From Sphingobium amiense (GTDB taxonomy: Bacteria; Pseudomonadota; Alphaproteobacteria; Sphingomonadales; Sphingomonadaceae), in NCBI RefSeq assembly GCF_003967075.1, contig NZ_AP018665.1:1-64000 (forward strand): DNA of 64,000 nucleotides. Direction: 5' to 3'. The notes under the pieces were generated by a model. That model saw nothing but the letters and a program-made list of their open reading frames with translations. It ran no database searches and was not told where the DNA came from. Of this stretch, positions 1 to 64,000 are shown piece after piece (positions within the stretch are counted from its first letter, which is position 1; every line of letters starts with the position of its first letter). Made by a program: the position numbers and the translations under genes.

Positions 1-1203
1 ATGGCCACTGATCCCACAAATGTCCCCGCCGATGACCTTCTGGAAGGTGGCCTGGATGTGCTTCACCGTAAAGCGCTCACGATCCTCAAGCGGATCCGCG
101 ACAGCGCGGTCGATCCAGAGACAGGGCAGAAGCGAGCCCCCACCTTCCCTATCTCCAAGGCTGCATCACTTGTCGGACGCACCGCGTCGGCGATCCGAGA
201 AGCTGAACGCGACGGGCGTTTGCCGGAGCGTGGGCGGACGGCTTCCGGTCATCGCGTCCAATATACGCTCGAAGAACTCGATCATATGCGTGAGGTGTTC
301 GGAACGCGTCCGTGGCGCAGCCCGGAAGATCCACCCGCCATTCTCTCGGTCTGCAATTTCAAGGGCGGTGTCGGCAAGTCCACGATCGCGCTGCACCTGG
401 CTCAGCACTTCGCGATCAACGGCTATCGTGTGCTGTTTATCGACTGCGACAGCCAAGCTTCATCGACAATGATGTTCGGCTACCGACCAGACGTCGATCT
501 GGAGGAGGACGACACGCTCTATGGGCATTTCCATAACCCGGAATTGCTGGGTGTGCGAAAGATCATTCGGAAGACCCACTTCCATGGGCTCGATCTGATC
601 CCTGCGAATTTGCGGCTCTACAATCTCGAATACGAGATCGCCGGCTACCTCGCGCGCAATCAGAACCTGAACATCATCGACCTGATCGCCGAGGCCATCG
701 ACTCGGTGGTAGAAGATTACGATGTGGTGATCATGGATCCGCCTCCAGCACTCGGCATGGTCTCCATGGCGGTCCTTCAAGCAGCCAATGCGATGGTGAT
801 CCCCGTGCCGCCAAGCCTGGTCGACTTCGCATCGACGGTGTCGTTTATCGACATGGCGAAGACCACGATGAAGCAGCTCGAGCAGCTCGCGGGGAGGGGG
901 CGCCCGGCTTACAATTTCATCCGTCTCGTCGGCAGCCGGGTCGACGACAGCAAGTCGATGCATCGTGAGATACTTTCGATGATGCGGAGCGTTTTCGGAG
1001 GCTCAATGTCTTCTTCGGTGATGGTCACCAGTGCGGAGATCGACAATGCCAGCTCGCGGATGAAGACGGTCTTTGAACTGGAAAAGCCCGTCACTTCGCA
1101 CGAGGTTTACAACCGGTGCATGAGGCATCTGAATGAGGTTTGCCGAGACATCGAAGAAGACGTTTTGCGGACCTGGCCGAGCCGGGCAGGGGGGCAGCTT
1201 TGA
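1..1203 (+). CDS. parA: Plasmid partition ATPase ParA/RepA type (400 aa)
   Basis: Walker-type partition ATPase that, with ParB and parS, moves plasmid copies apart before division. Residues about 50-100 look like a MerR-like winged HTH (Lys/Ala-rich helix, then an RxxxYxxEELD segment), as in the DNA-binding N-terminus of large P1/RepABC-type ParA proteins that repress their own operon. The deviant Walker A motif KGGVGKST lies at residues 121-128, and a DPPP motif follows in the middle of the protein. The 400-aa length fits the large class Ia or RepA type, not the small class. The gene begins at base 1, so its promoter and any earlier start are outside the window. parS sites and parB follow directly. 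No repC-like initiator follows, so this is a partition operon and not a complete repABC unit. Identification is firm at family level. Confidence 0.93.
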   Translation: MATDPTNVPADDLLEGGLDVLHRKALTILKRIRDSAVDPETGQKRAPTFPISKAASLVGRTASAIREAERDGRLPERGRTASGHRVQYTLEELDHMREVFGTRPWRSPEDPPAILSVCNFKGGVGKSTIALHLAQHFAINGYRVLFIDCDSQASSTMMFGYRPDVDLEEDDTLYGHFHNPELLGVRKIIRKTHFHGLDLIPANLRLYNLEYEIAGYLARNQNLNIIDLIAEAIDSVVEDYDVVIMDPPPALGMVSMAVLQAANAMVIPVPPSLVDFASTVSFIDMAKTTMKQLEQLAGRGRPAYNFIRLVGSRVDDSKSMHREILSMMRSVFGGSMSSSVMVTSAEIDNASSRMKTVFELEKPVTSHEVYNRCMRHLNEVCRDIEEDVLRTWPSRAGGQL

Positions 1204-1209
1204 GCAGCA

Positions 1210-1225
1210 GTTGCCACGTGGCAAC
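1210..1225. promoter_or_regulatory. parS: parS-like centromere site 1
   Basis: Perfect 16-bp palindrome GTTGCCACGTGGCAAC, seven bases after the parA stop. The CACGTG core with GTT/AAC outer arms matches the general form of ParB-binding parS sites. It is repeated identically twice more before parB. Confidence 0.85.
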
Positions 1226-1279
1226 AGCGGGCAATTGTTCGCCGTCTATGGGGCTGAAATCTGCTAAGAATGATGCGTT

Positions 1280-1295
1280 GTTGCCACGTGGCAAC
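1280..1295. promoter_or_regulatory. parS: parS-like centromere site 2
   Basis: Second identical copy of the 16-bp palindrome GTTGCCACGTGGCAAC. It starts 70 bp after the start of site 1. Confidence 0.85.
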
Positions 1296-1393
1296 CGAGC
1301 AAGGAAAGCGTTTATAAACAGTATCATGAGCCAAATTCCAGGATCAGTTTTCCCTCAGAAAAGGGGAGCCGAAGGCGAGGCGAATTTCGGTTT

Positions 1394-1409
1394 GTTGCCA
1401 CGTGGCAAC
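1394..1409. promoter_or_regulatory. parS: parS-like centromere site 3
   Basis: Third identical copy of GTTGCCACGTGGCAAC, 114 bp after site 2 and about 50 bp upstream of parB. Its place next to the parB start suggests that ParB binding here also tunes parB expression (inference). Confidence 0.85.
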
Positions 1410-1462
1410 AGACCAACAAATCGGGTCTCCAAGATGCCGGAAATTCGAGTAGGAGCGAGCCG

Positions 1463-2446
1463 ATGACAAAAGGAAATAAGGGCTTCGGCTCGATGTTCAC
1501 CGAAGGCCTGGATAATGAGGCCGAGCTTGACAATGCGAGCCCCTCGGAAGGGATCATGGCGAGCCGAAGCCAGACCCTGGCGCGGATAGCGAGCGGCAAG
1601 ACGGTTACCGATCGAACGGAGTGGGTGGACCCGGCTCGTTGCCGTCCCTGGCGGATGCACAATCGCGACCTGGACCATTTGTCCGAAGAGAGCTGTCGCG
1701 ATCTGATCGACTCCTTTCTCGCGGCGAAGCGGCAGCGCATCCCGGCGATCGTGCGTCGTCTGAAGGACGATCCTGACTACGATTATGAGATCATCGCTGG
1801 CGTTCGCCGGTGGTGGACCGTCCAGTGGCTCCGCGAACATCATCATCCAGAATTTGATTATCTCGTCACGATCCAGACCGTCACGGATGAAGAGGCATTC
1901 CGGGTTTCGGACGTTGAAAATCGGTCGCGAAAGGACATTTCAGACTGGGAGCGTGCAAAGGAATATGCGCGAGCGCTGTCGGAGTTTTACGAGAACTCCC
2001 AGTCCCAGATGGCGGAGCATCTCAACCTCTCGCGGTCATGGCTGAGCCGCCTGCTGGATGTTGCGAGGCTTCCTGAGGAGATCGTGGCGGCATTTTCGGA
2101 CACCCACGACATTACCGTTCGAGTGGCGCGCGATATCAAACCGCTGACCAGCGAACCGAAAACTCTGAAGCGAATGCGAGACGAGGCCGAGCGCATCGAG
2201 GCCGAGCGTAGGAATGGTGGTTCCAGTCTGACCGGACCCGAGGTGGCGAAGCGACTTGTTCGTGCGACCGTTGAGGCAAAGAAGAAGGAGACTGGCGAGC
2301 GAGAGATCACGGGCAAAGGCGGAAAGACGATTCTGCGCTATGCCAGTGCCAGAGGTGGGGGGATCACGATCAAGATCGTGCCCCGGACCGGCGCCACGAA
2401 GGCCGAGCTCATGAAAGCGATCGAAGAACTGTTGCCGGCGAGCTGA
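1463..2446 (+). CDS. parB: Plasmid partition protein ParB/RepB (327 aa)
   Basis: Centromere-binding CTPase partner of ParA. The ParB/Srx-like domain shows the nucleotide-binding box GVRRWW at residues 113-118 and the second box ENRSRKDI at about 152-159. These correspond to the GxxRR and ENxxRxD motifs of the family. A KorB-type HTH follows at about residues 179-205 (SQMAEHLNLSRSWLSRLLD). The start ATG at 1463 lies just after the third parS site. Order, spacing and size match parA-parS-parB plasmid operons. The C-terminal region, about residues 240-327, is probably the dimerisation part. Confidence 0.92.
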   Translation: MTKGNKGFGSMFTEGLDNEAELDNASPSEGIMASRSQTLARIASGKTVTDRTEWVDPARCRPWRMHNRDLDHLSEESCRDLIDSFLAAKRQRIPAIVRRLKDDPDYDYEIIAGVRRWWTVQWLREHHHPEFDYLVTIQTVTDEEAFRVSDVENRSRKDISDWERAKEYARALSEFYENSQSQMAEHLNLSRSWLSRLLDVARLPEEIVAAFSDTHDITVRVARDIKPLTSEPKTLKRMRDEAERIEAERRNGGSSLTGPEVAKRLVRATVEAKKKETGEREITGKGGKTILRYASARGGGITIKIVPRTGATKAELMKAIEELLPAS

Positions 2447-2492
2447 GCAAAACAAGCGAGACGGCGTTTCAGTACGGAGGGCGTCCCGGTCG

Positions 2493-3330
2493 CTATTCGG
2501 CCCGCAGCCGGCGCTGCGCGGCAGGCGTGGTGGGCAGCGCCGCGAGGAGCTTTCGGGCACCCTGAGGTGTCACAGACAGCAGCTTCGAAACGGAGGATGC
2601 CTGGAGCCCTGGATAGGCGATCAATAGGCGCCCGAGAAGCGGCAGGCGACTTCGCTGAGTTGCACCTAAATTGGTGAGCTTGGCGACGTCATGCTCAATT
2701 GCGGAAAGCTCGCGGAGCCCCGCCGCGCTGATCTGCCCGATCTCCTTAGCGAGGAACCCGGTCAGCGCGGCAGGGGAAGGGGGCATGAACTTGGGGAGCG
2801 GCACCAGTGAGGGGATGATGCGGCTCGTGAAGCCAGCGCGGTAGAGCATGCGAGGAAGAGCGGTCGCGACGAGCCAGTTGCGATCGCGGCAGCGGGGAGG
2901 AAGCTCCAACGAGCGTCCGTCGATCGCAACAACCTCCGAGGCGCCGACCGGAAGACGCTCGGTCATTTCGGCAAGAGCGAACACGCGCTCGGCGATGGAC
3001 CGGAGATCGGCGACGGGGAAGGGTGCATCCGCCGCAGACTTCACCTGACGCCAGAGCGGGCCGAAGTGTGCGAGATCGTCTCCACCATAGCGCTCAGCCT
3101 CTGCACGGTCGTCGAGGATGGTTCGGAGAGCATTGAGGGATGCGCGGCCAACCGGGTCTCTGACATCCTCGTCCCGACTTAGTGCGAGGTGGAAAATGGA
3201 CGCCACCGATATCGGATCGTTGAGACCTTCGGAGGCGCGGGGAGGGGCGCTTCGCCCCGCGATCCAATCCTGCAGGTCGCCGACAGCGATCGGCACGCCG
3301 GCGAGACCTGCTAACGCCGCGGCGCCGTGA
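2493..3330 (-). pseudogene. HTH-domain protein, 5' end cut by transposon insertion
   Basis: Reads leftward. From a GTG at 3296 it gives 267 aa, but the same frame stays open upstream and reads naturally (HHGAAALAGLAGVPIAVG) until the transposon end at 3331. The real start therefore lay further upstream and has been lost. The C-terminus contains an HTH-like segment (LLGRLLIAYPGLQASSVSKLLSV, then QGARKLLAAL). This aligns with the C-terminal HTH of the protein encoded at 7515-8720 inside the transposon (PLLYRLL, GVSKNGVRDLVAAL), so the two are probably distant homologues. Function unknown; a DNA-binding plasmid accessory protein is likely. It converges on parB with a short gap. Confidence 0.6.
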
Positions 3331-3461
3331 TGTCAGCCGACAAAATAGGCTACATTTCAATAATATCATGTAATATCAATATATTACATCGGATGCTCTG
3401 CGAGTAATTCTGTCTAGGGCAATATACACGTCGCGGTGTTCGACAAAATAAGCTACATTTC
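3331..3461. repeat. Left transposon end with two transposase-binding repeats
   Basis: Two near-identical 19-mers, ACAAAATAGGCTACATTTC at 3340-3358 and ACAAAATAAGCTACATTTC at 3443-3461, differ at one base. They are separated by an AT-rich stretch with several TAATATCA-like words, in contrast to the GC-rich surroundings. Multiple tandem transposase-binding sites are typical of Tn7-type ends. The stretch also serves as the tniA promoter region. Confidence 0.75.
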
Positions 3462-3494
3462 GCGGACAGCAAAAATCATTGGGGAGCCCGTTCC

Positions 3495-5168
3495 GTGATT
3501 GAGCGCAAGCCGTCTCCAGCGCCCCGGCGGAGCCTCAAATCGCTTGAGGCGGGATTGGCTCTCTACCCCCATTTCCGGCGACATATATCGCTTTCCGGCC
3601 CGGTGACAGCGGCTCAGGTTCAGGCGATTTCCGAGGCAACCGGCCTTAAAGAGCGGCAGATACGGACACTGGCCGCGCGCTTCCGGGTGCATCCGGTCGC
3701 GGAAACGCTGGCTCCAAAACCGCGTGGACCCGCTGTTGGATCGCACAGGATCGATCCCGAGGTGAGGGCCGCCATCGAGACGTTGATCGACGAAATTGCG
3801 CTCAAGATGGTGCCGCCATCGCGTGCGGAAGCGGCGCGGCAGATTTGGGGCCTGTTGCACGCGGACAACGGAGATCATCGCTTTCCCGCCGATCTGATCC
3901 CAAGCGAGAAGACGATCGAGCGGCTTCTGGCTGAGATTCCGAGCCGTGTTTGGGCGAAAGCGACGATGGGATCGAAGACGCGGAGCGCCCATGAACCGCA
4001 CCCCGGCGAATATGCAAGCGAGGGATTTCTCGACCTGGTTCAGATGGATCACACCAAGGGCGATGTCATCCTGGTCGATAGTCTGCGGCGCGAACAGCTC
4101 GGAAGACCGTGGATCACCTTCCTCATCGAAATCTGGACCCGGTCCATTCTTGGTTACTATGTCAGCTTCGGCGACCCCTCGATATTCCGGTGCGGACGGG
4201 CGGTTGCGAGCGCTGTGTTGCCCAAAGAGCCGGCCCTCGCCCACCTGGGCGTCGATGTCAGCTATCCGATGCACGGTTTGTTCCGGCGCTTGCATGCCGA
4301 TCAGGCCAAACCGCATCGCTCCGAAGCCTTCCGGCGCGCCTGCGTCCGCAATGGGATTGGCCCCGATGTGCGGAGGCCCGGGCCGGCCCATCTTGGCGGG
4401 CATATCGAGCGGCTGATCGGCACGATGATTGGAAAACTGCGGCTTTTGCCCGGTGCGACCGGATCGAACGTGGCGGCGCGCGACGGCTATGATGCCGAGG
4501 CGGACGCGGCGATGACGCTTGTGGAATTCGAGCGCTGGCTGCTGTGCCAGATCGCGATCTATCATCACGCGCCGCATAGCGCGCTGGGCGGCCTGTGTCC
4601 GGCCCAGATGTGGGAGCGCGAGGCGGCGAAGCACAGCCCGCTGCTGCCCGTGTCGGTCGATGCGGGCGAACTGTTCCGCCAGTTTCTGCCGTCGAAGTCG
4701 CTCACGGTCCATGCCAAGGGTATCCAGATCAGATATCGCCATTACTGGCACCCGATGCTTGCCGCCAGGATCGGCCAAAGGGTCGAGATCAGCTGGGATG
4801 AGCGGACGATCCAGCATATCTACGCCGACCTCGACGGCCGCTATGTCGAATTGCCGGTTGTCGGCGACTATCCCGACGTCTGGGAGGCGGATTGGGAGGC
4901 CGCCAGGGCAGGAGTGCGGGCGCTAGGCCGGGCCTACCAGGCCGATGGCGGTCGCGCGGCGACGGCGCGGGCGGTGGCCGCCGCCAATCAGGAAATCCAC
5001 CGCGCCCGCGTTCGCACGAAGGCGGCGCGGCGCCAGGCAAAGCGCCGCGAAGGCGAGGGGACGACGCTCGCGGACCTCCGGTATGGCGAAGCGCCGGAAA
5101 AGCCGCCCATTGACTGGAAACCGGTCGCCGAGCTCAGCGAAGACGACTGGTTGCAGGAGCGGACATGA
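3495..5168 (+). CDS. tniA: TniA-type DDE transposase (557 aa)
   Basis: Catalyses the DNA breakage and joining step of transposition (TniA/TnsB/MuA group). A D185-D269-E305 triad with exactly 35 residues between the second D and E is visible (QMDHT; HADQ; GGHIE), inside a retroviral-integrase-like core. The N-terminus carries HTH-type DNA-binding segments, and a Mu-transposase C-terminal beta-barrel-like region follows at about 380-460. The Arg/Ala-rich tail probably contacts TniB. GTG is taken as the start because of the GGGGAG ribosome-binding sequence just upstream and the fit to family length. The stop overlaps the tniB start by four bases (ATGA). Confidence 0.92.
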   Translation: MIERKPSPAPRRSLKSLEAGLALYPHFRRHISLSGPVTAAQVQAISEATGLKERQIRTLAARFRVHPVAETLAPKPRGPAVGSHRIDPEVRAAIETLIDEIALKMVPPSRAEAARQIWGLLHADNGDHRFPADLIPSEKTIERLLAEIPSRVWAKATMGSKTRSAHEPHPGEYASEGFLDLVQMDHTKGDVILVDSLRREQLGRPWITFLIEIWTRSILGYYVSFGDPSIFRCGRAVASAVLPKEPALAHLGVDVSYPMHGLFRRLHADQAKPHRSEAFRRACVRNGIGPDVRRPGPAHLGGHIERLIGTMIGKLRLLPGATGSNVAARDGYDAEADAAMTLVEFERWLLCQIAIYHHAPHSALGGLCPAQMWEREAAKHSPLLPVSVDAGELFRQFLPSKSLTVHAKGIQIRYRHYWHPMLAARIGQRVEISWDERTIQHIYADLDGRYVELPVVGDYPDVWEADWEAARAGVRALGRAYQADGGRAATARAVAAANQEIHRARVRTKAARRQAKRREGEGTTLADLRYGEAPEKPPIDWKPVAELSEDDWLQERT

Positions 5169-6001
5169 GCGCCGCTGCGACCGCGCCATCGCTGGCGCCC
5201 TCCTTCTGGATCGATTTCGAAGAAGCGCGGAACGCGGTCGAGACGATCGTCGATGTCGCGCATGACGATCCCGAGGAACGCCCGACCTGCATCGTGCTCA
5301 CCGGACAGTCCGGCATGGGCAAAACCTCGATCCTGCGCGAAGCGCAGCGCCGCCTTGCCGAAGCCTTTCCCGAGCCCGCCGATTGGGGCGAGGCGCGCTA
5401 TCAGCCCGTGCTGCGCACGGTCATTCCCTCGAGTCCGACCTCGCTCAAGATCAACCTCGCCCTGCTCTGGAAACAGGGCTGGCCGATCCGCACGAACACG
5501 CACAAAACCGCCGATTTGAAGGTCGTCGACCTGCTGGCCGAACAGGGCACGCGGCTGGTCGCGATCGACAATGTCCATGTGATCCTGACCGCGAGCGGCG
5601 TTGCGCGGCGCGATACGCTCGATGCGTTCCGCTTCCTGATGAGCGCGGGCAATGTGCCGCTGGTCGTGGCGGGCCTCGATGTCGCCCGGCAGATCTTCGC
5701 CGACGATGTCGAGCTGGCGTACCGCTCAATCATCCTCAAATTGCCGTTATGGGAGCCGGGCGAGCCCGCGCAGCGCCTGATCCGCGCGCTGGCCCGCGGC
5801 ATGGGGATGGAGGAGCCCGACCATCTCGCCGAACCCGCGTTCGCCGAGCGCATCTGGCGGACCAGCGGCGGGGTCACCGGGAACTTCAAGCGCATCCTGC
5901 ACTGGTCGGGAAAGGTCGCGCGGCGGCATGACCGCCGGTTCGTGACCCAGGACGATATCACCGAGGCGCTGCAATTGTTTACGCCTTATAGCCCGGAATG
6001 A
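5165..6001 (+). CDS. tniB: TniB-type AAA+ transposition ATPase (278 aa)
   Basis: ATP-dependent target-selection partner of TniA (TnsC/MuB/TniB group). Walker A GQSGMGKT lies at residues 47-54, and a Walker B-like LVAIDN with a following histidine is near residues 130-136. A sensor/arginine region follows around the LKLPLW segment. The length is normal for TniB. It overlaps both tniA and tniQ by ATGA junctions, which implies translational coupling of the three proteins. Confidence 0.9.
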   Translation: MSAAATAPSLAPSFWIDFEEARNAVETIVDVAHDDPEERPTCIVLTGQSGMGKTSILREAQRRLAEAFPEPADWGEARYQPVLRTVIPSSPTSLKINLALLWKQGWPIRTNTHKTADLKVVDLLAEQGTRLVAIDNVHVILTASGVARRDTLDAFRFLMSAGNVPLVVAGLDVARQIFADDVELAYRSIILKLPLWEPGEPAQRLIRALARGMGMEEPDHLAEPAFAERIWRTSGGVTGNFKRILHWSGKVARRHDRRFVTQDDITEALQLFTPYSPE

Positions 6002-7260
6002 GCGGGCGGGAGATCGAGCCGCTGGCGTTTCGGGTGAGGCCGCTGCCCGAGGAATGTTTCGAATCCTGGCTGCGCCGCCTGGCCGCGCGTCATGAGACCA
6101 CGCCCAAAGCGCTGTTTCGCCATCTCGGCATCGACGCGGCGCTCGCCGATCGCGACCTGGCCGTGTCGCCCGTACCGGCCACGTCGCGCGTACCGGCCAC
6201 GTCGCGCGCATCGGCTTGGTTGGCCGCGCCGGCGCCGGCGGTCGCTGGCGTGCCGGACCGCCGCCAGGTGATGGTAGAACGGCTCGCGTGGGCGACGATG
6301 GTGCCCGCGAAGGCGATTTCTAGGACGTTCGTCGGCTGTGGGCGCGGCGATCTGTTGCCGCTGACGCTGCGGTCAATCGGCTGCGCCCAGTGCTGGCTTG
6401 ACTGGCTGGTGTCCGGCGCGCCGTGGCGGATCGAGCGGAGCTGGATCTTGCGCGTGACGACCTTCTGCGACCGTCATGCGCTGTTGCTGACCGATCTTGC
6501 GGGGATCAGGGCCCTGGGGCGGACGCAGGCCGCCGAGCGGGCGCTCGCGGCCCGGGTCGCGCGCACGCGCGCGCAAATGGCGCGGTTTGCCTTCGTCAAA
6601 ACCCGAGTGCTGTGGAACGGGATGATTGCGCGGGAGCAAATCCGCGGCGCCCGCCCCGGTGACCGGGTAGGTTGGGAGCGGTACCGGGCGGCGCTGGTCG
6701 GCAACCGCTTCCACTACGCTCCGGTGCGTCATCTGCTGCTGGCGGCGCTCCACAGCAGTGACGGGCTGAAAGCCGGGCGATGGGAGCAAATCTTCCGCTT
6801 CGATGCGCAGCCGGCACGCCTGCCGCGAAAGGCGGCTTCCGGCGTCGGACCCCAATTATCGGATCTGGCGGAGGCGATCGCCAGGGTCGGCCTGCGGCAG
6901 CTCGACCGCGAGCGTCGCCGGCTCACCATGGTCTGCGAGCAGCTCGAGCAGGCCAAGCGCAATTATCCCCGTGCCCATTTGATGCAGGGGCTGAAGGCTC
7001 GCCGCGCGGCGCTGGCGCGCGCGGTACGAGACGCCGCCGCGACGGAGAGCGCGGCGATGTCAGCGCAGCGCCGTGGTTTCCAGGAGGCGCTGTTTTACCT
7101 GCAAGCATCGGGGATGGTGGGCGCGGCGATGTCCGCCGGCTGCGCCGAGCCGGCTTGCAGCGCGAATGGCGATCTGTGGCGGGCGCGGCTCGCCGCCTGC
7201 TTCGCCGCTCCCAGGTTTCGCATCCTGCTCGATCTGCCGGGTCATGGGCGCGGATGGTAA
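5998..7260 (+). CDS. tniQ: TniQ-family target-selection protein (420 aa)
   Basis: TniQ/TnsD-type adaptor that directs the TniA/TniB machinery to targets. The N-terminus has the family signature (LPEECFESWLRRLAARH), and a zinc-finger-like set C-x2-C ... C-x2-H is seen in CAQC and CDRH. In Tn5053-like elements TniQ is essential; in Tn7 the homologue TnsD recognises an attachment site. An 18-bp tandem duplication at 6172-6207 repeats VPATSR in frame, which looks like recent slippage. The 254 bp after the stop, before the convergent HTH gene, contain no gene I can support. Confidence 0.87.
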   Translation: MSGREIEPLAFRVRPLPEECFESWLRRLAARHETTPKALFRHLGIDAALADRDLAVSPVPATSRVPATSRASAWLAAPAPAVAGVPDRRQVMVERLAWATMVPAKAISRTFVGCGRGDLLPLTLRSIGCAQCWLDWLVSGAPWRIERSWILRVTTFCDRHALLLTDLAGIRALGRTQAAERALAARVARTRAQMARFAFVKTRVLWNGMIAREQIRGARPGDRVGWERYRAALVGNRFHYAPVRHLLLAALHSSDGLKAGRWEQIFRFDAQPARLPRKAASGVGPQLSDLAEAIARVGLRQLDRERRRLTMVCEQLEQAKRNYPRAHLMQGLKARRAALARAVRDAAATESAAMSAQRRGFQEALFYLQASGMVGAAMSAGCAEPACSANGDLWRARLAACFAAPRFRILLDLPGHGRGW

Positions 7261-7514
7261 AGCCGGACGGCGACGGTCGCCCATTGGGCATTTCGCGCGA
7301 ATTTGCCCTCAGGAGGCCCGTAGGGCGTGGTGGCGGCCTCTGGGCGCCCCCTCCTATCCGAGACCGCCTTTTTGCGCTCCCAGGGGCTTTTGCGCGAACT
7401 TTCCTTTGATCGTTCAAAGACAGGTCATGGCCTGAAACGGCGGCGCGAGTCCCGTATCGGGCGCGTCGATTTGAAGTTTCTGCCGGGGTTTCCTATCTTG
7501 CCGTGTTGCCGGGG

Positions 7515-8720
7515 TCATTCGCGCGCCGTCTCCATACGGGCGAGCACGCGCTCGACATCGGCCATGGCCGCGTCGAACGCGGCGAACGTCGCGCCGGAGC
7601 TGGTTTCAACGGATCTGCTTTCACCCTCGGCCGCCAGCGTGGCACGGCGCGCGCGGGGCAGGGCGCGGATGATCGTGTGATGTTCGTACGCCGCCCGCTC
7701 GGCGAGGCCCGCTTTGACGAGGGCGGCGACGAGATCGCGCACGCCGTTTTTCGAAACGCCAAGGGCCTTCTCGATCTGGAGCGGGCGCAGCGGTCCGAAG
7801 CCCGCGAGCAGCCGGTAGAGCAGCGGCGCGCGCGAGGTCGAACGCAGGACGGTCATCGCCTCATGCACTTCGCGCACGCTCGCATGGGCTGCATCGAGCT
7901 GGTCGCTCAGCCGCTGCGCAGCTTCGCCGGCGGCCTCGGCCGTGATAATGGCGCGCTCGCGGGACCAGAGCTCGGGTCTGAGCGCCTCGGCGCGCACGGC
8001 TCCGGGCAGGGGCAGCGGCCTGGTCGCTGGCGCGCTCCGCGCGATCAGGGCGCCGGCGAGGAGATCGAGCGCCCACAGCGGCGTGGCCGTCCGCGTCTGC
8101 TCGAAGGAGACCGGCCCGGCGGGCAGGGGGAGCAGCTGGTAGCTGCGCTCGGTGGGCGCGAAATGCGGCGAGGCGGCCGCGGCCCGATGCAGGCGATCGA
8201 GCGCGGCGAGGGGCCAGTCGTCCGCGCGATCGTCGGCGGGCGGCTCGGCGAGCCGCGCCGCTTCCGCTACGGCGAACGCGGGGGCATCGCCGCGCTCGCC
8301 TTGCGGGGCGCCCTCGCCGCGATGGAAATGCGCTGCGGCGCGGATTTGGATGGCCGTGTCGGCGAGCGGCGCCCAGGCCGACAGCGAGAGCTCGGCGAGC
8401 AGCGTGTCGGCGACCAGCGAGGGCGGGGCTGCGACATGGGCGGTGGCGTCGGGCACGGGCTGGAGGCCGGAAAACCATGCGGAAAACCAGCTGTTCGCGC
8501 CGGAAAAGCCGCTACCCGTGAGCGCTTCGACGAGGAGCAGGCGGGCGAGCGCGGCGCAGAATTGATGCGCAACTTGCGCGGGCACATGCGCTAAACGGCC
8601 TTGCAGCTGGCCCCAGGTGAGCGCCGCGCGCACCCTTGCCGTCATCAGGTCTTCGATCGGCGCATCTTCGTCCGATCGGAGCGGATGGAATCGGGTCGAT
8701 GGATCGCAAAAATCGGGCAT
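7515..8720 (-). CDS. Helix-turn-helix protein of unknown function (401 aa)
   Basis: Reads leftward from 8720. Most of the protein is Ala/Leu-rich and alpha-helical with no motif I recognise. The region around residues 300-345 looks like a winged HTH: two-helix segment PLLYRLLAGFG, then ALGVSKNGVRDLVAALVKAG. It resembles the C-terminus of the truncated gene at 2493-3330. It is divergent from the tyrosine recombinase at 8842, and the palindrome at 8778-8808 lies between them. It could therefore repress the recombinase or act as its accessory DNA-bending factor (inference). Function unconfirmed. Confidence 0.65.
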   Translation of the reverse strand: MPDFCDPSTRFHPLRSDEDAPIEDLMTARVRAALTWGQLQGRLAHVPAQVAHQFCAALARLLLVEALTGSGFSGANSWFSAWFSGLQPVPDATAHVAAPPSLVADTLLAELSLSAWAPLADTAIQIRAAAHFHRGEGAPQGERGDAPAFAVAEAARLAEPPADDRADDWPLAALDRLHRAAAASPHFAPTERSYQLLPLPAGPVSFEQTRTATPLWALDLLAGALIARSAPATRPLPLPGAVRAEALRPELWSRERAIITAEAAGEAAQRLSDQLDAAHASVREVHEAMTVLRSTSRAPLLYRLLAGFGPLRPLQIEKALGVSKNGVRDLVAALVKAGLAERAAYEHHTIIRALPRARRATLAAEGESRSVETSSGATFAAFDAAMADVERVLARMETARE

Positions 8721-8777
8721 GTCGCAAGGGTAACCTAAACTGCCTTAACTGCACCATCCCTAGCACGCCCTTTTTTG

Positions 8778-8808
8778 CACTATCGATAATAGAGTGTTAT
8801 CGATAGTG
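8778..8808. promoter_or_regulatory. loxP-like 12-7-12 palindrome between divergent genes
   Basis: Perfect inverted repeat CACTATCGATAA ... TTATCGATAGTG with the asymmetric 7-base spacer TAGAGTG, 34 bp upstream of the tyrosine recombinase. Arms of 11-13 bp around a 6-8 bp asymmetric spacer are the standard architecture of tyrosine-recombinase core sites (loxP, dif, FRT, TnpI sites). It could also be an operator for the divergent pair. Its AT-rich composition stands out from the surroundings. Confidence 0.7.
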
Positions 8809-8841
8809 ACTTCGGCGAAATCGGGGTTATAGTCCCCCGGT

Positions 8842-10134
8842 ATGCGCGCCAAATCCGTCCTGTCGATCGCTGCACAGACAGAGCGTCTGCCCATGCCCAA
8901 GCGCTCGGTTTCCGCGGAGATCGTGACGATCCTGGCACCCGGCGAGGCGCCGCTGCCCCAGCGGCGGTCGGGCGCCGCGCAAGATCGCGCGGTCCAGCTC
9001 GTCGAGTTGCTTCAGGAGCTGACAGGCGAAGGCGCCAGCCTGGTCGAACTCAACTTCCAGAAGAGCATCGAGGCGCGGGCGCCCGCCAGCATCAAGGCGC
9101 TCGCGGTCGATCTCGATTGCTACGCGCGCTTCTCGGCCGAGCGCGGCGGGATCGGCCTGCCCGCCGACGAAGCGCGGCTTGTCGCCTATATTGACTATTG
9201 CGAGGCGCGGCGGCTCAAGCCGGCGACCGTGTCCCGGCGCCTGTCCTCGCTGGCGGTGGCCCATCACCTTCTCGACGTTCCATGCCCCGTCGGTGCCGTC
9301 GTGGTCCGCGATGCGCTGCGTGGGCTGCGGCGTCGGGCCGGAGTCCGGCAGCGCCAGGCCGGCCCGTTGCGGCTCGGCGAAGGGATCGGGCGGGAAGCCG
9401 TCAGGGGGTTCACGCTGTCGGTGCTGCTCGAGGCGTGTGGGCGCGACGTCGCTGGCCTGCGCGACGCGGCGATCCTGTCGCTCGGCTATGATGCGGGTTT
9501 GCGCGTATCGGAGCTGGTGGCCGTCGCCGTCGAATTGATGGAAGCGCAAGAGGATGGATCGGGGCTGCTCGAGGTGCCCCACTCGAAAACCGACCAGGAA
9601 GGGCAAGGGGCCTGGGTGTGGCTGTCGCCCGACACGATGCGGCGTGTCGCTCTTTGGCGCGAGGCCGCATCAATCCGCGCGGGCGCCTTGTTCCGCCGCG
9701 TAGCGGTGATCCGGACCAAACCCCGCGAAGCGCGCCGGGCGCTCGCGATCGAGGATCTGGCCTATCATGCCCGGGTCGATCGGGAACGCATGGCGGCGCG
9801 GCCTGCGCGCGCGGCCACGGTGACCTACGGAATTGGCGAGCGCGCGCTGACGCCGGCGGCGATGCGGCTGATCATCAAGCGCACGGCGCTCGCCGCAGCC
9901 GACCAGGGCCTGGTCGATCTCATGGGCGCCGATCTCGACCATGCGATCGATGCGCTGAGCACGCATTCGTTGCGCGTCGGCCTGACCCAGGATCTGTTCG
10001 CCAATGGCGAGGATGCGGGACCGATCGCGCAGGCATTGCGATGGACCTCGACCGCCACTGCACTCCGCTACGGCCGCAAGCTCGCTCCGTCGTCCAACGC
10101 GGCGGCGCGTATGTTGAAGGGTGTCAGGAAATAA
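8842..10134 (+). CDS. Tyrosine recombinase/integrase of the transposon (430 aa)
   Basis: Site-specific recombinase with a SAM-like core-binding N-domain (about residues 75-180) and a catalytic C-domain. Visible catalytic elements are the first Arg in AGLRVSEL, the HSLRVGL box (H-x-x-R), and the nucleophile Tyr in ALRYGRK. Inside a tniABQ transposon the usual cointegrate resolver is the serine recombinase TniR; this gene occupies that role. It probably acts at the palindrome just upstream (inference). A phage-type integrase role cannot be excluded. Its stop lies within the start region of the truncated second recombinase at 10121. Confidence 0.85.
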   Translation: MRAKSVLSIAAQTERLPMPKRSVSAEIVTILAPGEAPLPQRRSGAAQDRAVQLVELLQELTGEGASLVELNFQKSIEARAPASIKALAVDLDCYARFSAERGGIGLPADEARLVAYIDYCEARRLKPATVSRRLSSLAVAHHLLDVPCPVGAVVVRDALRGLRRRAGVRQRQAGPLRLGEGIGREAVRGFTLSVLLEACGRDVAGLRDAAILSLGYDAGLRVSELVAVAVELMEAQEDGSGLLEVPHSKTDQEGQGAWVWLSPDTMRRVALWREAASIRAGALFRRVAVIRTKPREARRALAIEDLAYHARVDRERMAARPARAATVTYGIGERALTPAAMRLIIKRTALAAADQGLVDLMGADLDHAIDALSTHSLRVGLTQDLFANGEDAGPIAQALRWTSTATALRYGRKLAPSSNAAARMLKGVRK

Positions 10135-10642
10135 CGCCGGTGCAGAGAATTTTGTCGGTCAGGTGAATTGGCGTGGGGTGTCGGATGCAGTGTTCTTTGT
10201 CCGTTCACAGCAGGTGCGGCGCTACAAGGCGCGCGCCGCTGTGCGCGGTCGGCTGATCGACAGCATCTCGGGCCGCGAGACCTGGGATTTGCGCAAGACG
10301 CTCTCCAAGCCCGCGGTGAAGGCGCGCGTCGAATATGACATCGGCACCATGGCGCTGCACCCGGGATCGATCGGGCCAATCTTCCGGTCGATCATCCAGC
10401 GCGCGTTCGATCTGGGCGCATTGCCCGATCTGACCGGGGAGGATCTCGCCCGGCTGCTCAAGGGAGTCAGCGCGCACTCGACACGGATCGGGCTCAATCA
10501 GGACCTGTTCGCGAGCGGCGAGGATTTGGCGGGGATCATGGACGCGTTACGCTGGCAGTCGCCGCGTATGCCGCTCGCGTACAACCGCAATCTCGCCGCC
10601 GAGCACGGCGCTGCGGGGCGTCTGCTGGCCAAGCTTGCATAG
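10121..10642 (+). pseudogene. Second tyrosine recombinase, catalytic half only
   Basis: The C-terminal part (HSTRIGLNQDLFASGEDLAG, then ALRWQSP, then a Tyr in LAYNRNL) is clearly homologous to the end of the recombinase at 8842-10134. The core-binding domain and the first catalytic Arg are missing. The first 30 or so residues (MSGNNAGAENFVGQ...) look like out-of-context sequence, so the fusion to the previous gene probably arose by a deletion between two recombinase genes. Probably inactive alone. Confidence 0.7.
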
Positions 10643-10674
10643 GTGCGATTGAGACCAAGGCGACGCCCATCCTG

Positions 10675-10748
10675 GGAATGCAGCAAATTATGGCTCGTAC
10701 GAACGCCTCGCAGTGGGCGGGCAATGCAGTGAATTATGGCTGTTCACA
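10675..10748. repeat. Right transposon end with two diverged transposase-binding repeats
   Basis: Two related repeats, GGAATGCAGCAAATTATGG at 10675-10693 and GCAATGCAGTGAATTATGG at 10721-10739, are in inverted orientation to the left-end repeats. The outer copy lies the same 28 nt from the terminal ACA as the left copy lies from TGT. They match the left repeats at 12-13 of 19 positions, so the right end is more diverged than the left. Confidence 0.65.
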
Positions 10749-10929
10749 GTCGTTCGCGGCGACGGGCGATAGGCACGATTGGACCAAATAGCTAATAGAC
10801 CTTGACTCGACCTCTTGAAGATTTTACCATATGAAGAAAATGAGGATGGAGAGCTGCGTGGCAAACATTGACTCGATACCGCCTCTCGCGAATGAGATTT
10901 CATATGATCAACCCTGTCGGGAAGGCATT

Positions 10930-12672
10930 ATGAAGGGCGCAATCGAATTACCCGATATCAAAGATCTTACCGACCAGCTGCGGTTTTCGCCTGGCACGGG
11001 CCACATCTGGCTGGGTAATGATCGAATGGTGTTGATGCATACGCGGTCGATGCGCGCGCTCCGCGAGGAGCTAGTTACCACGATCGGGATGGCGGCGACA
11101 AGGGCGCTATTGACGAGAGTCGGATACGCATCAGGCGTGCAAGACGCAGAACTCGCTGTGAGGATCAGAGGGCAGCGCTCGTTTGACGAGTTCTTTCTTG
11201 TCGGACCGCAGTTACATGGTCTTGAGGGAGTCGGCAGGGTTGAACCGGTATCGGTTCAGTCTGACCCGAAGACAGGGCATTTCTATGGAGAATTCATTTG
11301 GCACGACAGCTGGGAGGATGAGGTTCACATCGACTCATTTGGTGTTACAAGTGAGGCAGCGTGCTGGACCCAAATTGGGTATGCTTCCGGATATACATCT
11401 GCATTTGTAGGCCGCCCTATCGCCTTCAGAGAAGTGGAATGTCGTGCAACAGGCCACACTTTCTGTCGCATCATTGGAAAGCCCGTCCCGGAGTGGGGAC
11501 GGGAGGCCGCTGACGATTTGCCATACTTACAACCGCACCAATTCGTGAATCCTAGAAGTTTTTCGGCAACGAGCCAAGTTGCCCAGGGTGAAACCGTGAC
11601 CGTGGAAGGGCGGCCGACTGCGATCGCGTCGGCACGCGGGCTGGTCGGAGCGTCAGCAGGGTTTAATCTGGTCTGCCATATGCTTGAAAAGGTCGCCCCG
11701 ACGAATGCATCCGTACTCCTCCTAGGTGAAAGTGGAGTAGGCAAAGAGGTTTTTGCGCGAACTTTGCAACGGATATCATCTCGGCCAGCAGGCCCGTTTA
11801 TAGCTGTGAATTGCGCGGCTGTTCCGGAGCAACTTATCGAAGCAGAGCTCTTCGGCGTGACAAAGGGAGCGTATACGGGCGCTACTGAAGACCGGCCAGG
11901 GCGCTTCGAGCGAGCTGATGGCGGTACAATCTTTCTCGACGAGATTGGCACACTTTCGTTGCCCGCACAGGGAAAACTTCTTCGTGTGCTGCAGGAGCGC
12001 GAGGTTGAGCGGCTTGGCGACTCCAAAACGCGTAAGATCGATGTTCGAGTCGTGGCGGCAACCAATGAAGACCTGCGTAAACGTGTGGAAGCACGGGAGT
12101 TCCGGCAAGATCTGTTCTATCGGTTAAATGTTTTTCCAATCATCATCCCACCCTTAAGGGAAAGACGAGCGGACATCTCGCTCTTGATGGAGCATTTTCT
12201 TGAGCTGTTTACGACACGACATGGAAAGCCGCATAGTGGTTTTACGCAAAGAGCTATTGGGGCTTTGTTTTCATATTCCTGGCCCGGGAACGTCCGCGAG
12301 CTTGAGAACATGATTGAACGTGGGGTAATCTTAGCTCCTCATGGAGAAGCTATCGATATCTCTCATTTATTTACGGCCGGTGAGCCCTTGGATGCCGAGC
12401 TGCTATCGATGGCAGCGGACGGTAGTTTGGAAAGAAGCCGGAGAGGTAAGGGGATTAGTGGGTTCTATGAGCGACCCGACTTAAGTGGTCTGTTAGATAA
12501 TCTTATTGATACAGGCGTAAGTCTTAATACGGTTGAAGACCTATTGCTCGAGAAGGCAATCTCTAAAGCGGACGGGAATGTTTCTGAAGGAGCGCGAATT
12601 CTCGGTCTCACTCGACCTCAGTATGCATACCGACTTAAGCGTCGTTCGGGTGGAAGCGAAGACGGCGGATAG
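10930..12672 (+). CDS. DmpR/XylR-type sigma54-dependent activator (580 aa)
   Basis: Aromatic-responsive enhancer-binding protein. Domain order: XylR-N effector domain, V4R domain with conserved cysteines ([15 protein letters not shown], then [10 protein letters not shown]), AAA+ domain with Walker A GESGVGKE, and a Fis-type HTH at the C-terminus ([19 protein letters not shown]). The sigma54-contact loop is GAYTGA instead of the usual GAFTGA. The start at 10930 is chosen because GGGAAGG sits just before it and DmpR-like proteins begin about ten residues before the [12 protein letters not shown] motif. A longer frame from 10831 exists. It is expected to bind a phenol or alkylbenzene-type effector and drive a sigma54 promoter for aromatic degradation. 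Its target operon is lost here apart from a tautomerase gene. Lower GC and different codon use than its neighbours suggest separate origin. Confidence 0.88.
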
Positions 12673-12755
12673 CGCGTTCCCCAACCTCAAGTTGTGGGGC
12701 TAAGCAAAACCTTCTCGCTAAACAGAATATTCTAAATCGATTTGGAGTATAAAAT

Positions 12756-12947
12756 ATGCCTTTTGCGCAAATCTTTATTCTTGAGGGCCGCACCGAGGAC
12801 CAAAAACGGGCCATTATCGAGAAAGTTACGCAAGCACTCGTCGAAGCCGTTGGAGCGCCAAAGGAGAATGTGCGGGTGTGGATCCAGGAGCTACCTAAGG
12901 AGAACTGGGGAATCGCGGGGGTCACAGCAAAGTCGCTTGGTCGTTAG
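12756..12947 (+). CDS. 4-oxalocrotonate (2-hydroxymuconate) tautomerase (63 aa)
   Basis: Small meta-cleavage-pathway isomerase that ketonises 2-hydroxymuconate. Pro-2 follows the initiator Met and becomes the catalytic N-terminal proline. The conserved Arg residues (R11 in EGRTEDQK; the VRVWIQE segment) are in place, and 63 aa is the normal length for the hexameric enzyme. GGAG precedes the start. It is downstream of the DmpR-like regulator and is the only pathway enzyme left before IS remnants begin, so it is probably an orphaned end of a dmp/xyl-type operon. Confidence 0.88.
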   Translation: MPFAQIFILEGRTEDQKRAIIEKVTQALVEAVGAPKENVRVWIQELPKENWGIAGVTAKSLGR

Positions 12948-12963
12948 GGTCAGTACTCACTGA

Positions 12964-13041
12964 TCAAAGCCAGAAGATGGCGGTGGCGGCCAGGGCAATG
13001 GCGGAGAAGAAGACGGTCGGACAGCGATCATAGCGGGTGGC
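12964..13041 (-). pseudogene. IS5-family transposase C-terminal remnant
   Basis: The reverse strand encodes ATRYDRCPTVFFSAIALAAT followed by AIFWL and a stop. This is the characteristic hydrophobic C-terminus of IS5-group DDE transposases. The rest of the gene is absent, and the next IS remnant begins immediately. Confidence 0.7.
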
Positions 13042-13279
13042 TGACCGACAACGGCTGCTGCTACACTGCACGCGGCACCTGAGCCTTCTCCCGCGACAAC
13101 GGCCTCGTGCCGCGCACGACCCCAGTCAGCTCGCCCTCCACAATCAAGTGGCATGGCTGAAGCCTTCGGTCACACCCCTCAAACGCGACTATGTCGGCGT
13201 AAATCCAACGCCGGATGCGAAGACTGTCATCGGGCAGATCTCTGACTGGCTCACCTTGCGCGGCGTATTCATCCGGTGA
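13041..13279 (+). pseudogene. IS3-family transposase (integrase domain) remnant, frameshifted
   Basis: Fragments in different frames read LTDNGCCYTAR, then FSRDNGLVPRTTP, then PLKRDYVGVNPTPDAKTVIG. In order these match the LTDNGS...PQSNG...LKRDYV segments of IS3-type OrfB transposases. At least two frameshifts and the loss of both ends show it is long dead. The next 40 bp to the IS66 left end hold nothing I recognise. Confidence 0.65.
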
Positions 13280-13405
13280 GGCACGCCTTGCGGTGATGGC
13301 TGGGACCGCTCTTAACAGCGTATCCGTCATCCCAGACCCACGTGGCGTAGATGGCCATGAGCTTTGAGTGTCCCGCGTGCATATCGCGTAATTTGATTCG
13401 GCGGG

Positions 13406-13591
13406 GTGACTGTGGAGCAAGAGATCGACGGCAGTGGCGGCGTGGAGAACGGGCGCCGACGGCGCTGGACGCTGGAAGAGAAGCGCGCGGTGGTGGAGCT
13501 GTCGCTCGATCCGGCGTGCAGCATGGCGGAGGTGGCCGCGTGTTTCGATGTCCTTCCGGCCCAGATATATGCCTGGCGCCGCGAGTTGCGC
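13406..13591 (+). pseudogene. tnpA: IS66 outer-copy tnpA, 5' part
   Basis: GTG start, then the IS66 OrfA/TnpA HTH region (RRRRWTLEEKRAVVELSL, then AQIYAWRRELR). The frame is broken at 13591 by the inner IS66. It resumes at 16303 after the 8-bp duplication AGTTGCGC. The intact sequence is seen in the inner copy at 15797-16216. Confidence 0.85.
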
Positions 13592-13640
13592 GTATCCGTC
13601 ATCCCAGACCCACGTGGCGGAAACGTGCCGGTCAAGCGTC

Positions 13641-15371
13641 TTAAGAGGGGGCGTTGCGCCCGGCGATCTTGGGGAAGTGCCAGGGCATGAGGGAATCGAG
13701 GTCCTTGTTGCTATGACCGTTGGCAAGCTTGGTGAGGGTGGCGGTGAGCCAGGCGAGCGGATCGACGTCCGAGAGTTTGCACGTTTCGAGAAGGCTGGCG
13801 AGCACCGCCCAATTGTCTGCCCCGGCATCGCTGCCGGCGAACAACGAGTTGCGGCGCGACAGGGCAATCGGGCGGATGCTTCTTTCGACCGTGTTGGTAT
13901 CGAGCTCGACGCGGCCGTCGAGCAGGCAATAGGTGAGCTGCTGCCAGTGGTTGAGCATATAGTTGATCGCTTCGGCCATCTTGCCCTTGGCGCTGAACCG
14001 GCCGAGGTTCTTCGAGAGATAGTCGCGCAGGTTATCGAACAGCGGCTTCAGTATCAGCTGCCGCCCTTCGAACCGCGCCTCGGGCGAGGTGTCCCTGAGC
14101 GTCGCCTCGATCTTGTAGATCGCCGAGAAGCGACGGAGCACCTCGTCGGCAACGGGCTCCTTTTCGCGGAAATCGTAGAACTTGCGCCGCGCGTGAAGCA
14201 GGCAGAATGCGAGGGTGACGCCATTGCGGCGCTTGATCTCATTGTAGCCGGCATAGCCGTCCACCTGGAGCACCCCGGCGAAGTCGCCGAGATGGTCGAT
14301 CGGATGCATGCCGCCGCGGCCGGCGGCGTACATGTAGACGACGGCGGGCGGCGCGAGTCCGCCCCATGGCCGATCGTCGCGGGCATAGGCCCACAGCTGG
14401 CCGCTCTTGGTCTTGCCGGTCCCGGGCGCCAGCACGGGCATGCGCGTCTCGTCGGCGAACAGCTTCACCGAACTTCGCAGCTCGGCGAGCAGATGCTGCC
14501 TGAGCGGAGTCAGCCACCATCCGACGCGCCCGACCCAGTCGGCGAGCGTTGCCCGGTCGAGATCGATCCCCTGGCGGGCGTAGATCTGGGCTTGCCGGTA
14601 AAGCGGAAGGTGATCGGCGTAGCGCGCGACGATGACCTGGGCGACGAGCGCGTCGGTGGGCAGGCCCTGATCGACGATGAAGCTTGGCGCCGGCGCCTGG
14701 GTGACGCCGCCCTCGTCGCAGCCGCGGCAGCCATAGCGCGGACGGCGGGTGACCAGCACGCGGAAGATGGTGGGCACGACGTCGAGGCGCTCGGTGACGT
14801 CCTCGCCGATGACATGAAGATCGTTGCCGCAGCAGGCACACTGCTTGTCTTCGATGTCGACGACCTGCTCGATACGCTCGAGATGGGCGGGCAGCGCTCC
14901 ACGGTTGTTGCGGCGGCGGCGCTTTGTCTCGCCGGTCGCGTCAGCCTGGTCGATCAGCGCTTCGAGCCCGGCCTCGGCGCGCGACAAGGCAGCTTCGAGC
15001 TCTTCGAGCACGAGCTGGTACTGGTCGGGATCGAGCCGCTCGGCGCTCTGGCCGAAACGGTGGCGCTTGAACTGGTCGAGAATGTCGTTGAGGCGCTTGA
15101 CCTCATCGCGGGCGGCCGCGAGCGCGTCCTCCATCTCGGCGGCCTTCGCCTCGGCGATGACGGCGGCGTGTTCGGCCGCTTTCGCGGTGGCGAGCGCGAT
15201 GATCTCGCGCGCCTCAGCTTGGGCCGCAGCGCGGGCGAGCGCCTCGTTCTCGGCGTTGATGCGAACGATCTGCTGGTCGCGTTCGGCCGCCTCGGCGGTC
15301 AGCTTCGCGATGGTCGCGAGCAGCGCAACTGGGTCTTTGCAGGAGGCCGTCAGCGGGTCCATGGCAGGCAT
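13641..15371 (-). CDS. tnpC: IS66 TnpC transposase, inner copy (576 aa)
   Basis: Main DDE transposase of IS66. N-terminal coiled-coil, Ala/Glu-rich (about residues 20-130), then a zinc-ribbon region with CACC and the CRGCDEGG pair, then the DDE core (DETRMPVL, VDGYAGYNE, NTVERSIRP). Length is standard. The protein is identical to the outer copy at 16970-18700. Confidence 0.93.
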   Translation of the reverse strand: MPAMDPLTASCKDPVALLATIAKLTAEAAERDQQIVRINAENEALARAAAQAEAREIIALATAKAAEHAAVIAEAKAAEMEDALAAARDEVKRLNDILDQFKRHRFGQSAERLDPDQYQLVLEELEAALSRAEAGLEALIDQADATGETKRRRRNNRGALPAHLERIEQVVDIEDKQCACCGNDLHVIGEDVTERLDVVPTIFRVLVTRRPRYGCRGCDEGGVTQAPAPSFIVDQGLPTDALVAQVIVARYADHLPLYRQAQIYARQGIDLDRATLADWVGRVGWWLTPLRQHLLAELRSSVKLFADETRMPVLAPGTGKTKSGQLWAYARDDRPWGGLAPPAVVYMYAAGRGGMHPIDHLGDFAGVLQVDGYAGYNEIKRRNGVTLAFCLLHARRKFYDFREKEPVADEVLRRFSAIYKIEATLRDTSPEARFEGRQLILKPLFDNLRDYLSKNLGRFSAKGKMAEAINYMLNHWQQLTYCLLDGRVELDTNTVERSIRPIALSRRNSLFAGSDAGADNWAVLASLLETCKLSDVDPLAWLTATLTKLANGHSNKDLDSLMPWHFPKIAGRNAPS

Positions 15372-15428
15372 CGAATCACATGCGTAACGACGCGTCCAGC
15401 GCAGTTGACTCGGCCTGTCGCGACTATC

Positions 15429-15800
15429 TCACGCATCAGCGAAACCCTCGATTTTAGGCGGATTTACGCGCCTTGGCGCGCGGTGCCGACGCCAGTCCAT
15501 GCCCGAGGTGAGTGCTGCCATCTGCGCCGCCGTGATCGAAAAACTGCCATCGACCGCCGGCGGCCAGGCGAATCCTTCGGCGGCCTCGGCGCGCTTGGTC
15601 ATCAGCCAGATGCCGGTGCCGTCGAACCACAGAATCTTCAGCCTGTCCTTCCTCTTGGAACGAAAAATATAGGCGACTCCGCGCCACGGATCCTGGCTCA
15701 ACTCGTGCTGGACCTTGGCCACCAGCGTGTCGATGCCGCAGCGGAAATCGATCGGCTTGGTGTAGATCAGCACCTTGGCGTCGCTGCCCGGCCCGATCAT
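15429..15800 (-). CDS. tnpB: IS66 TnpB (OrfB), inner copy (123 aa)
   Basis: Accessory protein essential for IS66 transposition. The family signature is seen in IDFRCGIDTLVAKVQ, FRSKRKDRLKILWFDGTG and the W-rich tail (WPPAVDG). The ATG overlaps the tnpA stop by four bases, so translation is coupled. Confidence 0.92.
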   Translation of the reverse strand: MIGPGSDAKVLIYTKPIDFRCGIDTLVAKVQHELSQDPWRGVAYIFRSKRKDRLKILWFDGTGIWLMTKRAEAAEGFAWPPAVDGSFSITAAQMAALTSGMDWRRHRAPRRVNPPKIEGFADA

Positions 15801-16216
15801 CGCGCCCTCAGCAGCGCTGCGATTACCGAGGCGACCAGCGTCGAACTTGCGCCGTGGGCGACCATCACTGGCACGCCGCGCACTTCCATTGCGACCTGCA
15901 CCACCGCGTCCGGCAGCAGCCGCGCGTTCGCGGCCTCCGGTTCGAGCAGCACCGCCGGCACCGATGTCGGCTCGATGACCGCCGGCAGGAACATCGCCCT
16001 GTCCTCGCGCGCCGCGTCCTCCGCCATCTCGCGCAACTCGCGGCGCCAGGCATATATCTGGGCCGGAAGGACATCGAAACACGCGGCCACCTCCGCCATG
16101 CTGCACGCCGGATCGAGCGACAGCTCCACCACCGCGCGCTTCTCTTCCAGCGTCCAGCGCCGTCGGCGCCCGTTCTCCACGCCGCCACTGCCGTCGATCT
16201 CTTGCTCCACAGTCAC
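15797..16216 (-). CDS. tnpA: IS66 TnpA (OrfA), inner copy (139 aa)
   Basis: HTH accessory protein of IS66, beginning with GTG. HTH motif around residues 20-60 (TLEEKRAVVELSL, then MAEVAACFDVLPAQIYAWRR). The C-terminal half (VRGVPVMVAHGAS) is the conserved part before tnpB. Confidence 0.9.
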   Translation of the reverse strand: MTVEQEIDGSGGVENGRRRRWTLEEKRAVVELSLDPACSMAEVAACFDVLPAQIYAWRRELREMAEDAAREDRAMFLPAVIEPTSVPAVLLEPEAANARLLPDAVVQVAMEVRGVPVMVAHGASSTLVASVIAALLRAR

Positions 16217-16302
16217 CCCGCCGAATCAAATTACGCGATATGCACGCGGGACACTCAAAGCTCATGGCCATCTACGCCACGTGGGTCTGGGATGACGGAT
16301 AC

Positions 16303-16544
16303 AGTTGCGCGAGATGGCGGAGGACGCGGCGCGCGAGGACAGGGCGATGTTCCTGCCGGCGGTCATCGAGCCGACATCGGTGCCGGCGGTGCTGCTCGAA
16401 CCGGAGGCCGCGAACGCGCGGCTGCTGCCGGACGCGGTGGTGCAGGTCGCAATGGAAGTGCGCGGCGTGCCAGTGATGGTCGCCCACGGCGCAAGTTCGA
16501 CGCTGGTCGCCTCGGTAATCGCAGCGCTGCTGAGGGCGCGATGA
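16303..16544 (+). pseudogene. tnpA: IS66 outer-copy tnpA, 3' part
   Basis: Continuation of the outer tnpA after the inner insertion, beginning with the duplicated AGTTGCGC. A short frame from an internal ATG could still be translated and would couple to tnpB by the ATGA overlap at 16541. Confidence 0.85.
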
Positions 16545-16912
16545 TCGGGCCGGGCAGCGACGCCAAGGTGCTGATCTACACCAAGCCGATCGATTTCCGC
16601 TGCGGCATCGACACGCTGGTGGCCAAGGTCCAGCACGAGTTGAGCCAGGATCCGTGGCGCGGAGTCGCCTATATTTTTCGTTCCAAGAGGAAGGACAGGC
16701 TGAAGATTCTGTGGTTCGACGGCACCGGCATCTGGCTGATGACCAAGCGCGCCGAGGCCGCCGAAGGATTCGCCTGGCCGCCGGCGGTCGATGGCAGTTT
16801 TTCGATCACGGCGGCGCAGATGGCAGCACTCACCTCGGGCATGGACTGGCGTCGGCACCGCGCGCCAAGGCGCGTAAATCCGCCTAAAATCGAGGGTTTC
16901 GCTGATGCGTGA
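16541..16912 (+). CDS. tnpB: IS66 TnpB (OrfB), outer copy (123 aa)
   Basis: Identical to the inner-copy TnpB at 15429-15800. The frame is intact, but upstream tnpA is split, so expression probably relies on other transcription. Confidence 0.92.
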   Translation: MIGPGSDAKVLIYTKPIDFRCGIDTLVAKVQHELSQDPWRGVAYIFRSKRKDRLKILWFDGTGIWLMTKRAEAAEGFAWPPAVDGSFSITAAQMAALTSGMDWRRHRAPRRVNPPKIEGFADA

Positions 16913-16969
16913 GATAGTCGCGACAGGCCGAGTCAACTGCGCTGGACGCGTCGTTACGCATGTGATTCG

Positions 16970-18700
16970 ATGCCTGCCATGGACCCGCTGACGGCCTCCT
17001 GCAAAGACCCAGTTGCGCTGCTCGCGACCATCGCGAAGCTGACCGCCGAGGCGGCCGAACGCGACCAGCAGATCGTTCGCATCAACGCCGAGAACGAGGC
17101 GCTCGCCCGCGCTGCGGCCCAAGCTGAGGCGCGCGAGATCATCGCGCTCGCCACCGCGAAAGCGGCCGAACACGCCGCCGTCATCGCCGAGGCGAAGGCC
17201 GCCGAGATGGAGGACGCGCTCGCGGCCGCCCGCGATGAGGTCAAGCGCCTCAACGACATTCTCGACCAGTTCAAGCGCCACCGTTTCGGCCAGAGCGCCG
17301 AGCGGCTCGATCCCGACCAGTACCAGCTCGTGCTCGAAGAGCTCGAAGCTGCCTTGTCGCGCGCCGAGGCCGGGCTCGAAGCGCTGATCGACCAGGCTGA
17401 CGCGACCGGCGAGACAAAGCGCCGCCGCCGCAACAACCGTGGAGCGCTGCCCGCCCATCTCGAGCGTATCGAGCAGGTCGTCGACATCGAAGACAAGCAG
17501 TGTGCCTGCTGCGGCAACGATCTTCATGTCATCGGCGAGGACGTCACCGAGCGCCTCGACGTCGTGCCCACCATCTTCCGCGTGCTGGTCACCCGCCGTC
17601 CGCGCTATGGCTGCCGCGGCTGCGACGAGGGCGGCGTCACCCAGGCGCCGGCGCCAAGCTTCATCGTCGATCAGGGCCTGCCCACCGACGCGCTCGTCGC
17701 CCAGGTCATCGTCGCGCGCTACGCCGATCACCTTCCGCTTTACCGGCAAGCCCAGATCTACGCCCGCCAGGGGATCGATCTCGACCGGGCAACGCTCGCC
17801 GACTGGGTCGGGCGCGTCGGATGGTGGCTGACTCCGCTCAGGCAGCATCTGCTCGCCGAGCTGCGAAGTTCGGTGAAGCTGTTCGCCGACGAGACGCGCA
17901 TGCCCGTGCTGGCGCCCGGGACCGGCAAGACCAAGAGCGGCCAGCTGTGGGCCTATGCCCGCGACGATCGGCCATGGGGCGGACTCGCGCCGCCCGCCGT
18001 CGTCTACATGTACGCCGCCGGCCGCGGCGGCATGCATCCGATCGACCATCTCGGCGACTTCGCCGGGGTGCTCCAGGTGGACGGCTATGCCGGCTACAAT
18101 GAGATCAAGCGCCGCAATGGCGTCACCCTCGCATTCTGCCTGCTTCACGCGCGGCGCAAGTTCTACGATTTCCGCGAAAAGGAGCCCGTTGCCGACGAGG
18201 TGCTCCGTCGCTTCTCGGCGATCTACAAGATCGAGGCGACGCTCAGGGACACCTCGCCCGAGGCGCGGTTCGAAGGGCGGCAGCTGATACTGAAGCCGCT
18301 GTTCGATAACCTGCGCGACTATCTCTCGAAGAACCTCGGCCGGTTCAGCGCCAAGGGCAAGATGGCCGAAGCGATCAACTATATGCTCAACCACTGGCAG
18401 CAGCTCACCTATTGCCTGCTCGACGGCCGCGTCGAGCTCGATACCAACACGGTCGAAAGAAGCATCCGCCCGATTGCCCTGTCGCGCCGCAACTCGTTGT
18501 TCGCCGGCAGCGATGCCGGGGCAGACAATTGGGCGGTGCTCGCCAGCCTTCTCGAAACGTGCAAACTCTCGGACGTCGATCCGCTCGCCTGGCTCACCGC
18601 CACCCTCACCAAGCTTGCCAACGGTCATAGCAACAAGGACCTCGATTCCCTCATGCCCTGGCACTTCCCCAAGATCGCCGGGCGCAACGCCCCCTCTTAA
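16970..18700 (+). CDS. tnpC: IS66 TnpC transposase, outer copy (576 aa)
   Basis: Identical to the inner-copy TnpC, with coiled-coil N-terminus, zinc ribbon and DDE core intact. It could still act in trans although the outer element has lost TnpA. Confidence 0.92.
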   Translation: MPAMDPLTASCKDPVALLATIAKLTAEAAERDQQIVRINAENEALARAAAQAEAREIIALATAKAAEHAAVIAEAKAAEMEDALAAARDEVKRLNDILDQFKRHRFGQSAERLDPDQYQLVLEELEAALSRAEAGLEALIDQADATGETKRRRRNNRGALPAHLERIEQVVDIEDKQCACCGNDLHVIGEDVTERLDVVPTIFRVLVTRRPRYGCRGCDEGGVTQAPAPSFIVDQGLPTDALVAQVIVARYADHLPLYRQAQIYARQGIDLDRATLADWVGRVGWWLTPLRQHLLAELRSSVKLFADETRMPVLAPGTGKTKSGQLWAYARDDRPWGGLAPPAVVYMYAAGRGGMHPIDHLGDFAGVLQVDGYAGYNEIKRRNGVTLAFCLLHARRKFYDFREKEPVADEVLRRFSAIYKIEATLRDTSPEARFEGRQLILKPLFDNLRDYLSKNLGRFSAKGKMAEAINYMLNHWQQLTYCLLDGRVELDTNTVERSIRPIALSRRNSLFAGSDAGADNWAVLASLLETCKLSDVDPLAWLTATLTKLANGHSNKDLDSLMPWHFPKIAGRNAPS

Positions 18701-18749
18701 GACGCTTGACCGGCACGTTTCCGCCACGTGGGTCTGGGATGACGGATAC

Positions 18750-19053
18750 GCCGACCTTAAGCGAGGTAGCAGACAAGCTTCACATCGCGCAGCGAACCCT
18801 CATAAGGCGCCTGGGACGGCTCGGCACGACCTATCAGGAGATTACCGATCGTTTTCTGTTTTGTCGCGCCCGCGAAATGCTCGAGAACGATCAGCTGGCG
18901 ATCAAGGAGATTGCTGCGGCGATCGGCTTCGACGATCCGGCAAACTTCGGCAAAGCCTTCAAGCGCTGGTGCGGGATGTCGCCGGGCAGCTACCGCAAGC
19001 AACGGCAGGATATGGGCGGCACTGGCCCAGCACTCTCCGCCGAGACGCATTAG
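18750..19053 (+). pseudogene. AraC/XylS-family regulator, C-terminal HTH fragment
   Basis: Begins abruptly at the IS66 end. The frame encodes the double HTH of an AraC regulator: LSEVADKLHIAQRTLIRRLG, then IKEIAAAIGFDDPANFGKAF, then RWCGMSPGSYRKQR. The N-terminal effector domain is missing. The frame continues backwards into the IS66 terminal repeat, so a fusion peptide from 18706 is possible. Confidence 0.85.
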
Positions 19054-19112
19054 CTGCCCACCACGTGGTGACAGCTCCACAAGCCCGCGGGCTTGTGGAG
19101 CCGGAGTACGTC

Positions 19113-19761
19113 TCAGAATCGATAGGTGAATTGCAAGGTCAGCTGTCTTCCGAGCGAGGTTGCGACGGTCTGGTCCAGAGCGACCTGTTTGGGGGCCGGA
19201 TTGCAGGGCAACATCCCGCCGGGATCGGGGGCGCAAGCAAAGGGGCGCGCTTGAGCCTCGTACGCGACAATCTCGTCGGTCAGATTTTTCCCGATCAGAG
19301 CCACTTCAAACCGACTGTCGCTGGTGTAAAGCCGGAGTGAAGCATCCAGCAACCAGTAGCTGTCTTGCCTCAAACTGTTCTTGAACGGTGCCAATGAATA
19401 GCCATCGCTATAACGCAGATCGCTATCCAGGGCGATCATCACATTCCCGCTTAACGGTCGCTTGTAGGTCCCGCCGACGAAGCCCGTCCATTCGGCATTT
19501 CGTTCGCCTTTTTCCCCATCCATATCCTCGCCGTCGAGGTTGACGAACTTGCCGGTGTATTTCGTGTTCGTATAGGCGACCGCGCCGCGCAGCGTCAGAC
19601 CTTCGACCGGAGTCTTCCAAAGCATATCAGCTTCGACCCCGCGGGTGGTCAATTCCCCCGCATTGAACGTCCGTATCTGAATGACCGAAGCGTCGAACTG
19701 CTGGACCTGAAGGTTTTTATATACGTAATTGAAGGCCGTGGCGTTCAAGCGGAGCGTTCTC
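19113..19761 (-). pseudogene. TonB-dependent receptor, C-terminal barrel fragment
   Basis: About 215 residues of outer-membrane beta-barrel ending in the typical aromatic C-terminus (LTLQFTYRF). Features seen: ATAFNYVYKNLQ, GVEADMLWKTP, YWLLDASLRL and GKNLTDE, all common near the end of TonB-dependent receptors. The plug domain and most strands are missing, because the gene is cut by the IS21 left end at 19762. It was probably regulated by the adjacent AraC gene, now also broken. Confidence 0.88.
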
Positions 19762-19862
19762 TGTTGATTGCCGCTGAGAAGTGACCCGGGGAAGCCAGTA
19801 ATTTTCACTGAGAAGTGACCCATGTTTGAACACGTCCCTGGCTTTGAGCGGGGGACCATGGA

Positions 19863-21395
19863 GTGTTGGACATGGCATTATTGAGCGTCATCCGGCGCTG
19901 GCATTACCTCGATCATCTGTCGATCCGGGAGATAGCCAAGCGTACCGGTCTATCCCGCAACACGGTCCGTAAATATCTGCGGTCAGACACAGTCGAGCCG
20001 CAGTTCAAAGTGCCCGAGCGGCCGAGCAAGCTGGATCCGTTCGTCGATCGGCTGACGGTCTGGCTCAGGCGAGAGATGGGCCGATCGCGCAAGCAGAAGC
20101 GCACGATCAAGCAGTTGCATGCCGATCTGGTGAGCCTGGGCTTTGACGGGTCCTATGGCCGTGTCGCGGCCTTTGCTCGTGCCTGGCGCGATGATTATCG
20201 CCGCCAGCAGCAGATGAGCGGCAAGGGCACCTTCGTGCCGTTGTCGTTCGCACCGGGTGAAGCATTCCAGTTTGACTGGAGCGAGGACTGGGCGATCATC
20301 GATGGTGTCCGCACCAAGCTGCAGGTTGCACACTTCAAGCTCAGCTACAGCCGGGCCTTCTTCGTTCGAGCCTATCTGCTCCAGACCCACGAGATGCTGT
20401 TCGACGCCCATAATCACGCGTTCCGCGTGCTGGGCGGGGTGCCGCGCCGCGGCATCTATGACAACATGCGCACTGCCGTCGACAAGGTCGGGCGCGGCAA
20501 GGATCGGACCGTCAACGCCCGCTTCCTCACGATGGTGAGCCATTATCTGTTCGAGGCAGAGTTCTGTAATCCGGCAGCGGGTTGGGAGAAGGGGCAGGTC
20601 GAGAAGAACGTCCAGGATGCGCGGCATCGCCTGTGGCAGCCCGTTCCCCAGACCGAGACGCTCGACGCCCTGAACAGCTGGCTGGAGGATCGCTGCAAGG
20701 CGCTGTGGCAGGATATCCCGCACGGGATCGAACCGGGCTCTGTCGCTGATGCCTGGGCCGAGGAGGTGGCAAGCCTGATGCCGATGGGCAGGCCGTTCGA
20801 CGGCTTTGTCGAATATGGCAAGCGGGTCTCACCGACCTGCCTCGTCCATCTGGAGCGCAACCGCTACAGCGTGCCGGCATCCTTTGCCAACCGCCCTGTC
20901 AGCGTGCGGCTCTATCCCGACCGCTTCCTCGTGGTGGCCGAGGGGCAGTTGCTGTGCGAACACCAGCGCATCATCGAACGATCCCATGATGGGCCAGGAC
21001 GCACTGTTTATGACTGGCGCCATTATCTGGCAGTGGTCCAGCGCAAGCCTGGCGCCCTGCGCAATGGCGCGCCGTTCCTAGAGATGCCCGATGCCTTCCA
21101 GCGGTTACAGCGCCATCTGTTGCGCGCTCCCGGCGGCGACAGAGAGATGGTCGAGATCCTTGCCCTGGTGCTGCATCATGACGAGCAGGTCGTACTGCGC
21201 GCGGTTACCATGGCGCTGGAGTCCGGTGTTCCGACCAAAACCCATATCCTCAACTTGCTGCACCGGCTGATCGACGGCAAGCCGCTGACGACACCGCCGA
21301 TCACGGCGCCCCAGGCGCTGAGGCTGGTCAGCGAGCCCCTTGCCAATGTGGAACGCTATGATGCGCTGCGCGGGGAGAACCGCCATGCGTCATGA
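19863..21395 (+). CDS. istA: IS21 transposase IstA (510 aa)
   Basis: DDE transposase of IS21. N-terminal HTH ([20 protein letters not shown]), integrase core with the first Asp in [10 protein letters not shown] and a later [12 protein letters not shown] segment, then a C-terminal Mu-type domain. Length is typical. It overlaps istB by 11 bp in a different frame. Confidence 0.93.
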
Positions 21396-22167
21396 TCCCG
21401 CCAGCGGCGCCATCATCGTCATGCTGCGCAGCCTCAAGATGCATGGCATGGCGCAGGCCGTCACCGATCTCATGGAGCAAGGCGCGCCCGCGTTCGACGC
21501 GGCCGTCCCGATCCTGTCCCAGCTTTTGAAGGCGGAGACTGCCGAACGGGAAGTGCGGTCGGTATCCTATCAGCTCAAGATCGCACGGTTCCCGGCCTAT
21601 CGCGATCTGGCGAGCTTCGACTTTGCCAGCAGCGAGGTCAACGAGGCGCTGGTCCGCCAGCTTCACCGCTGCGAGTTTATGGACGTGGCCGACAATATCG
21701 TGCTGGTCGGCGGACCCGGAACCGGCAAGACCCACATCGCCACCGCCCTAGGCGTCCAGGCCATCGAGCATCATCGCAAGCGCGTGCGGTTCTTCTCCAC
21801 GGTCGAGCTGGTCAACGCGCTGGAACAGGAGAAGGCGCAGGGCAAGGCAGGGCAGATCGCCGGAAGGCTTGCCCACTCCGATCTCGTGATCCTCGACGAG
21901 CTTGGTTATCTGCCGTTCAGCGCCTCAGGCGGCGCCCTGCTGTTCCATCTGCTGAGCAAGCTTTACGAGCGCACCAGCGTCATCATCACCACCAACCTCA
22001 GCTTCAGCGAATGGGCCACCGTGTTCGGAGATGCCAAGATGACCACCGCGCTCCTCGATCGGCTCACCCATCACTGCCACATCCTCGAGACCGGCAACGA
22101 CAGCTTCAGGTTCAAGAACAGCTCCGCTCAGCAGCCCAAAACCCGGAAGGAGAAAACCCCATCTTGA
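21385..22167 (+). CDS. istB: IS21 helper ATPase IstB (260 aa)
   Basis: DnaC-like AAA+ ATPase that selects the target and stimulates IstA. Walker [10 protein letters not shown], Walker [13 protein letters not shown], and the [13 protein letters not shown] segment are all standard. ATG at 21385 is chosen over the upstream 21340 start because it gives the normal 260-aa length and an istA overlap typical of IS21. Confidence 0.93.
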
Positions 22168-22252
22168 CCCACCCCTGACATCCGAAACATAATCGCAAGG
22201 TGGGTCACTTCTCGATGAAAACCCCGGGTCACTTCTCAGCAGCAATCAACAG

Positions 22253-23677
22253 TCAGTCATCGTGCAGCTGACGAAGCTGCCCTCCATCAGCCTTGCCCAG
22301 TCCGTTGAGGGCGACAAGGCGGTCGAGCGCGCGTTGATGGGGGTTCCCGAGGTGCAGGAAGTCATCGCGCGGGTTGGTGCTGACGAAATCGGCCTTGATC
22401 CGATGGGACCTAATGAGACCGACACCTTCGTCCGTCTGAAGCCGCAGTCTGAGTGGCGTGGCAGCAAGGAGTTCGTCCTGGAGCAGATCCGCAAGGCCGT
22501 CGATGGCCTGCCTGGCATCCAGCCCAGTTTCACGCAGCCGATCGAAATGCGTGTCTCGGAAATGCTGACCGGCGCCCGGGGCGACCTGGCTGTCAAGATT
22601 TTCGGACCGGATTCGGCGGTCCTCGCGGATCTTGCAGGTCGCGTGCAGCATGAGTTGGGCCAGGTGCGCGGCGCGACGGAAGTGTTGACGGTCGCGAACG
22701 ACAGCGTGGACTACCTGCAGCTCGACATCGACCGAGCAGCCGCAGGCCGGTTTGGCATGCCGATCGATCAGTTGCAGGACACCTTGCGCGCGCAGGTGGA
22801 AGGCGTTCGGTCCGGTATCGTCGCCGAAGGTCAGAAGCGGATCCCGATCGTCATCCGCGGTGACGAAAGCATCCGCAATGATGCGACCCGGTTTGAAGAC
22901 CTGCAGATCATGACGCCGGGTGGAACGCTCGCCCGGGTCAGCGACATGGCGCAGGTGAAGCATACGCAGGGTCCGGTGAAGCTCGACCATGAGAATGGTT
23001 CCCGCTTCGCTCTGGTCCAGGCCTTCGTCTCTGGTCGTGATCTGGTGGGTTATGTGGACGAGGCGAAAGCCGCAGTCGCGAGCAAGGTGCCGCTCCCGGC
23101 CGGCTATCGCATCGTGTGGGGTGGCCAGTTCGAAAATCAGCAGCGTGCATCGGCTCGGCTCATGATGGTCATTCCCGTCGCGCTGCTCCTTATCTTCTTC
23201 GTCCTGCTCGCCACCTTGCGTTCGCTGCGGGCCGCCACGCTGATCCTGGTCAACATTCCCTTCGCCATGGTCGGAGGGCTGATCTCGCTCTGGGCATCGG
23301 GAGAGTATCTGTCAGTGCCTGCTTCCGTCGGCTTCATTGCTCTGCTTGGCATCGCGGTGCTGAACGGGTTGGTGCTGGTCTCCTATTTCCGCCAGCTCCG
23401 TCAGGAGGGGCAGAGCATGACGCAGACGGTGCGCCTGGGTGCCGAGCGGCGCCTCCGTCCCGTCCTAATGACCGCGAGTATTACCGCTTTCGGCCTGGTC
23501 CCCCTGCTGTTCGCGACGGGTCCAGGATCCGAGATTCAACGCCCGCTTGCCATTGTGGTCATCGGCGGGCTGGTCACGTCCACGCTGCTCACTCTGGTAC
23601 TTCTCCCGATCCTTTTCGAAAGGTTCGGAGAAGGCCGCAGCGAGCAGGATTTCGAAGAGGTGCTGGCCAATGGCTGA
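22253..23677 (+). pseudogene. CusA/CzcA-type RND heavy-metal efflux pump, C-terminal half
   Basis: About 470 residues in a continuous frame after the IS21 right end. The porter and second transmembrane regions of a heavy-metal RND pump are present (FVRLKPQSEW, EMLTGARGDLAVKIFG, AAAGRFGM, the membrane segments VIPVALLLIFFVLLATL and ASVGFIALLGIAVLNGLVLV, and RRLRPVLMTA). A complete pump has about 1040 residues, so the N-terminal half including the first transmembrane half is lost. It pumps Cu/Ag or Co/Zn/Cd in intact form; this copy cannot work. It ends in an 8-bp overlap with the next gene. Confidence 0.92.
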
Positions 23678-23969
23678 GCTTCTGCTAGTCCTTCACTGTT
23701 CTCCTCCGGATGCGGGAACTCTGGTGGAGGCTATTCGAACCGTTGCGTCCGCGCCGATCCATCGCCGTGAGGAAGCCGTTCTCGGCCGCGACTTCAGCGA
23801 TGCTGGAACGCATGAGCAGGTAAGAGGAGTCCTCCATCGGATCGCATTCGAACTCGTGGTCGAGGATTCCATGATCCCCGCCATAATCGCTGCGGTTGCC
23901 TCATCGCGCCGCAAACAACCTGTGCGCTGGCACTCCTTGCCGATCATCGAGCGCGGGAGGATTTCATGA
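23670..23969 (+). CDS. DUF3240 family protein (99 aa)
   Basis: Small protein of the type regularly encoded between cusA- and cusC-like genes in sphingomonad metal-efflux operons; exact role unknown. The start overlaps the end of cusA, and the stop overlaps the start of the cusC-like gene by four bases (ATGA), so it sits in the same operon. Sequence features: LLLVLHCSPPDAG at the start, SDAGTHEQVRG in the middle. Confidence 0.75.
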   Translation: MAELLLVLHCSPPDAGTLVEAIRTVASAPIHRREEAVLGRDFSDAGTHEQVRGVLHRIAFELVVEDSMIPAIIAAVASSRRKQPVRWHSLPIIERGRIS

Positions 23970-24810
23970 AGAAGCTGACTGCCCTCTTGCCGCTATCCAT
24001 CTCGATAGCGACTGCGCTCGCAACTGCCGCGCACGCGCAAGCGACGGGTCTTCAATGGTCCTTGCCGCCTGAGGAGCAGGTGGTGAAGGCGCTCGACGGG
24101 CATCCGACGGTCGAAGCAGCGGGCAAGCGCGTCGGCGCTGCATCGGCGGCGAGCGATATGCTCCGCGTTGGCCCTCACGAGGTCCAGCTCACCGGAAGCT
24201 ACATCAATCGTGACGTGCGGCTGGAGCGGAATTATACGGAGTTCGACGGCACGGTCAGTCGATCCTTTCGCCTGCCCGGGAAGGCTGCCCTGGATCGCGA
24301 GGCAGGCCAGCTTGGTGTCGAAGTCGCGCAAAACCGGATGGAAGATACGCGCCATCAGGCGGCCTTGTATCTGTCGCAGCTCTGGTACGACTGGCTGACG
24401 GCAAGCGAGCTCAATCGTACGGATCAATCGAACGTCGCATTACTCGAACGTGGTCTCGCTGCCGTGAAGAGGCGAGTCCAGCTACGCGATGCATCGATGC
24501 TCGACACCGACCAGGCCCAGGCGGCGCTCGATCAGGCGAAGGGTGTCGCGGCAGCCAGCCTGGCTGATATGGAACAGGCGCGAGCGCTACTGCAATCGAA
24601 CTTCCCCGATCTGGCCCTGCCGCCGGAGGCACCATCCTTGGCAGATCCAGTCCTGCCTTCTCAAGACCTGACCGCACTTCATGATCTGGTGATCCAACGC
24701 AGTCATGAAATTGGGGCTGCTGATCGCGAAGCTCTGCGTCTTGAAGTCGTCGCACGGCGGGCGAGGGCTGATCGGTTGCCGGACCCACAGCTGGGCGTCC
24801 GGGCCTTTAG
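23966..24810 (+). pseudogene. CusC/CzcC-type TolC-family outer-membrane protein, truncated
   Basis: Signal peptide (MKKLTALLPLSISIATALAT, cleaved near AHAQA) followed by the long alpha-helical repeats of outer-membrane efflux proteins (VEVAQNRMEDTRHQAAL; QAALDQAKGVAAASLADMEQ). About 280 residues remain; the second repeat and C-terminus are lost at the IS1380 insertion. It was the outer-membrane channel of the same metal-efflux operon. Confidence 0.88.
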
Positions 24811-26456
24811 CCTCTCTTATTCACGACGCTCGGTTTCGGGTCCGCTCTGGGCATTTGCTGCGGCTGGCTGTATTGCGCGGACGACCGGCATCGCTGGCGT
24901 TTGTTTCACCGCATTCGGATTGATGGGCTTTTCGGGTTGAAGGGCTGGGCTCGGAGTTCTGCGGCGCTGCCGCATGGGCTACGTCGGCGCAGGCTTCAGC
25001 CGGAGAACGAGGGCGCGGAACAGGTCGGCATCCGGACAGGCGGAAGCGAAGGCAATGCGGATGCGGCTAGCACTTTCTACGACGCGCGCAGCGACCTTGA
25101 GCAGCCGCAGGCGCAAGGTGGTAAACTCCGCGCTTGCCAGAGCAGCGGTCCTGGGCATCGCCTGCTGGATGCGCCATAGCAGCCAGTATGCGGCAGTGTG
25201 CAGTATCAGGCGCATCTGATTGGCATTGGCCGAGCGGCACGAGGTTCGGTCGCTGGCGAGCTGGGACTTGTGGCGCTTGATCAGGTTCTCGGCCTGACCA
25301 CGCGCGCAGTAGAGCGTGTCGTAGATGTGCTCGGCCGATCCTGTTGCCAACGAGGTGACGACATAGCGGATGTCCATGCCCAGCGTGCTGGCCTCGATCC
25401 GTGCAACGACGCGACGCTGGCACTTCCAGGTCTTTGCCCCATAGCGGGTCTCGGCATAGTTGCGCAGGACGGGACACTGACGCTGGGCGCGCTTGACCGC
25501 GCAGGCATCGGCGACCGCAACAATGGCGGGATCGGCGCGCAGCGCTGAATTGGTGGGCAGGCCGAACACGTAATCGACGCGGGCCGCATCGCAGTAGGCC
25601 ATGACCTCGGGTCGACCATAGTGCCCGTCGCCGCGGATAGTGATGTGGGTATCGGGCCAATTACGGCGCAGGTGACGCACCAGGCGTCGGATGTGCCCCG
25701 CCGCCTCCTTTCCAGAAGGCGTCTTGCCTGTGCGCAGCAGCATGGCCACCGGCCTGCCGGTCGCGGTGTCGTAGATATGGATCGGTAGGAAGCAGCGCTC
25801 CCCATGATGCCCGTTCCAGAACGAGAGCTGTTGATAGCCATGCACGACGTCGCACGTGTCGTCGATATCCAGCGTGACCGCTGTCGGAGGGGCGGGATAG
25901 CTGGCGCAGTAGATGTCGATCATCGCGGCCATCATGCTGGCCAGTTCGCGCGTAGTCGGTGCATTTTCCCACCGGCTCATCGTCGGTTGGCTGGCCAGCC
26001 CCGCGCCCGATTCCGGCAGCTTGCCGAGCGCCAGGCGGAAGCCTGGATCGTCGCGCAGAGCATCGAGATCATCGGCATCCTCATAGCCGCACGCAATCGC
26101 GAACACACGGGCACGCAGAATGTCATCCAGGCGATGGATCACCCGCGCTGGATCGCGCGGATCGGCAATACAAGCCGCCAGGCGCTGGCAAATCCCCATC
26201 GCGCGCTCGGCCTGTGCAAGCAGTAGAACACCGCCATCCGAGGTAAGCCGGCCACCGTCGAACGCAGCTGTGATTTTCTTGCGGCCGACTGCTGGGAATC
26301 CAAATGAGCTTGCGATATCATCGTTCATGGCGGGTGTGGCCCGTGGCATTTTCTGCCCTGCGGCAGGTTCGGCTTAGACACCCAGTTCCTAATTCAGATC
26401 AGAGGCTTACGCCACTCCCGCCAACCCTTCAGGACACTTTTGGTGAATAAGGCGGG
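24811..26456 (-). mobile_element. IS1380-family element (1646 bp)
   Basis: Ends CCTCTCTTATTCACGA (left) and CCCGCCTTATTCACCA (right, inverted) match at 12 of 16 positions. The tetranucleotide TTAG flanks both sides (24807-24810, 26457-26460). Size and single transposase gene fit IS1380. The genes on the two sides are unrelated (cusC-like and a CoA ligase). Confidence 0.8.
24979..26349 (-). CDS. IS1380-family transposase (456 aa)
   Basis: DDE transposase reading leftward. Recognisable segments: FDGGRLTSDGGVLLL, VTLDIDDTCD with the first Asp pair, GDGHYGRPE with the second Asp, and the C-terminal RGQAENLIKRHK with the catalytic Glu. Full length for the family and apparently intact. Confidence 0.93.
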   Translation of the reverse strand: MPRATPAMNDDIASSFGFPAVGRKKITAAFDGGRLTSDGGVLLLAQAERAMGICQRLAACIADPRDPARVIHRLDDILRARVFAIACGYEDADDLDALRDDPGFRLALGKLPESGAGLASQPTMSRWENAPTTRELASMMAAMIDIYCASYPAPPTAVTLDIDDTCDVVHGYQQLSFWNGHHGERCFLPIHIYDTATGRPVAMLLRTGKTPSGKEAAGHIRRLVRHLRRNWPDTHITIRGDGHYGRPEVMAYCDAARVDYVFGLPTNSALRADPAIVAVADACAVKRAQRQCPVLRNYAETRYGAKTWKCQRRVVARIEASTLGMDIRYVVTSLATGSAEHIYDTLYCARGQAENLIKRHKSQLASDRTSCRSANANQMRLILHTAAYWLLWRIQQAMPRTAALASAEFTTLRLRLLKVAARVVESASRIRIAFASACPDADLFRALVLRLKPAPT

Positions 26457-27001
26457 TTAGGAAGGCCCGTGGTCCCGGAAGTATACATGATCGACAGGAT
26501 CGCATCGCCGGCGGCGCGCACTTGAGGCTCCGCAACGGTGCCGGTGTTCCGAAAATCGCAATAGCTTTTCGCAAACGGCGCGCATTCGCCCTCGGCGCAG
26601 ATCTGTAACCAGTGCTCGACATCGGTCTTGTCACCCCGGCGATGGAGCTCGGCTGCAGTTTTCTGAAACTCGTTGTCGAAAACCAGACGACTGACTCCGG
26701 AGTCGCGTAGAATGAATTCCAGCTCGTCGGGCACGAGACGCCAGTTCAGCGGCACGACAACGGCGCCGATCTTCGCCAGAGCAAAATAGGATTCCACGAA
26801 TTCGGCGCCGTTCATCGTCAGGATGCCGACGCGTTCGCCCACTTTGACCCCAGCCTCAACGAAAGCATTGGCCAGGCGATTGCTGCGCTCGTTGAGTTCC
26901 TTGAAGGTCAGCCGCAGGCTGCCAGTACCGTCGACGAAGGCTTCCCGCTCAGGGTTCAACAAGGCCCGCTTCGTGAGGAACAGGCCAATGTTATCCTGCA
27001 T
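26457..27001 (-). pseudogene. AMP-dependent acyl-CoA synthetase/ligase, N-terminal fragment
   Basis: Starts at 27001 (MQDNIGLFLTKRALL) after a GGGA ribosome-binding sequence. It reads through the ANL-family N-terminal domain (TFKELNERSNRLANAF, ALAKIGAVVVPLNWRL) up to the ATP-binding loop YTSGTTGLP, where it is cut by the IS1380 insertion. About 180 of some 520 residues remain, so it is inactive. It is divergent from the alcohol dehydrogenase, with the 46-bp palindrome in the shared promoter region, so it once belonged to the same regulon. Confidence 0.9.
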
Positions 27002-27137
27002 TCCCTGGTCTCCTTCTCCACCTCTACCTTCGTCCCAGTCCCGCAATCTCCACTGCGGTGCTCCGGGTCCTGCATGGTGGCCACAGTTCTGGCTAAGTCC
27101 GGCCGCCTAGCTGCCGCGCGCCGGACCTTCTCGATAT

Positions 27138-27183
27138 CTCTAGACCCATACTTACTTGCCCGCAAGTAAGTATGGGTCTAGAG
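27138..27183. promoter_or_regulatory. 46-bp near-perfect palindromic operator
   Basis: A 46-bp palindrome with 22 of 23 base pairs matched. Its centre is CTTACTT-GCCCGC-AAGTAAG. It lies between the divergent CoA ligase and alcohol dehydrogenase genes, 40 bp from the latter's start. The same CTTACTT-N6-AAGTAAG core occurs at 29005-29024 upstream of the monooxygenase. It is therefore an operator shared by the cluster and not a terminator. The TetR-type regulator at 31123-31699 is the most likely binder (inference). Confidence 0.8.
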
Positions 27184-27222
27184 TGACTCGATAAGATCGT
27201 CGACAATTCGAACTGGAGGGGA

Positions 27223-28704
27223 ATGGCTTTGGAGCAGCGGGGCAAGCAGGATGCGCGCACAGGTGACGAATTCGTGGCCGAAAAGGCCGATCAGGGGATG
27301 CACCGCCGTGCGGCATTGAAGGTCGGTGCGGCGCTGGCGACCGGGGGTGCGGTCGGGCTCCTGGGCGGCCAAGCGACGGCCGCCAAGCCGCAGGCGCCAG
27401 CCGTGCTGACCGGCAAGCAAGCGGGAAGGAAGTTTCGCGCTTGGGTCCAAGAGGGCTTGTGGGTCGGCGGGAAGGCCGGTGTCGAGGAGCTTCGCCTCAA
27501 AGAGCTGCACTCGCGACAGGTTGTGGTGCGCACAGAGGCTTCAGCGCCCTGCTATTCGCTGTGTCAGCGCGGTATTGGTGGAACCCCTGCCGTCAATCCG
27601 GCACCCAAATATGCCCCGGACACTGTTCCGCAGATATCGAACCATACCGCCGTTGGTGTTGTCGAGGCTGTGGCATCAGACGTGCGACGGGTGAAGCCGG
27701 GCGATCGGGTCATCGTCGGCGTGGTTCCGCAATGTGGCAATTGTTACATGTGTCTGCACGGCCGGGCCGATCACTGCCAGTGGGCGTTTGCGGTGCCCGA
27801 CGGGTTTCCACCGAAGATCGCCATTCGTGCGGATGGTTCCGAGATCATCGCGCAAGTCGGAGTCGGGGGATTGGCCGAGCTGACCGTCTGCTATGAAGAA
27901 TATCTGTGTCCCATTTTCACGGATCTTCCTGCCGATCAACTGTCGCTCCTGGGGGACACGGCGGCCACCGGCTTCGGTGGTGCCACGGCGGTAATGAAGG
28001 TCCTGCCAGGATCGAATGTTGTCGTGCTGGGCGCCGGACCCGTGGGCCTCGCAGCCGTCATGGCTGCCCGTCTGGTCGGCGCTGCACAGATCATCGTCAG
28101 CGAGCCGGTCAAGCACCGTCGCGAGTCGGCGAAGCGGCTCGGCGCTACAACCGTCCTGGATCCGAATGCATTAGGCGATCGGCTCGTCGAAACCATTCGC
28201 GAATTGTGCAAGGGCCCGACCGGCCGCATCATGTCGGGAGGCCGAGGCTGGATCCCGCAGGCCGAATCAGACTTCGTGAATGCAGCTTTTGGGGCAACAC
28301 GCGACAATCGGGGAGCCGATTTCACGATCGAAGCCGCGGGTCCGACCGGGGATATTCCAAAGGTGGAGACGCCGCCTGATGCAACGGGCACATTGGCGAT
28401 GCGGCAGGCGTGGGAAATGACACGGCGAGGGGGCGAGGTCGTCTACCTCGGGTTCGGTCAGATCGGCGATGTTTCCTATCCCGCCGCAGCATTCGCGAAT
28501 GCCGGGCGTACCGTGCATGCCGGGCAGCAAGGTGGTCTCAACTTCATGCGGGATATTCCCGGCATGGTGGCGCTGATGGAGCAGGGCAAATATGACCTCG
28601 CTCCGATAGTCACCTCTCGATGGCGCCTTGAAGACACAGACAAGGCGTTCCGGGTGGCGTCGGATCGCACCGAGTTGGCGCCGGTCGTGGTCTTCGACAG
28701 CTGA
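27223..28704 (+). CDS. Zinc-dependent alcohol dehydrogenase with Tat-type leader (493 aa)
   Basis: Medium-chain dehydrogenase/reductase family. The structural-zinc cysteines are seen in CGNCYMCLHGRADHC, and the Rossmann loop is GAGPVG (VVVLGAGPVGLAAVMAA). The first 55 residues carry a twin-arginine (HRRAALKVGAALATGGAVG), a hydrophobic stretch and ATAAKP, which reads as a Tat signal. Export of an NAD(P)-type enzyme would be unusual, so it may use another acceptor or the leader may be vestigial. GGAGGGGA precedes the ATG. Substrate unknown; neighbouring genes point to an aromatic or alcohol catabolic pathway. Confidence 0.85.
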   Translation: MALEQRGKQDARTGDEFVAEKADQGMHRRAALKVGAALATGGAVGLLGGQATAAKPQAPAVLTGKQAGRKFRAWVQEGLWVGGKAGVEELRLKELHSRQVVVRTEASAPCYSLCQRGIGGTPAVNPAPKYAPDTVPQISNHTAVGVVEAVASDVRRVKPGDRVIVGVVPQCGNCYMCLHGRADHCQWAFAVPDGFPPKIAIRADGSEIIAQVGVGGLAELTVCYEEYLCPIFTDLPADQLSLLGDTAATGFGGATAVMKVLPGSNVVVLGAGPVGLAAVMAARLVGAAQIIVSEPVKHRRESAKRLGATTVLDPNALGDRLVETIRELCKGPTGRIMSGGRGWIPQAESDFVNAAFGATRDNRGADFTIEAAGPTGDIPKVETPPDATGTLAMRQAWEMTRRGGEVVYLGFGQIGDVSYPAAAFANAGRTVHAGQQGGLNFMRDIPGMVALMEQGKYDLAPIVTSRWRLEDTDKAFRVASDRTELAPVVVFDS

Positions 28705-28718
28705 TGTGCTTTTGATGC

Positions 28719-28762
28719 TGCCACGTCAGAACGGAGCCTGCCAGTTCCATTCTGGCGTGGCA
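28719..28762. other. 13-bp inverted repeat after the alcohol dehydrogenase
   Basis: Arms TGCCACGTCAGAA and TTCTGGCGTGGCA (one mismatch) around an 18-nt loop, 15 bp after the stop. No T-run follows, so it is either a weak factor-dependent terminator or another protein-binding site. The remaining bases to 29004 contain nothing I can identify. Confidence 0.45.
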
Positions 28763-29004
28763 GGCACCTCCGATGCTTGGCCTTCCGGATTGTCTGGGGC
28801 TTCTGCCCAAGCCGGCCGGATACGGGTCCGGTGAACGGGAAATGGCGAGAACGGTTTTCGCGCAGGCTCACATCGGACTGTCGCTTCAGACCCCAGGGTC
28901 TTGTCGGACCGGGCGGGCTTAAGTTCCACGCTGCTTTGATGCCGGGGCAATCGCATTCGAACGCCGAGCGCCCGTTGTCAAAATCTGACATGCAGAGTTG
29001 AAAA

Positions 29005-29024
29005 CTTACTTCCATGCAAGTAAG
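29005..29024. promoter_or_regulatory. Second CTTACTT-N6-AAGTAAG operator
   Basis: CTTACTT-CCATGC-AAGTAAG about 143 bp upstream of the monooxygenase start. It shares both 7-bp arms and the spacing with the centre of the palindrome at 27138-27183, but the outer arms are not conserved. It defines the minimal operator and places the monooxygenase in the same regulon. Confidence 0.75.
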
Positions 29025-29167
29025 GATGGACGTGCAATCCTGGGAGGTTCTTTTCTCAGTGCTCAAGGATCCGAGATGCCTCGAAACGCAACCATCGAAG
29101 AGCACAGCCGAGTTCATCCTGAAAGACACTGCCGGAAGACAAGCCTCAATTTTGCGACAACGGCGGA

Positions 29168-30775
29168 ATGGAGAATGAAATGACCACCGAGCCGGGCGAT
29201 CGAGCCTCGCAGTTTGATGTGGCTATTGTCGGCTGCGGCCCCGTCGGCGCTCTGCTGGCTAATCTACTAAAGCAATACGGGCATAAAGTCGCGGTTCTCG
29301 AGCGCGAGCCCGATATTTTCTACGCGCCGCGAGGGATGGGATTTGATGATGAATCGACGCGGATCATGCAATCCGCGGGCATCCTCGATCGCCTGAAAGC
29401 GGAAGGGCATATCTATCAGGCCGACCTCGAATTGATTGACCGAAGTGGCAAACGCCTTGGTGGATTCGATCGGCGTAGCGTTGGAGAAGATCTCCTGTCC
29501 GGCCTTCATGGCCATCGCCATATGACCTTGTTCCACCAGCCGAGCTTGGAGGCGACGCTGCGGGAGGAGTTTGCGACTGGCGAAAACGCGGCAACCGCTT
29601 ATTTCAATCACGAGGTCACTGGCATCACCGACCAAGGCGATCGGGTCGAATTGAACTGCAAGGATCGCGCCACGGACGAGGAACATTCCCTCATCGCCAA
29701 ATATGTCGTGGGGTGTGACGGTGCGAGGAGCACCGTGCGCAAAACGATGAACGTTCCGAGGATAGACCTGAAATATACTAAAAAGTATCTGGTCGTCGAC
29801 GCCATCGTCGATGACCCTGTCTATTTCAGGACGATGATACCGCAAGGCGGATATATTCTGCTCGATGGCAAGGAAGCTGGTGTCCTGTTCAAGGGACTGC
29901 ACGGGCATGTTCGTTTTGATTTTCTGCAGCATTCCGAGACAATCGGGCAGGAGCTGAAGACTGATGAGGACTACCAAAAGGCTGCGAGAGACCTGATCAG
30001 GTCGCGAGGTTTCGATCCGGAGAACTTCCGCGTGATCCGAAGCGTCTCATACACGTTTCACGCTGGGATGCCGAGTAAATGGCGGGTCGGACGGCTGATG
30101 GTGGCAGGAGACGCAGCGCACCTTACGCCACCGTGGTCGGGGCAAGGCCTGAACATGGGTGTGCGCGACGCAGCCAATCTTTCTTTTAAATTGAATCTGG
30201 CGCTTCGAGGCAAGAGCTCCGATCGGATCCTGGACACATATGATGAAGAGCGCAGGCCGCAGAGTCTCGAGACGATCCAGGCTGCCGTCGACATGGGCAT
30301 CAGAATGCAGAACACGAGTCCGTTGCAGATCGGACTGCGTAATCTGGCCTATGCTTTGTCGCGGAAAAGCAAGTTTGTTAACCGCCTCCTATTCAAAAAC
30401 TGGATCAGAAAGCCTTCCTACAAAAGCGGCCTTTTGGGGCTGCAGCATCGCTTGTCGGGTGGACCTATGTTTCAGCCGTGGGTGGAGACAGCTGAGGGCA
30501 AGCGCGTGCGGATGGACGATCTGATCGGCCTGAACTTCGCGCTCATTTCCACGGACAGTCCAACTGGTCCCGAGGTGAGGCAATTCGTGAGCGAACTTGG
30601 GGGCGTCGTTCTCAAACTCGACTGTGATTTTTTCGACCCCAGCGAGACCGTCTGCAAGTGGTACGACGAGCACCGGATCAATGCAGTGCTGCTCCGCCCC
30701 GACCGTGTCATTTACGACGCGGGTCGCGACGGTCAGGCGCTATGCCGATCCCTCCTTGCCGAGCTCAGGAAATAG
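29168..30775 (+). CDS. FAD-dependent aromatic hydroxylase, MhpA/PheA type (535 aa)
   Basis: Class A flavoprotein monooxygenase that adds a hydroxyl group to a phenolic ring using NAD(P)H and O2. GCGPVG dinucleotide loop at residues 22-27, the DG motif in VVGCDGARSTV, and the second FAD motif in VAGDAAHLTPP are all present. A C-terminal thioredoxin-like extension is likely, as in 3-(3-hydroxyphenyl)propionate hydroxylases. It has its own promoter with the shared operator upstream. It converges on the tetR gene. Substrate not deducible from sequence. Confidence 0.87.
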   Translation: MENEMTTEPGDRASQFDVAIVGCGPVGALLANLLKQYGHKVAVLEREPDIFYAPRGMGFDDESTRIMQSAGILDRLKAEGHIYQADLELIDRSGKRLGGFDRRSVGEDLLSGLHGHRHMTLFHQPSLEATLREEFATGENAATAYFNHEVTGITDQGDRVELNCKDRATDEEHSLIAKYVVGCDGARSTVRKTMNVPRIDLKYTKKYLVVDAIVDDPVYFRTMIPQGGYILLDGKEAGVLFKGLHGHVRFDFLQHSETIGQELKTDEDYQKAARDLIRSRGFDPENFRVIRSVSYTFHAGMPSKWRVGRLMVAGDAAHLTPPWSGQGLNMGVRDAANLSFKLNLALRGKSSDRILDTYDEERRPQSLETIQAAVDMGIRMQNTSPLQIGLRNLAYALSRKSKFVNRLLFKNWIRKPSYKSGLLGLQHRLSGGPMFQPWVETAEGKRVRMDDLIGLNFALISTDSPTGPEVRQFVSELGGVVLKLDCDFFDPSETVCKWYDEHRINAVLLRPDRVIYDAGRDGQALCRSLLAELRK

Positions 30776-31122
30776 GTTGGTCTGGAAGCGCGTTGGAGGA
30801 TGGCCGCTAGCCGTTTCGGATGGCGTTGGCCTGTTGCACGTAGACAGGAGCGGCCAGATCTCGGCGGTGGCGAGGCTCTCGAAGGTATGTGCGACACGGT
30901 CACGCATTCGGCGTCAGCATCGCGTGCGGCCCCGACCTGGCCTGCGGTTGACCTTCGCCCAGGCCGGAGGTTTGAAGGCGGGCGCCTTACGGACGGCACA
31001 CTGAAGTCCTTGTCCGATAGCCGGCGCGCAGATTTGCTGCCGAAAAAGCTTGTCTGGCGGAAAGGTGAAGCGGCAGTCGAGTTCGGTCCGAAGTAGACAG
31101 GGCAACGGAGGAGCGCATCTGA
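30776..31122. other. 347-bp gap without recognisable gene
   Basis: Convergent gap between the monooxygenase and tetR. Short frames on both strands show no recognisable protein, and I see no clear terminator with a T-run. Confidence 0.6.
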
Positions 31123-31699
31123 TTAGCGCAGGCTGGTCGCCCAATCGACAAGCAGCCCGCCCAGGTATCGTTTGGCTTCCTGTTTCGTTTCGAAAAAATG
31201 CCGGCTCGTGAAGATGCCAGTCATCATCACCATTGCCTTGGCAGCCGCTCTGTCGACATCTACATCTTTTCTGATCTGGGAGCTTTTGACCGCTCCCTGG
31301 ACGGCGTCTCTTACGATCCCGGCGATTCCATCATAGAGTTCTTTGCACCCTTTTACGACCTCTTCGGGTAAATCGTCGCTGGTAACGATTTCCCGAAGTA
31401 CCACTCTACTGCCATCGTCATTGTGATAAACGTCAGTCCAGAATGACACTTCAATCTCGTTGAAAAAAACCAACGAAGTCGCCTGCGAAGCGCTCTCTCA
31501 ACTGCTGGTACTGGGATAAAGTCCGAGCCTTGTGTCTCGTAAACACTTCAATCGCAAGATTTTCCTTGTTCTTAAAATGATAGTGGACGTTAGCTCGCGT
31601 GATATCGAGATCCTCGGCTATTCGAGCAAAGTTGAGCTTGGCATAGCTGCCGGCCAGCAATTGCTCGCTCGCTTTATCACATATTAGCGGAGCGGGCAT
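31123..31699 (-). pseudogene. TetR-family regulator with a frameshift in a seven-T run
   Basis: The N-terminus from ATG at 31699 carries the TetR HTH (FARIAEDLDITRANVHYHF, then KNKENLAIEVF). It runs to residue about 78, where the frame ends at QRD. The matching C-terminal ligand domain continues in the next frame from about 31473 (GFFNEIEVSFW ... LGGLLVDWATSL). The switch coincides with a run of seven A (top strand, 31462-31468). Removing one base restores a continuous protein of about 190 aa. It could be a true mutation or a homopolymer sequencing error. Likely regulator of the two CTTACTT-N6-AAGTAAG operators. Confidence 0.8.
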
Positions 31700-31702
31700 G
31701 GG

Positions 31703-31716
31703 GCCGTTTAAACGGC
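31703..31716. other. GCCGTTTAAACGGC palindrome at a module junction
   Basis: A 14-bp perfect palindrome four bases upstream of the tetR start and 32 bp before the next gene. It sits where the catabolic module gives way to plasmid backbone and may be a recombination scar or an operator. No function can be assigned. Confidence 0.35.
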
Positions 31717-31747
31717 TCCGCGGATCTACCGCCAAGAGGGAGGGCTT

Positions 31748-32116
31748 ATGCACAAGGATGACGACGAGGCTTTCGCCGACAACTACGCCGAGCGCGACCA
31801 GGCCAAGGCGCTGCGCGAGCAGGCGCGCGCGGGCGGCTTGCAGTTCGAGGCGTTCCTGCCGACCTCGCTGGCGGACTGGCTGCTCGAACGGATCGAGCGC
31901 GGCATGTTCGCCAGCCCCGCCGAGGCGGTGTTCGCGATCTTCACCGAGGCGCGGGAGCTGGAGCCGCACCGCGATTTGCGCGACGAGGTGTTGCGCCGCA
32001 TGATCGACGCGGCCCGCGCCAATCTGGAATCGGCGCTCCCCCACGACGAGGCGATGGCCGAGCTGCGCGAGGAAATGGCGCGGCCGAGACCGGAGCCGGC
32101 ACGCTGGCAACGGTGA
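31748..32116 (+). CDS. Small ParD/antitoxin-like helical protein (122 aa)
   Basis: Acidic helical protein. The FEAFLPTSLADWLLERIERG segment followed by FASPAEAVFAIF resembles the RHH-plus-helix layout of ParD-type antitoxins. There is no toxin partner; instead the stop overlaps the start of an integrase gene (GTGA). Possible roles are a regulator of the integrase or a stand-alone antitoxin. GAGGGAGGG precedes the ATG. Confidence 0.6.
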   Translation: MHKDDDEAFADNYAERDQAKALREQARAGGLQFEAFLPTSLADWLLERIERGMFASPAEAVFAIFTEARELEPHRDLRDEVLRRMIDAARANLESALPHDEAMAELREEMARPRPEPARWQR

Positions 32117-33102
32117 TCGCGATGAACGAGCTTACCCCCCTGCCCCTGCCCTCGCTCATCCTCTCGCCGGCGCTGGCGTTGCCGGCGCTGATCGCGGCGG
32201 CCGACGACGCCACGCGGTTGCGTTTCCTGGAGTTCTTCGCCGTCACGATCCGCAACCCGCATACGCGCCGCGCCTATGCGCGCGCGGCGGGCGAGTTCCT
32301 GGCTTGGGTAGCGGCGCGCGGCGTCATGTCGCTCGCCGGCGTGCAGCCGCTTCACGTCGCGGCCTGGATCGAGGCGCTGGGGCGCGAGGTCGCCGCGCCC
32401 AGCGTCAAGCAGCAACTCGCGGCCGTGAAACATTTGTTCGACTGGCTGGTGACGGGCCAGGTGGTGCCGGTGAATCCGGCCTCGTCGGTGCGCGGGCCGG
32501 CGTACAGCGTCCGGCGCGGCAAGACGCCGGTGCTGGACGCGCAAGAGGCGCGACGCTTGCTCGACAGCATCGACGTGACCACCGATGCCGGCTTGCGCGA
32601 CCGCGCCCTGATCGCGCTCATGGTCTATAGCTTCGCGCGGATCGGCGCGGCGCTCGCTTGCCGTGTCGAGGACGTGTTCATGCAGAATCGGCGGCTATGG
32701 GTGCGGCTGCACGAGAAAGGCGGCAAGCGGCATGAAATGCCCTGCCACCACAATCTGGAGGAATATCTGACCGCCTATATCGACGGGTGCGAGCTGCGCG
32801 AGGATCGCAAGGGGCCGCTGTTCCGTACGATCGCGCGCGGCACCAAGCGCCTAAGCGATACCCCCCTGCCCCAGGCCAATGCGTTCGCCATGGTGCGCCG
32901 GCGCGCGGCGGCGGCCGGGATCGGGACGGCGATCGGCAACCACAGTTTCCGCGCGACCGGGATCACCACCTATTTGAAGAATGGCGGCACGTTGGAGACG
33001 GCCGCGACGATGGCGAACCATAGCTCGACCCGCACGACCCAGCTCTATGACCGGCGGCCCGATGATGTGACGCTGGACGAGGTGGAGCGGGTGTTGATCT
33101 AG
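32113..33102 (+). CDS. Site-specific tyrosine recombinase, XerC/D-like (329 aa)
   Basis: Core-binding domain at about residues 40-130 (NPHTRRAYARAAGEFLAW) and catalytic domain with Arg in SFARIGAALA, the HSFRATGITTYL box, the H of NHSSTRTTQLYDRR and the nucleophile Tyr in LYDRR. Start is GTG overlapping the previous stop, or ATG at 32122. In plasmids of this kind such enzymes resolve multimers. It ends convergently with a 4-bp overlap with the phosphatase gene. Confidence 0.88.
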   Translation: MIAMNELTPLPLPSLILSPALALPALIAAADDATRLRFLEFFAVTIRNPHTRRAYARAAGEFLAWVAARGVMSLAGVQPLHVAAWIEALGREVAAPSVKQQLAAVKHLFDWLVTGQVVPVNPASSVRGPAYSVRRGKTPVLDAQEARRLLDSIDVTTDAGLRDRALIALMVYSFARIGAALACRVEDVFMQNRRLWVRLHEKGGKRHEMPCHHNLEEYLTAYIDGCELREDRKGPLFRTIARGTKRLSDTPLPQANAFAMVRRRAAAAGIGTAIGNHSFRATGITTYLKNGGTLETAATMANHSSTRTTQLYDRRPDDVTLDEVERVLI

Positions 33103-33719
33103 GCGGCGATCGGCGGCGCACATTCCCAGCAGCCATCCTGCCAGTGGAACCCTACCCGCTGCGCGTTGCTGATCGCGGGCGGCTCGCCTTTGCGCCAGAA
33201 GGCGCGCATCTTGGCGCGTTCGTCCAGATGCGTGTCGGCGATGATCGCGCGCGCGGCCTGGATGAACTGTCCATGCCCGAACACATAGACCAGCGATGCG
33301 GACGGCATGGCGGCGAGGCGGGCAAGCGCCGCCTCGCAGCGCCGGAGCAGGGTGGCGAAGCTCTCCGCCCCCTCCCCGTCGCAATAATCAGGATCGGCCT
33401 CGCTCCAATAGCGTTCGAGGTGCGGCATCCGTTCGGCGCTGCGCGTGCCGTTCCAGCGCGACGGTTGCAGATAGGTGAACTCTTCTATCGGCCAGACTTC
33501 GACCGGCACGCCGGGAAAGCGCGCGATCGTGGGCGCGGCCGTCTGCCGGGTGCGGGTATAGGGCGAGGTGACGATGAGGGCGGGCGCTTGCGTCCAGCTC
33601 GCCGCGACCTGGCGCGCTTGTTCGTGGCCGCGCTCCGTCAGCCCGATCGTCGCGAGATCATGGCACGGCACGCCGGCGTTGCCGGTGGATTCGCCGTGGC
33701 GGATGAAGATCGCCCGCAT
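33099..33719 (-). CDS. Histidine phosphatase family protein (206 aa)
   Basis: Phosphoglycerate-mutase-like fold. N-terminal RHGES motif (FIRHGESTGN) with the phosphorylated His, and the second catalytic His in VFGHGQFI. It probably removes phosphate from a small metabolite or protein. Reads toward the integrase and away from the toxin-antitoxin pair, so it is not obviously part of an operon with either. Confidence 0.83.
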   Translation of the reverse strand: MRAIFIRHGESTGNAGVPCHDLATIGLTERGHEQARQVAASWTQAPALIVTSPYTRTRQTAAPTIARFPGVPVEVWPIEEFTYLQPSRWNGTRSAERMPHLERYWSEADPDYCDGEGAESFATLLRRCEAALARLAAMPSASLVYVFGHGQFIQAARAIIADTHLDERAKMRAFWRKGEPPAISNAQRVGFHWQDGCWECAPPIAA

Positions 33720-33737
33720 AGTCCGCGCATCGGCTCC

Positions 33738-34031
33738 TTACGGATAGCCGGCCTCCTTTTGGTGGCGAACCGCCAGCAGCGTCACCGCCTCGCCATCGAG
33801 GCGATAGAGGACGACATAGCCGCTATCTCCAAAGTCGATCAGCTTTTCCCGATATTCGGGGTCCATATCTTCCGCAGGCCGCCCGATGTGCGGCGATGTC
33901 GCCAGAATCTTGACCCCTCCCCGGATCGCTGCGACCGCGCGGCGCGCGGCGTCCGCATCCTTGGGCTTCAACCAGCGATGCAGCCGGTCAACATTATTCA
34001 GCGCGTTCGCCGTCCAGATCAGACGTGGCAC
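33738..34031 (-). CDS. RelE/ParE-family toxin (97 aa)
   Basis: Canonical ParE-like length and segments: MPRLIWTANALNNVDRLHRW at the start, ILATSPHIGRPAEDM in the middle, and YVVLYRLDGEAVTLLAVRH before the end. The start overlaps the upstream antitoxin stop by 13 bases. ParE homologues poison DNA gyrase; that target is assumed from the family. Confidence 0.85.
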   Translation of the reverse strand: MPRLIWTANALNNVDRLHRWLKPKDADAARRAVAAIRGGVKILATSPHIGRPAEDMDPEYREKLIDFGDSGYVVLYRLDGEAVTLLAVRHQKEAGYP

Positions 34032-34297
34032 TTAGGTAGTTCCGCGTCCTCGCCCGCTTCCAGCTTCGCCAACCAGGCGTCGGCTTCCTCAAGCGTCACA
34101 TGCAAGCCGGTCTGCTGATATTCCTCCCATGCCTGTATGGCTTCCTGCTTGAACGCCTCGCGCTTTTCCTCGCGATCGACATACTGCGTGATGGCCTCGC
34201 GCATGATCCAATGCGAGCTGCGCCGGCGCGCGTCGGCCAAGTGTTGCACTCGCCCTTTCAGGCTATCGTCCAGCTTGATAGATGTTGCCGCCGCCAT
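34019..34297 (-). CDS. Ribbon-helix-helix antitoxin (92 aa)
   Basis: RHH N-terminus (SIKLDDSLKGRVQHLADARR, then SSHWIMREAI) followed by an acidic toxin-binding tail (TLEEADAWLAKLEAGEDAE). Cotranscribed ahead of the toxin. The AGGAGG-like sequence before the ATG is strong. The pair probably stabilises the plasmid. Confidence 0.85.
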   Translation of the reverse strand: MAAATSIKLDDSLKGRVQHLADARRRSSHWIMREAITQYVDREEKREAFKQEAIQAWEEYQQTGLHVTLEEADAWLAKLEAGEDAELPKCHV

Positions 34298-34836
34298 ATT
34301 GCGACCTCCTTAGCAAAAGGTCTTACCTTGCGCTAAGATACGCTATTTAGATCGCGCCGTCCATCCCTTCCCCTGGTGCGCGATGAGGGGCTTTCGTCAT
34401 TTCAGTTACGCAGGGGGGACGAAGCGAAATTATCTATCATCTGTATATCATAACGCTACCTATCCGCTGTCATTTCGACATTAAAGGGCAATATCGGGCG
34501 CGTCCCTTCGGGCACGGCTCTATCTCCGCCTGAAAGGCTCCGACCAAGCCCGCAAGCGGTCTTGGCGCATAGCGTGACGATCCTCGCGCGAGGCCAGGGG
34601 CGGGCCCCTGGCCTGCGGTGCCGGCGTGCGCCGGCCTAGATCTTCGTTGGAGGGGAAAGGCGGTCCCGGCCGCCTCTCCCCGCAACGGGATTAGACGGGG
34701 CCGTGCCTCGCTGCGCTGCGGCCGCACCACCCCATCGAATCCCGCTGCCCCCTCTCTCGCCGGCGTTCTTGGGCGTCCGTGTTCCGGCCGATGGCCTAGC
34801 CATCGCCGGACAGGCGATTTGAAGGGAGTAAAGGCG
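34298..34836. other. 539-bp gene-free region with a cluster of strong hairpins
   Basis: The left part is AT-rich and holds the antitoxin promoter (TATCATCTGTATATCATAACG). The right part contains GC-rich inverted repeats: GGCCAGGGGC-GG-GCCCCTGGCC (34592-34613), GCCGGCG-TG-CGCCGGC (34620-34635), a GGCGG/CCGCC stem near 34667-34683, and CGATGGC-CTA-GCCATCG (34789-34805), extended by TCCGG/CCGGA arms. The last lies about 30 bp before sprT. Candidate roles are a single-strand initiation or transfer origin, or an mRNA leader. I cannot tell which. Confidence 0.6.
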
Positions 34837-35478
34837 ATGACGCACGACAACCGGGAAAGCTGGCTCAATGCGGTGGCGGCGGGCATGGCCCCCTTGTTCG
34901 AGACGCTGGAAAGCTCCCTCCCCTCGCGTATCCGCGTCGCGATCGGCTTCACCAGCAGAGGCGCGAAGGGCAAGGCGATCGGCGAGTGCTGGGATAACCG
35001 GCTTAGCGCGGACGGGCATTTTGAAATCTTCATCCGGCCCGACCTGGCGCACGCGCCCGAGGCCATGCCGGCGCAAATCGCGGCCATCCTCGCGCATGAG
35101 CTGGTCCATGCCGCCGTCGGCATCCCGGCAGGACATGGGAGGGCGTTTAAACGGGTCGCGCTGGGGCTGGGATTGGTCGGGCCGATGCGCGCCACCACCC
35201 CCGGCGAGACGTTCCTTGCGGCCATCGCGCCGATCCTAGAGGCGGTTGGCCCCCTCCCCCATGCCCGTCTCGACACGGACGGGGATTCGACCGCGCCCAA
35301 GAAGCAGAAAACCCGGATGCTCAAATGCGAGTGCGCGACGTGCGGCTATACCGTCAGGACCGCGCGCAAATGGCTTGAGCAGGCCGGAGCGCCGCTTTGC
35401 CCGATCGAGGATCACGGCCAGATGAGCCATGAGCCGCTGGACGATGACAGCGAGGATGAGGGCAGCGAGGGCGAATAA
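34837..35478 (+). CDS. SprT-like zinc metalloprotease domain protein (213 aa)
   Basis: HExxH zinc motif ([11 protein letters not shown]) in a SprT-like domain. A C-terminal zinc ribbon follows: [11 protein letters not shown], then GAPLCPIED with the second Cys pair. It ends in an acidic tail. SprT-like proteins act in DNA-protein crosslink repair in eukaryotes; in bacterial plasmids the role is unknown. ATG at 34837 is preferred over the longer upstream frame because GAAGGGAG precedes it and the domain begins soon after. Confidence 0.82.
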
Positions 35479-35557
35479 ACGCCGCGATAAATGTATATCG
35501 TCTAGCATTACAAACGATGCTATAGCGCAACCATATTGCCAGCGGAGCGAGCGCAGA

Positions 35558-36193
35558 ATGATATTGGCAGTCGGAAACACTAAGGGCGGCGTCGGCAAGA
35601 CGACCCTTGCCGTCAACCTCGCGGTGGCGCGCGCGCTTGCGGGCCGGGACCTCTTGCTGGTGGACGGCGACGAGCAGGGGACCGCCCTCACCTTCACCGA
35701 ACTGCGCACCGATCGGCTTGGCGCTGCCGGCTATACCGCCGTTGCGCTCACCGGCGCGGCGCTTCGTAGCCAGGTCCGCCAGCTCGCGGCCAAATATGAC
35801 GATATCATCATTGACGTGGGCGGGCGCGACACCGGCTCGCTACGCGCCGCGCTTACCGTCGCCGACACGCTGCTGGTGCCGGTGCAGCCGCGCAGCTTCG
35901 ATGTGTGGGCGCTCGACCAGGTGGCGGCGCTGGTGGCCGAGGCGCGCGAGATTAACGAGGGCTTGCGCGCCGTCGCCGTGCTGAACGGCGCGGACGCGCA
36001 AGGGGCCGACAATGAGGCGGCCTTGGAAATGATCGGCGATATCGAGGGGATCGAGGTGCTGCCCACGTCGATCGTGCGGCGCAAGGCGTTCCCGAACGCG
36101 GCGGCCGAGGGCAGGGCGGTAGTGGAGCAATCCTCGCGTGACGCCAAGGCGATCGACGAGCTGGCCGCATTGGTCAGCGCGGTATTTGTATAG
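35558..36193 (+). CDS. parA: Small ParA-family partition ATPase (211 aa)
   Basis: Class Ib ParA: no N-terminal HTH, Walker A KGGVGKTT at residues 9-16, Walker [11 protein letters not shown], and [23 protein letters not shown]. Start at 35558 matches the usual [11 protein letters not shown] beginning. Its partner is the small RHH protein 25 bp downstream. This is a second, independent partition system in the window. Confidence 0.9.
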
Positions 36194-36218
36194 CATAATG
36201 ATAGCGGAGTGAATTGCG

Positions 36219-36500
36219 ATGGCTATCGCTCGTAAACCGAACAGCAAGCCCAAGCCCCCGATGGATGAGGCGGCGGCCGATGCCTTCATTGCCGGCGCGG
36301 CGAAGCCGGAGGCCGCGCCGATCGCGGCCGACGCCGACGAGGCGGGGCAGGGGGCCGAGCCGCGCAAGTCGCCGGTGATGCTCCGTTTCGATCGTGCGCT
36401 GCTGGCGAAGGTCGATGCGGCGGCCAAGCGGCGCGGGATCAGCCGGAGCGCATGGATTCAGTTCACGGTGAGCCGCGCGCTCGATGCCGGCGAGGGGTAG
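36219..36500 (+). CDS. Ribbon-helix-helix partner of the small ParA (93 aa)
   Basis: Pro/Ala-rich leader then an RHH domain near the C-terminus (SPVMLRFDRALLAKVDAAAK, then RRGISRSAWIQFTVSRAL). Placement directly after a class Ib parA fits a centromere-binding ParB-type RHH protein. Convergent with rep. Confidence 0.75.
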   Translation: MAIARKPNSKPKPPMDEAAADAFIAGAAKPEAAPIAADADEAGQGAEPRKSPVMLRFDRALLAKVDAAAKRRGISRSAWIQFTVSRALDAGEG

Positions 36501-36532
36501 TGCCGGCTAGGGCGCGGCGGCCCCAGCGCGCG

Positions 36533-36564
36533 AAAGGTGAGTTTTGGGGTAGGGCCTCACCTTT
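36533..36564. terminator. AAAGGTGAG/CTCACCTTT inverted repeat over the rep stop codon
   Basis: The 9-bp arms at 36533-36541 and 36556-36564 enclose an iteron-like GGTGAGTTTTGGGGTA copy (36536-36551). It lies between the convergent RHH and rep genes and overlaps the rep stop codon. It may serve as a terminator, an isolated iteron, or both. Confidence 0.55.
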
Positions 36565-37468
36565 GGGCGGCGGGCAGGCTGAAATCCACCAGCACCGGCA
36601 TTTCGGGTATATCGCCGCGCAGCTTCGCGCGGCGGACGATGCTATGTTGGTCGATCAGGTTTTGCGCGTCACGGCGGCCGCTCATGGTTTTCGGGAGCCA
36701 CATCATAGAAACCCGCTCGACCTTGCGGCCCTTCTTGATCGGCGTGAACTCGACCCAGAAGGGGCAGAGCTTGTTGATTTCCTCCTGGGCGACCTTGAGG
36801 CAGTATTTGTTGAAATCGGCGAAGCGTTCCAATTTGCCTTCCGGCACGTTGAGCAGGCCGCGCAGCTCCGCAATCGTGAACTCCTCGCTTTGCTTGTATT
36901 CGAGGCCGATCCGGCGTTCGATCATTTCATAGAGGCAGAGCGCGTATTTCGACTCGAAACAATACATCACCTGCGTCTTGAGCCGTGCATAGACCTCGCT
37001 GTTACGCAAAATCTCAATCAGTTCTTCGGGGATGCGGTAATGCAGGAAGCCGTCTTTTTCGAGGCTTTCGTCGCTGGGGCCGAGAAGCTGGACGCGGCGC
37101 TTGTAGCTCTTGCCGCCCTTGCGGATCGTGACGATGGCGATTGTGCCCATCAGGCGCAGCAGCGAGCTTTCTATGCGCTCATTGCCCTGATGCGTGCCCT
37201 TGAGCGCGGTTTTGGCGATGCGGTGAATGACCGGCTCGCCGATCCGTTCCCAGGCGTTCGCGATCAGCAGATTGTAGATTCGGCGATCGGCGAGGGTGAG
37301 GGGGGACAGCTCGACGATATCGACCAGCTCGCCGGGTTTGACGATTTCCCCGTAATTGGCGGGATCGAACGGATTTCCGCGCCCCTTTTGCGAGAGGGTG
37401 AGGGCGGTATCATCACCTAGGGCAATCTTTGCCTTTCCGTTATTTACAGGTGAGCTTGCACGATTCAT
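36557..37468 (-). CDS. repA: Rep_3-family plasmid replication initiator (303 aa)
   Basis: Two winged-helix domains typical of the Rep_3 family. Recognisable segments are LTLADRRIYNLLIANAWERI (first WH), YALCLYEMIERRIGLEYKQ, and SEEFTIAELRGLLNVPEGKL leading into the second WH. It binds iterons upstream and starts plasmid replication. The iterons (GGTGAGTTTTGGGGTA) and DnaA box lie 5' of the gene at 37538-37724, the usual place for the origin. Confidence 0.9.
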   Translation of the reverse strand: MNRASSPVNNGKAKIALGDDTALTLSQKGRGNPFDPANYGEIVKPGELVDIVELSPLTLADRRIYNLLIANAWERIGEPVIHRIAKTALKGTHQGNERIESSLLRLMGTIAIVTIRKGGKSYKRRVQLLGPSDESLEKDGFLHYRIPEELIEILRNSEVYARLKTQVMYCFESKYALCLYEMIERRIGLEYKQSEEFTIAELRGLLNVPEGKLERFADFNKYCLKVAQEEINKLCPFWVEFTPIKKGRKVERVSMMWLPKTMSGRRDAQNLIDQHSIVRRAKLRGDIPEMPVLVDFSLPAAQR

Positions 37469-37537
37469 GCCCTCACTTTAGCAGCAACGGTGAGCTAGGC
37501 AATTCCTAAAGCTCCCCGATGGAGGGCGGGGAGGGGA

Positions 37538-37724
37538 TACCCCAAAACTCACCGTCGATTTGGCGGCTACCCAAAAACTCACCGGACTCGACCCCAACAC
37601 TCACTTTTCAAGGCAATTTTTCAAGGTTTTCTGCGGGTTTGAGGCCTCTTGAATCTTGAATCTAAGAAGAATCTCTGAATCAGAACGCGAACGGTGAGTT
37701 TTGGGGTAGCCTGACTGTGGATAA
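37538..37724. promoter_or_regulatory. oriV: Plasmid replication origin: iterons and DnaA box
   Basis: Copies of a 16-bp iteron: TACCCCAAAACTCACC (37538-37553), TACCCAAAAACTCACC (37568-37583), a degenerate copy at 37590-37605, and an inverted copy GGTGAGTTTTGGGGTA (37693-37708). An AT-rich stretch with repeated TTGAATCTTGAATCTAAG follows the direct copies. A perfect DnaA box (TGTGGATAA, 37716-37724) lies 7 bp beyond the inverted copy. This is a classic Rep_3 origin layout. Confidence 0.85.
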
Positions 37725-37747
37725 GTCCGCGATACGCCGAACCCTCA

Positions 37748-37785
37748 GGGGGCGTTTGCGGGAGGGGGCGGAATCCTACGCTAAG
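37748..37785. repeat. 38-bp terminal inverted repeat of the first Tn3-family element
   Basis: Begins GGGGGCG and ends ACGCTAAG, matching the GGGG...TAAG form of Tn3-family ends. It overlaps the stop codon of the transposase gene. It lies only 23 bp from the DnaA box of the origin. The matching second end is missing. Confidence 0.8.
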
Positions 37786-39887
37786 GATTTGGGCCAGCGA
37801 TATTCCCCGGTTAGATTGATGTGTTCCCATCCCAACGGCGAGACGTGGGCGAGTAGATCAGGCGCGATATGGGTACCGCTGGCGGCCCGGGTATTGACGA
37901 CCTCGCCGAGCTTCATGGTGTTCCAGAATATGATGATGGCGGCGAGCAGGTTCATTCCGGCGATGCGATAGTGCTGGCCTTCGCCGGATCGATCCCGGAT
38001 TTCACCTCGGCGGTGGAAGCTGATGGCGCGCTTTAGGGCGTGGTGGGCCTCACCCTTGTTGAGGCCGATCTGAGCCTGGCGCTGGAGGCCGGCATCAAGA
38101 ATCCAGTCGATCATGAACAGGGTTCGCTCGATGCGGCCCACCTCTCGCAATGCGAGGGCCAGCTCATTCTGGCGCGGGTAAGAGGCGAGCTTGCGAAGAA
38201 TCTGGCTGGGGGCGACGATCCCCGCTGCGATCGTCGCCATGATGCGCAGGATGTCGGGCCAGTTGCGCTCGATGAGCGGTTCATTGATCTTACCTCCGAC
38301 CAGCGCTCGCACATTGGCCGGCGTCGCGTTGGGCGTGAAGGCATAGAGTCTTTTCTGAGGGAGATCGCGGATACGGGGGGCGAACCTGTAGCCGAGCAAG
38401 GCGCAGGCGGCGAACACATGATCGGTGAAGCCGCCCGTGTCGGCAAAATGCTGGCGAACGCGGCGGCCCGCGTCATTCATGAGCAGCCCGTCCAGGATAT
38501 AGGGAGCCTCGCTGACCGTTGCCGGGATCACCTGGGTTGCGAACGGCGCATATTGATCGGACACATGGCTGTATCCCTTGAGGCCCGGGACGTTGCCATA
38601 TTTCGCGTTGATCAGATTCATCGCCTCGCCCTGCTCGGTAGCAAGGAAGAACTGCCCGTCGCTGGATGCCGATTGCCCTTGTCCCCAGAAGGCGGCCATG
38701 GGCAGGGCGGCGTGGGCCTCCACGATCATGGCGAGCGCCCGATCATAGGCGCTGCCTTCGACATGCCAGCGCGCGATCCGCAGCAATTCCCAGAAGCTGT
38801 GCGTGTTGGTCGCCGCCGCCATCTTGCGCAAACCGAGATTGACGCCTTCCGCCAGCAACACGTTCATCAGGCCGATCCGGTCGCTGCAGGGCGCGCCGGT
38901 GCGCAGATGCGTGAACGCCTCGGAAAATCCGGTTCGCTCATCGACTTCCAGCAACAGATCGGTGATCCTCGCGGGCGGGAGCTGTTGATAGAGATCGAGC
39001 ACGAGATCCTCGGCCCCTTCGGGCGTGTCGGCCCTCAGCTTGTCGATGTGCAGCTTGCCGTTCTCGATGATGCCGCCTGGGATCGTGCCGGTTCGCGCCG
39101 CGCGGCCAAACTCCTTCAGCCGTGTATCCAGTCGAGCCCTGCGCTCGGCCAGCCATTCGCCGGGTCGCAGCGGCACGGCGAGCCGCGCGGTCTGCTCTAT
39201 CGCCTGTGGCGGGACCAGAAGCTGCTTGAGGTCGCCATAGCGGCGCGATCCCGCCAACCATATGTCACCGGACCGGAAGGCGTCGCGGATGTGGAACAGC
39301 ACCGCGATTTCCCAAAGCCGGTGGTCGCCGCTGGGCTCAGCGCGAAGATGACGATGCCATTTCGAGTTGGGACGTAGAAAATCCACCGGCGGATCGACCT
39401 TGATCCCGTTACGCAGCATCGCAACGGCCGCCAGAAGAGGCGTGGCGATCGGCGCCGCCTGCATGTCGAGCAGGCGCAGCATCCTGGGCGCGTAGAGGCG
39501 GAAACGGTGATAGCCGTCCAGCACACGGCTGAGCGGGTCGGCCGCGAGCACGTTGGTCAGCGCGGAGGCCGTGGCGACAAGGGTTCTGAACCGTTCCCAG
39601 CCAGGCCCGGTGGCGATTATCCCGTCCAGGGCCGTGCCATCGTCCTGCGCTCCAAGCAAAGCACCACCGATTTCGGCAAAGGACTTCAGCGTGTCCCGAA
39701 CGGCCGCCTTTTCGTCGGCGATCCTGGTGTTGCAAAGGCGTTCGGAGGCCCGATAGAGACGGCCTACGATGCGATCGTGGGTCTCCACGATGACATCGGC
39801 CAGCGATGACCGCCATTCCAGGGTGCAGACAGCGAGGATCGCAAGCCGCCTGTCTTCGGGCAGATCACGCATGCCGTCGGCGTAATA
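37776..39887 (-). pseudogene. tnpA: Tn3-family transposase TnpA, N-terminus removed by another transposon
   Basis: About 700 C-terminal residues of a Tn3 transposase; a full protein has about 1000. The DDE-core context is visible (ASSDGQFFLATEQGEAM; HVSDQYAPFATQV; FWNTMKLGEVVN). The frame reads AYYADGMRDLPEDRRLAI at the break, which is internal sequence in Tn3 TnpA, so the N-terminal part was lost when the second element arrived at 39888. Probably inactive. Confidence 0.88.
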
Positions 39888-40009
39888 GGCCCAGTCGGCC
39901 CGAAGCTGCGATTTTGGTCATCTTGGAGAACACGTCGGGAACGGGCTGGTTGTTGTTGACGATCGCCCATGCGAGGAACGACGTTCCGCTCCGATAAGGG
40001 AGCGGCGTT

Positions 40010-42919
40010 ATGAGCCTTGGCGTTTCGAGTGGGGATCTGATCGGCTCCTGGAGCCTGAGTTTTTCGGACATCGCGTTCGTGACCGGCAAAGCGGAGACGG
40101 CACGACTGGGATTGGCGGTTCAGCTTAGATTTTTCGCCGGGCATGGCTTCTTTGTGCCGGATCATGCGTCGATACCCTCCGACGGTGTCTTGTATCTGGC
40201 GGAGCAACTTGGTCTCGATGCCAAATCCGTGAACCACTATGATTTTTCCGGGCGCACCGCCCGCCGGCATTGCGCGGAGATTTTGCGGCATCTCGGGTTC
40301 CGCCGTATGACGCAGACGGATCGCAGGGCGTTGTCGAGGTGGATTTCCGACGATCTTTGTGCGGGCGGGCAGCCGATCAATGCCATGCTCGAGCATGTTT
40401 TCCTGTGGTGCCGCGACCGCCGTATCTATGGGCCGTCGCGCAAGGAGCTGGAACGCCTCGTCCGTTCGCAACGACACCTCTATCTGGAGGCCCTGTTGGC
40501 CCGAGTCCGCGATCGGCTTGCGCCGGATGCGGTCGCCTTGCTGGAAGCCTCGCTCGCCGATCCCGATGGCCCGACCGGCTTCAACACGATGAAGGGGGAT
40601 GCAGGTCAGGCGACGCTCGAAAACATTCTTGGCGTGACCGCCAAACTCGCCTTTATCCAACGGCTTGCTCTTCCCCGAGATTTCCTATCGGTCACGGGCA
40701 AGGCATGGGTCGATCAGATCGTTCGCCGGGTTGCCGGCGAGAAAGCCTCGGAGATGCGCCGGCATGTACCGGCGCGCCAGCTCGGGCTCTATGCCGTTTA
40801 TCTGATGGCGCGGGAAGCTCAGCTTACGGATGCGATGGTCGACCTGCTGATCGAGACGGTCCATAAGATCGGATCGCGCTCGAAACGCAAGGTGGTGGGC
40901 GATATCGCGAAAGACATCGAGCGGGTCTATGGCAAGGAGCGACTCCTGGTCGAGATTGCCAGCGCTTCGATCGACGATCCATCCGGGCGCATCTGCGATG
41001 TCATTTTCCCAATCGCCGGCAAGGACAAACTGGCGGCGATCATCAAGGAAAGCCAGGCAAAGGGCGCCTTGGATCGGCGGATCTACAAGGTGATGCGGAG
41101 GTCATGGGCCAATCATTATCGCCGTATGCTGCCAAGCCTGCTTTCGGCACTGGAGTTCCGGTCGAACAACGCCGTGTGGCGTCCGGTGCTGGCGGCCCTG
41201 GACTGGATCAGAAGCAAAGTGGATGATGGATGCCGCTACGTGCCGCCGCACGCAGTGCCGGTCGACGAGGTCATTCCGGCGAGATGGCGCAGTTCCGTCA
41301 TTGATGAAGAGGGGCGCGTAAACCGGATCAGTTATGAGCTTTGTGTCCTCGCGCAACTGCGCGATCGCATCCGTTCTAAGGAAATCTGGGTTGTCGGGGC
41401 GGACCGATACCGCAATCCCGATGACGATCTTCCCAAGGACTTCGATGCGCGGCGAGAAGCATATTACACAGGATTGAACCTGACGGCGGATGCGCGTGCA
41501 TTTTCAAGCGCCATCCGGGAAGAGCTTGCTCAGGAACTGTTGCTCCTCAATGCCAATATTCCCCGGAACGACAAGGTTCGGCTGCTGTGGCGCGGCGAGA
41601 ACCGTATATCTCTCACCCCGTTCAAACCCTTGCCCGAACCCAGGGGTCTCGCCTCGATCAAGACCGAGATCGGCCAACGCTGGCCGATGACCGGGCTGCT
41701 CGACGTACTGAAGGAGGCTGCCCTTGATACGGGACTTCTCGAAGCGTTCGAAACATCGGCCTCGCGTGTTGCACTGCCGAAAACCGCGCTGGATCAACGT
41801 CTCCTGCTATGCCTCTACGGCCTGGGAACGAATGCCGGGCTCAAGCGGATCGCCGGCGCCACCCCCGATGTCAGCTATGAAGAGCTGCTGCATGTCCATC
41901 GCCGCTTCGTTCATGCCGCGGCGCTCAAGGAGGCGTGTGCCAGGGTTGCGAATGCGACCCTGGCAATCCGCAATGCTGCAGTCTGGGGGGACGCCGGCAC
42001 GGCCTGTGCGTCAGATTCCACAAAGTTCGGAGCCTGGGATCGCAACCTGATGACGGAATGGCATGCGCGTTATGGTGGACGGGGCGTCATGATCTACTGG
42101 CATGTCGAACGACGCGCGACATGCGTCTATTCCCAGCTCAAGCGCTGCTCTTCCTCCGAGGTCGCCTCCATGATCGAGGGCGTGCTGCGCCATTGCACCG
42201 ACATGGAAATCCAGCGACAATATGTTGATAGTCATGGCCAAAGCGCGGTTGGCTTTGCATTTTGCCGGCTTCTCGGATTTGAGCTTGCACCCCGCCTGAA
42301 AGCGATCGCTCGCCAGAAGCTGGCTCTTCCCGATGTCGGCATGCGAACGCGGCTTCCCCACTTGCAGCCGATCCTCTCCAGTCCGATCAACTGGGATGAG
42401 ATCGAGCAGCAATATGACGAGATGGTCAAATATGCAGCCGCGATGCAGACAAAAACCGCCGACCCGGAGGCGATCCTGCGCCGGTTTAGCCGCTCCGAGG
42501 TGATGCACCCGACCTACAAGGCGTTGAGTGAGCTGGGCCGCGCGGTCAAGACGATCTTCCTGTGCCGGTATCTGCGCGAGGAGTCCTTCCGCCGCGAAAT
42601 TCATGAAGGCCTGAATGTCGTTGAAAACTGGAACAGTGCCAATGGGTTCGTTTTCTTCGGCAAGGGCGGCGAGATCGCCACTAACCGCATCGATGAGCAG
42701 CAGCTCTCGGTCCTGGCGCTACATTTGCTGCAAGCGTCGCTTGTCTATGTGAACACCCGAATGCTTCAGAGCGTGCTGGTGGAACCGAAATGGACGGGCC
42801 GGATGACGCCGGATGATTATCGCGGCCTCACACCGCTGATTTACAGCCACGTCAATCCTTATGGCCGCTTCGACCTCGATCTGAATAGCCGGATCGATTT
42901 TGGGCGGCTTGCTGCCTGA
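40010..42919 (+). CDS. tnpA: Tn3-family transposase TnpA (969 aa)
   Basis: Full-length Tn3-type transposase with a DUF4158-like N-terminus and DDE core: [12 protein letters not shown] with the first Asp, [12 protein letters not shown] with the second, and [11 protein letters not shown] with the catalytic Glu. Ends with [17 protein letters not shown]. It reads toward the resolvase and appears intact. Its sequence is clearly different from the truncated TnpA next to it, so the two transposons are not copies of each other. Confidence 0.93.
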
Positions 42920-42949
42920 CCGGGGCCTTTCCGCTCGCACCATTTGGGT

Positions 42950-43060
42950 GCACCCGAACGTGACGATCGGAAGTGACATATACGACATGTCACAAAAGGG
43001 TGGTTCCGTCACCAATGTTACTGTACGAGGGCAAAGCCACCCTAATGTGACGGATTTGCC
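42950..43060. promoter_or_regulatory. Candidate res site and resolvase promoter
   Basis: Between tnpA and the resolvase. Contains GTGACAT-N7-ATGTCAC (42973-42993) and CCGTCAC ... GTGACGG (43006-43053), inverted repeats sharing the GTGAC half-site. This is the arrangement expected for resolvase-binding subsites that also overlap the resolvase promoter. Confidence 0.6.
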
Positions 43061-43061
43061 C

Positions 43062-43928
43062 ATGACCCGCGTCGGCTACGCCCGCGTCAGCACCATCGAC
43101 CAGGATCTCGACATCCAGGTTGCCCGGTTGAAGGCAGCGGGCTGTGAAATCCTCCGCTCCGAAACAGGCTCGGGCGCATCGCGCACTGGACGCACGGAGC
43201 TTGAGACGATCATGCAGTTCCTGCGCGCCGATGACGAACTCGTCGTCCTGCGTCTCGATCGGCTCGGTCGCTCCACACGCGATGTTCTCAATCTGGTTCA
43301 TGAACTCGACCAGAAGGGAGCCTCATTGCGGGTGCTTGAGCCGGAGGTGACGACGGCCGGAAGCATGGGGCGGATGGTGATCACCATTCTGGGCATGGTC
43401 GCGGACATGGAACTGACGTTCATCAAGGACCGGCAGCGCGCCGGGATCGAGGCGGCGCGCGCCGAAGGCGTCTACAAAGGCCGGAAGAAAAACATCGATG
43501 ACGATGAAATCCGACGCCGGATCACCGCCGGCGCGAGCAAGGCCAGCGTCGCGCGCGACCTCAAGATCTCAAGAATGACCGTCTATCGGGCGCTTGACGT
43601 CATTCCTTCAAGGATCGGGCTGCCGGAAAAGCCGCCTTCTGTCACCATCGCCCTGCATCTGACCATCGAGAACTTCAACAAGCATGGTCGTGGCAGAAAG
43701 CCCGCTCGCGAGCGCATTGAGGCGATGCTGGAGCGGGATTACCAGATGCAAAAGACCGGGAACTGCGATTACACGCTGACCGTCGCCTATGATCAGGGTG
43801 CCGATGGCGTCAGCCTCGATGATGAGATCGCATCTCTCCAGACAGAGATGTTCAACATCGCAGAGAGCTACAGGTGCTCGATCGAGACCGATGTTTACGA
43901 GATTGGAGGACAAGAGCGAGCCTGGTAG
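43062..43928 (+). CDS. tnpR: Serine resolvase/invertase with C-terminal extension (288 aa)
   Basis: N-terminal resolvase catalytic domain with the active Ser in GYARVST, the R-x-x-R around LRLDRLGRSTRDV, and the HTH (SKASVARDLKISRMTVYRAL). Normal resolvases end near residue 190. Here about 90 further residues follow (TIENFNKHGRGRKPARERIE, then TLTVAYDQGADG, ending near ETDVYEIGG), which I do not recognise. ATG at 43062 is chosen because it begins exactly at the catalytic domain; the frame from 42900 would add a res-site-encoded leader. Confidence 0.88.
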   Translation: MTRVGYARVSTIDQDLDIQVARLKAAGCEILRSETGSGASRTGRTELETIMQFLRADDELVVLRLDRLGRSTRDVLNLVHELDQKGASLRVLEPEVTTAGSMGRMVITILGMVADMELTFIKDRQRAGIEAARAEGVYKGRKKNIDDDEIRRRITAGASKASVARDLKISRMTVYRALDVIPSRIGLPEKPPSVTIALHLTIENFNKHGRGRKPARERIEAMLERDYQMQKTGNCDYTLTVAYDQGADGVSLDDEIASLQTEMFNIAESYRCSIETDVYEIGGQERAW

Positions 43929-43991
43929 ATCGCCATGTTCAATCTTTGTTCTTCAACATGGCCAAAATCGCAGCTTCGGGCCGACTGGGCC

Positions 43992-44094
43992 AATCAACAC
44001 GGCGATCCTGGCGCCGTTCGAAGGCAATGTCGGCATCGGTTTCGCGGTTCCCGCGTCGGTGGTCCGGGACGTCCTGCGGCAAGCGCGCTCCTGA
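43992..44094 (+). pseudogene. HtrA/DegP-like protease fragment
   Basis: A short frame reading INTAILAPFEGNVGIGFAVP, then ASVVRDVLRQA and a stop. This matches the end of the trypsin-like domain of HtrA proteases (INTAI ... GIGFAIP). The rest was removed at the Tn3 right end. Confidence 0.7.
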
Positions 44095-44098
44095 CCTT

Positions 44099-44426
44099 TT
44101 AGCGAGCGGTGCCCGGCTTGGGCGCGACGCGGATCTGATTGCGGCCCCCGGTCATTGGCCGCATAAAGCGCCTCGTCGGCGGCCTTGAGCGCAGTGCGCG
44201 GGTCGGGATGATCGAAGACGTCAGCCACGCTCGCCGAGAAGGTAATCTGGCCGAAGGGCTCGTCATTGTGCCGGTTGACCAGACGCCGCTCGGCGAGGCT
44301 CTCGCGCAGCCGGTCAAGGCGCTCCTTGGCTCCGGTAAGGGTGCATCCCCTGAAGAGCATCACAAATTCCTCGCCGCCATGGCGTGAGATGTGGCATTTG
44401 TCGTCCGATGACTCCCCGCTATCCCG
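44099..44426 (-). pseudogene. Diguanylate cyclase (GGDEF) domain remnant
   Basis: Reading leftward, CHISRHGGEEFVMLFRGCTL contains the GGEEF active-site signature, followed by FSASVADVFDHP and ALKAADEALYAA. The frame then shifts near 44155 (the end RNQIRVAPKPGTAR is in another frame). The N-terminal part of the domain and any sensor are missing, and an in-frame stop precedes it. A dead c-di-GMP synthesis gene. Confidence 0.8.
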
Positions 44427-44437
44427 CTATGCGGGAT
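44421..44437. terminator. Hairpin at the end of the hybrid histidine kinase
   Basis: ATCCCGC-TAT-GCGGGAT, 7-bp arms overlapping the kinase stop codon, with no clear T-run after it. Possible factor-dependent terminator. Confidence 0.4.
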
Positions 44438-47400
44438 CACTCTTCGCTGGGTCGAGGGAGATCGCCGACACCACACGGCGCAGATCCTCCTGACTGTAAG
44501 GCTTGAGCAGGATTGCGGCATCGGGAAATTCGGTGGATGAAATGCCGCTGCCATCGCCGCTGGCGAAAATGATCGCTGGCGCGGGGACACGCGCCTTGAC
44601 GGTCCTGGCAAGGTCGATGCCGGACGCCTTGGGCAAGCCGACATCGGTCAGGACAAGGTCGACCTCGTTTTGCCCCAGCAGCGCTTCGGCAGCTTCGGCG
44701 TCCTCGGCTTCCAGGACGGCATGGCCAAGATCGGCGAGCATGTCCGCGGTGTTGAAGCGGATCAGTCCGTCGTCTTCGACAAGGAGGATACGGAGGGTGC
44801 GGGCCTCCCGCACGGGCTGGGACGCCGGCGAGGGCGATGGCTCCGGTGCGTTTCCGCCGCCCTTCGCGATCAATCGGTGCTGTGCTTCGTTGGCCAGCAC
44901 GTGGCGGACTTTGCGGGCAAGCGCTTCGCGCGTGTAGGGCTTGGAAAGAAGCTCGACCCCCGGATCGAGCCGGCCATGATGCACGATCGCGTTCTCAGTA
45001 TAGCCCGAGGTGAAGAGCACCGCGAGGTTCGGCAGCCGTTCCTTCGCTCGGCGCGCAAGTTCGGGACTACGCAGCGGGCCGGGCATGACGACGTCAGTGA
45101 AGAGAAGATCCATCGGCACGCCACTCTCGATGACGGTGAGCGCGCTTTGCGCGTCGCGCGCCTTCAGCACCCGGTATCCAAGTTCGGACAGCAGGCAGAC
45201 GGCGGTCTCGCGGACGGCATCGTCGTCCTCCACCACGAGGACCGTCTCGGAGCCGCCCCGCACCGGTCCCGTGCTCGTATCGGTGAGTATGTCTTCCCGG
45301 GCAGTCTCGCGGCGCAGGTAGAGCTTGATTGTCGTGCCCTCACCCACCTCGCTGTAGATCTTGATATGGCCACCCGACTGCTTGACGAGGCCATGGACCA
45401 TTGAAAGACCAAGCCCCGTCCCCTTGCCTTCCGGCTTGGTACTGAAAAATGGTTCGAAGACCTGGTCGATGATTTCCGGCGCCATGCCTGTGCCGGTATC
45501 AGTAACGGCCACCATCACATATTGCCCGGCGGTGACTTCGTCGTGCTGGCGGGCATAGTCATCATCGAGCCAGGCGTTGGCCGCCTCGATCGTCAGGCGG
45601 CCGCCATCCGGCATGGCATCTCGCGCATTGATCGCCAGATTGAGGATGGCGTTTTCGATCTGACCCGGATCCACGAGGCAGTTCCACAATCCGCCGCTCA
45701 CGATGGTCTCGATCTCGACATCCTCGCCGATGACCCGGCGCAGGAGATCGTCCATATTGTTGATGAGGCGGCCCAAATTGACCACCTTGGGCTCGAGCGG
45801 TTGTCTGCGGCCGAAGGCGAGGAGCTGCGAGGCGAGCTTCGCGCCGCGCGAGACGCCTGCCAACGCATTCTGCACACGCTGCTCGGCGCGCTCATTTCCT
45901 GCAATGTCGCGCGACAGCAGCTGGAGGTTTCCGCTCACCACCTGCAGCAGATTGTTGAAATCATGTGCAACGCCGCCCGTCAGCTTGCCGAGCGCTTCGA
46001 GCTTCTGCGACTGGCGCAGCGCCGCTTCGGCAGCCTCGCGGTCCAGCGTTTCGCGCTGCAGCCGGCCAAGGGCCGTGCCGAGTTCTTCAGTGCGCTGCTC
46101 GACCCTGTGTTCGAGCGTCTCGTTGAGATTGTGGAGCTGGTCCTCCGCGCGCTTCTGATGCGTCACGTCGTAGCCGTCGACAAAGATGCCCGAGACACTG
46201 CCGTCCGGCTCGACGATCGGCTGATAGATGAGGTTCACGAAGCGGGTCTCGAGCGGCCCCTCCGGCGTGCGCTGGAGATGGGCTTCGAGATTGCGGCCCA
46301 CAAAGGGCTCGCCGGTCTGGTACACCCTGTCCAGCAGCTCGATGAAACCCTGCCCGGCTATTTCAGGAAGCCCGTCGCGAAGGGGCATGCCGACCACATC
46401 GCGATGGCCGACAAGTTGCTGATAGGCGTCGTTGACCATGTCGAAGACATGGTCAGGGCCCTTCAAGATGCACATGAAGCTCGGGGCTTGGCGGAAGAGC
46501 CGGCGAATGCGATCGCGCTCCTGCGTTCGCAGTTCCACCTCCGAGATCAGCTGGCGGTTCGCCTGTTCGAGGACGCGCGAGGCTTCCTCGCGCATCGTGG
46601 CGACTTCCGCCAGCGCCGCCGCGCGCTCACGTTCCGCTTCGAAGGCATAGCTGCTCGTCAGGCCTGCGGTGATCTGGCCGGCAAGCAATTCGAGGAAACT
46701 CAGATATTGCTCACCGGCGGGACGATATGGATTGAGGCCGACCACGAGGGCGCCCAGTGGCCGGTCGTTCCCGCGATCGACCAGGGGAACGACGGCGCTC
46801 TTGGTGGGCGGACGGTCCCAGGATCCGGTTGGGAGATCGGCGTGCGTCCATTCGTCGATTAGGGGAGCGGTCCAATCGAGCTGAACCCGCTTGACCCCCC
46901 AGGGACCTTCCGCCGCACCTGCTGCATGCGCGCAGGGGTGATCGGGATCCATCCCCGCGCAGTTGCGCGCCAGGACAGGGGCGCCCGTTTCGTCGAAAAG
47001 GTAGACAAGCGCAAAGGGCATGTCGCGATCGTTGCGCGCGAGCTCCGCCTCGACAGCGTCGAGCACGGCCTCATGCCCTTGGGCGCCTGCAAGGGCCAAC
47101 GCGAGCTGGCGCAGCGATTCCAGCCGCCGTTCGCTGATGACCCGGTCGGTCTCCTCACTGACCGCGCAAAACACGCCCTCGACCGTCCCCCGGTCGCCCA
47201 GGAGGGGGCTGTAGGAAAAGGTGTGATAGGTCTCCTCGGGATATCCCGCGCGCTCCAGGATGAGCAGAAGAGCGCGGTCCCAGGTCGCCTCGCCCTTCTG
47301 GTAGACCGTTTCGAGACGTCCTTTGATGTCGTCCCAGATCTCGGCCCACAGCTCGCGCGTCGGCATGGCAATAGAGCGCGGGTGTTTGTTGCCCAGTGTC

Positions 47401-47651
47401 GGCCGGTAGGCGTCGTTGTAGAAGAAATGGATGTCGGGCCCCCAACCGAGCCACATTTCGAATTTCGACGTCAGCAACAGGCGCAACGCGACCTTGAGCC
47501 CGTCGGGCCAGTGTTGCGGAGAACCAAGCGGCGTTGCGGTCCAATCATGGACACGCAGCAGCCGGGCCATCTCGCTGTCCCCCACAAATATGTCTTCATA
47601 GGTGTCAGGTATTTTTATGTTTTCGGTCAAGCGCGGCTCCAGACTGTTCAT
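44427..47651 (-). CDS. Hybrid sensor histidine kinase, PAS-GAF-PAS-HK-REC-REC (1074 aa)
   Basis: A PAS-like N-terminal domain (about 30-165, with HWPDGLKVALRLLL) is followed by a GAF-like domain (about 180-335) and a second PAS domain (about 395-510). HisKA with phospho-His H563 in GGVAHDFNNLL comes next. The HATPase domain has NLAINARDAMPDGGRL, the G1 box DTGTGMAPEI and GKGTGLGLSMVHGL. Two C-terminal receiver domains have LLFTDVVMPG and LVLTDVGLPK as phosphorylation regions. No transmembrane segment is evident, so it is probably cytoplasmic. It signals through a phosphorelay with an unidentified partner; light, redox or metabolite sensing by PAS/GAF is possible. Confidence 0.9.
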   Translation of the reverse strand: MNSLEPRLTENIKIPDTYEDIFVGDSEMARLLRVHDWTATPLGSPQHWPDGLKVALRLLLTSKFEMWLGWGPDIHFFYNDAYRPTLGNKHPRSIAMPTRELWAEIWDDIKGRLETVYQKGEATWDRALLLILERAGYPEETYHTFSYSPLLGDRGTVEGVFCAVSEETDRVISERRLESLRQLALALAGAQGHEAVLDAVEAELARNDRDMPFALVYLFDETGAPVLARNCAGMDPDHPCAHAAGAAEGPWGVKRVQLDWTAPLIDEWTHADLPTGSWDRPPTKSAVVPLVDRGNDRPLGALVVGLNPYRPAGEQYLSFLELLAGQITAGLTSSYAFEAERERAAALAEVATMREEASRVLEQANRQLISEVELRTQERDRIRRLFRQAPSFMCILKGPDHVFDMVNDAYQQLVGHRDVVGMPLRDGLPEIAGQGFIELLDRVYQTGEPFVGRNLEAHLQRTPEGPLETRFVNLIYQPIVEPDGSVSGIFVDGYDVTHQKRAEDQLHNLNETLEHRVEQRTEELGTALGRLQRETLDREAAEAALRQSQKLEALGKLTGGVAHDFNNLLQVVSGNLQLLSRDIAGNERAEQRVQNALAGVSRGAKLASQLLAFGRRQPLEPKVVNLGRLINNMDDLLRRVIGEDVEIETIVSGGLWNCLVDPGQIENAILNLAINARDAMPDGGRLTIEAANAWLDDDYARQHDEVTAGQYVMVAVTDTGTGMAPEIIDQVFEPFFSTKPEGKGTGLGLSMVHGLVKQSGGHIKIYSEVGEGTTIKLYLRRETAREDILTDTSTGPVRGGSETVLVVEDDDAVRETAVCLLSELGYRVLKARDAQSALTVIESGVPMDLLFTDVVMPGPLRSPELARRAKERLPNLAVLFTSGYTENAIVHHGRLDPGVELLSKPYTREALARKVRHVLANEAQHRLIAKGGGNAPEPSPSPASQPVREARTLRILLVEDDGLIRFNTADMLADLGHAVLEAEDAEAAEALLGQNEVDLVLTDVGLPKASGIDLARTVKARVPAPAIIFASGDGSGISSTEFPDAAILLKPYSQEDLRRVVSAISLDPAKSDPA

Positions 47652-47792
47652 ACGGAGTTACGCCCGGAAGGTCATGGTAGCCAGCAGCATCTTCGCAGCC
47701 TGCTCTCACGGTCGCTGTCTTACAGGCGCACGCCCGCCTCGCGCTCCATGATCATCGCGATGAAAGGCAAACTGATGCCGCCGGCTTTGCTT

Positions 47793-49349
47793 TCAATCTG
47801 GATGAGAAAGAGGCAACAATTCGTCGCGAAGGATGATCAGCGCGCACCGGCTCAGGTCCTCCGCGGCAGCAGCGGTCGTCGCCTCGGTGTAGCAGCGCAG
47901 TTCCGGCGCATTGCCCGACGCGCGCAGATGGATGACGACGCCGCGGTCGAATGTCACGCGCAGACCATCGGTGGTGTCGATCTCCACCACCTGGCCGCCA
48001 ATCGTACCGAAACAGGTTTCGATGCGCGCCCGTTGCTCCTCGGCTGATCCCTCCCTGAGCCAGCCCAGAAGCGCCGCGCTTTGCGCCGGAGCCACATCCG
48101 GGAGGCGGTCGCTATGGGTCGCGCGCTGCGGCAGGCTCGCGACCAGTTCCGCGACGCTGCTTCGCCTGGCGGCCGCGAGTACCGAAACGATCGGCAAGAC
48201 AGCGTCGCGCGTGGGAAGGGCATCCAGCGGATGGTCACCGTCGAGCACCGTCGAGCCGAGCAGGACGCTGCCATTGGCCTCATAACCGCAGACGATCGCG
48301 CCCGGGTCGGCCGCGATCTCCTCCTGCATGGCGGCGATCACATAGGGTGAACCGATCCGCGTCCGCCGAACCGCGACAAACGCGCCTGAAAGCTCGGCCG
48401 CGCTATTGCTGCTCACCGGGGTCACGACGCGGTCCGCGCCAAGCGCGCGAGCGCACAGCAGGGCGGTGATATCACCGCGAAGCCAAGTCCCCTGCGCGTC
48501 GGCGACGAGCGGCCGGTCCGAGTCCCCGTCCGTCGACACGATCGCATCGACCGTGTGGTCGTTCGCCCACGCGTGCGCCAGAATGATGTCCTCATCGCGA
48601 ATGGCTTCGGTGTCGACCGGCACAAAGCTTTCGGATCGGCCGAATGGCAGCACGATGGCGCCGAGCGCCTCGAGCACGCTCACCAGGACGTCCTGCCCCA
48701 CCGCGGAATGTTGGTAGACCCCGACTGTCACGCCCTTGAGTGCGTCCGCGCCGAAGAAGCCGACGTACCGATCGCGATAGGCGCTTGTGATCTCGACGGT
48801 CGGAGGCAGCGGTTCAGCGCTCAGGAGCGTGCCCGACGCATCGAAAAGGCTGTCGTCGGGTGAGACCCGCTGCTCGAGCATGCCGGCCTCGTCCGACTTG
48901 AGGACCTCGCCTGTCGGCCGGTAGAATTTGATCCCGTTACGATCAGCCGGAATATGGCTTCCCGTCACCATGATCGAGGGCATCTTGCGGCCCAGCGCGT
49001 AATAGGCCAGCGCCGGCGTCGGCACGAGCCCGCAGTTCACCAACACGCCGCCGGCGGCGCGGACCGCCGCCGCACAGGCCTGCACGATCCGCGGTGTGCT
49101 GGGACGCAGATCGCCGGCCAGCGCCACGGGCTGGCCCGGGGCAAACTCATCGATCGATCGCAAATACTGGAGGAATGCGCTGGTATAGGCAAAACAGAGC
49201 GCGTCGGTCATGGCCGAGACGGGTCCCCTGACGCCGCTCGTGCCAAAAGGAACACCGCTTTGCGCCATCAGGGTGCGCACGCTTTTGAGAGCGGCACCCT
49301 CGCTCGGCGGGGAGTCATCTACCTTCATGTCATTCGGCAATGCGTTCAT
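47793..49349 (-). CDS. manB: Phosphomannomutase (518 aa)
   Basis: Interconverts mannose-6-P and mannose-1-P. GTSGVRG at the start of the fold, the phosphoserine loop in MVTGSHIP, the metal-binding loop in STDGDSDRPL, and the sugar-binding loop GYEANGSVLLGS are all seen. Start at 49349 (MNALPND) is chosen because it overlaps the GH130 gene by 20 bp with GGAG upstream; a longer frame starts at 49376. Last gene of the mannose operon. Confidence 0.88.
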   Translation of the reverse strand: MNALPNDMKVDDSPPSEGAALKSVRTLMAQSGVPFGTSGVRGPVSAMTDALCFAYTSAFLQYLRSIDEFAPGQPVALAGDLRPSTPRIVQACAAAVRAAGGVLVNCGLVPTPALAYYALGRKMPSIMVTGSHIPADRNGIKFYRPTGEVLKSDEAGMLEQRVSPDDSLFDASGTLLSAEPLPPTVEITSAYRDRYVGFFGADALKGVTVGVYQHSAVGQDVLVSVLEALGAIVLPFGRSESFVPVDTEAIRDEDIILAHAWANDHTVDAIVSTDGDSDRPLVADAQGTWLRGDITALLCARALGADRVVTPVSSNSAAELSGAFVAVRRTRIGSPYVIAAMQEEIAADPGAIVCGYEANGSVLLGSTVLDGDHPLDALPTRDAVLPIVSVLAAARRSSVAELVASLPQRATHSDRLPDVAPAQSAALLGWLREGSAEEQRARIETCFGTIGGQVVEIDTTDGLRVTFDRGVVIHLRASGNAPELRCYTEATTAAAAEDLSRCALIILRDELLPLSHPD

Positions 49350-50679
49350 GGCCCCGCCACTCCAGTTCGTTGTCATTGAGCAAATCCATGCTGTCGGGCG
49401 CGCGCAGCGCGGCGAGCAGATCGGCTATCTCGATCCTGGCAAAGCTTACCGACGTATCGGCAACGCCATAGGGCATGAACAGCCTTCCGCCATGCGCGAT
49501 CGCCCCGCATGTATAGACGACATTAGGAACATAGCCTTCCCGGTCCTCATCGGAAGGCGACAGGAGTGGCACCGCCGAGCGGCCGATGACCCGCGAGGGA
49601 TCATCCTTGTCCAGCAGCACCGCGCCAATGGCATATTTGCGCATCGCGCCCACGCCGTGGGTGAGGACGAGCCAACCTTCCTCAAGCTCAATCGGCGCGC
49701 CGCAATTGCCCATCTGAACCAGTTCCCAAGGATAATGCGGTCCCAGAATCCGCTCGCCTTCCTCCCAGTGATGCAGATCGGGCGAGCGCAACAGGAACAG
49801 GCTTTCATTGTCCTGCCGGCCGATCATCAGATAATCGCCGCCGAACCGGCGGGGGAACAGAGCCATGCCCTTGTTCCGCGCCGCCGGACCCGTCAGCGTC
49901 TGCAATGCAAAGGTTTCGAAATCGCGGGTGACGAAAAGCTCCGAGGCGATCGCCGCGCCGCTATAGGCGGTATAGGTGCCGTAATAGCAGGTCGATGCGT
50001 CGTCATCGGTGAAGCGCACCAGGCGAAGATCCTCGAGCCCGTTGCGCTGGGCGGGCGTTGCGGGAAAGAGCACGGTCTCATCGAGCCGCATCCCCTCGAC
50101 GTGCCGAGTGAAGCGGACTTCACCGCCAGGCCCGGTCTCGGGCCGCGCGGCAATCGCGAAATCGGGTTCCGGCGCCATCTCGATCGTGCCGCACGGTAGG
50201 ATTAGGCCCTCGCGAAAGGTGATCGAGGAGATATGCCCCTCGCCTACCGCCCGCAGCGACAGGACGAAACGCAAGCCGCCCTCCGGTACGCCAGTCTGGT
50301 CAGGATGCGGCACGATGCTGGGGTTCATCACCGCCGCTGCGCCAAACGAATATTCATGGCAGAAATAGGCGCCGATCAACTGGCGAACCGAGGGCGATAG
50401 ACTGTCTGCCAGCTCCACCTCGCGCGCGACCTGCTCGAAGCGCTCTTCGAACACCCTGCGGATTTCGCGGTGGCGGTTCCCGAAATCGGCGAGGATGACG
50501 GCCAGTTCCCGGTCCACCGTCGCGCCCTCCATGGCGCGCACACCATTGATGATGCGATGCATGCGCTCATTCTGGACGGGGCTGAGATCGCGTGGTTCAG
50601 GCGCGATCTGCAAGGGCCGGACGACCACCCGCGCCGGGTTGGGCCGCAGCCGCAAGGGAATCGACTGGATCAGCGACAT
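49330..50679 (-). CDS. GH130-family glycosidase / mannoside phosphorylase-like (449 aa)
   Basis: Five-bladed propeller family that phosphorolyses beta-mannosides to mannose-1-P. Recognisable: AAAVMNPSIVPHPDQTG, GLEDLRLVRFTDD (the conserved Glu-Asp motif), MALFPRRFGGDYLMIGRQDN (with an Arg-Arg/Lys phosphate-binding pattern), and PYGVADTSVSFA at the end. ATG at 50679 is used since the upstream continuation shadows the glycosyltransferase gene. It overlaps both neighbours, so strong coupling. The linkage cleaved (beta-1,2 or beta-1,4) cannot be told from sequence. Confidence 0.83.
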   Translation of the reverse strand: MSLIQSIPLRLRPNPARVVVRPLQIAPEPRDLSPVQNERMHRIINGVRAMEGATVDRELAVILADFGNRHREIRRVFEERFEQVAREVELADSLSPSVRQLIGAYFCHEYSFGAAAVMNPSIVPHPDQTGVPEGGLRFVLSLRAVGEGHISSITFREGLILPCGTIEMAPEPDFAIAARPETGPGGEVRFTRHVEGMRLDETVLFPATPAQRNGLEDLRLVRFTDDDASTCYYGTYTAYSGAAIASELFVTRDFETFALQTLTGPAARNKGMALFPRRFGGDYLMIGRQDNESLFLLRSPDLHHWEEGERILGPHYPWELVQMGNCGAPIELEEGWLVLTHGVGAMRKYAIGAVLLDKDDPSRVIGRSAVPLLSPSDEDREGYVPNVVYTCGAIAHGGRLFMPYGVADTSVSFARIEIADLLAALRAPDSMDLLNDNELEWRGHERIAE

Positions 50680-52976
50680 GCAGCGACGCTCCCCTCCTCC
50701 TGTCCCTCTTCCCGGTTCTGCGACCCGTCGCTCCTGGCCCTCAGTCGGCGCACACCAAGCGCTGCAAACTGCCAGGCGAGAATGGATTCGGCGCCCTGGT
50801 TGAGGTTGACCCGATCGACCTGCAGGCCGTCGAAACAGCCGCCGTCGGGCAAGGCCAGTCGCAGACCCAGATCGTTGGCGCCCAGATACCAGGCATAGGC
50901 GGTCTCGACATGGGTGAGCCATTGGGCGTCGCCGGTCGTCTCGAACGCCAGGGCGCAAGCCTCGATCGTGGCCCAGGCTTCAAGCGGCTGCTGGTCGAAC
51001 GCCTGCGGCGTTTCATGGGGGAGCCCGAAGCTCTCTGTCCCGATCGGACGGAAATGGCCTTCCTTCGCGGTTTGGCGCTCGGCTAGCCACGCAAGCGCCT
51101 CGATCGCTTCATCGACCATATCGGGGCGCGCGAGCGCACGGCCCGCGCGCAGCAGCGCTTCGGGGAGGCGCGCATTGTCATAGGCCAGCACCGGCTCGAA
51201 CCAGATCCAGTCGTCCCGGCGATTGGCGCGCAGCAGTTCCAGCAGGCGGACCGAGAAGGTCTCCATCAGCAAACGGGCGGGACGATGGCCGGGATAGACC
51301 GCCAAGAACGCGGCAAGCCCGGAAGTCGCGAAAGCCTGGGCGCGCGGGCTCTGCAGAAAGCTGCTCGCCGGAATAACCTTGTCGGCGAGCGCCGTGGCCC
51401 AGAGCTTGAGACCATGGTCATCGGTTGCCTGCGCGGTCCGACCCAGCGCCCAGAGTCCGCGGCCGAAGCTGTCCTGCGACCCTTCCGTCTCGAGCCAGTC
51501 CCGATCATAGCCCATGAAGTTGCGGAAGCGGCCCGCATCCTCGTCCCAGGCGAAATCGACAAAGGACGCGTAGATGTTGGCAAGGCGTGCTGCGCGCGGC
51601 GTATCCAGCCCTTCCAGGGCAAATTCGCTTGCGAGCATCAGCGCCCGGGCATTATCGTCCAGACAATAGCCGTGTCGGCGGTCCGGCACCTTGGAGCGGC
51701 TATGCTGCAGCATGCCGCAACCATCCGTCATGCGATCGATAGCATCGAGCGAAGGCTCTGGCGCCGGCGTGACGGACGGGCGCAAACCGACGAGCGTGGT
51801 CGCCAGGGGAGAGCCCAGCCGGGCCTGGGCGAAGAGCGACAGATAGCTGCCGCCGACCACCGGCCATGTCATGGCGCGCCCCGCCTGGTAGGCGCTACGC
51901 CGTAATTCGTCGCGGCGCCGACCGTCACCCAGCAGGTCGCCCACCGCCTTCGCCAGGGCGTCCGGCGAGGCGAAGGGAACCAGCACGCCGCATCCGTCGG
52001 ACAAAAGTTCCTGTGCGTGCCAGTAGGGCGTCGATACGACCGCCTTACCGAGCCCCACGCTGTAGGAGAGCGTGCCGCTCGTGATCTGCGCTTCGGTCAG
52101 ATAGGGAGTGACGTAGATGTCGCAGGCCGACAGCCAGGCTTGCAGGGTGTGCGTATCGACATATTCGTTGACGAAACGGACGTTGCGCTCGAGCCCGAGC
52201 GCGCTGACCTGCCGGGCAAGGTCCTCGCGATAGGCTTCGCCCTCGCGGGCCACCAGATGCGGATGGGTTGCGCCGAGCACCACATAGATGAGATCGGGAT
52301 GATCGCGCACCAGCTGCGGCAGCGCCGAGATCATCACCTCGATGCCCTTGTTGGGCGAGAGCAGGCCGAAGGTGAGCGCCACGCGCCGCCCGTCGAGCCC
52401 GAAGCGGTGCTTTTCGAAAGCCGGGTCGAGGAACGGCATATCGGGAATGCCATGGGGAATCACCACGATCTTGTTCGCCGGGACGCCCATGTCGCGGGCA
52501 AGGATGGTGCGACCCATCTCAGTCATGACGATGATCCGCGAGGAGGCCTGCGCCAGCGCGTCCATCACGCGTCGCTGGTCCGCCGTGGGATCGGTCAGCA
52601 CGGTGTGCAGCGTGGTCACGATCGGCGCACGCAGTCTGTCGACGAGGGAAAGGAGATGGTCGCCCGCCTCGCCCCCGAAGATCCCGAACTCGTGCTGAAG
52701 GCATACGATGTCGGGATTGAGCGCGTTAATATGCTCCGCCGCCGCAACATAGTCGGAGAGATTATCCTGCGCGATCTCATAGCCGACTTCGCGGGGATAA
52801 TCGTGATGCACGCCGGGGTCGTTGAGCGCGATCGTCGAGATGGTGAGATCCGGATCGCCGGCTTTCAGCGCGGCGTGCAGATCCGCCGTGAAAGTTGCTA
52901 TACCGCAGCGGCGCGGGGGGAAATTGCCGATGAGTGCGACATGGCGCACCGGCGGCGGCGTCAGATCGATAGTCAT
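50670..52976 (-). CDS. GT4-family glycosyltransferase with helical C-terminal domain (768 aa)
   Basis: Residues about 10-390 form a GT-B glycosyltransferase: GNFPPRRCGIATFTADL near the start, the TFGLLSPNKGIEVMI segment, and the nucleotide-sugar-binding region YLTEAQITSGTLSYSVGLGK. Residues about 420-768 form a helical region like an (alpha/alpha)6 barrel: MLQHSRSKVPDRRHGYCLDDN, DAGRFRNFMGYDRDW, SFGRGLWALG. Probably uses GDP-mannose supplied by manC. The C-terminal domain could bind or trim the product. Overlaps manA by 4 bp and GH130 by 10 bp. Confidence 0.84.
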   Translation of the reverse strand: MTIDLTPPPVRHVALIGNFPPRRCGIATFTADLHAALKAGDPDLTISTIALNDPGVHHDYPREVGYEIAQDNLSDYVAAAEHINALNPDIVCLQHEFGIFGGEAGDHLLSLVDRLRAPIVTTLHTVLTDPTADQRRVMDALAQASSRIIVMTEMGRTILARDMGVPANKIVVIPHGIPDMPFLDPAFEKHRFGLDGRRVALTFGLLSPNKGIEVMISALPQLVRDHPDLIYVVLGATHPHLVAREGEAYREDLARQVSALGLERNVRFVNEYVDTHTLQAWLSACDIYVTPYLTEAQITSGTLSYSVGLGKAVVSTPYWHAQELLSDGCGVLVPFASPDALAKAVGDLLGDGRRRDELRRSAYQAGRAMTWPVVGGSYLSLFAQARLGSPLATTLVGLRPSVTPAPEPSLDAIDRMTDGCGMLQHSRSKVPDRRHGYCLDDNARALMLASEFALEGLDTPRAARLANIYASFVDFAWDEDAGRFRNFMGYDRDWLETEGSQDSFGRGLWALGRTAQATDDHGLKLWATALADKVIPASSFLQSPRAQAFATSGLAAFLAVYPGHRPARLLMETFSVRLLELLRANRRDDWIWFEPVLAYDNARLPEALLRAGRALARPDMVDEAIEALAWLAERQTAKEGHFRPIGTESFGLPHETPQAFDQQPLEAWATIEACALAFETTGDAQWLTHVETAYAWYLGANDLGLRLALPDGGCFDGLQVDRVNLNQGAESILAWQFAALGVRRLRARSDGSQNREEGQEEGSVAACR

Positions 52977-53809
52977 GGCAACAGATCTCCTTCAGCAAGT
53001 GTGGACCGAGCGGAGCGGGGCTCGGCGAGAACGAGGCGGGCGGGCGTGTCGGCATGCAGCGCGACCGGTCCGTGCGTGAGCCAGCATTGGTTGGCCGCGA
53101 AGGGCCGGCCGGCTATCGTGCCCTCGCCCGACAGGACGGCCAGACAGGCGCGCTCGGGCACGAGGACGACCTGGCCGCCCGGGTTGAGGGCGAACTGCGA
53201 GAGAGCGAAGGGCGCGCCTGCGCCGGGCAAGGCTTCCACCGGCTCGACCTCGGTGCGCGCTTCGAACAGGGCCTGGGCGAGGTGAAGCTCGCGCGGTCGC
53301 CCATAATCGAAGAGGCGATAGGTCACATCGCTGTGCTCCTGGACCTCGAGGACGGTGAGGCCGGGCCCGAGCGCATGGATCGTCCCGGCTCTGATGTAGA
53401 AGCTGTCCCCTGCCCGCGGACGAATTCGCCGAAGCAGCGAGGGTAGCGTTCCGTCGCGGGCCGCTTGGGCGATCGCCTGACGCGAAGCGGGCGCCTCGAG
53501 CCCGAGATCGAGATAGGCGCCCGGGAGCGCCTCGGTGACATGCCACCATTCATGCTTGCGGCCGGGCCCCTGTGGATGGACCTGGACCGACAGCGGCTCG
53601 CTCGTCTGCAGCCATTTGATCGTCAGGCCCGCATCCGGCGCTTCGAAGATCATTTCGCCCAGCGGCTGCGCCTCGTCCGGCGCCGGCAGGCCGTCGCGCC
53701 GGCCCCAGGGCTTGGCGACATAGCGGGGCGTCAGCCTTTCCGCCCAGCCCCCGGCCTCGGGGGCGGTGTCGGCTGGCTCTTCGCGTTCCAGACAGGTTTC
53801 TATCAGCAT
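52973..53809 (-). CDS. manA: Class I mannose-6-phosphate isomerase (278 aa)
   Basis: Cupin-type zinc isomerase converting fructose-6-P and mannose-6-P. Zinc ligands visible in SVQVHPQ, KHEWWHV and GTIHALGPG. A GGAG ribosome-binding site fixes the start at 53809. Compact length suits the short type I enzymes. It supplies mannose-6-P to manB. Confidence 0.88.
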   Translation of the reverse strand: MLIETCLEREEPADTAPEAGGWAERLTPRYVAKPWGRRDGLPAPDEAQPLGEMIFEAPDAGLTIKWLQTSEPLSVQVHPQGPGRKHEWWHVTEALPGAYLDLGLEAPASRQAIAQAARDGTLPSLLRRIRPRAGDSFYIRAGTIHALGPGLTVLEVQEHSDVTYRLFDYGRPRELHLAQALFEARTEVEPVEALPGAGAPFALSQFALNPGGQVVLVPERACLAVLSGEGTIAGRPFAANQCWLTHGPVALHADTPARLVLAEPRSARSTLAEGDLLP

Positions 53810-53843
53810 CGATCGGTTCTCCCAGGGATGATGCGTTTGAGGG

Positions 53844-54920
53844 TCAGGATGCCGTGGCGGCCTCGCGGGTGGCGGAAGGGCTCTCCTGTCCGGCAAGGCG
53901 CCGAACGTCCTGCGAACGCCCGCGCGGCGCGATTAGCACCGTGTCGCCGGTGGCTACGACGATGAGGTCGGAAACGCCGATCGCGGCGATGCGTGGCCCG
54001 GTGCTCTTGAACAGGCAGTTCCGGCTGTCGAGCGCCTTTACCTCGCCCTCCGAGAGATTGTCGGCTTCGTCGCGGCTGCCAATCGCATGAAGCGCATCCC
54101 AGCTGCCCAGATCCGACCATCCCATCGCCGTCGGCACGACGGCGACACGCGCGGCTTTTTCCAGGACGGCGTAGTCAATCGAGTCCGCGGGAATGGCGGC
54201 AAAGGCGTCAGCGTCGGGATCGATGCGCCGGCCTTCCCGCGTTGCCGACGCCAGCGCGGCCTCGACAGCAGTCAGCATTGCCGGGGCATGCAGGCGCATG
54301 GCCTCGAGAAAGGCATCGGCGCGCAGGAGGAATATGCCGGCTTTCCAGCAGTGACCGCCTTCAGCGATCATCCGGGCAGCGCGGTCGCTATCGGGCTTCT
54401 CGACGAAGCGATCGACCTGATGAACGCCTTGGCAGATCGCTTCGCCGCAGCGGATGTAGCCATAGCCCGTCTCGGGATGGTCCGGCGTGATGCCGAAGGT
54501 GACGAGCCATCCGGCGGCCGCCTGCGGCGCCGCGCGTTCTATCGCGGCGGCGAAAGCTGGCACATCGGCGATGACATGATCGCTGGGCATAACAAGGAGC
54601 AGCGCGTCCGGACTGGGCGCCTCGAGCGCCGCCATCGCGATAGCAGGCGCCGTATTGCGACCGACGGGCTCGAAGATGAGCCGGGCGGGCATGCAGTGGA
54701 TGGCGCGCAATTGCTCGCCGAGCAGCGCGTCGTGACCGCGATTGGCGATCAGGATCGGTGCCTGGACAAGGCCTGCGGCGCGAGCACGCCGAACTGTCTG
54801 CTGGAGCAGGCTCTCCTCGCCGGCGAGCGCAATGAATTGCTTGGGGCTGGCCGCGGTCGAAATCGGCCAGAGGCGCGTACCGGACCCGCCGGACAGGATA
54901 ACAGGAATAATCGAGCGCAT
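53844..54920 (-). CDS. manC: Mannose-1-phosphate guanylyltransferase (358 aa)
   Basis: Makes GDP-mannose from mannose-1-P and GTP. Signature GGSGTRLWPIS at residues 8-18, VMPSDHVI and the FVEKPD motif. The length matches the single-domain type, without a fused isomerase. First gene of the mannose operon; the promoter must lie in 54921-55020. A gap of 34 bp separates it from manA. Confidence 0.9.
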   Translation of the reverse strand: MRSIIPVILSGGSGTRLWPISTAASPKQFIALAGEESLLQQTVRRARAAGLVQAPILIANRGHDALLGEQLRAIHCMPARLIFEPVGRNTAPAIAMAALEAPSPDALLLVMPSDHVIADVPAFAAAIERAAPQAAAGWLVTFGITPDHPETGYGYIRCGEAICQGVHQVDRFVEKPDSDRAARMIAEGGHCWKAGIFLLRADAFLEAMRLHAPAMLTAVEAALASATREGRRIDPDADAFAAIPADSIDYAVLEKAARVAVVPTAMGWSDLGSWDALHAIGSRDEADNLSEGEVKALDSRNCLFKSTGPRIAAIGVSDLIVVATGDTVLIAPRGRSQDVRRLAGQESPSATREAATAS

Positions 54921-55020
54921 ATCCGAGCCACTTTTCCTGGGCAGCACGCACGAGGAGGCTGCGCGCAATCCTGTAAGAAAGCCCGGAAATCCCTCTCGCT
55001 ATGCTGAATAATGATGAGGT

Positions 55021-55047
55021 GACAGGGCCGGCCGCGCCGGCCCTGTC
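55021..55047. terminator. Perfect 12-bp hairpin after groEL
   Basis: GACAGGGCCGGC-CGC-GCCGGCCCTGTC, 9 bp after the groEL stop on the minus strand. Strong stem but no T-run follows. It separates groEL from the manC promoter region (54921-55020). Confidence 0.65.
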
Positions 55048-55056
55048 GGTGGAGGA

Positions 55057-57044
<1,988 letters not shown>

Positions 57045-57159
57045 GGGCAAAGCCTCCGGTTGCAAAACAAGAATGATGATCCCCGCCGTTCATCGGAACG
57101 ACAGGTTCCCGGGAACTAAGAAGCTCAATTTGCCCCTTCAAGACCCTCATGAAAATTTT

Positions 57160-57186
57160 TTGGCACTCAATGGAACGGAGTGCCAA
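57160..57186. promoter_or_regulatory. CIRCE element (HrcA operator) upstream of groES
   Basis: TTGGCACTC-N9-GAGTGCCAA, a perfect inverted repeat with the canonical 9-bp spacer (consensus TTAGCACTC-N9-GAGTGCTAA), 115 bp upstream of groES. Indicates HrcA repression and heat induction. Confidence 0.9.
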
Positions 57187-57315
57187 TCGCGTCGATCTCA
57201 ATGGCTTAGAGATGAAAAAACGTCTTGACGCGACTCCGCATCGTACCAAAATCTGGAGGGTGCGGATGAGGATGTCCGCCACGAAAGACAGGAGCGACAG
57301 GAAAGGAGGCTGACT

Positions 57316-57552
57316 ATGTCGCAACCATTTTCCCGTTTTCTTCATCCCTTCGACGTCGCGCACCATCCTGATCTGGAGCCCGAGGTCAAACGCGCCATCC
57401 TGGCGTCGTGGGCATCGGACAGATCGGCCGTGCGCGACAAGCCAGCGCTGCGAAAGCCGCGCGGTGCCAAACGCGCCGTGCCGATCGACGAAGTGCTCGC
57501 GGCCATGCGCACGCTGGACGAGGGGGATTCAGGTCAAACCAGCTTGCAATGA
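57316..57552 (+). CDS. Small basic protein of unknown function (78 aa)
   Basis: Starts MSQPFSRFLHPFDVAHHPDL with AGGAGG just upstream, so it is very likely translated. Residues about 40-55 are rich in Lys/Arg/Pro/Ala (KPALRKPRGAKRAVP). Divergent from groES, and its stop overlaps the usg start by ATGA. No recognised domain. Confidence 0.65.
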   Translation: MSQPFSRFLHPFDVAHHPDLEPEVKRAILASWASDRSAVRDKPALRKPRGAKRAVPIDEVLAAMRTLDEGDSGQTSLQ

Positions 57553-57818
57553 GCGACCGCGGTTTTCTGGCGCAGCTGCAGGGCTACGGCATGACAACGG
57601 CGGAAATTCACTATTACCGCCCTGACGCGCCGTCACTCCTGCAGCTCTTTGTCTGGCAGGAATATGATCTCGCGCCCGACTTTCCAGTGTTGTTCGACTT
57701 CCTGGACCATTGGCGGCGCGAGATCACCGCCGCCCTGCATTCCGTGCGGATCGCCCATGAGCAGCTGATCCGACCCACCGAATGGAGCGCGGTCGACGGG
57801 ATACTCTCGATACGATGA
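57549..57818 (+). CDS. usg: Usg family protein (89 aa)
   Basis: The whole sequence matches the Usg pattern: LQGYGMTTAEIHYYRPDAP, LLQLFVWQEYDLAPDFP and LHSVRVAH-like LHSVRIAHEQLI. Usg lies downstream of trpF in some alphaproteobacteria; its function is unproven. ATGA overlaps at both ends place it in a three-gene operon. Confidence 0.85.
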   Translation: MSDRGFLAQLQGYGMTTAEIHYYRPDAPSLLQLFVWQEYDLAPDFPVLFDFLDHWRREITAALHSVRIAHEQLIRPTEWSAVDGILSIR

Positions 57819-58213
57819 AACAGGCGCTGATCCATAGGCTCAAGGGCCGGGGCAAGGGTGTCCGCCTCACCTTGCCCTTCGACGATATCATGGAGTTCGC
57901 GATTGCGTTGCTGACGGTTGGTCCCGAGGACCTGGAGGCGCTGGGCTGGACCTTCGCTGATCGCAAGCGCTTCCTGGATCATTTTCTTGCGTCCGGTCGG
58001 GCCGCGCAGGGCGTCGCTCCTGAGCATCTCGGGCAAAAATCCATCGAAATCGTGGTGCCGCGCAAGGATCTCGATCGCCTGCATCGATTTGCGGTACGCG
58101 AACTGCCCAAGGCGGCCAGCAATGCCGCCATGCTCGACCGGGTGATCCGCGCGCTCGATCAGGCCGCGCAGCGCCAGGATGCCGGCAAAAGGCGAACGCC
58201 CGGGAAATCCTGA
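57815..58213 (+). CDS. Hypothetical protein (132 aa)
   Basis: Overlaps usg by four bases. LTLPFDDIMEFAIALLTVGP and RKRFLDHFLASG suggest a helical soluble protein; the C-terminus is basic (RQDAGKRRTPGKS). I do not recognise a family. Coupled translation with usg suggests a joint role. Confidence 0.7.
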   Translation: MKQALIHRLKGRGKGVRLTLPFDDIMEFAIALLTVGPEDLEALGWTFADRKRFLDHFLASGRAAQGVAPEHLGQKSIEIVVPRKDLDRLHRFAVRELPKAASNAAMLDRVIRALDQAAQRQDAGKRRTPGKS

Positions 58214-58257
58214 CGACGTCGCCACTTCATTCACCATCCAATGAAAGGAGACATTCC

Positions 58258-58488
58258 ATGCGTTATCAGCTGTTTCGCGACGACGACCATAGCCAGCGGG
58301 TCGCTGAGAGCGATGAATTCCAAAGCGAGTTCAAAGCGACCGAATGGGCGCGCGCGTGGGTGAAAACCAACGGCGATCACGATCGCTACCGCTTCCAGCA
58401 GGTGGACGGCGGCCGGCCCATGCTCTTGCTGAAGACCGTTGCCGGACAATGGTATGTGATGCCGCTCGCCGAGCAGGTTGCGGCATAG
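58258..58488 (+). CDS. Hypothetical protein (76 aa)
   Basis: GAAAGGAG ribosome-binding sequence upstream. MRYQLFRDDDHSQRVAESDE, FKATEWARAWVKTNGDHDRY and a closing GGRPMLLLKTVAGQWYVMP suggest a small beta-rich domain. No assignment. Confidence 0.65.
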   Translation: MRYQLFRDDDHSQRVAESDEFQSEFKATEWARAWVKTNGDHDRYRFQQVDGGRPMLLLKTVAGQWYVMPLAEQVAA

Positions 58489-58613
58489 CCGATCTGGCCG
58501 GGTCCGCGCCCTTCCCCTCTCGCACCGGGCCTCGCCGTGGATTAGGCTTTCCAAGCGCCATGGTTCCCGGTGCGCCACAGCCACAGGCTCTTCTCGAGCC
58601 ACAAGCGGACGAC

Positions 58614-58886
58614 ATGATGCCCGAACCCTATCGTTCAACGCCAGTGTTCGATCAGGACACAATCCCCTCCGGACTGCGCGGCAATCATCGAACCAAGGCG
58701 GGGGTTTGGGGCGTCATCCGCGTCCTGGAAGGCGCCCTGTGTCTCACCTATGTCGAGCCGCGATCCGAAATCGTTCTCGAACCGCGTGTCGTGGGCGTCG
58801 TGAAACCCGAGCAGGAGCATTTTGTCACGCCGCTGGGCAACGTGCGGATGCAGGTCGACTTCTACAATGAACCACCCCATGGGTGA
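58614..58886 (+). CDS. TehB/YeaR-like DUF1971 cupin protein (90 aa)
   Basis: Small cupin resembling the N-terminal part of TehB and YeaR. PYRSTPVFDQDTIPSGLRGN, HRTKAGVWGVIRVLEG and EHFVTPLGNVRMQVDF are family-like. Members are linked to tellurite or nitrate/nitrosative stress. Start could be 58614 or 58617. Confidence 0.75.
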   Translation: MMPEPYRSTPVFDQDTIPSGLRGNHRTKAGVWGVIRVLEGALCLTYVEPRSEIVLEPRVVGVVKPEQEHFVTPLGNVRMQVDFYNEPPHG

Positions 58887-58940
58887 GGCTGTGCCCAACT
58901 TCCAGAGTCCTTGGTATGCTTGAGCGCGGCAGGGCCGCTT

Positions 58941-60576
58941 TCAGGGTCCGATGCCGATCCGCGCCAGGGCCTGCGTCAAATCGCCTTGCCGGAAGGATTT
59001 GGTCAGGCGCGCGAGATCGGGGTCGATGCTGTCTGAATCGGCGTAGCCCGAGATGATGAGCACCGGCATCGGCTGACGCGCGCGAAGCGCCCGCGCCAGT
59101 TCGGTCCCCGTCATGCCGGGCATCAGATGATCGGTCATCAGAAGATCTGGCGTGAGACCCTCGTCCACCAACCGCAGCGCGGCCGCGCCGCAATTGGCCT
59201 CGATCACGCGATAGCCCATTTCGGTGAGCATATCGGCGGTTATCGTGCGGATCAGGTCTTCGTCGTCGACGAGCAAGACCATTCCGATCTCCCGTCGCTC
59301 GGGTGCTTGGGTGTTCGATACCGGCGCCGTGCAAGGCTCTTGCGGCGCAAGCGGCAGCCACAAGTCGATGCAGGTGCCCGACCCCGGCTGGCTTTTGATG
59401 CCCATGTGTCCGCCGAGCTGGGCCGCCAGGCCATGGACCATCGACAAGCCGAGCCCCGTGCCTTTGCCAACGCCCTTGGTCGAGAAGAAGGGCTCGATTG
59501 CGCGCGCGAGGGTCTCCTCATCCATCCCGGTACCGGTGTCGGCGACCGAGAGCCGCACGCGCGGCGCTCCTGCCTCACCCCGCGCGTTCGCCTCGAAGGT
59601 CACGCCGAGGGTCAAGGTGCCGCCGCCTGGCATTGCGTCACGCGCGTTGACTGCGAGGTTCAGCAGCGCCATCTCGAGCTGGTTCGCATCCGCCAACGCG
59701 CGGGGCGTGGTTTCATCCACGTCGAGGCGGACCTCAATCTGCGGGCCTGCGGTGGTTTCGATGAGGTCGGCCATGCCCTGGACCAAAGCTGCGACGTCGA
59801 CGGCGACCGGCTTGAGCGGCTGCCTCCGGGCAAAAGCGAGCAGCCTCTGCACCAGCGTTTTTGCCCGTTCCGCGGAGGCGAGCGCTCCGGCAATCGTGGG
59901 CTTGGCGCGGTCATCGCCAATCCCCCGCCGCTCAAGCATGTCCAGGCCGCCGATGATGGGCGTCAGCAAATTGTTGAAGTCGTGCGCAACGCCCCCGGTC
60001 AGCGTTCCCATCGCTTCGAGCTTCTGGGCATGGCGCAGCTGTTCATGGGCCTGGTTGAGCGCCGCGGTTCGTTCGGCGACGCGGGCCTCCAAGGTCTCGT
60101 TAAGATCGCGCAGCCGTGCCTCGCTGATCTTGAGCGCTCGGGTGCTCTCCTCGGCTCGTTCGCGCGCCGCGACCAGATCCCGCTCATAGGATCTGCGATC
60201 GGTCGCATCGACGAGCATGACCCGCGTACCGACAGGTCGGCCCTCCACATCCACTCGCCGCCATTCCGTCAGGACCGGCAAGCGCCGGCCTTCAGCGCAT
60301 CTCAGATCAATGGCGACCTGCCGGACGACGCCCTCCCTGTGAAGAAGCGGCGACACATGGGTCTCGGAAAAAAATCCGACCGGCCGGCGTCAGCACATCC
60401 TGGATTTTCCGACCGACCACATCGGCTTTGCCGACTCCCAGCCATGACAATAGCGTCGCGTTGATCCTGACAACGCGCAGCCGGCTGTCGAGCGTCACAT
60501 AACCGCACGGGGCATGATCGTAGAGATCGTCGAGCGTTTCTTCGGGAGGCTGATCGTCGGGTGGCGGCTCGGACAC
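58941..60576 (-). pseudogene. PAS histidine kinase with C-terminal receiver, frameshifted in an A7 run
   Basis: GTG start at 60576 (MSEPPPDDQPPEETLDDLYD) leads into a PAS domain (CGYVTLDSRLRVVRINATLL). The frame then switches near 60367-60373, at seven A on the top strand. The rest (from about 60356: SPLLHREGVVRQVAIDLR) continues through HisKA with HDFNNLL, HATPase (NLAVNARDAMPGGG; GKGTGLGLSMVHGL) and a receiver domain (LLMTDHLMPG). One base fewer gives an uninterrupted protein of about 545 aa. It follows the RsbQ-like hydrolase gene by 10 bp in the same operon. Confidence 0.85.
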
Positions 60577-60586
60577 TAGGGGCGCC

Positions 60587-61381
60587 TCAGCTATCCAGAA
60601 ACTGGCGCATCGCCTCGATGGTCTCGGCCGGCGCGCTCATGTGCGGACAATGGCCGGTAGCCGCCATGATATGTAGCTGCGCATTGGGCATTCGCGCCGC
60701 CACATACTGCCCGACCTCTTCGGGGGCGACCATATCGCTCATCGTTTGGAGGACGAGGGTCCGGGTTTCGCATTTTGGTAAATCGGAGCGGTGGTCCGAA
60801 AGAAACGTCACGCGCGGGAAATGGGCCGCGATGCTGGGATCGGTGCGGCAGAAACTCTCGCCCAGATCAGAACCGAGCTCGGGCCTGTCGGGATTGCCCA
60901 TGATGGCGCGGGATCCGTCACGCGCCCATTCGAGAAAGTTGCTGTCGATCACCTCAAGCAGTTCATCCAGGTCCTGGCGCGAAAATCCGCCCTTGTAGCC
61001 GGGCTCGTCGACATAGCAGGGCGAGGGACACACCATGATGAGGGAGGCGAAGCGATCCGGCTGCTCGATCGCGGCAAGCATACCCATCATCCCCGCGACC
61101 GAATGACCCGCAAAGATGACGTCGGAAAGGTCGAGTGCGTCCAGAACCTCCAGAATGTCGCGCTTCTAACCGTGCAGGCTGCTATATTTTTCTGGATCGA
61201 AGCCGGAAAGGTCCGACTGGCCCGCGCCGACATGATCGAAGGCGACCGTCCGGTACTCGGTCGAAAAGGCGGGAATGACGTCCTTCCAGGCCTGTTGGTC
61301 GCACCCGAAGCCATGGGCAAATACAATTGTGCGACGGCCGCTGCCAGAGACGGTCACATTGTTTCGCTGAAGCACGCTCAT
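60587..61381 (-). pseudogene. RsbQ/KAI2-like alpha/beta hydrolase with in-frame amber codon
   Basis: Starts MSVLQRNNVTVSGSG at 61381. Conserved FAHGFGCDQQAWKDVIPAF and DHVGAGQSD lead to EKYSSLHG, then a TAG (61166-61168) where relatives have Tyr. The frame then continues KRDILEVLDALDLSDVIFAG. The nucleophile elbow GHSVAG, Asp in SDMVAPEE and His in TGHCPHM give a complete Ser-Asp-His triad. In Bacillus RsbQ works with the PAS phosphatase RsbP; here a PAS kinase follows. The stop may be a true mutation or a sequencing error. Confidence 0.83.
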
Positions 61382-61604
61382 TCGTTCCGCACCAACTCCG
61401 TCCGTTATTTCCGGTGGCTTATATCTTCGTACATGCGCGGCGCGGGTGCAAGAACTTGCGAGCCTTGGCCGCCGCGACCGGTCTGGTCCGTGGACGAATG
61501 GTTGGCCTGCGCGACCCATTCTCCTATAGCGGGCACGCGGATCGCCCGTACATGATCGGGCGTTAACCTCCCCAGGGGTATTTGCATGCAGTCTGCTGGC
61601 CACA

Positions 61605-62555
61605 ATGCCCGATCCTGAGACCTTGCGCCGCAGCCGCGCAGCACCTGATGATCTGGATTGTCTGGTGATCGGAGGTGGGCCCGCGGGCCTCACGGCGGCG
61701 ATCTATCTCGCCCGCTTCCATTTGCGGGTCGTGATCGCCGACGCCGGCGCCAGCCGGGCCGGCCTCATCCCCCTCACCCGTAATCACGCCGGCTTTCCCG
61801 AGGGTATTGCCGGGGCGGACCTCCTTGCTCGCATGCGCGAGCAGGCTCTTCGCTATGGCGCGACGCTCGCCCAGACCTCGATCGCGCGGCTGGAGCGGGC
61901 CGGAGACGATTTCGTGGCCCATGGCGAAACGAACGCGTTCAGGAGCCGGACCGTGCTGCTGGCCACTGGCGTTTCGAACCATCGGCCCCCAATGGATGAG
62001 GCGATGCACGCCCGGGCGCTCGAGCAGGGATTGCTGCGTTACTGTCCGATCTGCGACGGCTTTGAAGTGACCGATCAGCGCGTCTGCGTTCTGGGGACTG
62101 GCGAGCGCGGGGTGAAGGAGGCGATCTTCCTGCGCAGCTATTCCCGCGACCTGTCTCTGATCGCTCCGGCCGGCGCGCATGATCTGTCCGACGAGCAGAG
62201 AATGGCGCTGCGCGATGCCGGAATCGCCGTCGTGGACGGGCCCTGCGCCAGCTTCGCGATCGGGGAGAACGCCATCGAGGTCGCGACGCCCGCCGGCACG
62301 CAGACTTTCGCGAGCCTCTATCCTGCGCTTGGATCGACGATCCATTCTGAGCTGGCGGTCGATCTCGGCGCCAAGGCAACGGACGATGGCTGCCTGGTGG
62401 TGGACAGCCACCAGCGCACCAGCGTGCCGGGCCTCTATGCGGCCGGCGACGTCGTCCTGGGGCTCGACCAGATCAGCCATGCAATGGGCGAAGGGGGAGT
62501 CGCAGCGACCACCATTCGCAACGACCTTGCGGAGCGCTCGCCGCTTCGCCGATAA
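61605..62555 (+). CDS. Thioredoxin-reductase-like FAD oxidoreductase (316 aa)
   Basis: FAD-binding GGGPAG at residues 23-28, redox pair CPIC at 147-150, NAD(P) region VLGTGERG, and the second FAD motif [11 protein letters not shown]. The active-site pair is CPIC, not the CATC of standard thioredoxin reductases. This type is found with unusual partners. Divergent from the hydrolase gene. Confidence 0.85.
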
Positions 62556-62588
62556 CCCCTGACCGTTCTTTGAGGGGACGGGCCCCTT

Positions 62589-62852
62589 TCAGCCGTCCTT
62601 GCCGCCCGAAATGACCGTGAACGGTGCCCCCTCGATGCCGCAGTTGCGGATCGCCTCCACGAACCCTTCCGTCATGAATCCCTCATAGCCCGGGACCAGA
62701 TGGCCGCATTCCTCAACAAGATCGCCAAGGCTATCGGGACTATGGCGGCCCGACAGGAGCGCATCGCGGGCGAAGGCGCCCTGCAGCCGGATGAGATCGC
62801 GCCTGAGGTCCTGGACCACCGTGGCCAAAGCGTCGAGATCTTCCTGGGCCAT
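62589..62852 (-). CDS. Hypothetical protein (87 aa)
   Basis: Starts MAQEDLDALATVVQDLRRDL and ends FTVISGGKDG. Predicted helical; an RNA- or protein-binding role cannot be inferred. Converges on the reductase. Confidence 0.55.
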   Translation of the reverse strand: MAQEDLDALATVVQDLRRDLIRLQGAFARDALLSGRHSPDSLGDLVEECGHLVPGYEGFMTEGFVEAIRNCGIEGAPFTVISGGKDG

Positions 62853-63222
62853 GCACCGCTATAGCGCTTTACCGTAGCATTCGACAGCGTAATAAAATTT
62901 CTCTCGTCCGGGCCGCAGCCGCCCGGGGCGGGGAACACCGCGATGAAGAACGAACATGTCGATACCGATCTTGGGCAGTACCATGCTGCCAAGGCTCTGC
63001 TCGCGCTCGCTCAGGCTGAAGACCGTGCCGCCGCTGCTGCTGCTTCGCCCGGTGAGCGCGGGCCATGCCGCGGCCTGCTGGATGGCGCTTCAGGAAATGT
63101 GGCGCCTCCTCTCCGGCCTGCCTGCCAAAGAGACGCTTCACTGACCAGATATCGAGCGACCCCTCCTGCAGACTTTCCTCGCCTCGCATTGTGGCGAGAC
63201 GCCGCGGGACGGGCGGCCATCG
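62853..63222. other. 370-bp gap with only weak overlapping frames
   Basis: Frames on both strands overlap each other and have no recognisable domain or good ribosome-binding site (the plus frame from 62943, MKNEHVDTDLGQYHAAK, is the least unlikely). I leave it unannotated. Confidence 0.5.
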
Positions 63223-63357
63223 TCAGGGGAGCAAGCGGACTGAGCTTTCGTGGAAGGAGAGCCAGCGCGCCCGCAGCGTTTCCGCGCTCGAACCGGTCCC
63301 CGCCATTCCGGCATAGCCCGCGCCGACGATCGCGGCCAGGAACAGAAATGTCTTCAT
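63223..63357 (-). CDS. Tiny membrane or exported peptide after PilZ (44 aa)
   Basis: Starts with ATGA overlapping the pilZ stop. N-terminus MKTFLFLAAIVGAGYAGMAG looks like a signal peptide or single membrane span, then a short polar tail ending SVRLLP. Translational coupling to the PilZ gene supports it being real. Too short for most annotation pipelines. Confidence 0.55.
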   Translation of the reverse strand: MKTFLFLAAIVGAGYAGMAGTGSSAETLRARWLSFHESSVRLLP

Positions 63358-63686
63358 GCCGGCTTTTCTTCCGCCGAAACCGTGCCGCGCAGCGCTACGA
63401 TATGATCGCGTAGCGGTTCGTAGAGCGGCCAGTCGAAGGATAATCCCGCCTCGTCGCCGGCGACCCAGCGTACTGTCGCGGGAATACCCTCCAGGCCTTC
63501 CAGGCGAAGGGTTACCATTTGTGCGGGAGCGACCCGCTGGCCCCTGGTCACCAGGCAGCAGCCGCCCCGCGACAGGTTGGAGACGTGCCCGGCGATCTTG
63601 CTGCGGAATGTTCGGCAGACGGCCGTGGCCGCAATCGCCTCACGCGGAAACTGTCTTTCATCGCTCTTGCCGGCCGCATGGTTCAC
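63354..63686 (-). CDS. PilZ-domain protein (110 aa)
   Basis: Small single PilZ domain. REAIAATAVCRTF stands where the RxxxR c-di-GMP motif usually lies; it is followed by HVSNLSRGGCCL, matching the DxSxxG-type second motif with N in place of D. AGLSFDWPL follows. Possible c-di-GMP receptor, though the first motif is partial. Confidence 0.72.
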   Translation of the reverse strand: MNHAAGKSDERQFPREAIAATAVCRTFRSKIAGHVSNLSRGGCCLVTRGQRVAPAQMVTLRLEGLEGIPATVRWVAGDEAGLSFDWPLYEPLRDHIVALRGTVSAEEKPA

Positions 63687-63777
63687 ATGTCGCCCCCCGT
63701 ACGGCCCTGTCTGCGCCAGCTGTGTAAAGGATCGGTGAAGGGCGCCCTTTCCGCGCAGAATTGGCCTTGCCGGGCGG

Positions 63778-64000
63778 TCAGGACGCGGCGGCGACTTCGA
63801 CGGTCTGGCTGTTCAGGACGGCGCGGCCATAAGCGGTGAGGAACGCGACGTCGGCTGCATCCCGGCCCACGCCGATCTTGGCAATTGCGGCTTCCTGCGC
63901 CATGCCGGTTGCATCGACCAGATGCCATTCGCCGCCCAGGAACACCTCTGCCACCGCATGAAAATCCTGGGGCTCGACGCCGAGCGCATAGACGCTGGCG
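63778..64000 (-). CDS. Transglutaminase-like protein, C-terminal part (runs off window)
   Basis: Frame reads SVYALGVEPQDFHAVAEVFL, then GGEWHLVDATGMA and IGVGRDAADVAFLTAYG to a stop at 63778. The His in DFHAV and Asp in LVDATG fit the Cys-His-Asp triad of transglutaminase-like (SMART TGc) proteins; the Cys is beyond the window edge. Confidence 0.82.
   Translation of the reverse strand, partial: ASVYALGVEPQDFHAVAEVFLGGEWHLVDATGMAQEAAIAKIGVGRDAADVAFLTAYGRAVLNSQTVEVAAAS

Follow-up and report, generated by a model that had tools for sequence, protein, structure and literature searches.

How could a single operon both build a mannoside and take it apart again? Five minus-strand genes at 47793..54920 of the window (the whole 64,000-nucleotide stretch analysed here), in the order manC-manA-GT-GH130-manB, raise this question. 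The original prediction read them as a closed mannose cycle, in which a two-domain glycosyltransferase (GT) polymerises mannose from GDP-mannose and a GH130 enzyme returns it to mannose-1-phosphate by phosphorolysis.

A five-gene mannose operon on sphingomonad plasmids

The open reading frames and a 100% identical annotated copy placed the mannose cluster where it had been predicted. The coordinates (Table 1) also agreed with the claimed 34-bp gap and 4-20 bp overlaps: the gap separates manC from manA, and manA/GT, GT/GH130 and GH130/manB overlap by 4, 10 and 20 bp, the starts called mechanically for the manA, GH130 and manB ORFs lying upstream of the likely ATGs. Four sphingomonad plasmids carry the operon, its full 7128 bases being 95.2-100% identical. 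Since the same order is annotated in all four records, it is no chance reading of open reading frames.

Table 1. Positions in the window of the mannose operon and of the features upstream of it
Feature	Position	Strand	Description
manC	53844..54920	-	mannose-1-phosphate guanylyltransferase, 358 aa; without C-terminal isomerase domain
manA	52973..53809	-	class I mannose-6-phosphate isomerase, 278 aa
two-domain GT	50670..52976	-	768 aa
GH130	49330..50679	-	449 aa
manB	47793..49349	-	phosphomannomutase/phosphoglucomutase family, 518 aa
strong 12-bp hairpin	55015..55047 (approximate limits)	-	between groEL and manC; RNA fold
groEL	55057..56676	-	directly upstream of manC; GroEL family matches
groES	about 56730-57044	-	annotated groL/groES in matching plasmid block

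ManC carries PF00483 (NTP_transferase, E 6.1e-50) and PF22640 (ManC beta-helix domain). It matches TIGR01479 over model positions 1-344 of 467, the guanylyltransferase part only, so that a separate manA makes sense. ManA gave no Pfam match at E 0.01 and a partial, below-cut-off match to TIGR00218 (E 9.9e-15); plasmid records including NZ_CP053023.1 annotate it as a class I mannose-6-phosphate isomerase. The four PGM_PMM domains I-IV (PF02878, PF02879, PF02880 and PF00408) were identified in ManB. A second manC, 59% identical to that of the operon, lies elsewhere in the genome (C1:3213634-3214662) and is adjoined by a manB paralogue (locus L089).

The GT-GH130 pair is the conserved unit

A survey of other genomes, which had been suggested as a check, bore out the association of the two enzymes. 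Of 144 class genomes, 6 had GT and the same 6 had GH130; in a family sample of 199, GT was found in 78 and GH130 in 77, all nested within the 78. The pair is also carried by named records in several phyla. Among the 80 named-genome loci, no further one combined the pair with all three man genes: the gene just upstream was manA in 13 and manC in 2, and most sampled pairs had no man gene alongside. Besides GT and GH130, the recurrent neighbours in these loci were antisense ORFs, manA, and genes common to related Sphingomonas contigs. The conserved unit is thus the GT-GH130 pair and not the five-gene order, which is rare.

The nearest precedent is the Thermoanaerobacter cluster Teth514_1785-1796, where a GH130 of the beta-1,2 type likewise lies beside a guanylyltransferase and a GT4 gene; that cluster (PMC4264767) comprises two GH130s of another length, mannose-1-phosphate guanylyltransferase, GT4 and an ABC importer, with no manA or manB. 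The operon described here instead has a single GH130, long and with added helices, a GT of altered motif fused to a toroid-like domain, and no importer. The precedent favours an explanation in which GT works on a surface glycan or lipid and mannose is salvaged by GH130 from beta-manno-oligosaccharides that the cell takes up, a role proposed for the Thermoanaerobacter enzymes. ABC-like transport ORFs upstream of the pair in an Ignavibacteria locus (L055), recognised by a look at the sequence only, point the same way. Yet neither the operon nor the annotated genes of the matching 20-kb plasmid block (for which the PLSDB gene tables are incomplete) contain an importer, export or undecaprenyl-type gene, so that the importer expected of Thermoanaerobacter-type GDP-mannose salvage is missing from this scope, and the one-to-one coupling of GT with GH130 is tighter than salvage needs. 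We consider this explanation quite improbable.

GH130 resembles beta-1,2-mannoside phosphorylases

GH130 matches the Glyco_hydro_130 family profile and has the five-bladed propeller; additional helices occupy about residues 34-105. It has E216, D217, K270, R288, H341 and D408, residues of the beta-1,2-mannoside phosphorylase type, and both the catalytic Asp and the -1 subsite residues (Asn, Asp, Asp) are present. Asp92 and Asp281 of Teth514_1788 (PMC4264767) have their aligned counterparts in D217 and D408, which are kept in 73 of 74 sequences, with one gap; N119 (73/74) was assigned as the subsite Asn from its place in the sequence rather than from a printed alignment. K270, R288 and H341, candidate phosphate ligands, are invariant and line up with basic residues of phosphorylases. 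At K270, Lin0857, Teth514_1788 and Teth514_1789 have the lysine of their NK motif and TM1225, of the beta-1,4 type, has Arg. K270 would be equivalent to Lys199 of BT3780, the lysine tied to beta-1,2-mannoside specificity in GH130 (PMC4599007). No signal peptide was apparent on GH130, and the Teth514 GH130s have none (PMC4264767). Both the nearest structures and the retained residues suggest that GH130 is a phosphorylase of beta-1,2-mannosides.

The beta-1,2-mannobiose/oligomannan phosphorylases Lin0857 and Teth514_1788/1789 are about 29-30% identical to GH130, which differs from them in its extra N-terminal-part helices and obligate-looking GT partner. Among the nearest structures is Uhgb_MS (PDB 9eqq/9erg/9erh), a mixed-linkage mannoside synthase from a gut metagenome. 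Uhgb_MS is not known to have a GT partner. In the MTP/mannogen system of Leishmania (GT108), the propeller itself uses GDP-mannose, whereas the operon has a separate GT; the sequence searches gave no match to that system.

A GT4-like enzyme without the GT4 glutamates

Residues ~7-389 of GT have a GT-B fold and match GT4 family profiles, the GT4-type Pfam domains being confined to the first half. The best sequence relatives of this half are GDP-mannose and other nucleotide-sugar glycosyltransferases (PimA, E 4.5e-11). E-x7-E is the hallmark motif of GT4. Both glutamates were absent in 82/82 GT sequences, for which reason we call the enzyme GT4-like. In their place is Q297-x7-Y305, within Q-I-T-S-G-T-L-x-Y (Q297 in 82/82; Y305 in 81/82, with W in one), and a HMMER alignment with PimA puts Y305 at the second Glu position. 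Leucine (L205) replaces the arginine of the customary G-R pair in 82/82, while K210 is kept. GT thus departs from PimA-type GDP-mannose-dependent GT4 enzymes in both the glutamates and the arginine, as well as in its fused toroid-like domain. In Ilyobacter, a neighbouring canonical GT4 keeps E-x7-E (EPFGLSVVE), while the toroid GT of the same organism has the Q form. Loss of the glutamates makes even the glycosyltransferase activity and the donor uncertain.

These replacements, conserved throughout the 82 sequences and set off from the canonical enzyme in Ilyobacter, would suit a GT4-like half that is no nucleotide-sugar transferase but acts on sugar 1-phosphates or as a retaining phosphorylase; mannosides would then be interconverted via mannose-1-phosphate by two phosphorylases together with the toroid half. 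The SGT of the motif may resemble the glycogen phosphorylase loop. Against this highly improbable reading, the first-half relatives are nucleotide-sugar glycosyltransferases and a manC within the operon speaks for GDP-mannose, which we regard as the most likely donor.

The second half (residues ~406-751) is an alpha-helical toroid-like domain in the full-length AlphaFold2 model (mean pLDDT 83.0, pTM 0.54), on which its fold match rests. Pfam searches up to E 5 gave no family for the domain in the window, no NCBIfam family matched more than 1/36 members, and a PDB sequence search with this half alone gave a best E of 0.28. A profile, unlike the single sequence, reached YPO2471 (PDB 7tem), a stand-alone exported protein of unknown function, whereas the toroid-like domain here is fused to GT. 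No paper naming YPO2471 was found in the open-licence PMC literature. Its probable role is to bind the sugar product or to trim it.

A proposed two-enzyme mannoside module

The analyses establish the gene order, the enzyme families, the conservation of the pair, the residues kept in GH130, the change in the GT motif and the plasmid and groESL setting. What each enzyme does, which way GH130 runs, that the two share one substrate and what the system is for are inferred. The operon would be a plasmid-borne two-enzyme mannoside module with its own GDP-mannose genes, making a cytosolic mannose product that GH130 recycles, an interpretation to which we give about an even chance. ManA, ManB and ManC would convert fructose-6-phosphate to GDP-mannose, from which GT would form a soluble, cytosolic mannose-containing product. 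GH130, with phosphate, would act on beta-1,2-linked mannose of this product to yield alpha-mannose-1-phosphate, re-entering via ManC or ManB; in reverse, it would add beta-mannose to the product instead. The product would probably be a stress protectant or reserve, a plausible role, rather than an exported polysaccharide.

The closed cycle originally envisaged is partly supported. Known GT4 enzymes are retaining and give alpha products, and GH130 cleaves beta-mannosides, which makes one bond shared by both chemically awkward; this mismatch and the missing glutamates weaken a simple closed cycle. In its strict form, a bacterial mannogen cycle, GT would polymerise GDP-mannose into a cytosolic beta-mannan that GH130 phosphorolyses. 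The complete GDP-mannose gene set, the beta-1,2-mannoside phosphorylase type of GH130, a glycogen-like pairing of synthase and phosphorylase kept across genomes, and the non-canonical GT motif, owing to which retention should not be taken for granted, are all consistent with it. Nevertheless, no characterised GT4 enzyme is known to be other than retaining, there is no sign here of an inverting beta-mannosyltransferase or of a polymer, and GH130 itself could form the beta bond from mannose-1-phosphate, which leaves the strict cycle unlikely.

The alpha/beta conflict would disappear if GT made an alpha-mannoside, as primer or small solute, to which GH130 added beta-1,2-mannose from mannose-1-phosphate and from which it removed it. 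Uhgb_MS makes beta-Man from Man1P on alpha-1,2-mannobiose-type acceptors (PMC8950772), and in extracts of Leishmania the synthesis of beta-1,2-mannan is primed by octyl alpha-mannoside (PMC3290622). The high phosphate and low mannose-1-phosphate of cells usually favour phosphorolysis, and no acceptor is known; we judge this route improbable.

More widely, and only tentatively, the two-enzyme module could exemplify an as yet undescribed intracellular mannoside system spread over many phyla, in which a Q-x7-Y toroid-fused GT4-like enzyme and its invariable partner, a long beta-1,2-mannoside phosphorylase, make a reserve or protectant containing beta-1,2-mannose and recycle it by phosphorolysis, as a bacterial counterpart of mannogen, with a self-sufficient five-gene version beside chaperone genes on conjugative sphingomonad plasmids. 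We think it more doubtful than the module itself. Among the papers listed by searches of the open-licence PMC literature, none was on the GT-GH130 pair in sphingomonads or on a bacterial mannogen.

Relatives of GH130 are usually read as degraders of plant or yeast mannan. The wider system, if true, would give physiological meaning to a large uncharacterised GH130 branch (at least 8000 scored relatives among the matches listed) and reveal that sugars for storage or protection, besides glycogen and trehalose, have a parallel economy that moves on plasmids. It would also make the function of a GT4-like enzyme lacking its two glutamates a directly testable question. Should the pair act on an exported glycan, annotations of mannan degradation would still have to be corrected for environmental bacteria in their thousands of genomes.

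The groESL setting

In the window, the operon sits downstream of, and on the same strand as, a groESL operon that bears a CIRCE site. The hairpin between groEL and manC (-34.3 kcal/mol, z -4.12) is followed by no T run and was not listed by the terminator scan; it is possibly a terminator, an attenuator or an mRNA end. A sigma-70 and terminator scan around manC gave nothing on the minus strand. No strict RpoH-type promoter was found before manC, nor was any of four loose matches in 47000-58500 located there. EcfG-type stress-sigma promoters were likewise rejected as a common feature, occurring upstream of GT in 3/80 loci where the background of these same loci predicts about 1.9, which is no enrichment.

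The link of the GT-GH130 pair to stress is thin. Hsp20 was seen by eye within 10 kb of GT in 3/77 genomes (G152, G195 and G322; at 13 kb in G293), for a chance expectation of ~0.7, a rough hand estimate from 127 Hsp20 matches in the 77 genomes. GroEL was found in the fetched flanks of 5/80 named loci, a raw count without background rate. Heat-shock genes beyond groESL, absent beside the operon in the window, flank it on p-B-Sy.

The GT-GH130 pair is a conserved unit

Genes for the two-domain glycosyltransferase (GT) and the GH130 protein were counted using stringent profiles (E ≤ 1e-60). In the class sample, GT was present in 6 of 144 genomes, the window's own included, and GH130 in the same six; the probability of drawing exactly these six by chance is ∼9e-11 assuming independent genomes, which they are not entirely. 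In the family sample, GT was found in 78 and GH130 in 77 of 199 genomes, all 77 nested within the 78, and the one genome matching GT without GH130 carried the toroid half alone. This survey of co-occurrence, proposed in the original prediction, shows that the conserved unit is the GT-GH130 pair. GH130 lay directly downstream on the same strand for 78/79 full-length GT rows (8 partial GT rows and 30/110 GH130 rows excluded). The best 80 named loci among the matches listed had GH130 directly downstream in 71 cases, or 72 counting a locus with a miscalled ORF start (L053); for the remaining eight, GH130 was elsewhere in the locus (4), absent from the stretch covered (3), or the contig ended 114 bp past GT (1).

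Record titles place these 80 loci in, among others, Alphaproteobacteria, Verrucomicrobia, Spirosoma and relatives, together with a planctomycete, a cyanobacterium, acidobacteria, an anaerolinean, an ignavibacterium and Fimbriimonadales. GT also occurs on Ilyobacter and Deinococcus plasmids, with no GH130 among the annotated genes of the Deinococcus stretch. In one genome (G293) the GT halves are separate, divergent genes beside GH130, an arrangement that speaks for the GT4-like and toroid halves being functionally linked. Separate halves near GH130 genes were seen in G293:C2 (L135), G296, G288 and G181. A pair from a record titled Mycobacterium sp. KBS0706 (L042), a name that may be wrong, is 49% identical to the alphaproteobacterial pair. 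The S. amiense large contig carries a second pair (L088, G000:C1:1992000-2011000); its GH130 is divergent and of the short type, and an SDR gene adjoins the pair.

A mannose operon shared with plasmids

The five genes are packed as predicted, with a 34-bp gap and 4-20 bp overlaps (junctions from manC to manB: +34, -4, -10, -20 bp).

Features of the window and basis of assignment
Feature	Position	Strand	Basis
manC	54920-53844	minus	Pfam; partial match to bifunctional GMP/PMI model
manA	53809-52973	minus	partial TIGR00218 match; name in plasmid records
GT, 768 residues	52976-50670	minus	Pfam
GH130 protein, 449 residues	50679-49330	minus	Pfam
manB	49349-47793	minus	Pfam
Two Tn3-family transposases, recombinase	37779-43992
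Hybrid histidine kinase	44427-47651
Hybrid histidine kinase	58941-60356
CIRCE-type repeat	57160-57186

Pfam backs 4/5 assignments. The exception, manA, is recognized by a single profile, in part, but plasmid records call it a class I mannose-6-phosphate isomerase. ManC covers positions 1-344/467 of the bifunctional model, the guanylyltransferase part, so that, with manA as a gene of its own, the operon has the complete path from fructose-6-phosphate to GDP-mannose. Elsewhere in the genome lies another manC (59% identical), adjoined by a manB paralogue (L089), an indication that the set in the operon is dedicated.

The operon is carried at 100% identity, over all 7128 bases, by p-B-Sy, a plasmid of S. 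yanoikuyae that is typed as conjugative, and at 95.2-96.8% by three further sphingomonad plasmids; six more plasmids have manC-GT-GH130 without manA and manB (∼70%). The p-B-Sy match (99.94%) spans window position 43992 to the end (20009 bp). To the left the window diverges and holds the Tn3-family transposases and recombinase, which stop exactly where the match starts. Since a p-B-Sy protease gene spans this border, the stress island has been rearranged in the window.

Chaperone and stress genes neighbour the operon

Within the window, manC is immediately preceded, on its own strand, by groEL-groES. A perfect inverted repeat of CIRCE type, TTGGCACTC-N9-GAGTGCCAA, precedes groES (one match in 64 kb, zero in 100 shuffles), and a strong hairpin separates groEL from manC (-34.3 kcal/mol, z -4.1). 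Among the neighbours on p-B-Sy are rpoH, groEL, groES, two Hsp20 genes and a cation:proton antiporter. The plasmid-borne copy of S. paucimobilis adjoins grpE, dnaK, a J-domain gene, a universal stress protein, Dps and clpB. Hsp20 genes on the S. amiense plasmid contig are ∼70 kb from the operon, and Hsp20 proximity to the pair is weak (3/77 genomes). Scans for stress-sigma promoters upstream of GT in 80 loci, for sigma-70 promoters around manC and for strict RpoH-type promoters before it, were negative. The chaperone setting is compatible with a stress role without proving it. The groESL-mannose block lies between the two hybrid histidine kinases, and a regulatory link is possible.

A possible mannoside module

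We give about even chances to a module in which GT makes a soluble mannoside that GH130 recycles with phosphate. GDP-mannose from ManABC would feed GT; GH130 would remove beta-1,2-mannose from the product, and the mannose-1-phosphate released would return to ManB or ManC. Alternatively, GH130 may run in reverse, adding beta-1,2-mannose to the GT product. A reading with two phosphorylases seems very unlikely.

Known GT4 enzymes are retaining, which conflicts with a beta-specific GH130. Either GT is therefore atypical, or GH130 extends an alpha-linked primer, or the two share no bond. The closed mannose cycle originally predicted has its GDP-mannose genes, GT and GH130 in place, but as a strict mannan cycle it meets this conflict and is improbable. 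Extension by GH130 of an alpha-linked primer from GT is favoured by Uhgb_MS, a mannoside synthase among the nearest structures that can extend alpha-mannosides according to a table in PMC8950772; we still consider it unlikely.

The operon's logic has precedent in Thermoanaerobacter, where a cluster of the same outline, GH130 beside GDP-mannose synthesis and GT4, is described as a salvage route (PMC4264767). For the operon itself a salvage or envelope role appears quite unlikely. Our literature search found no description of GT-toroid and GH130 as a strict pair, of the altered motif (Q-x7-Y for E-x7-E), of the pair's spread or of its self-sufficient version on plasmids. Ilyobacter polytropus pILYOP02 (L143) carries a canonical GT4, a short and a long GH130 and a toroid GT, a four-gene set resembling the Thermoanaerobacter enzymes but without an importer.
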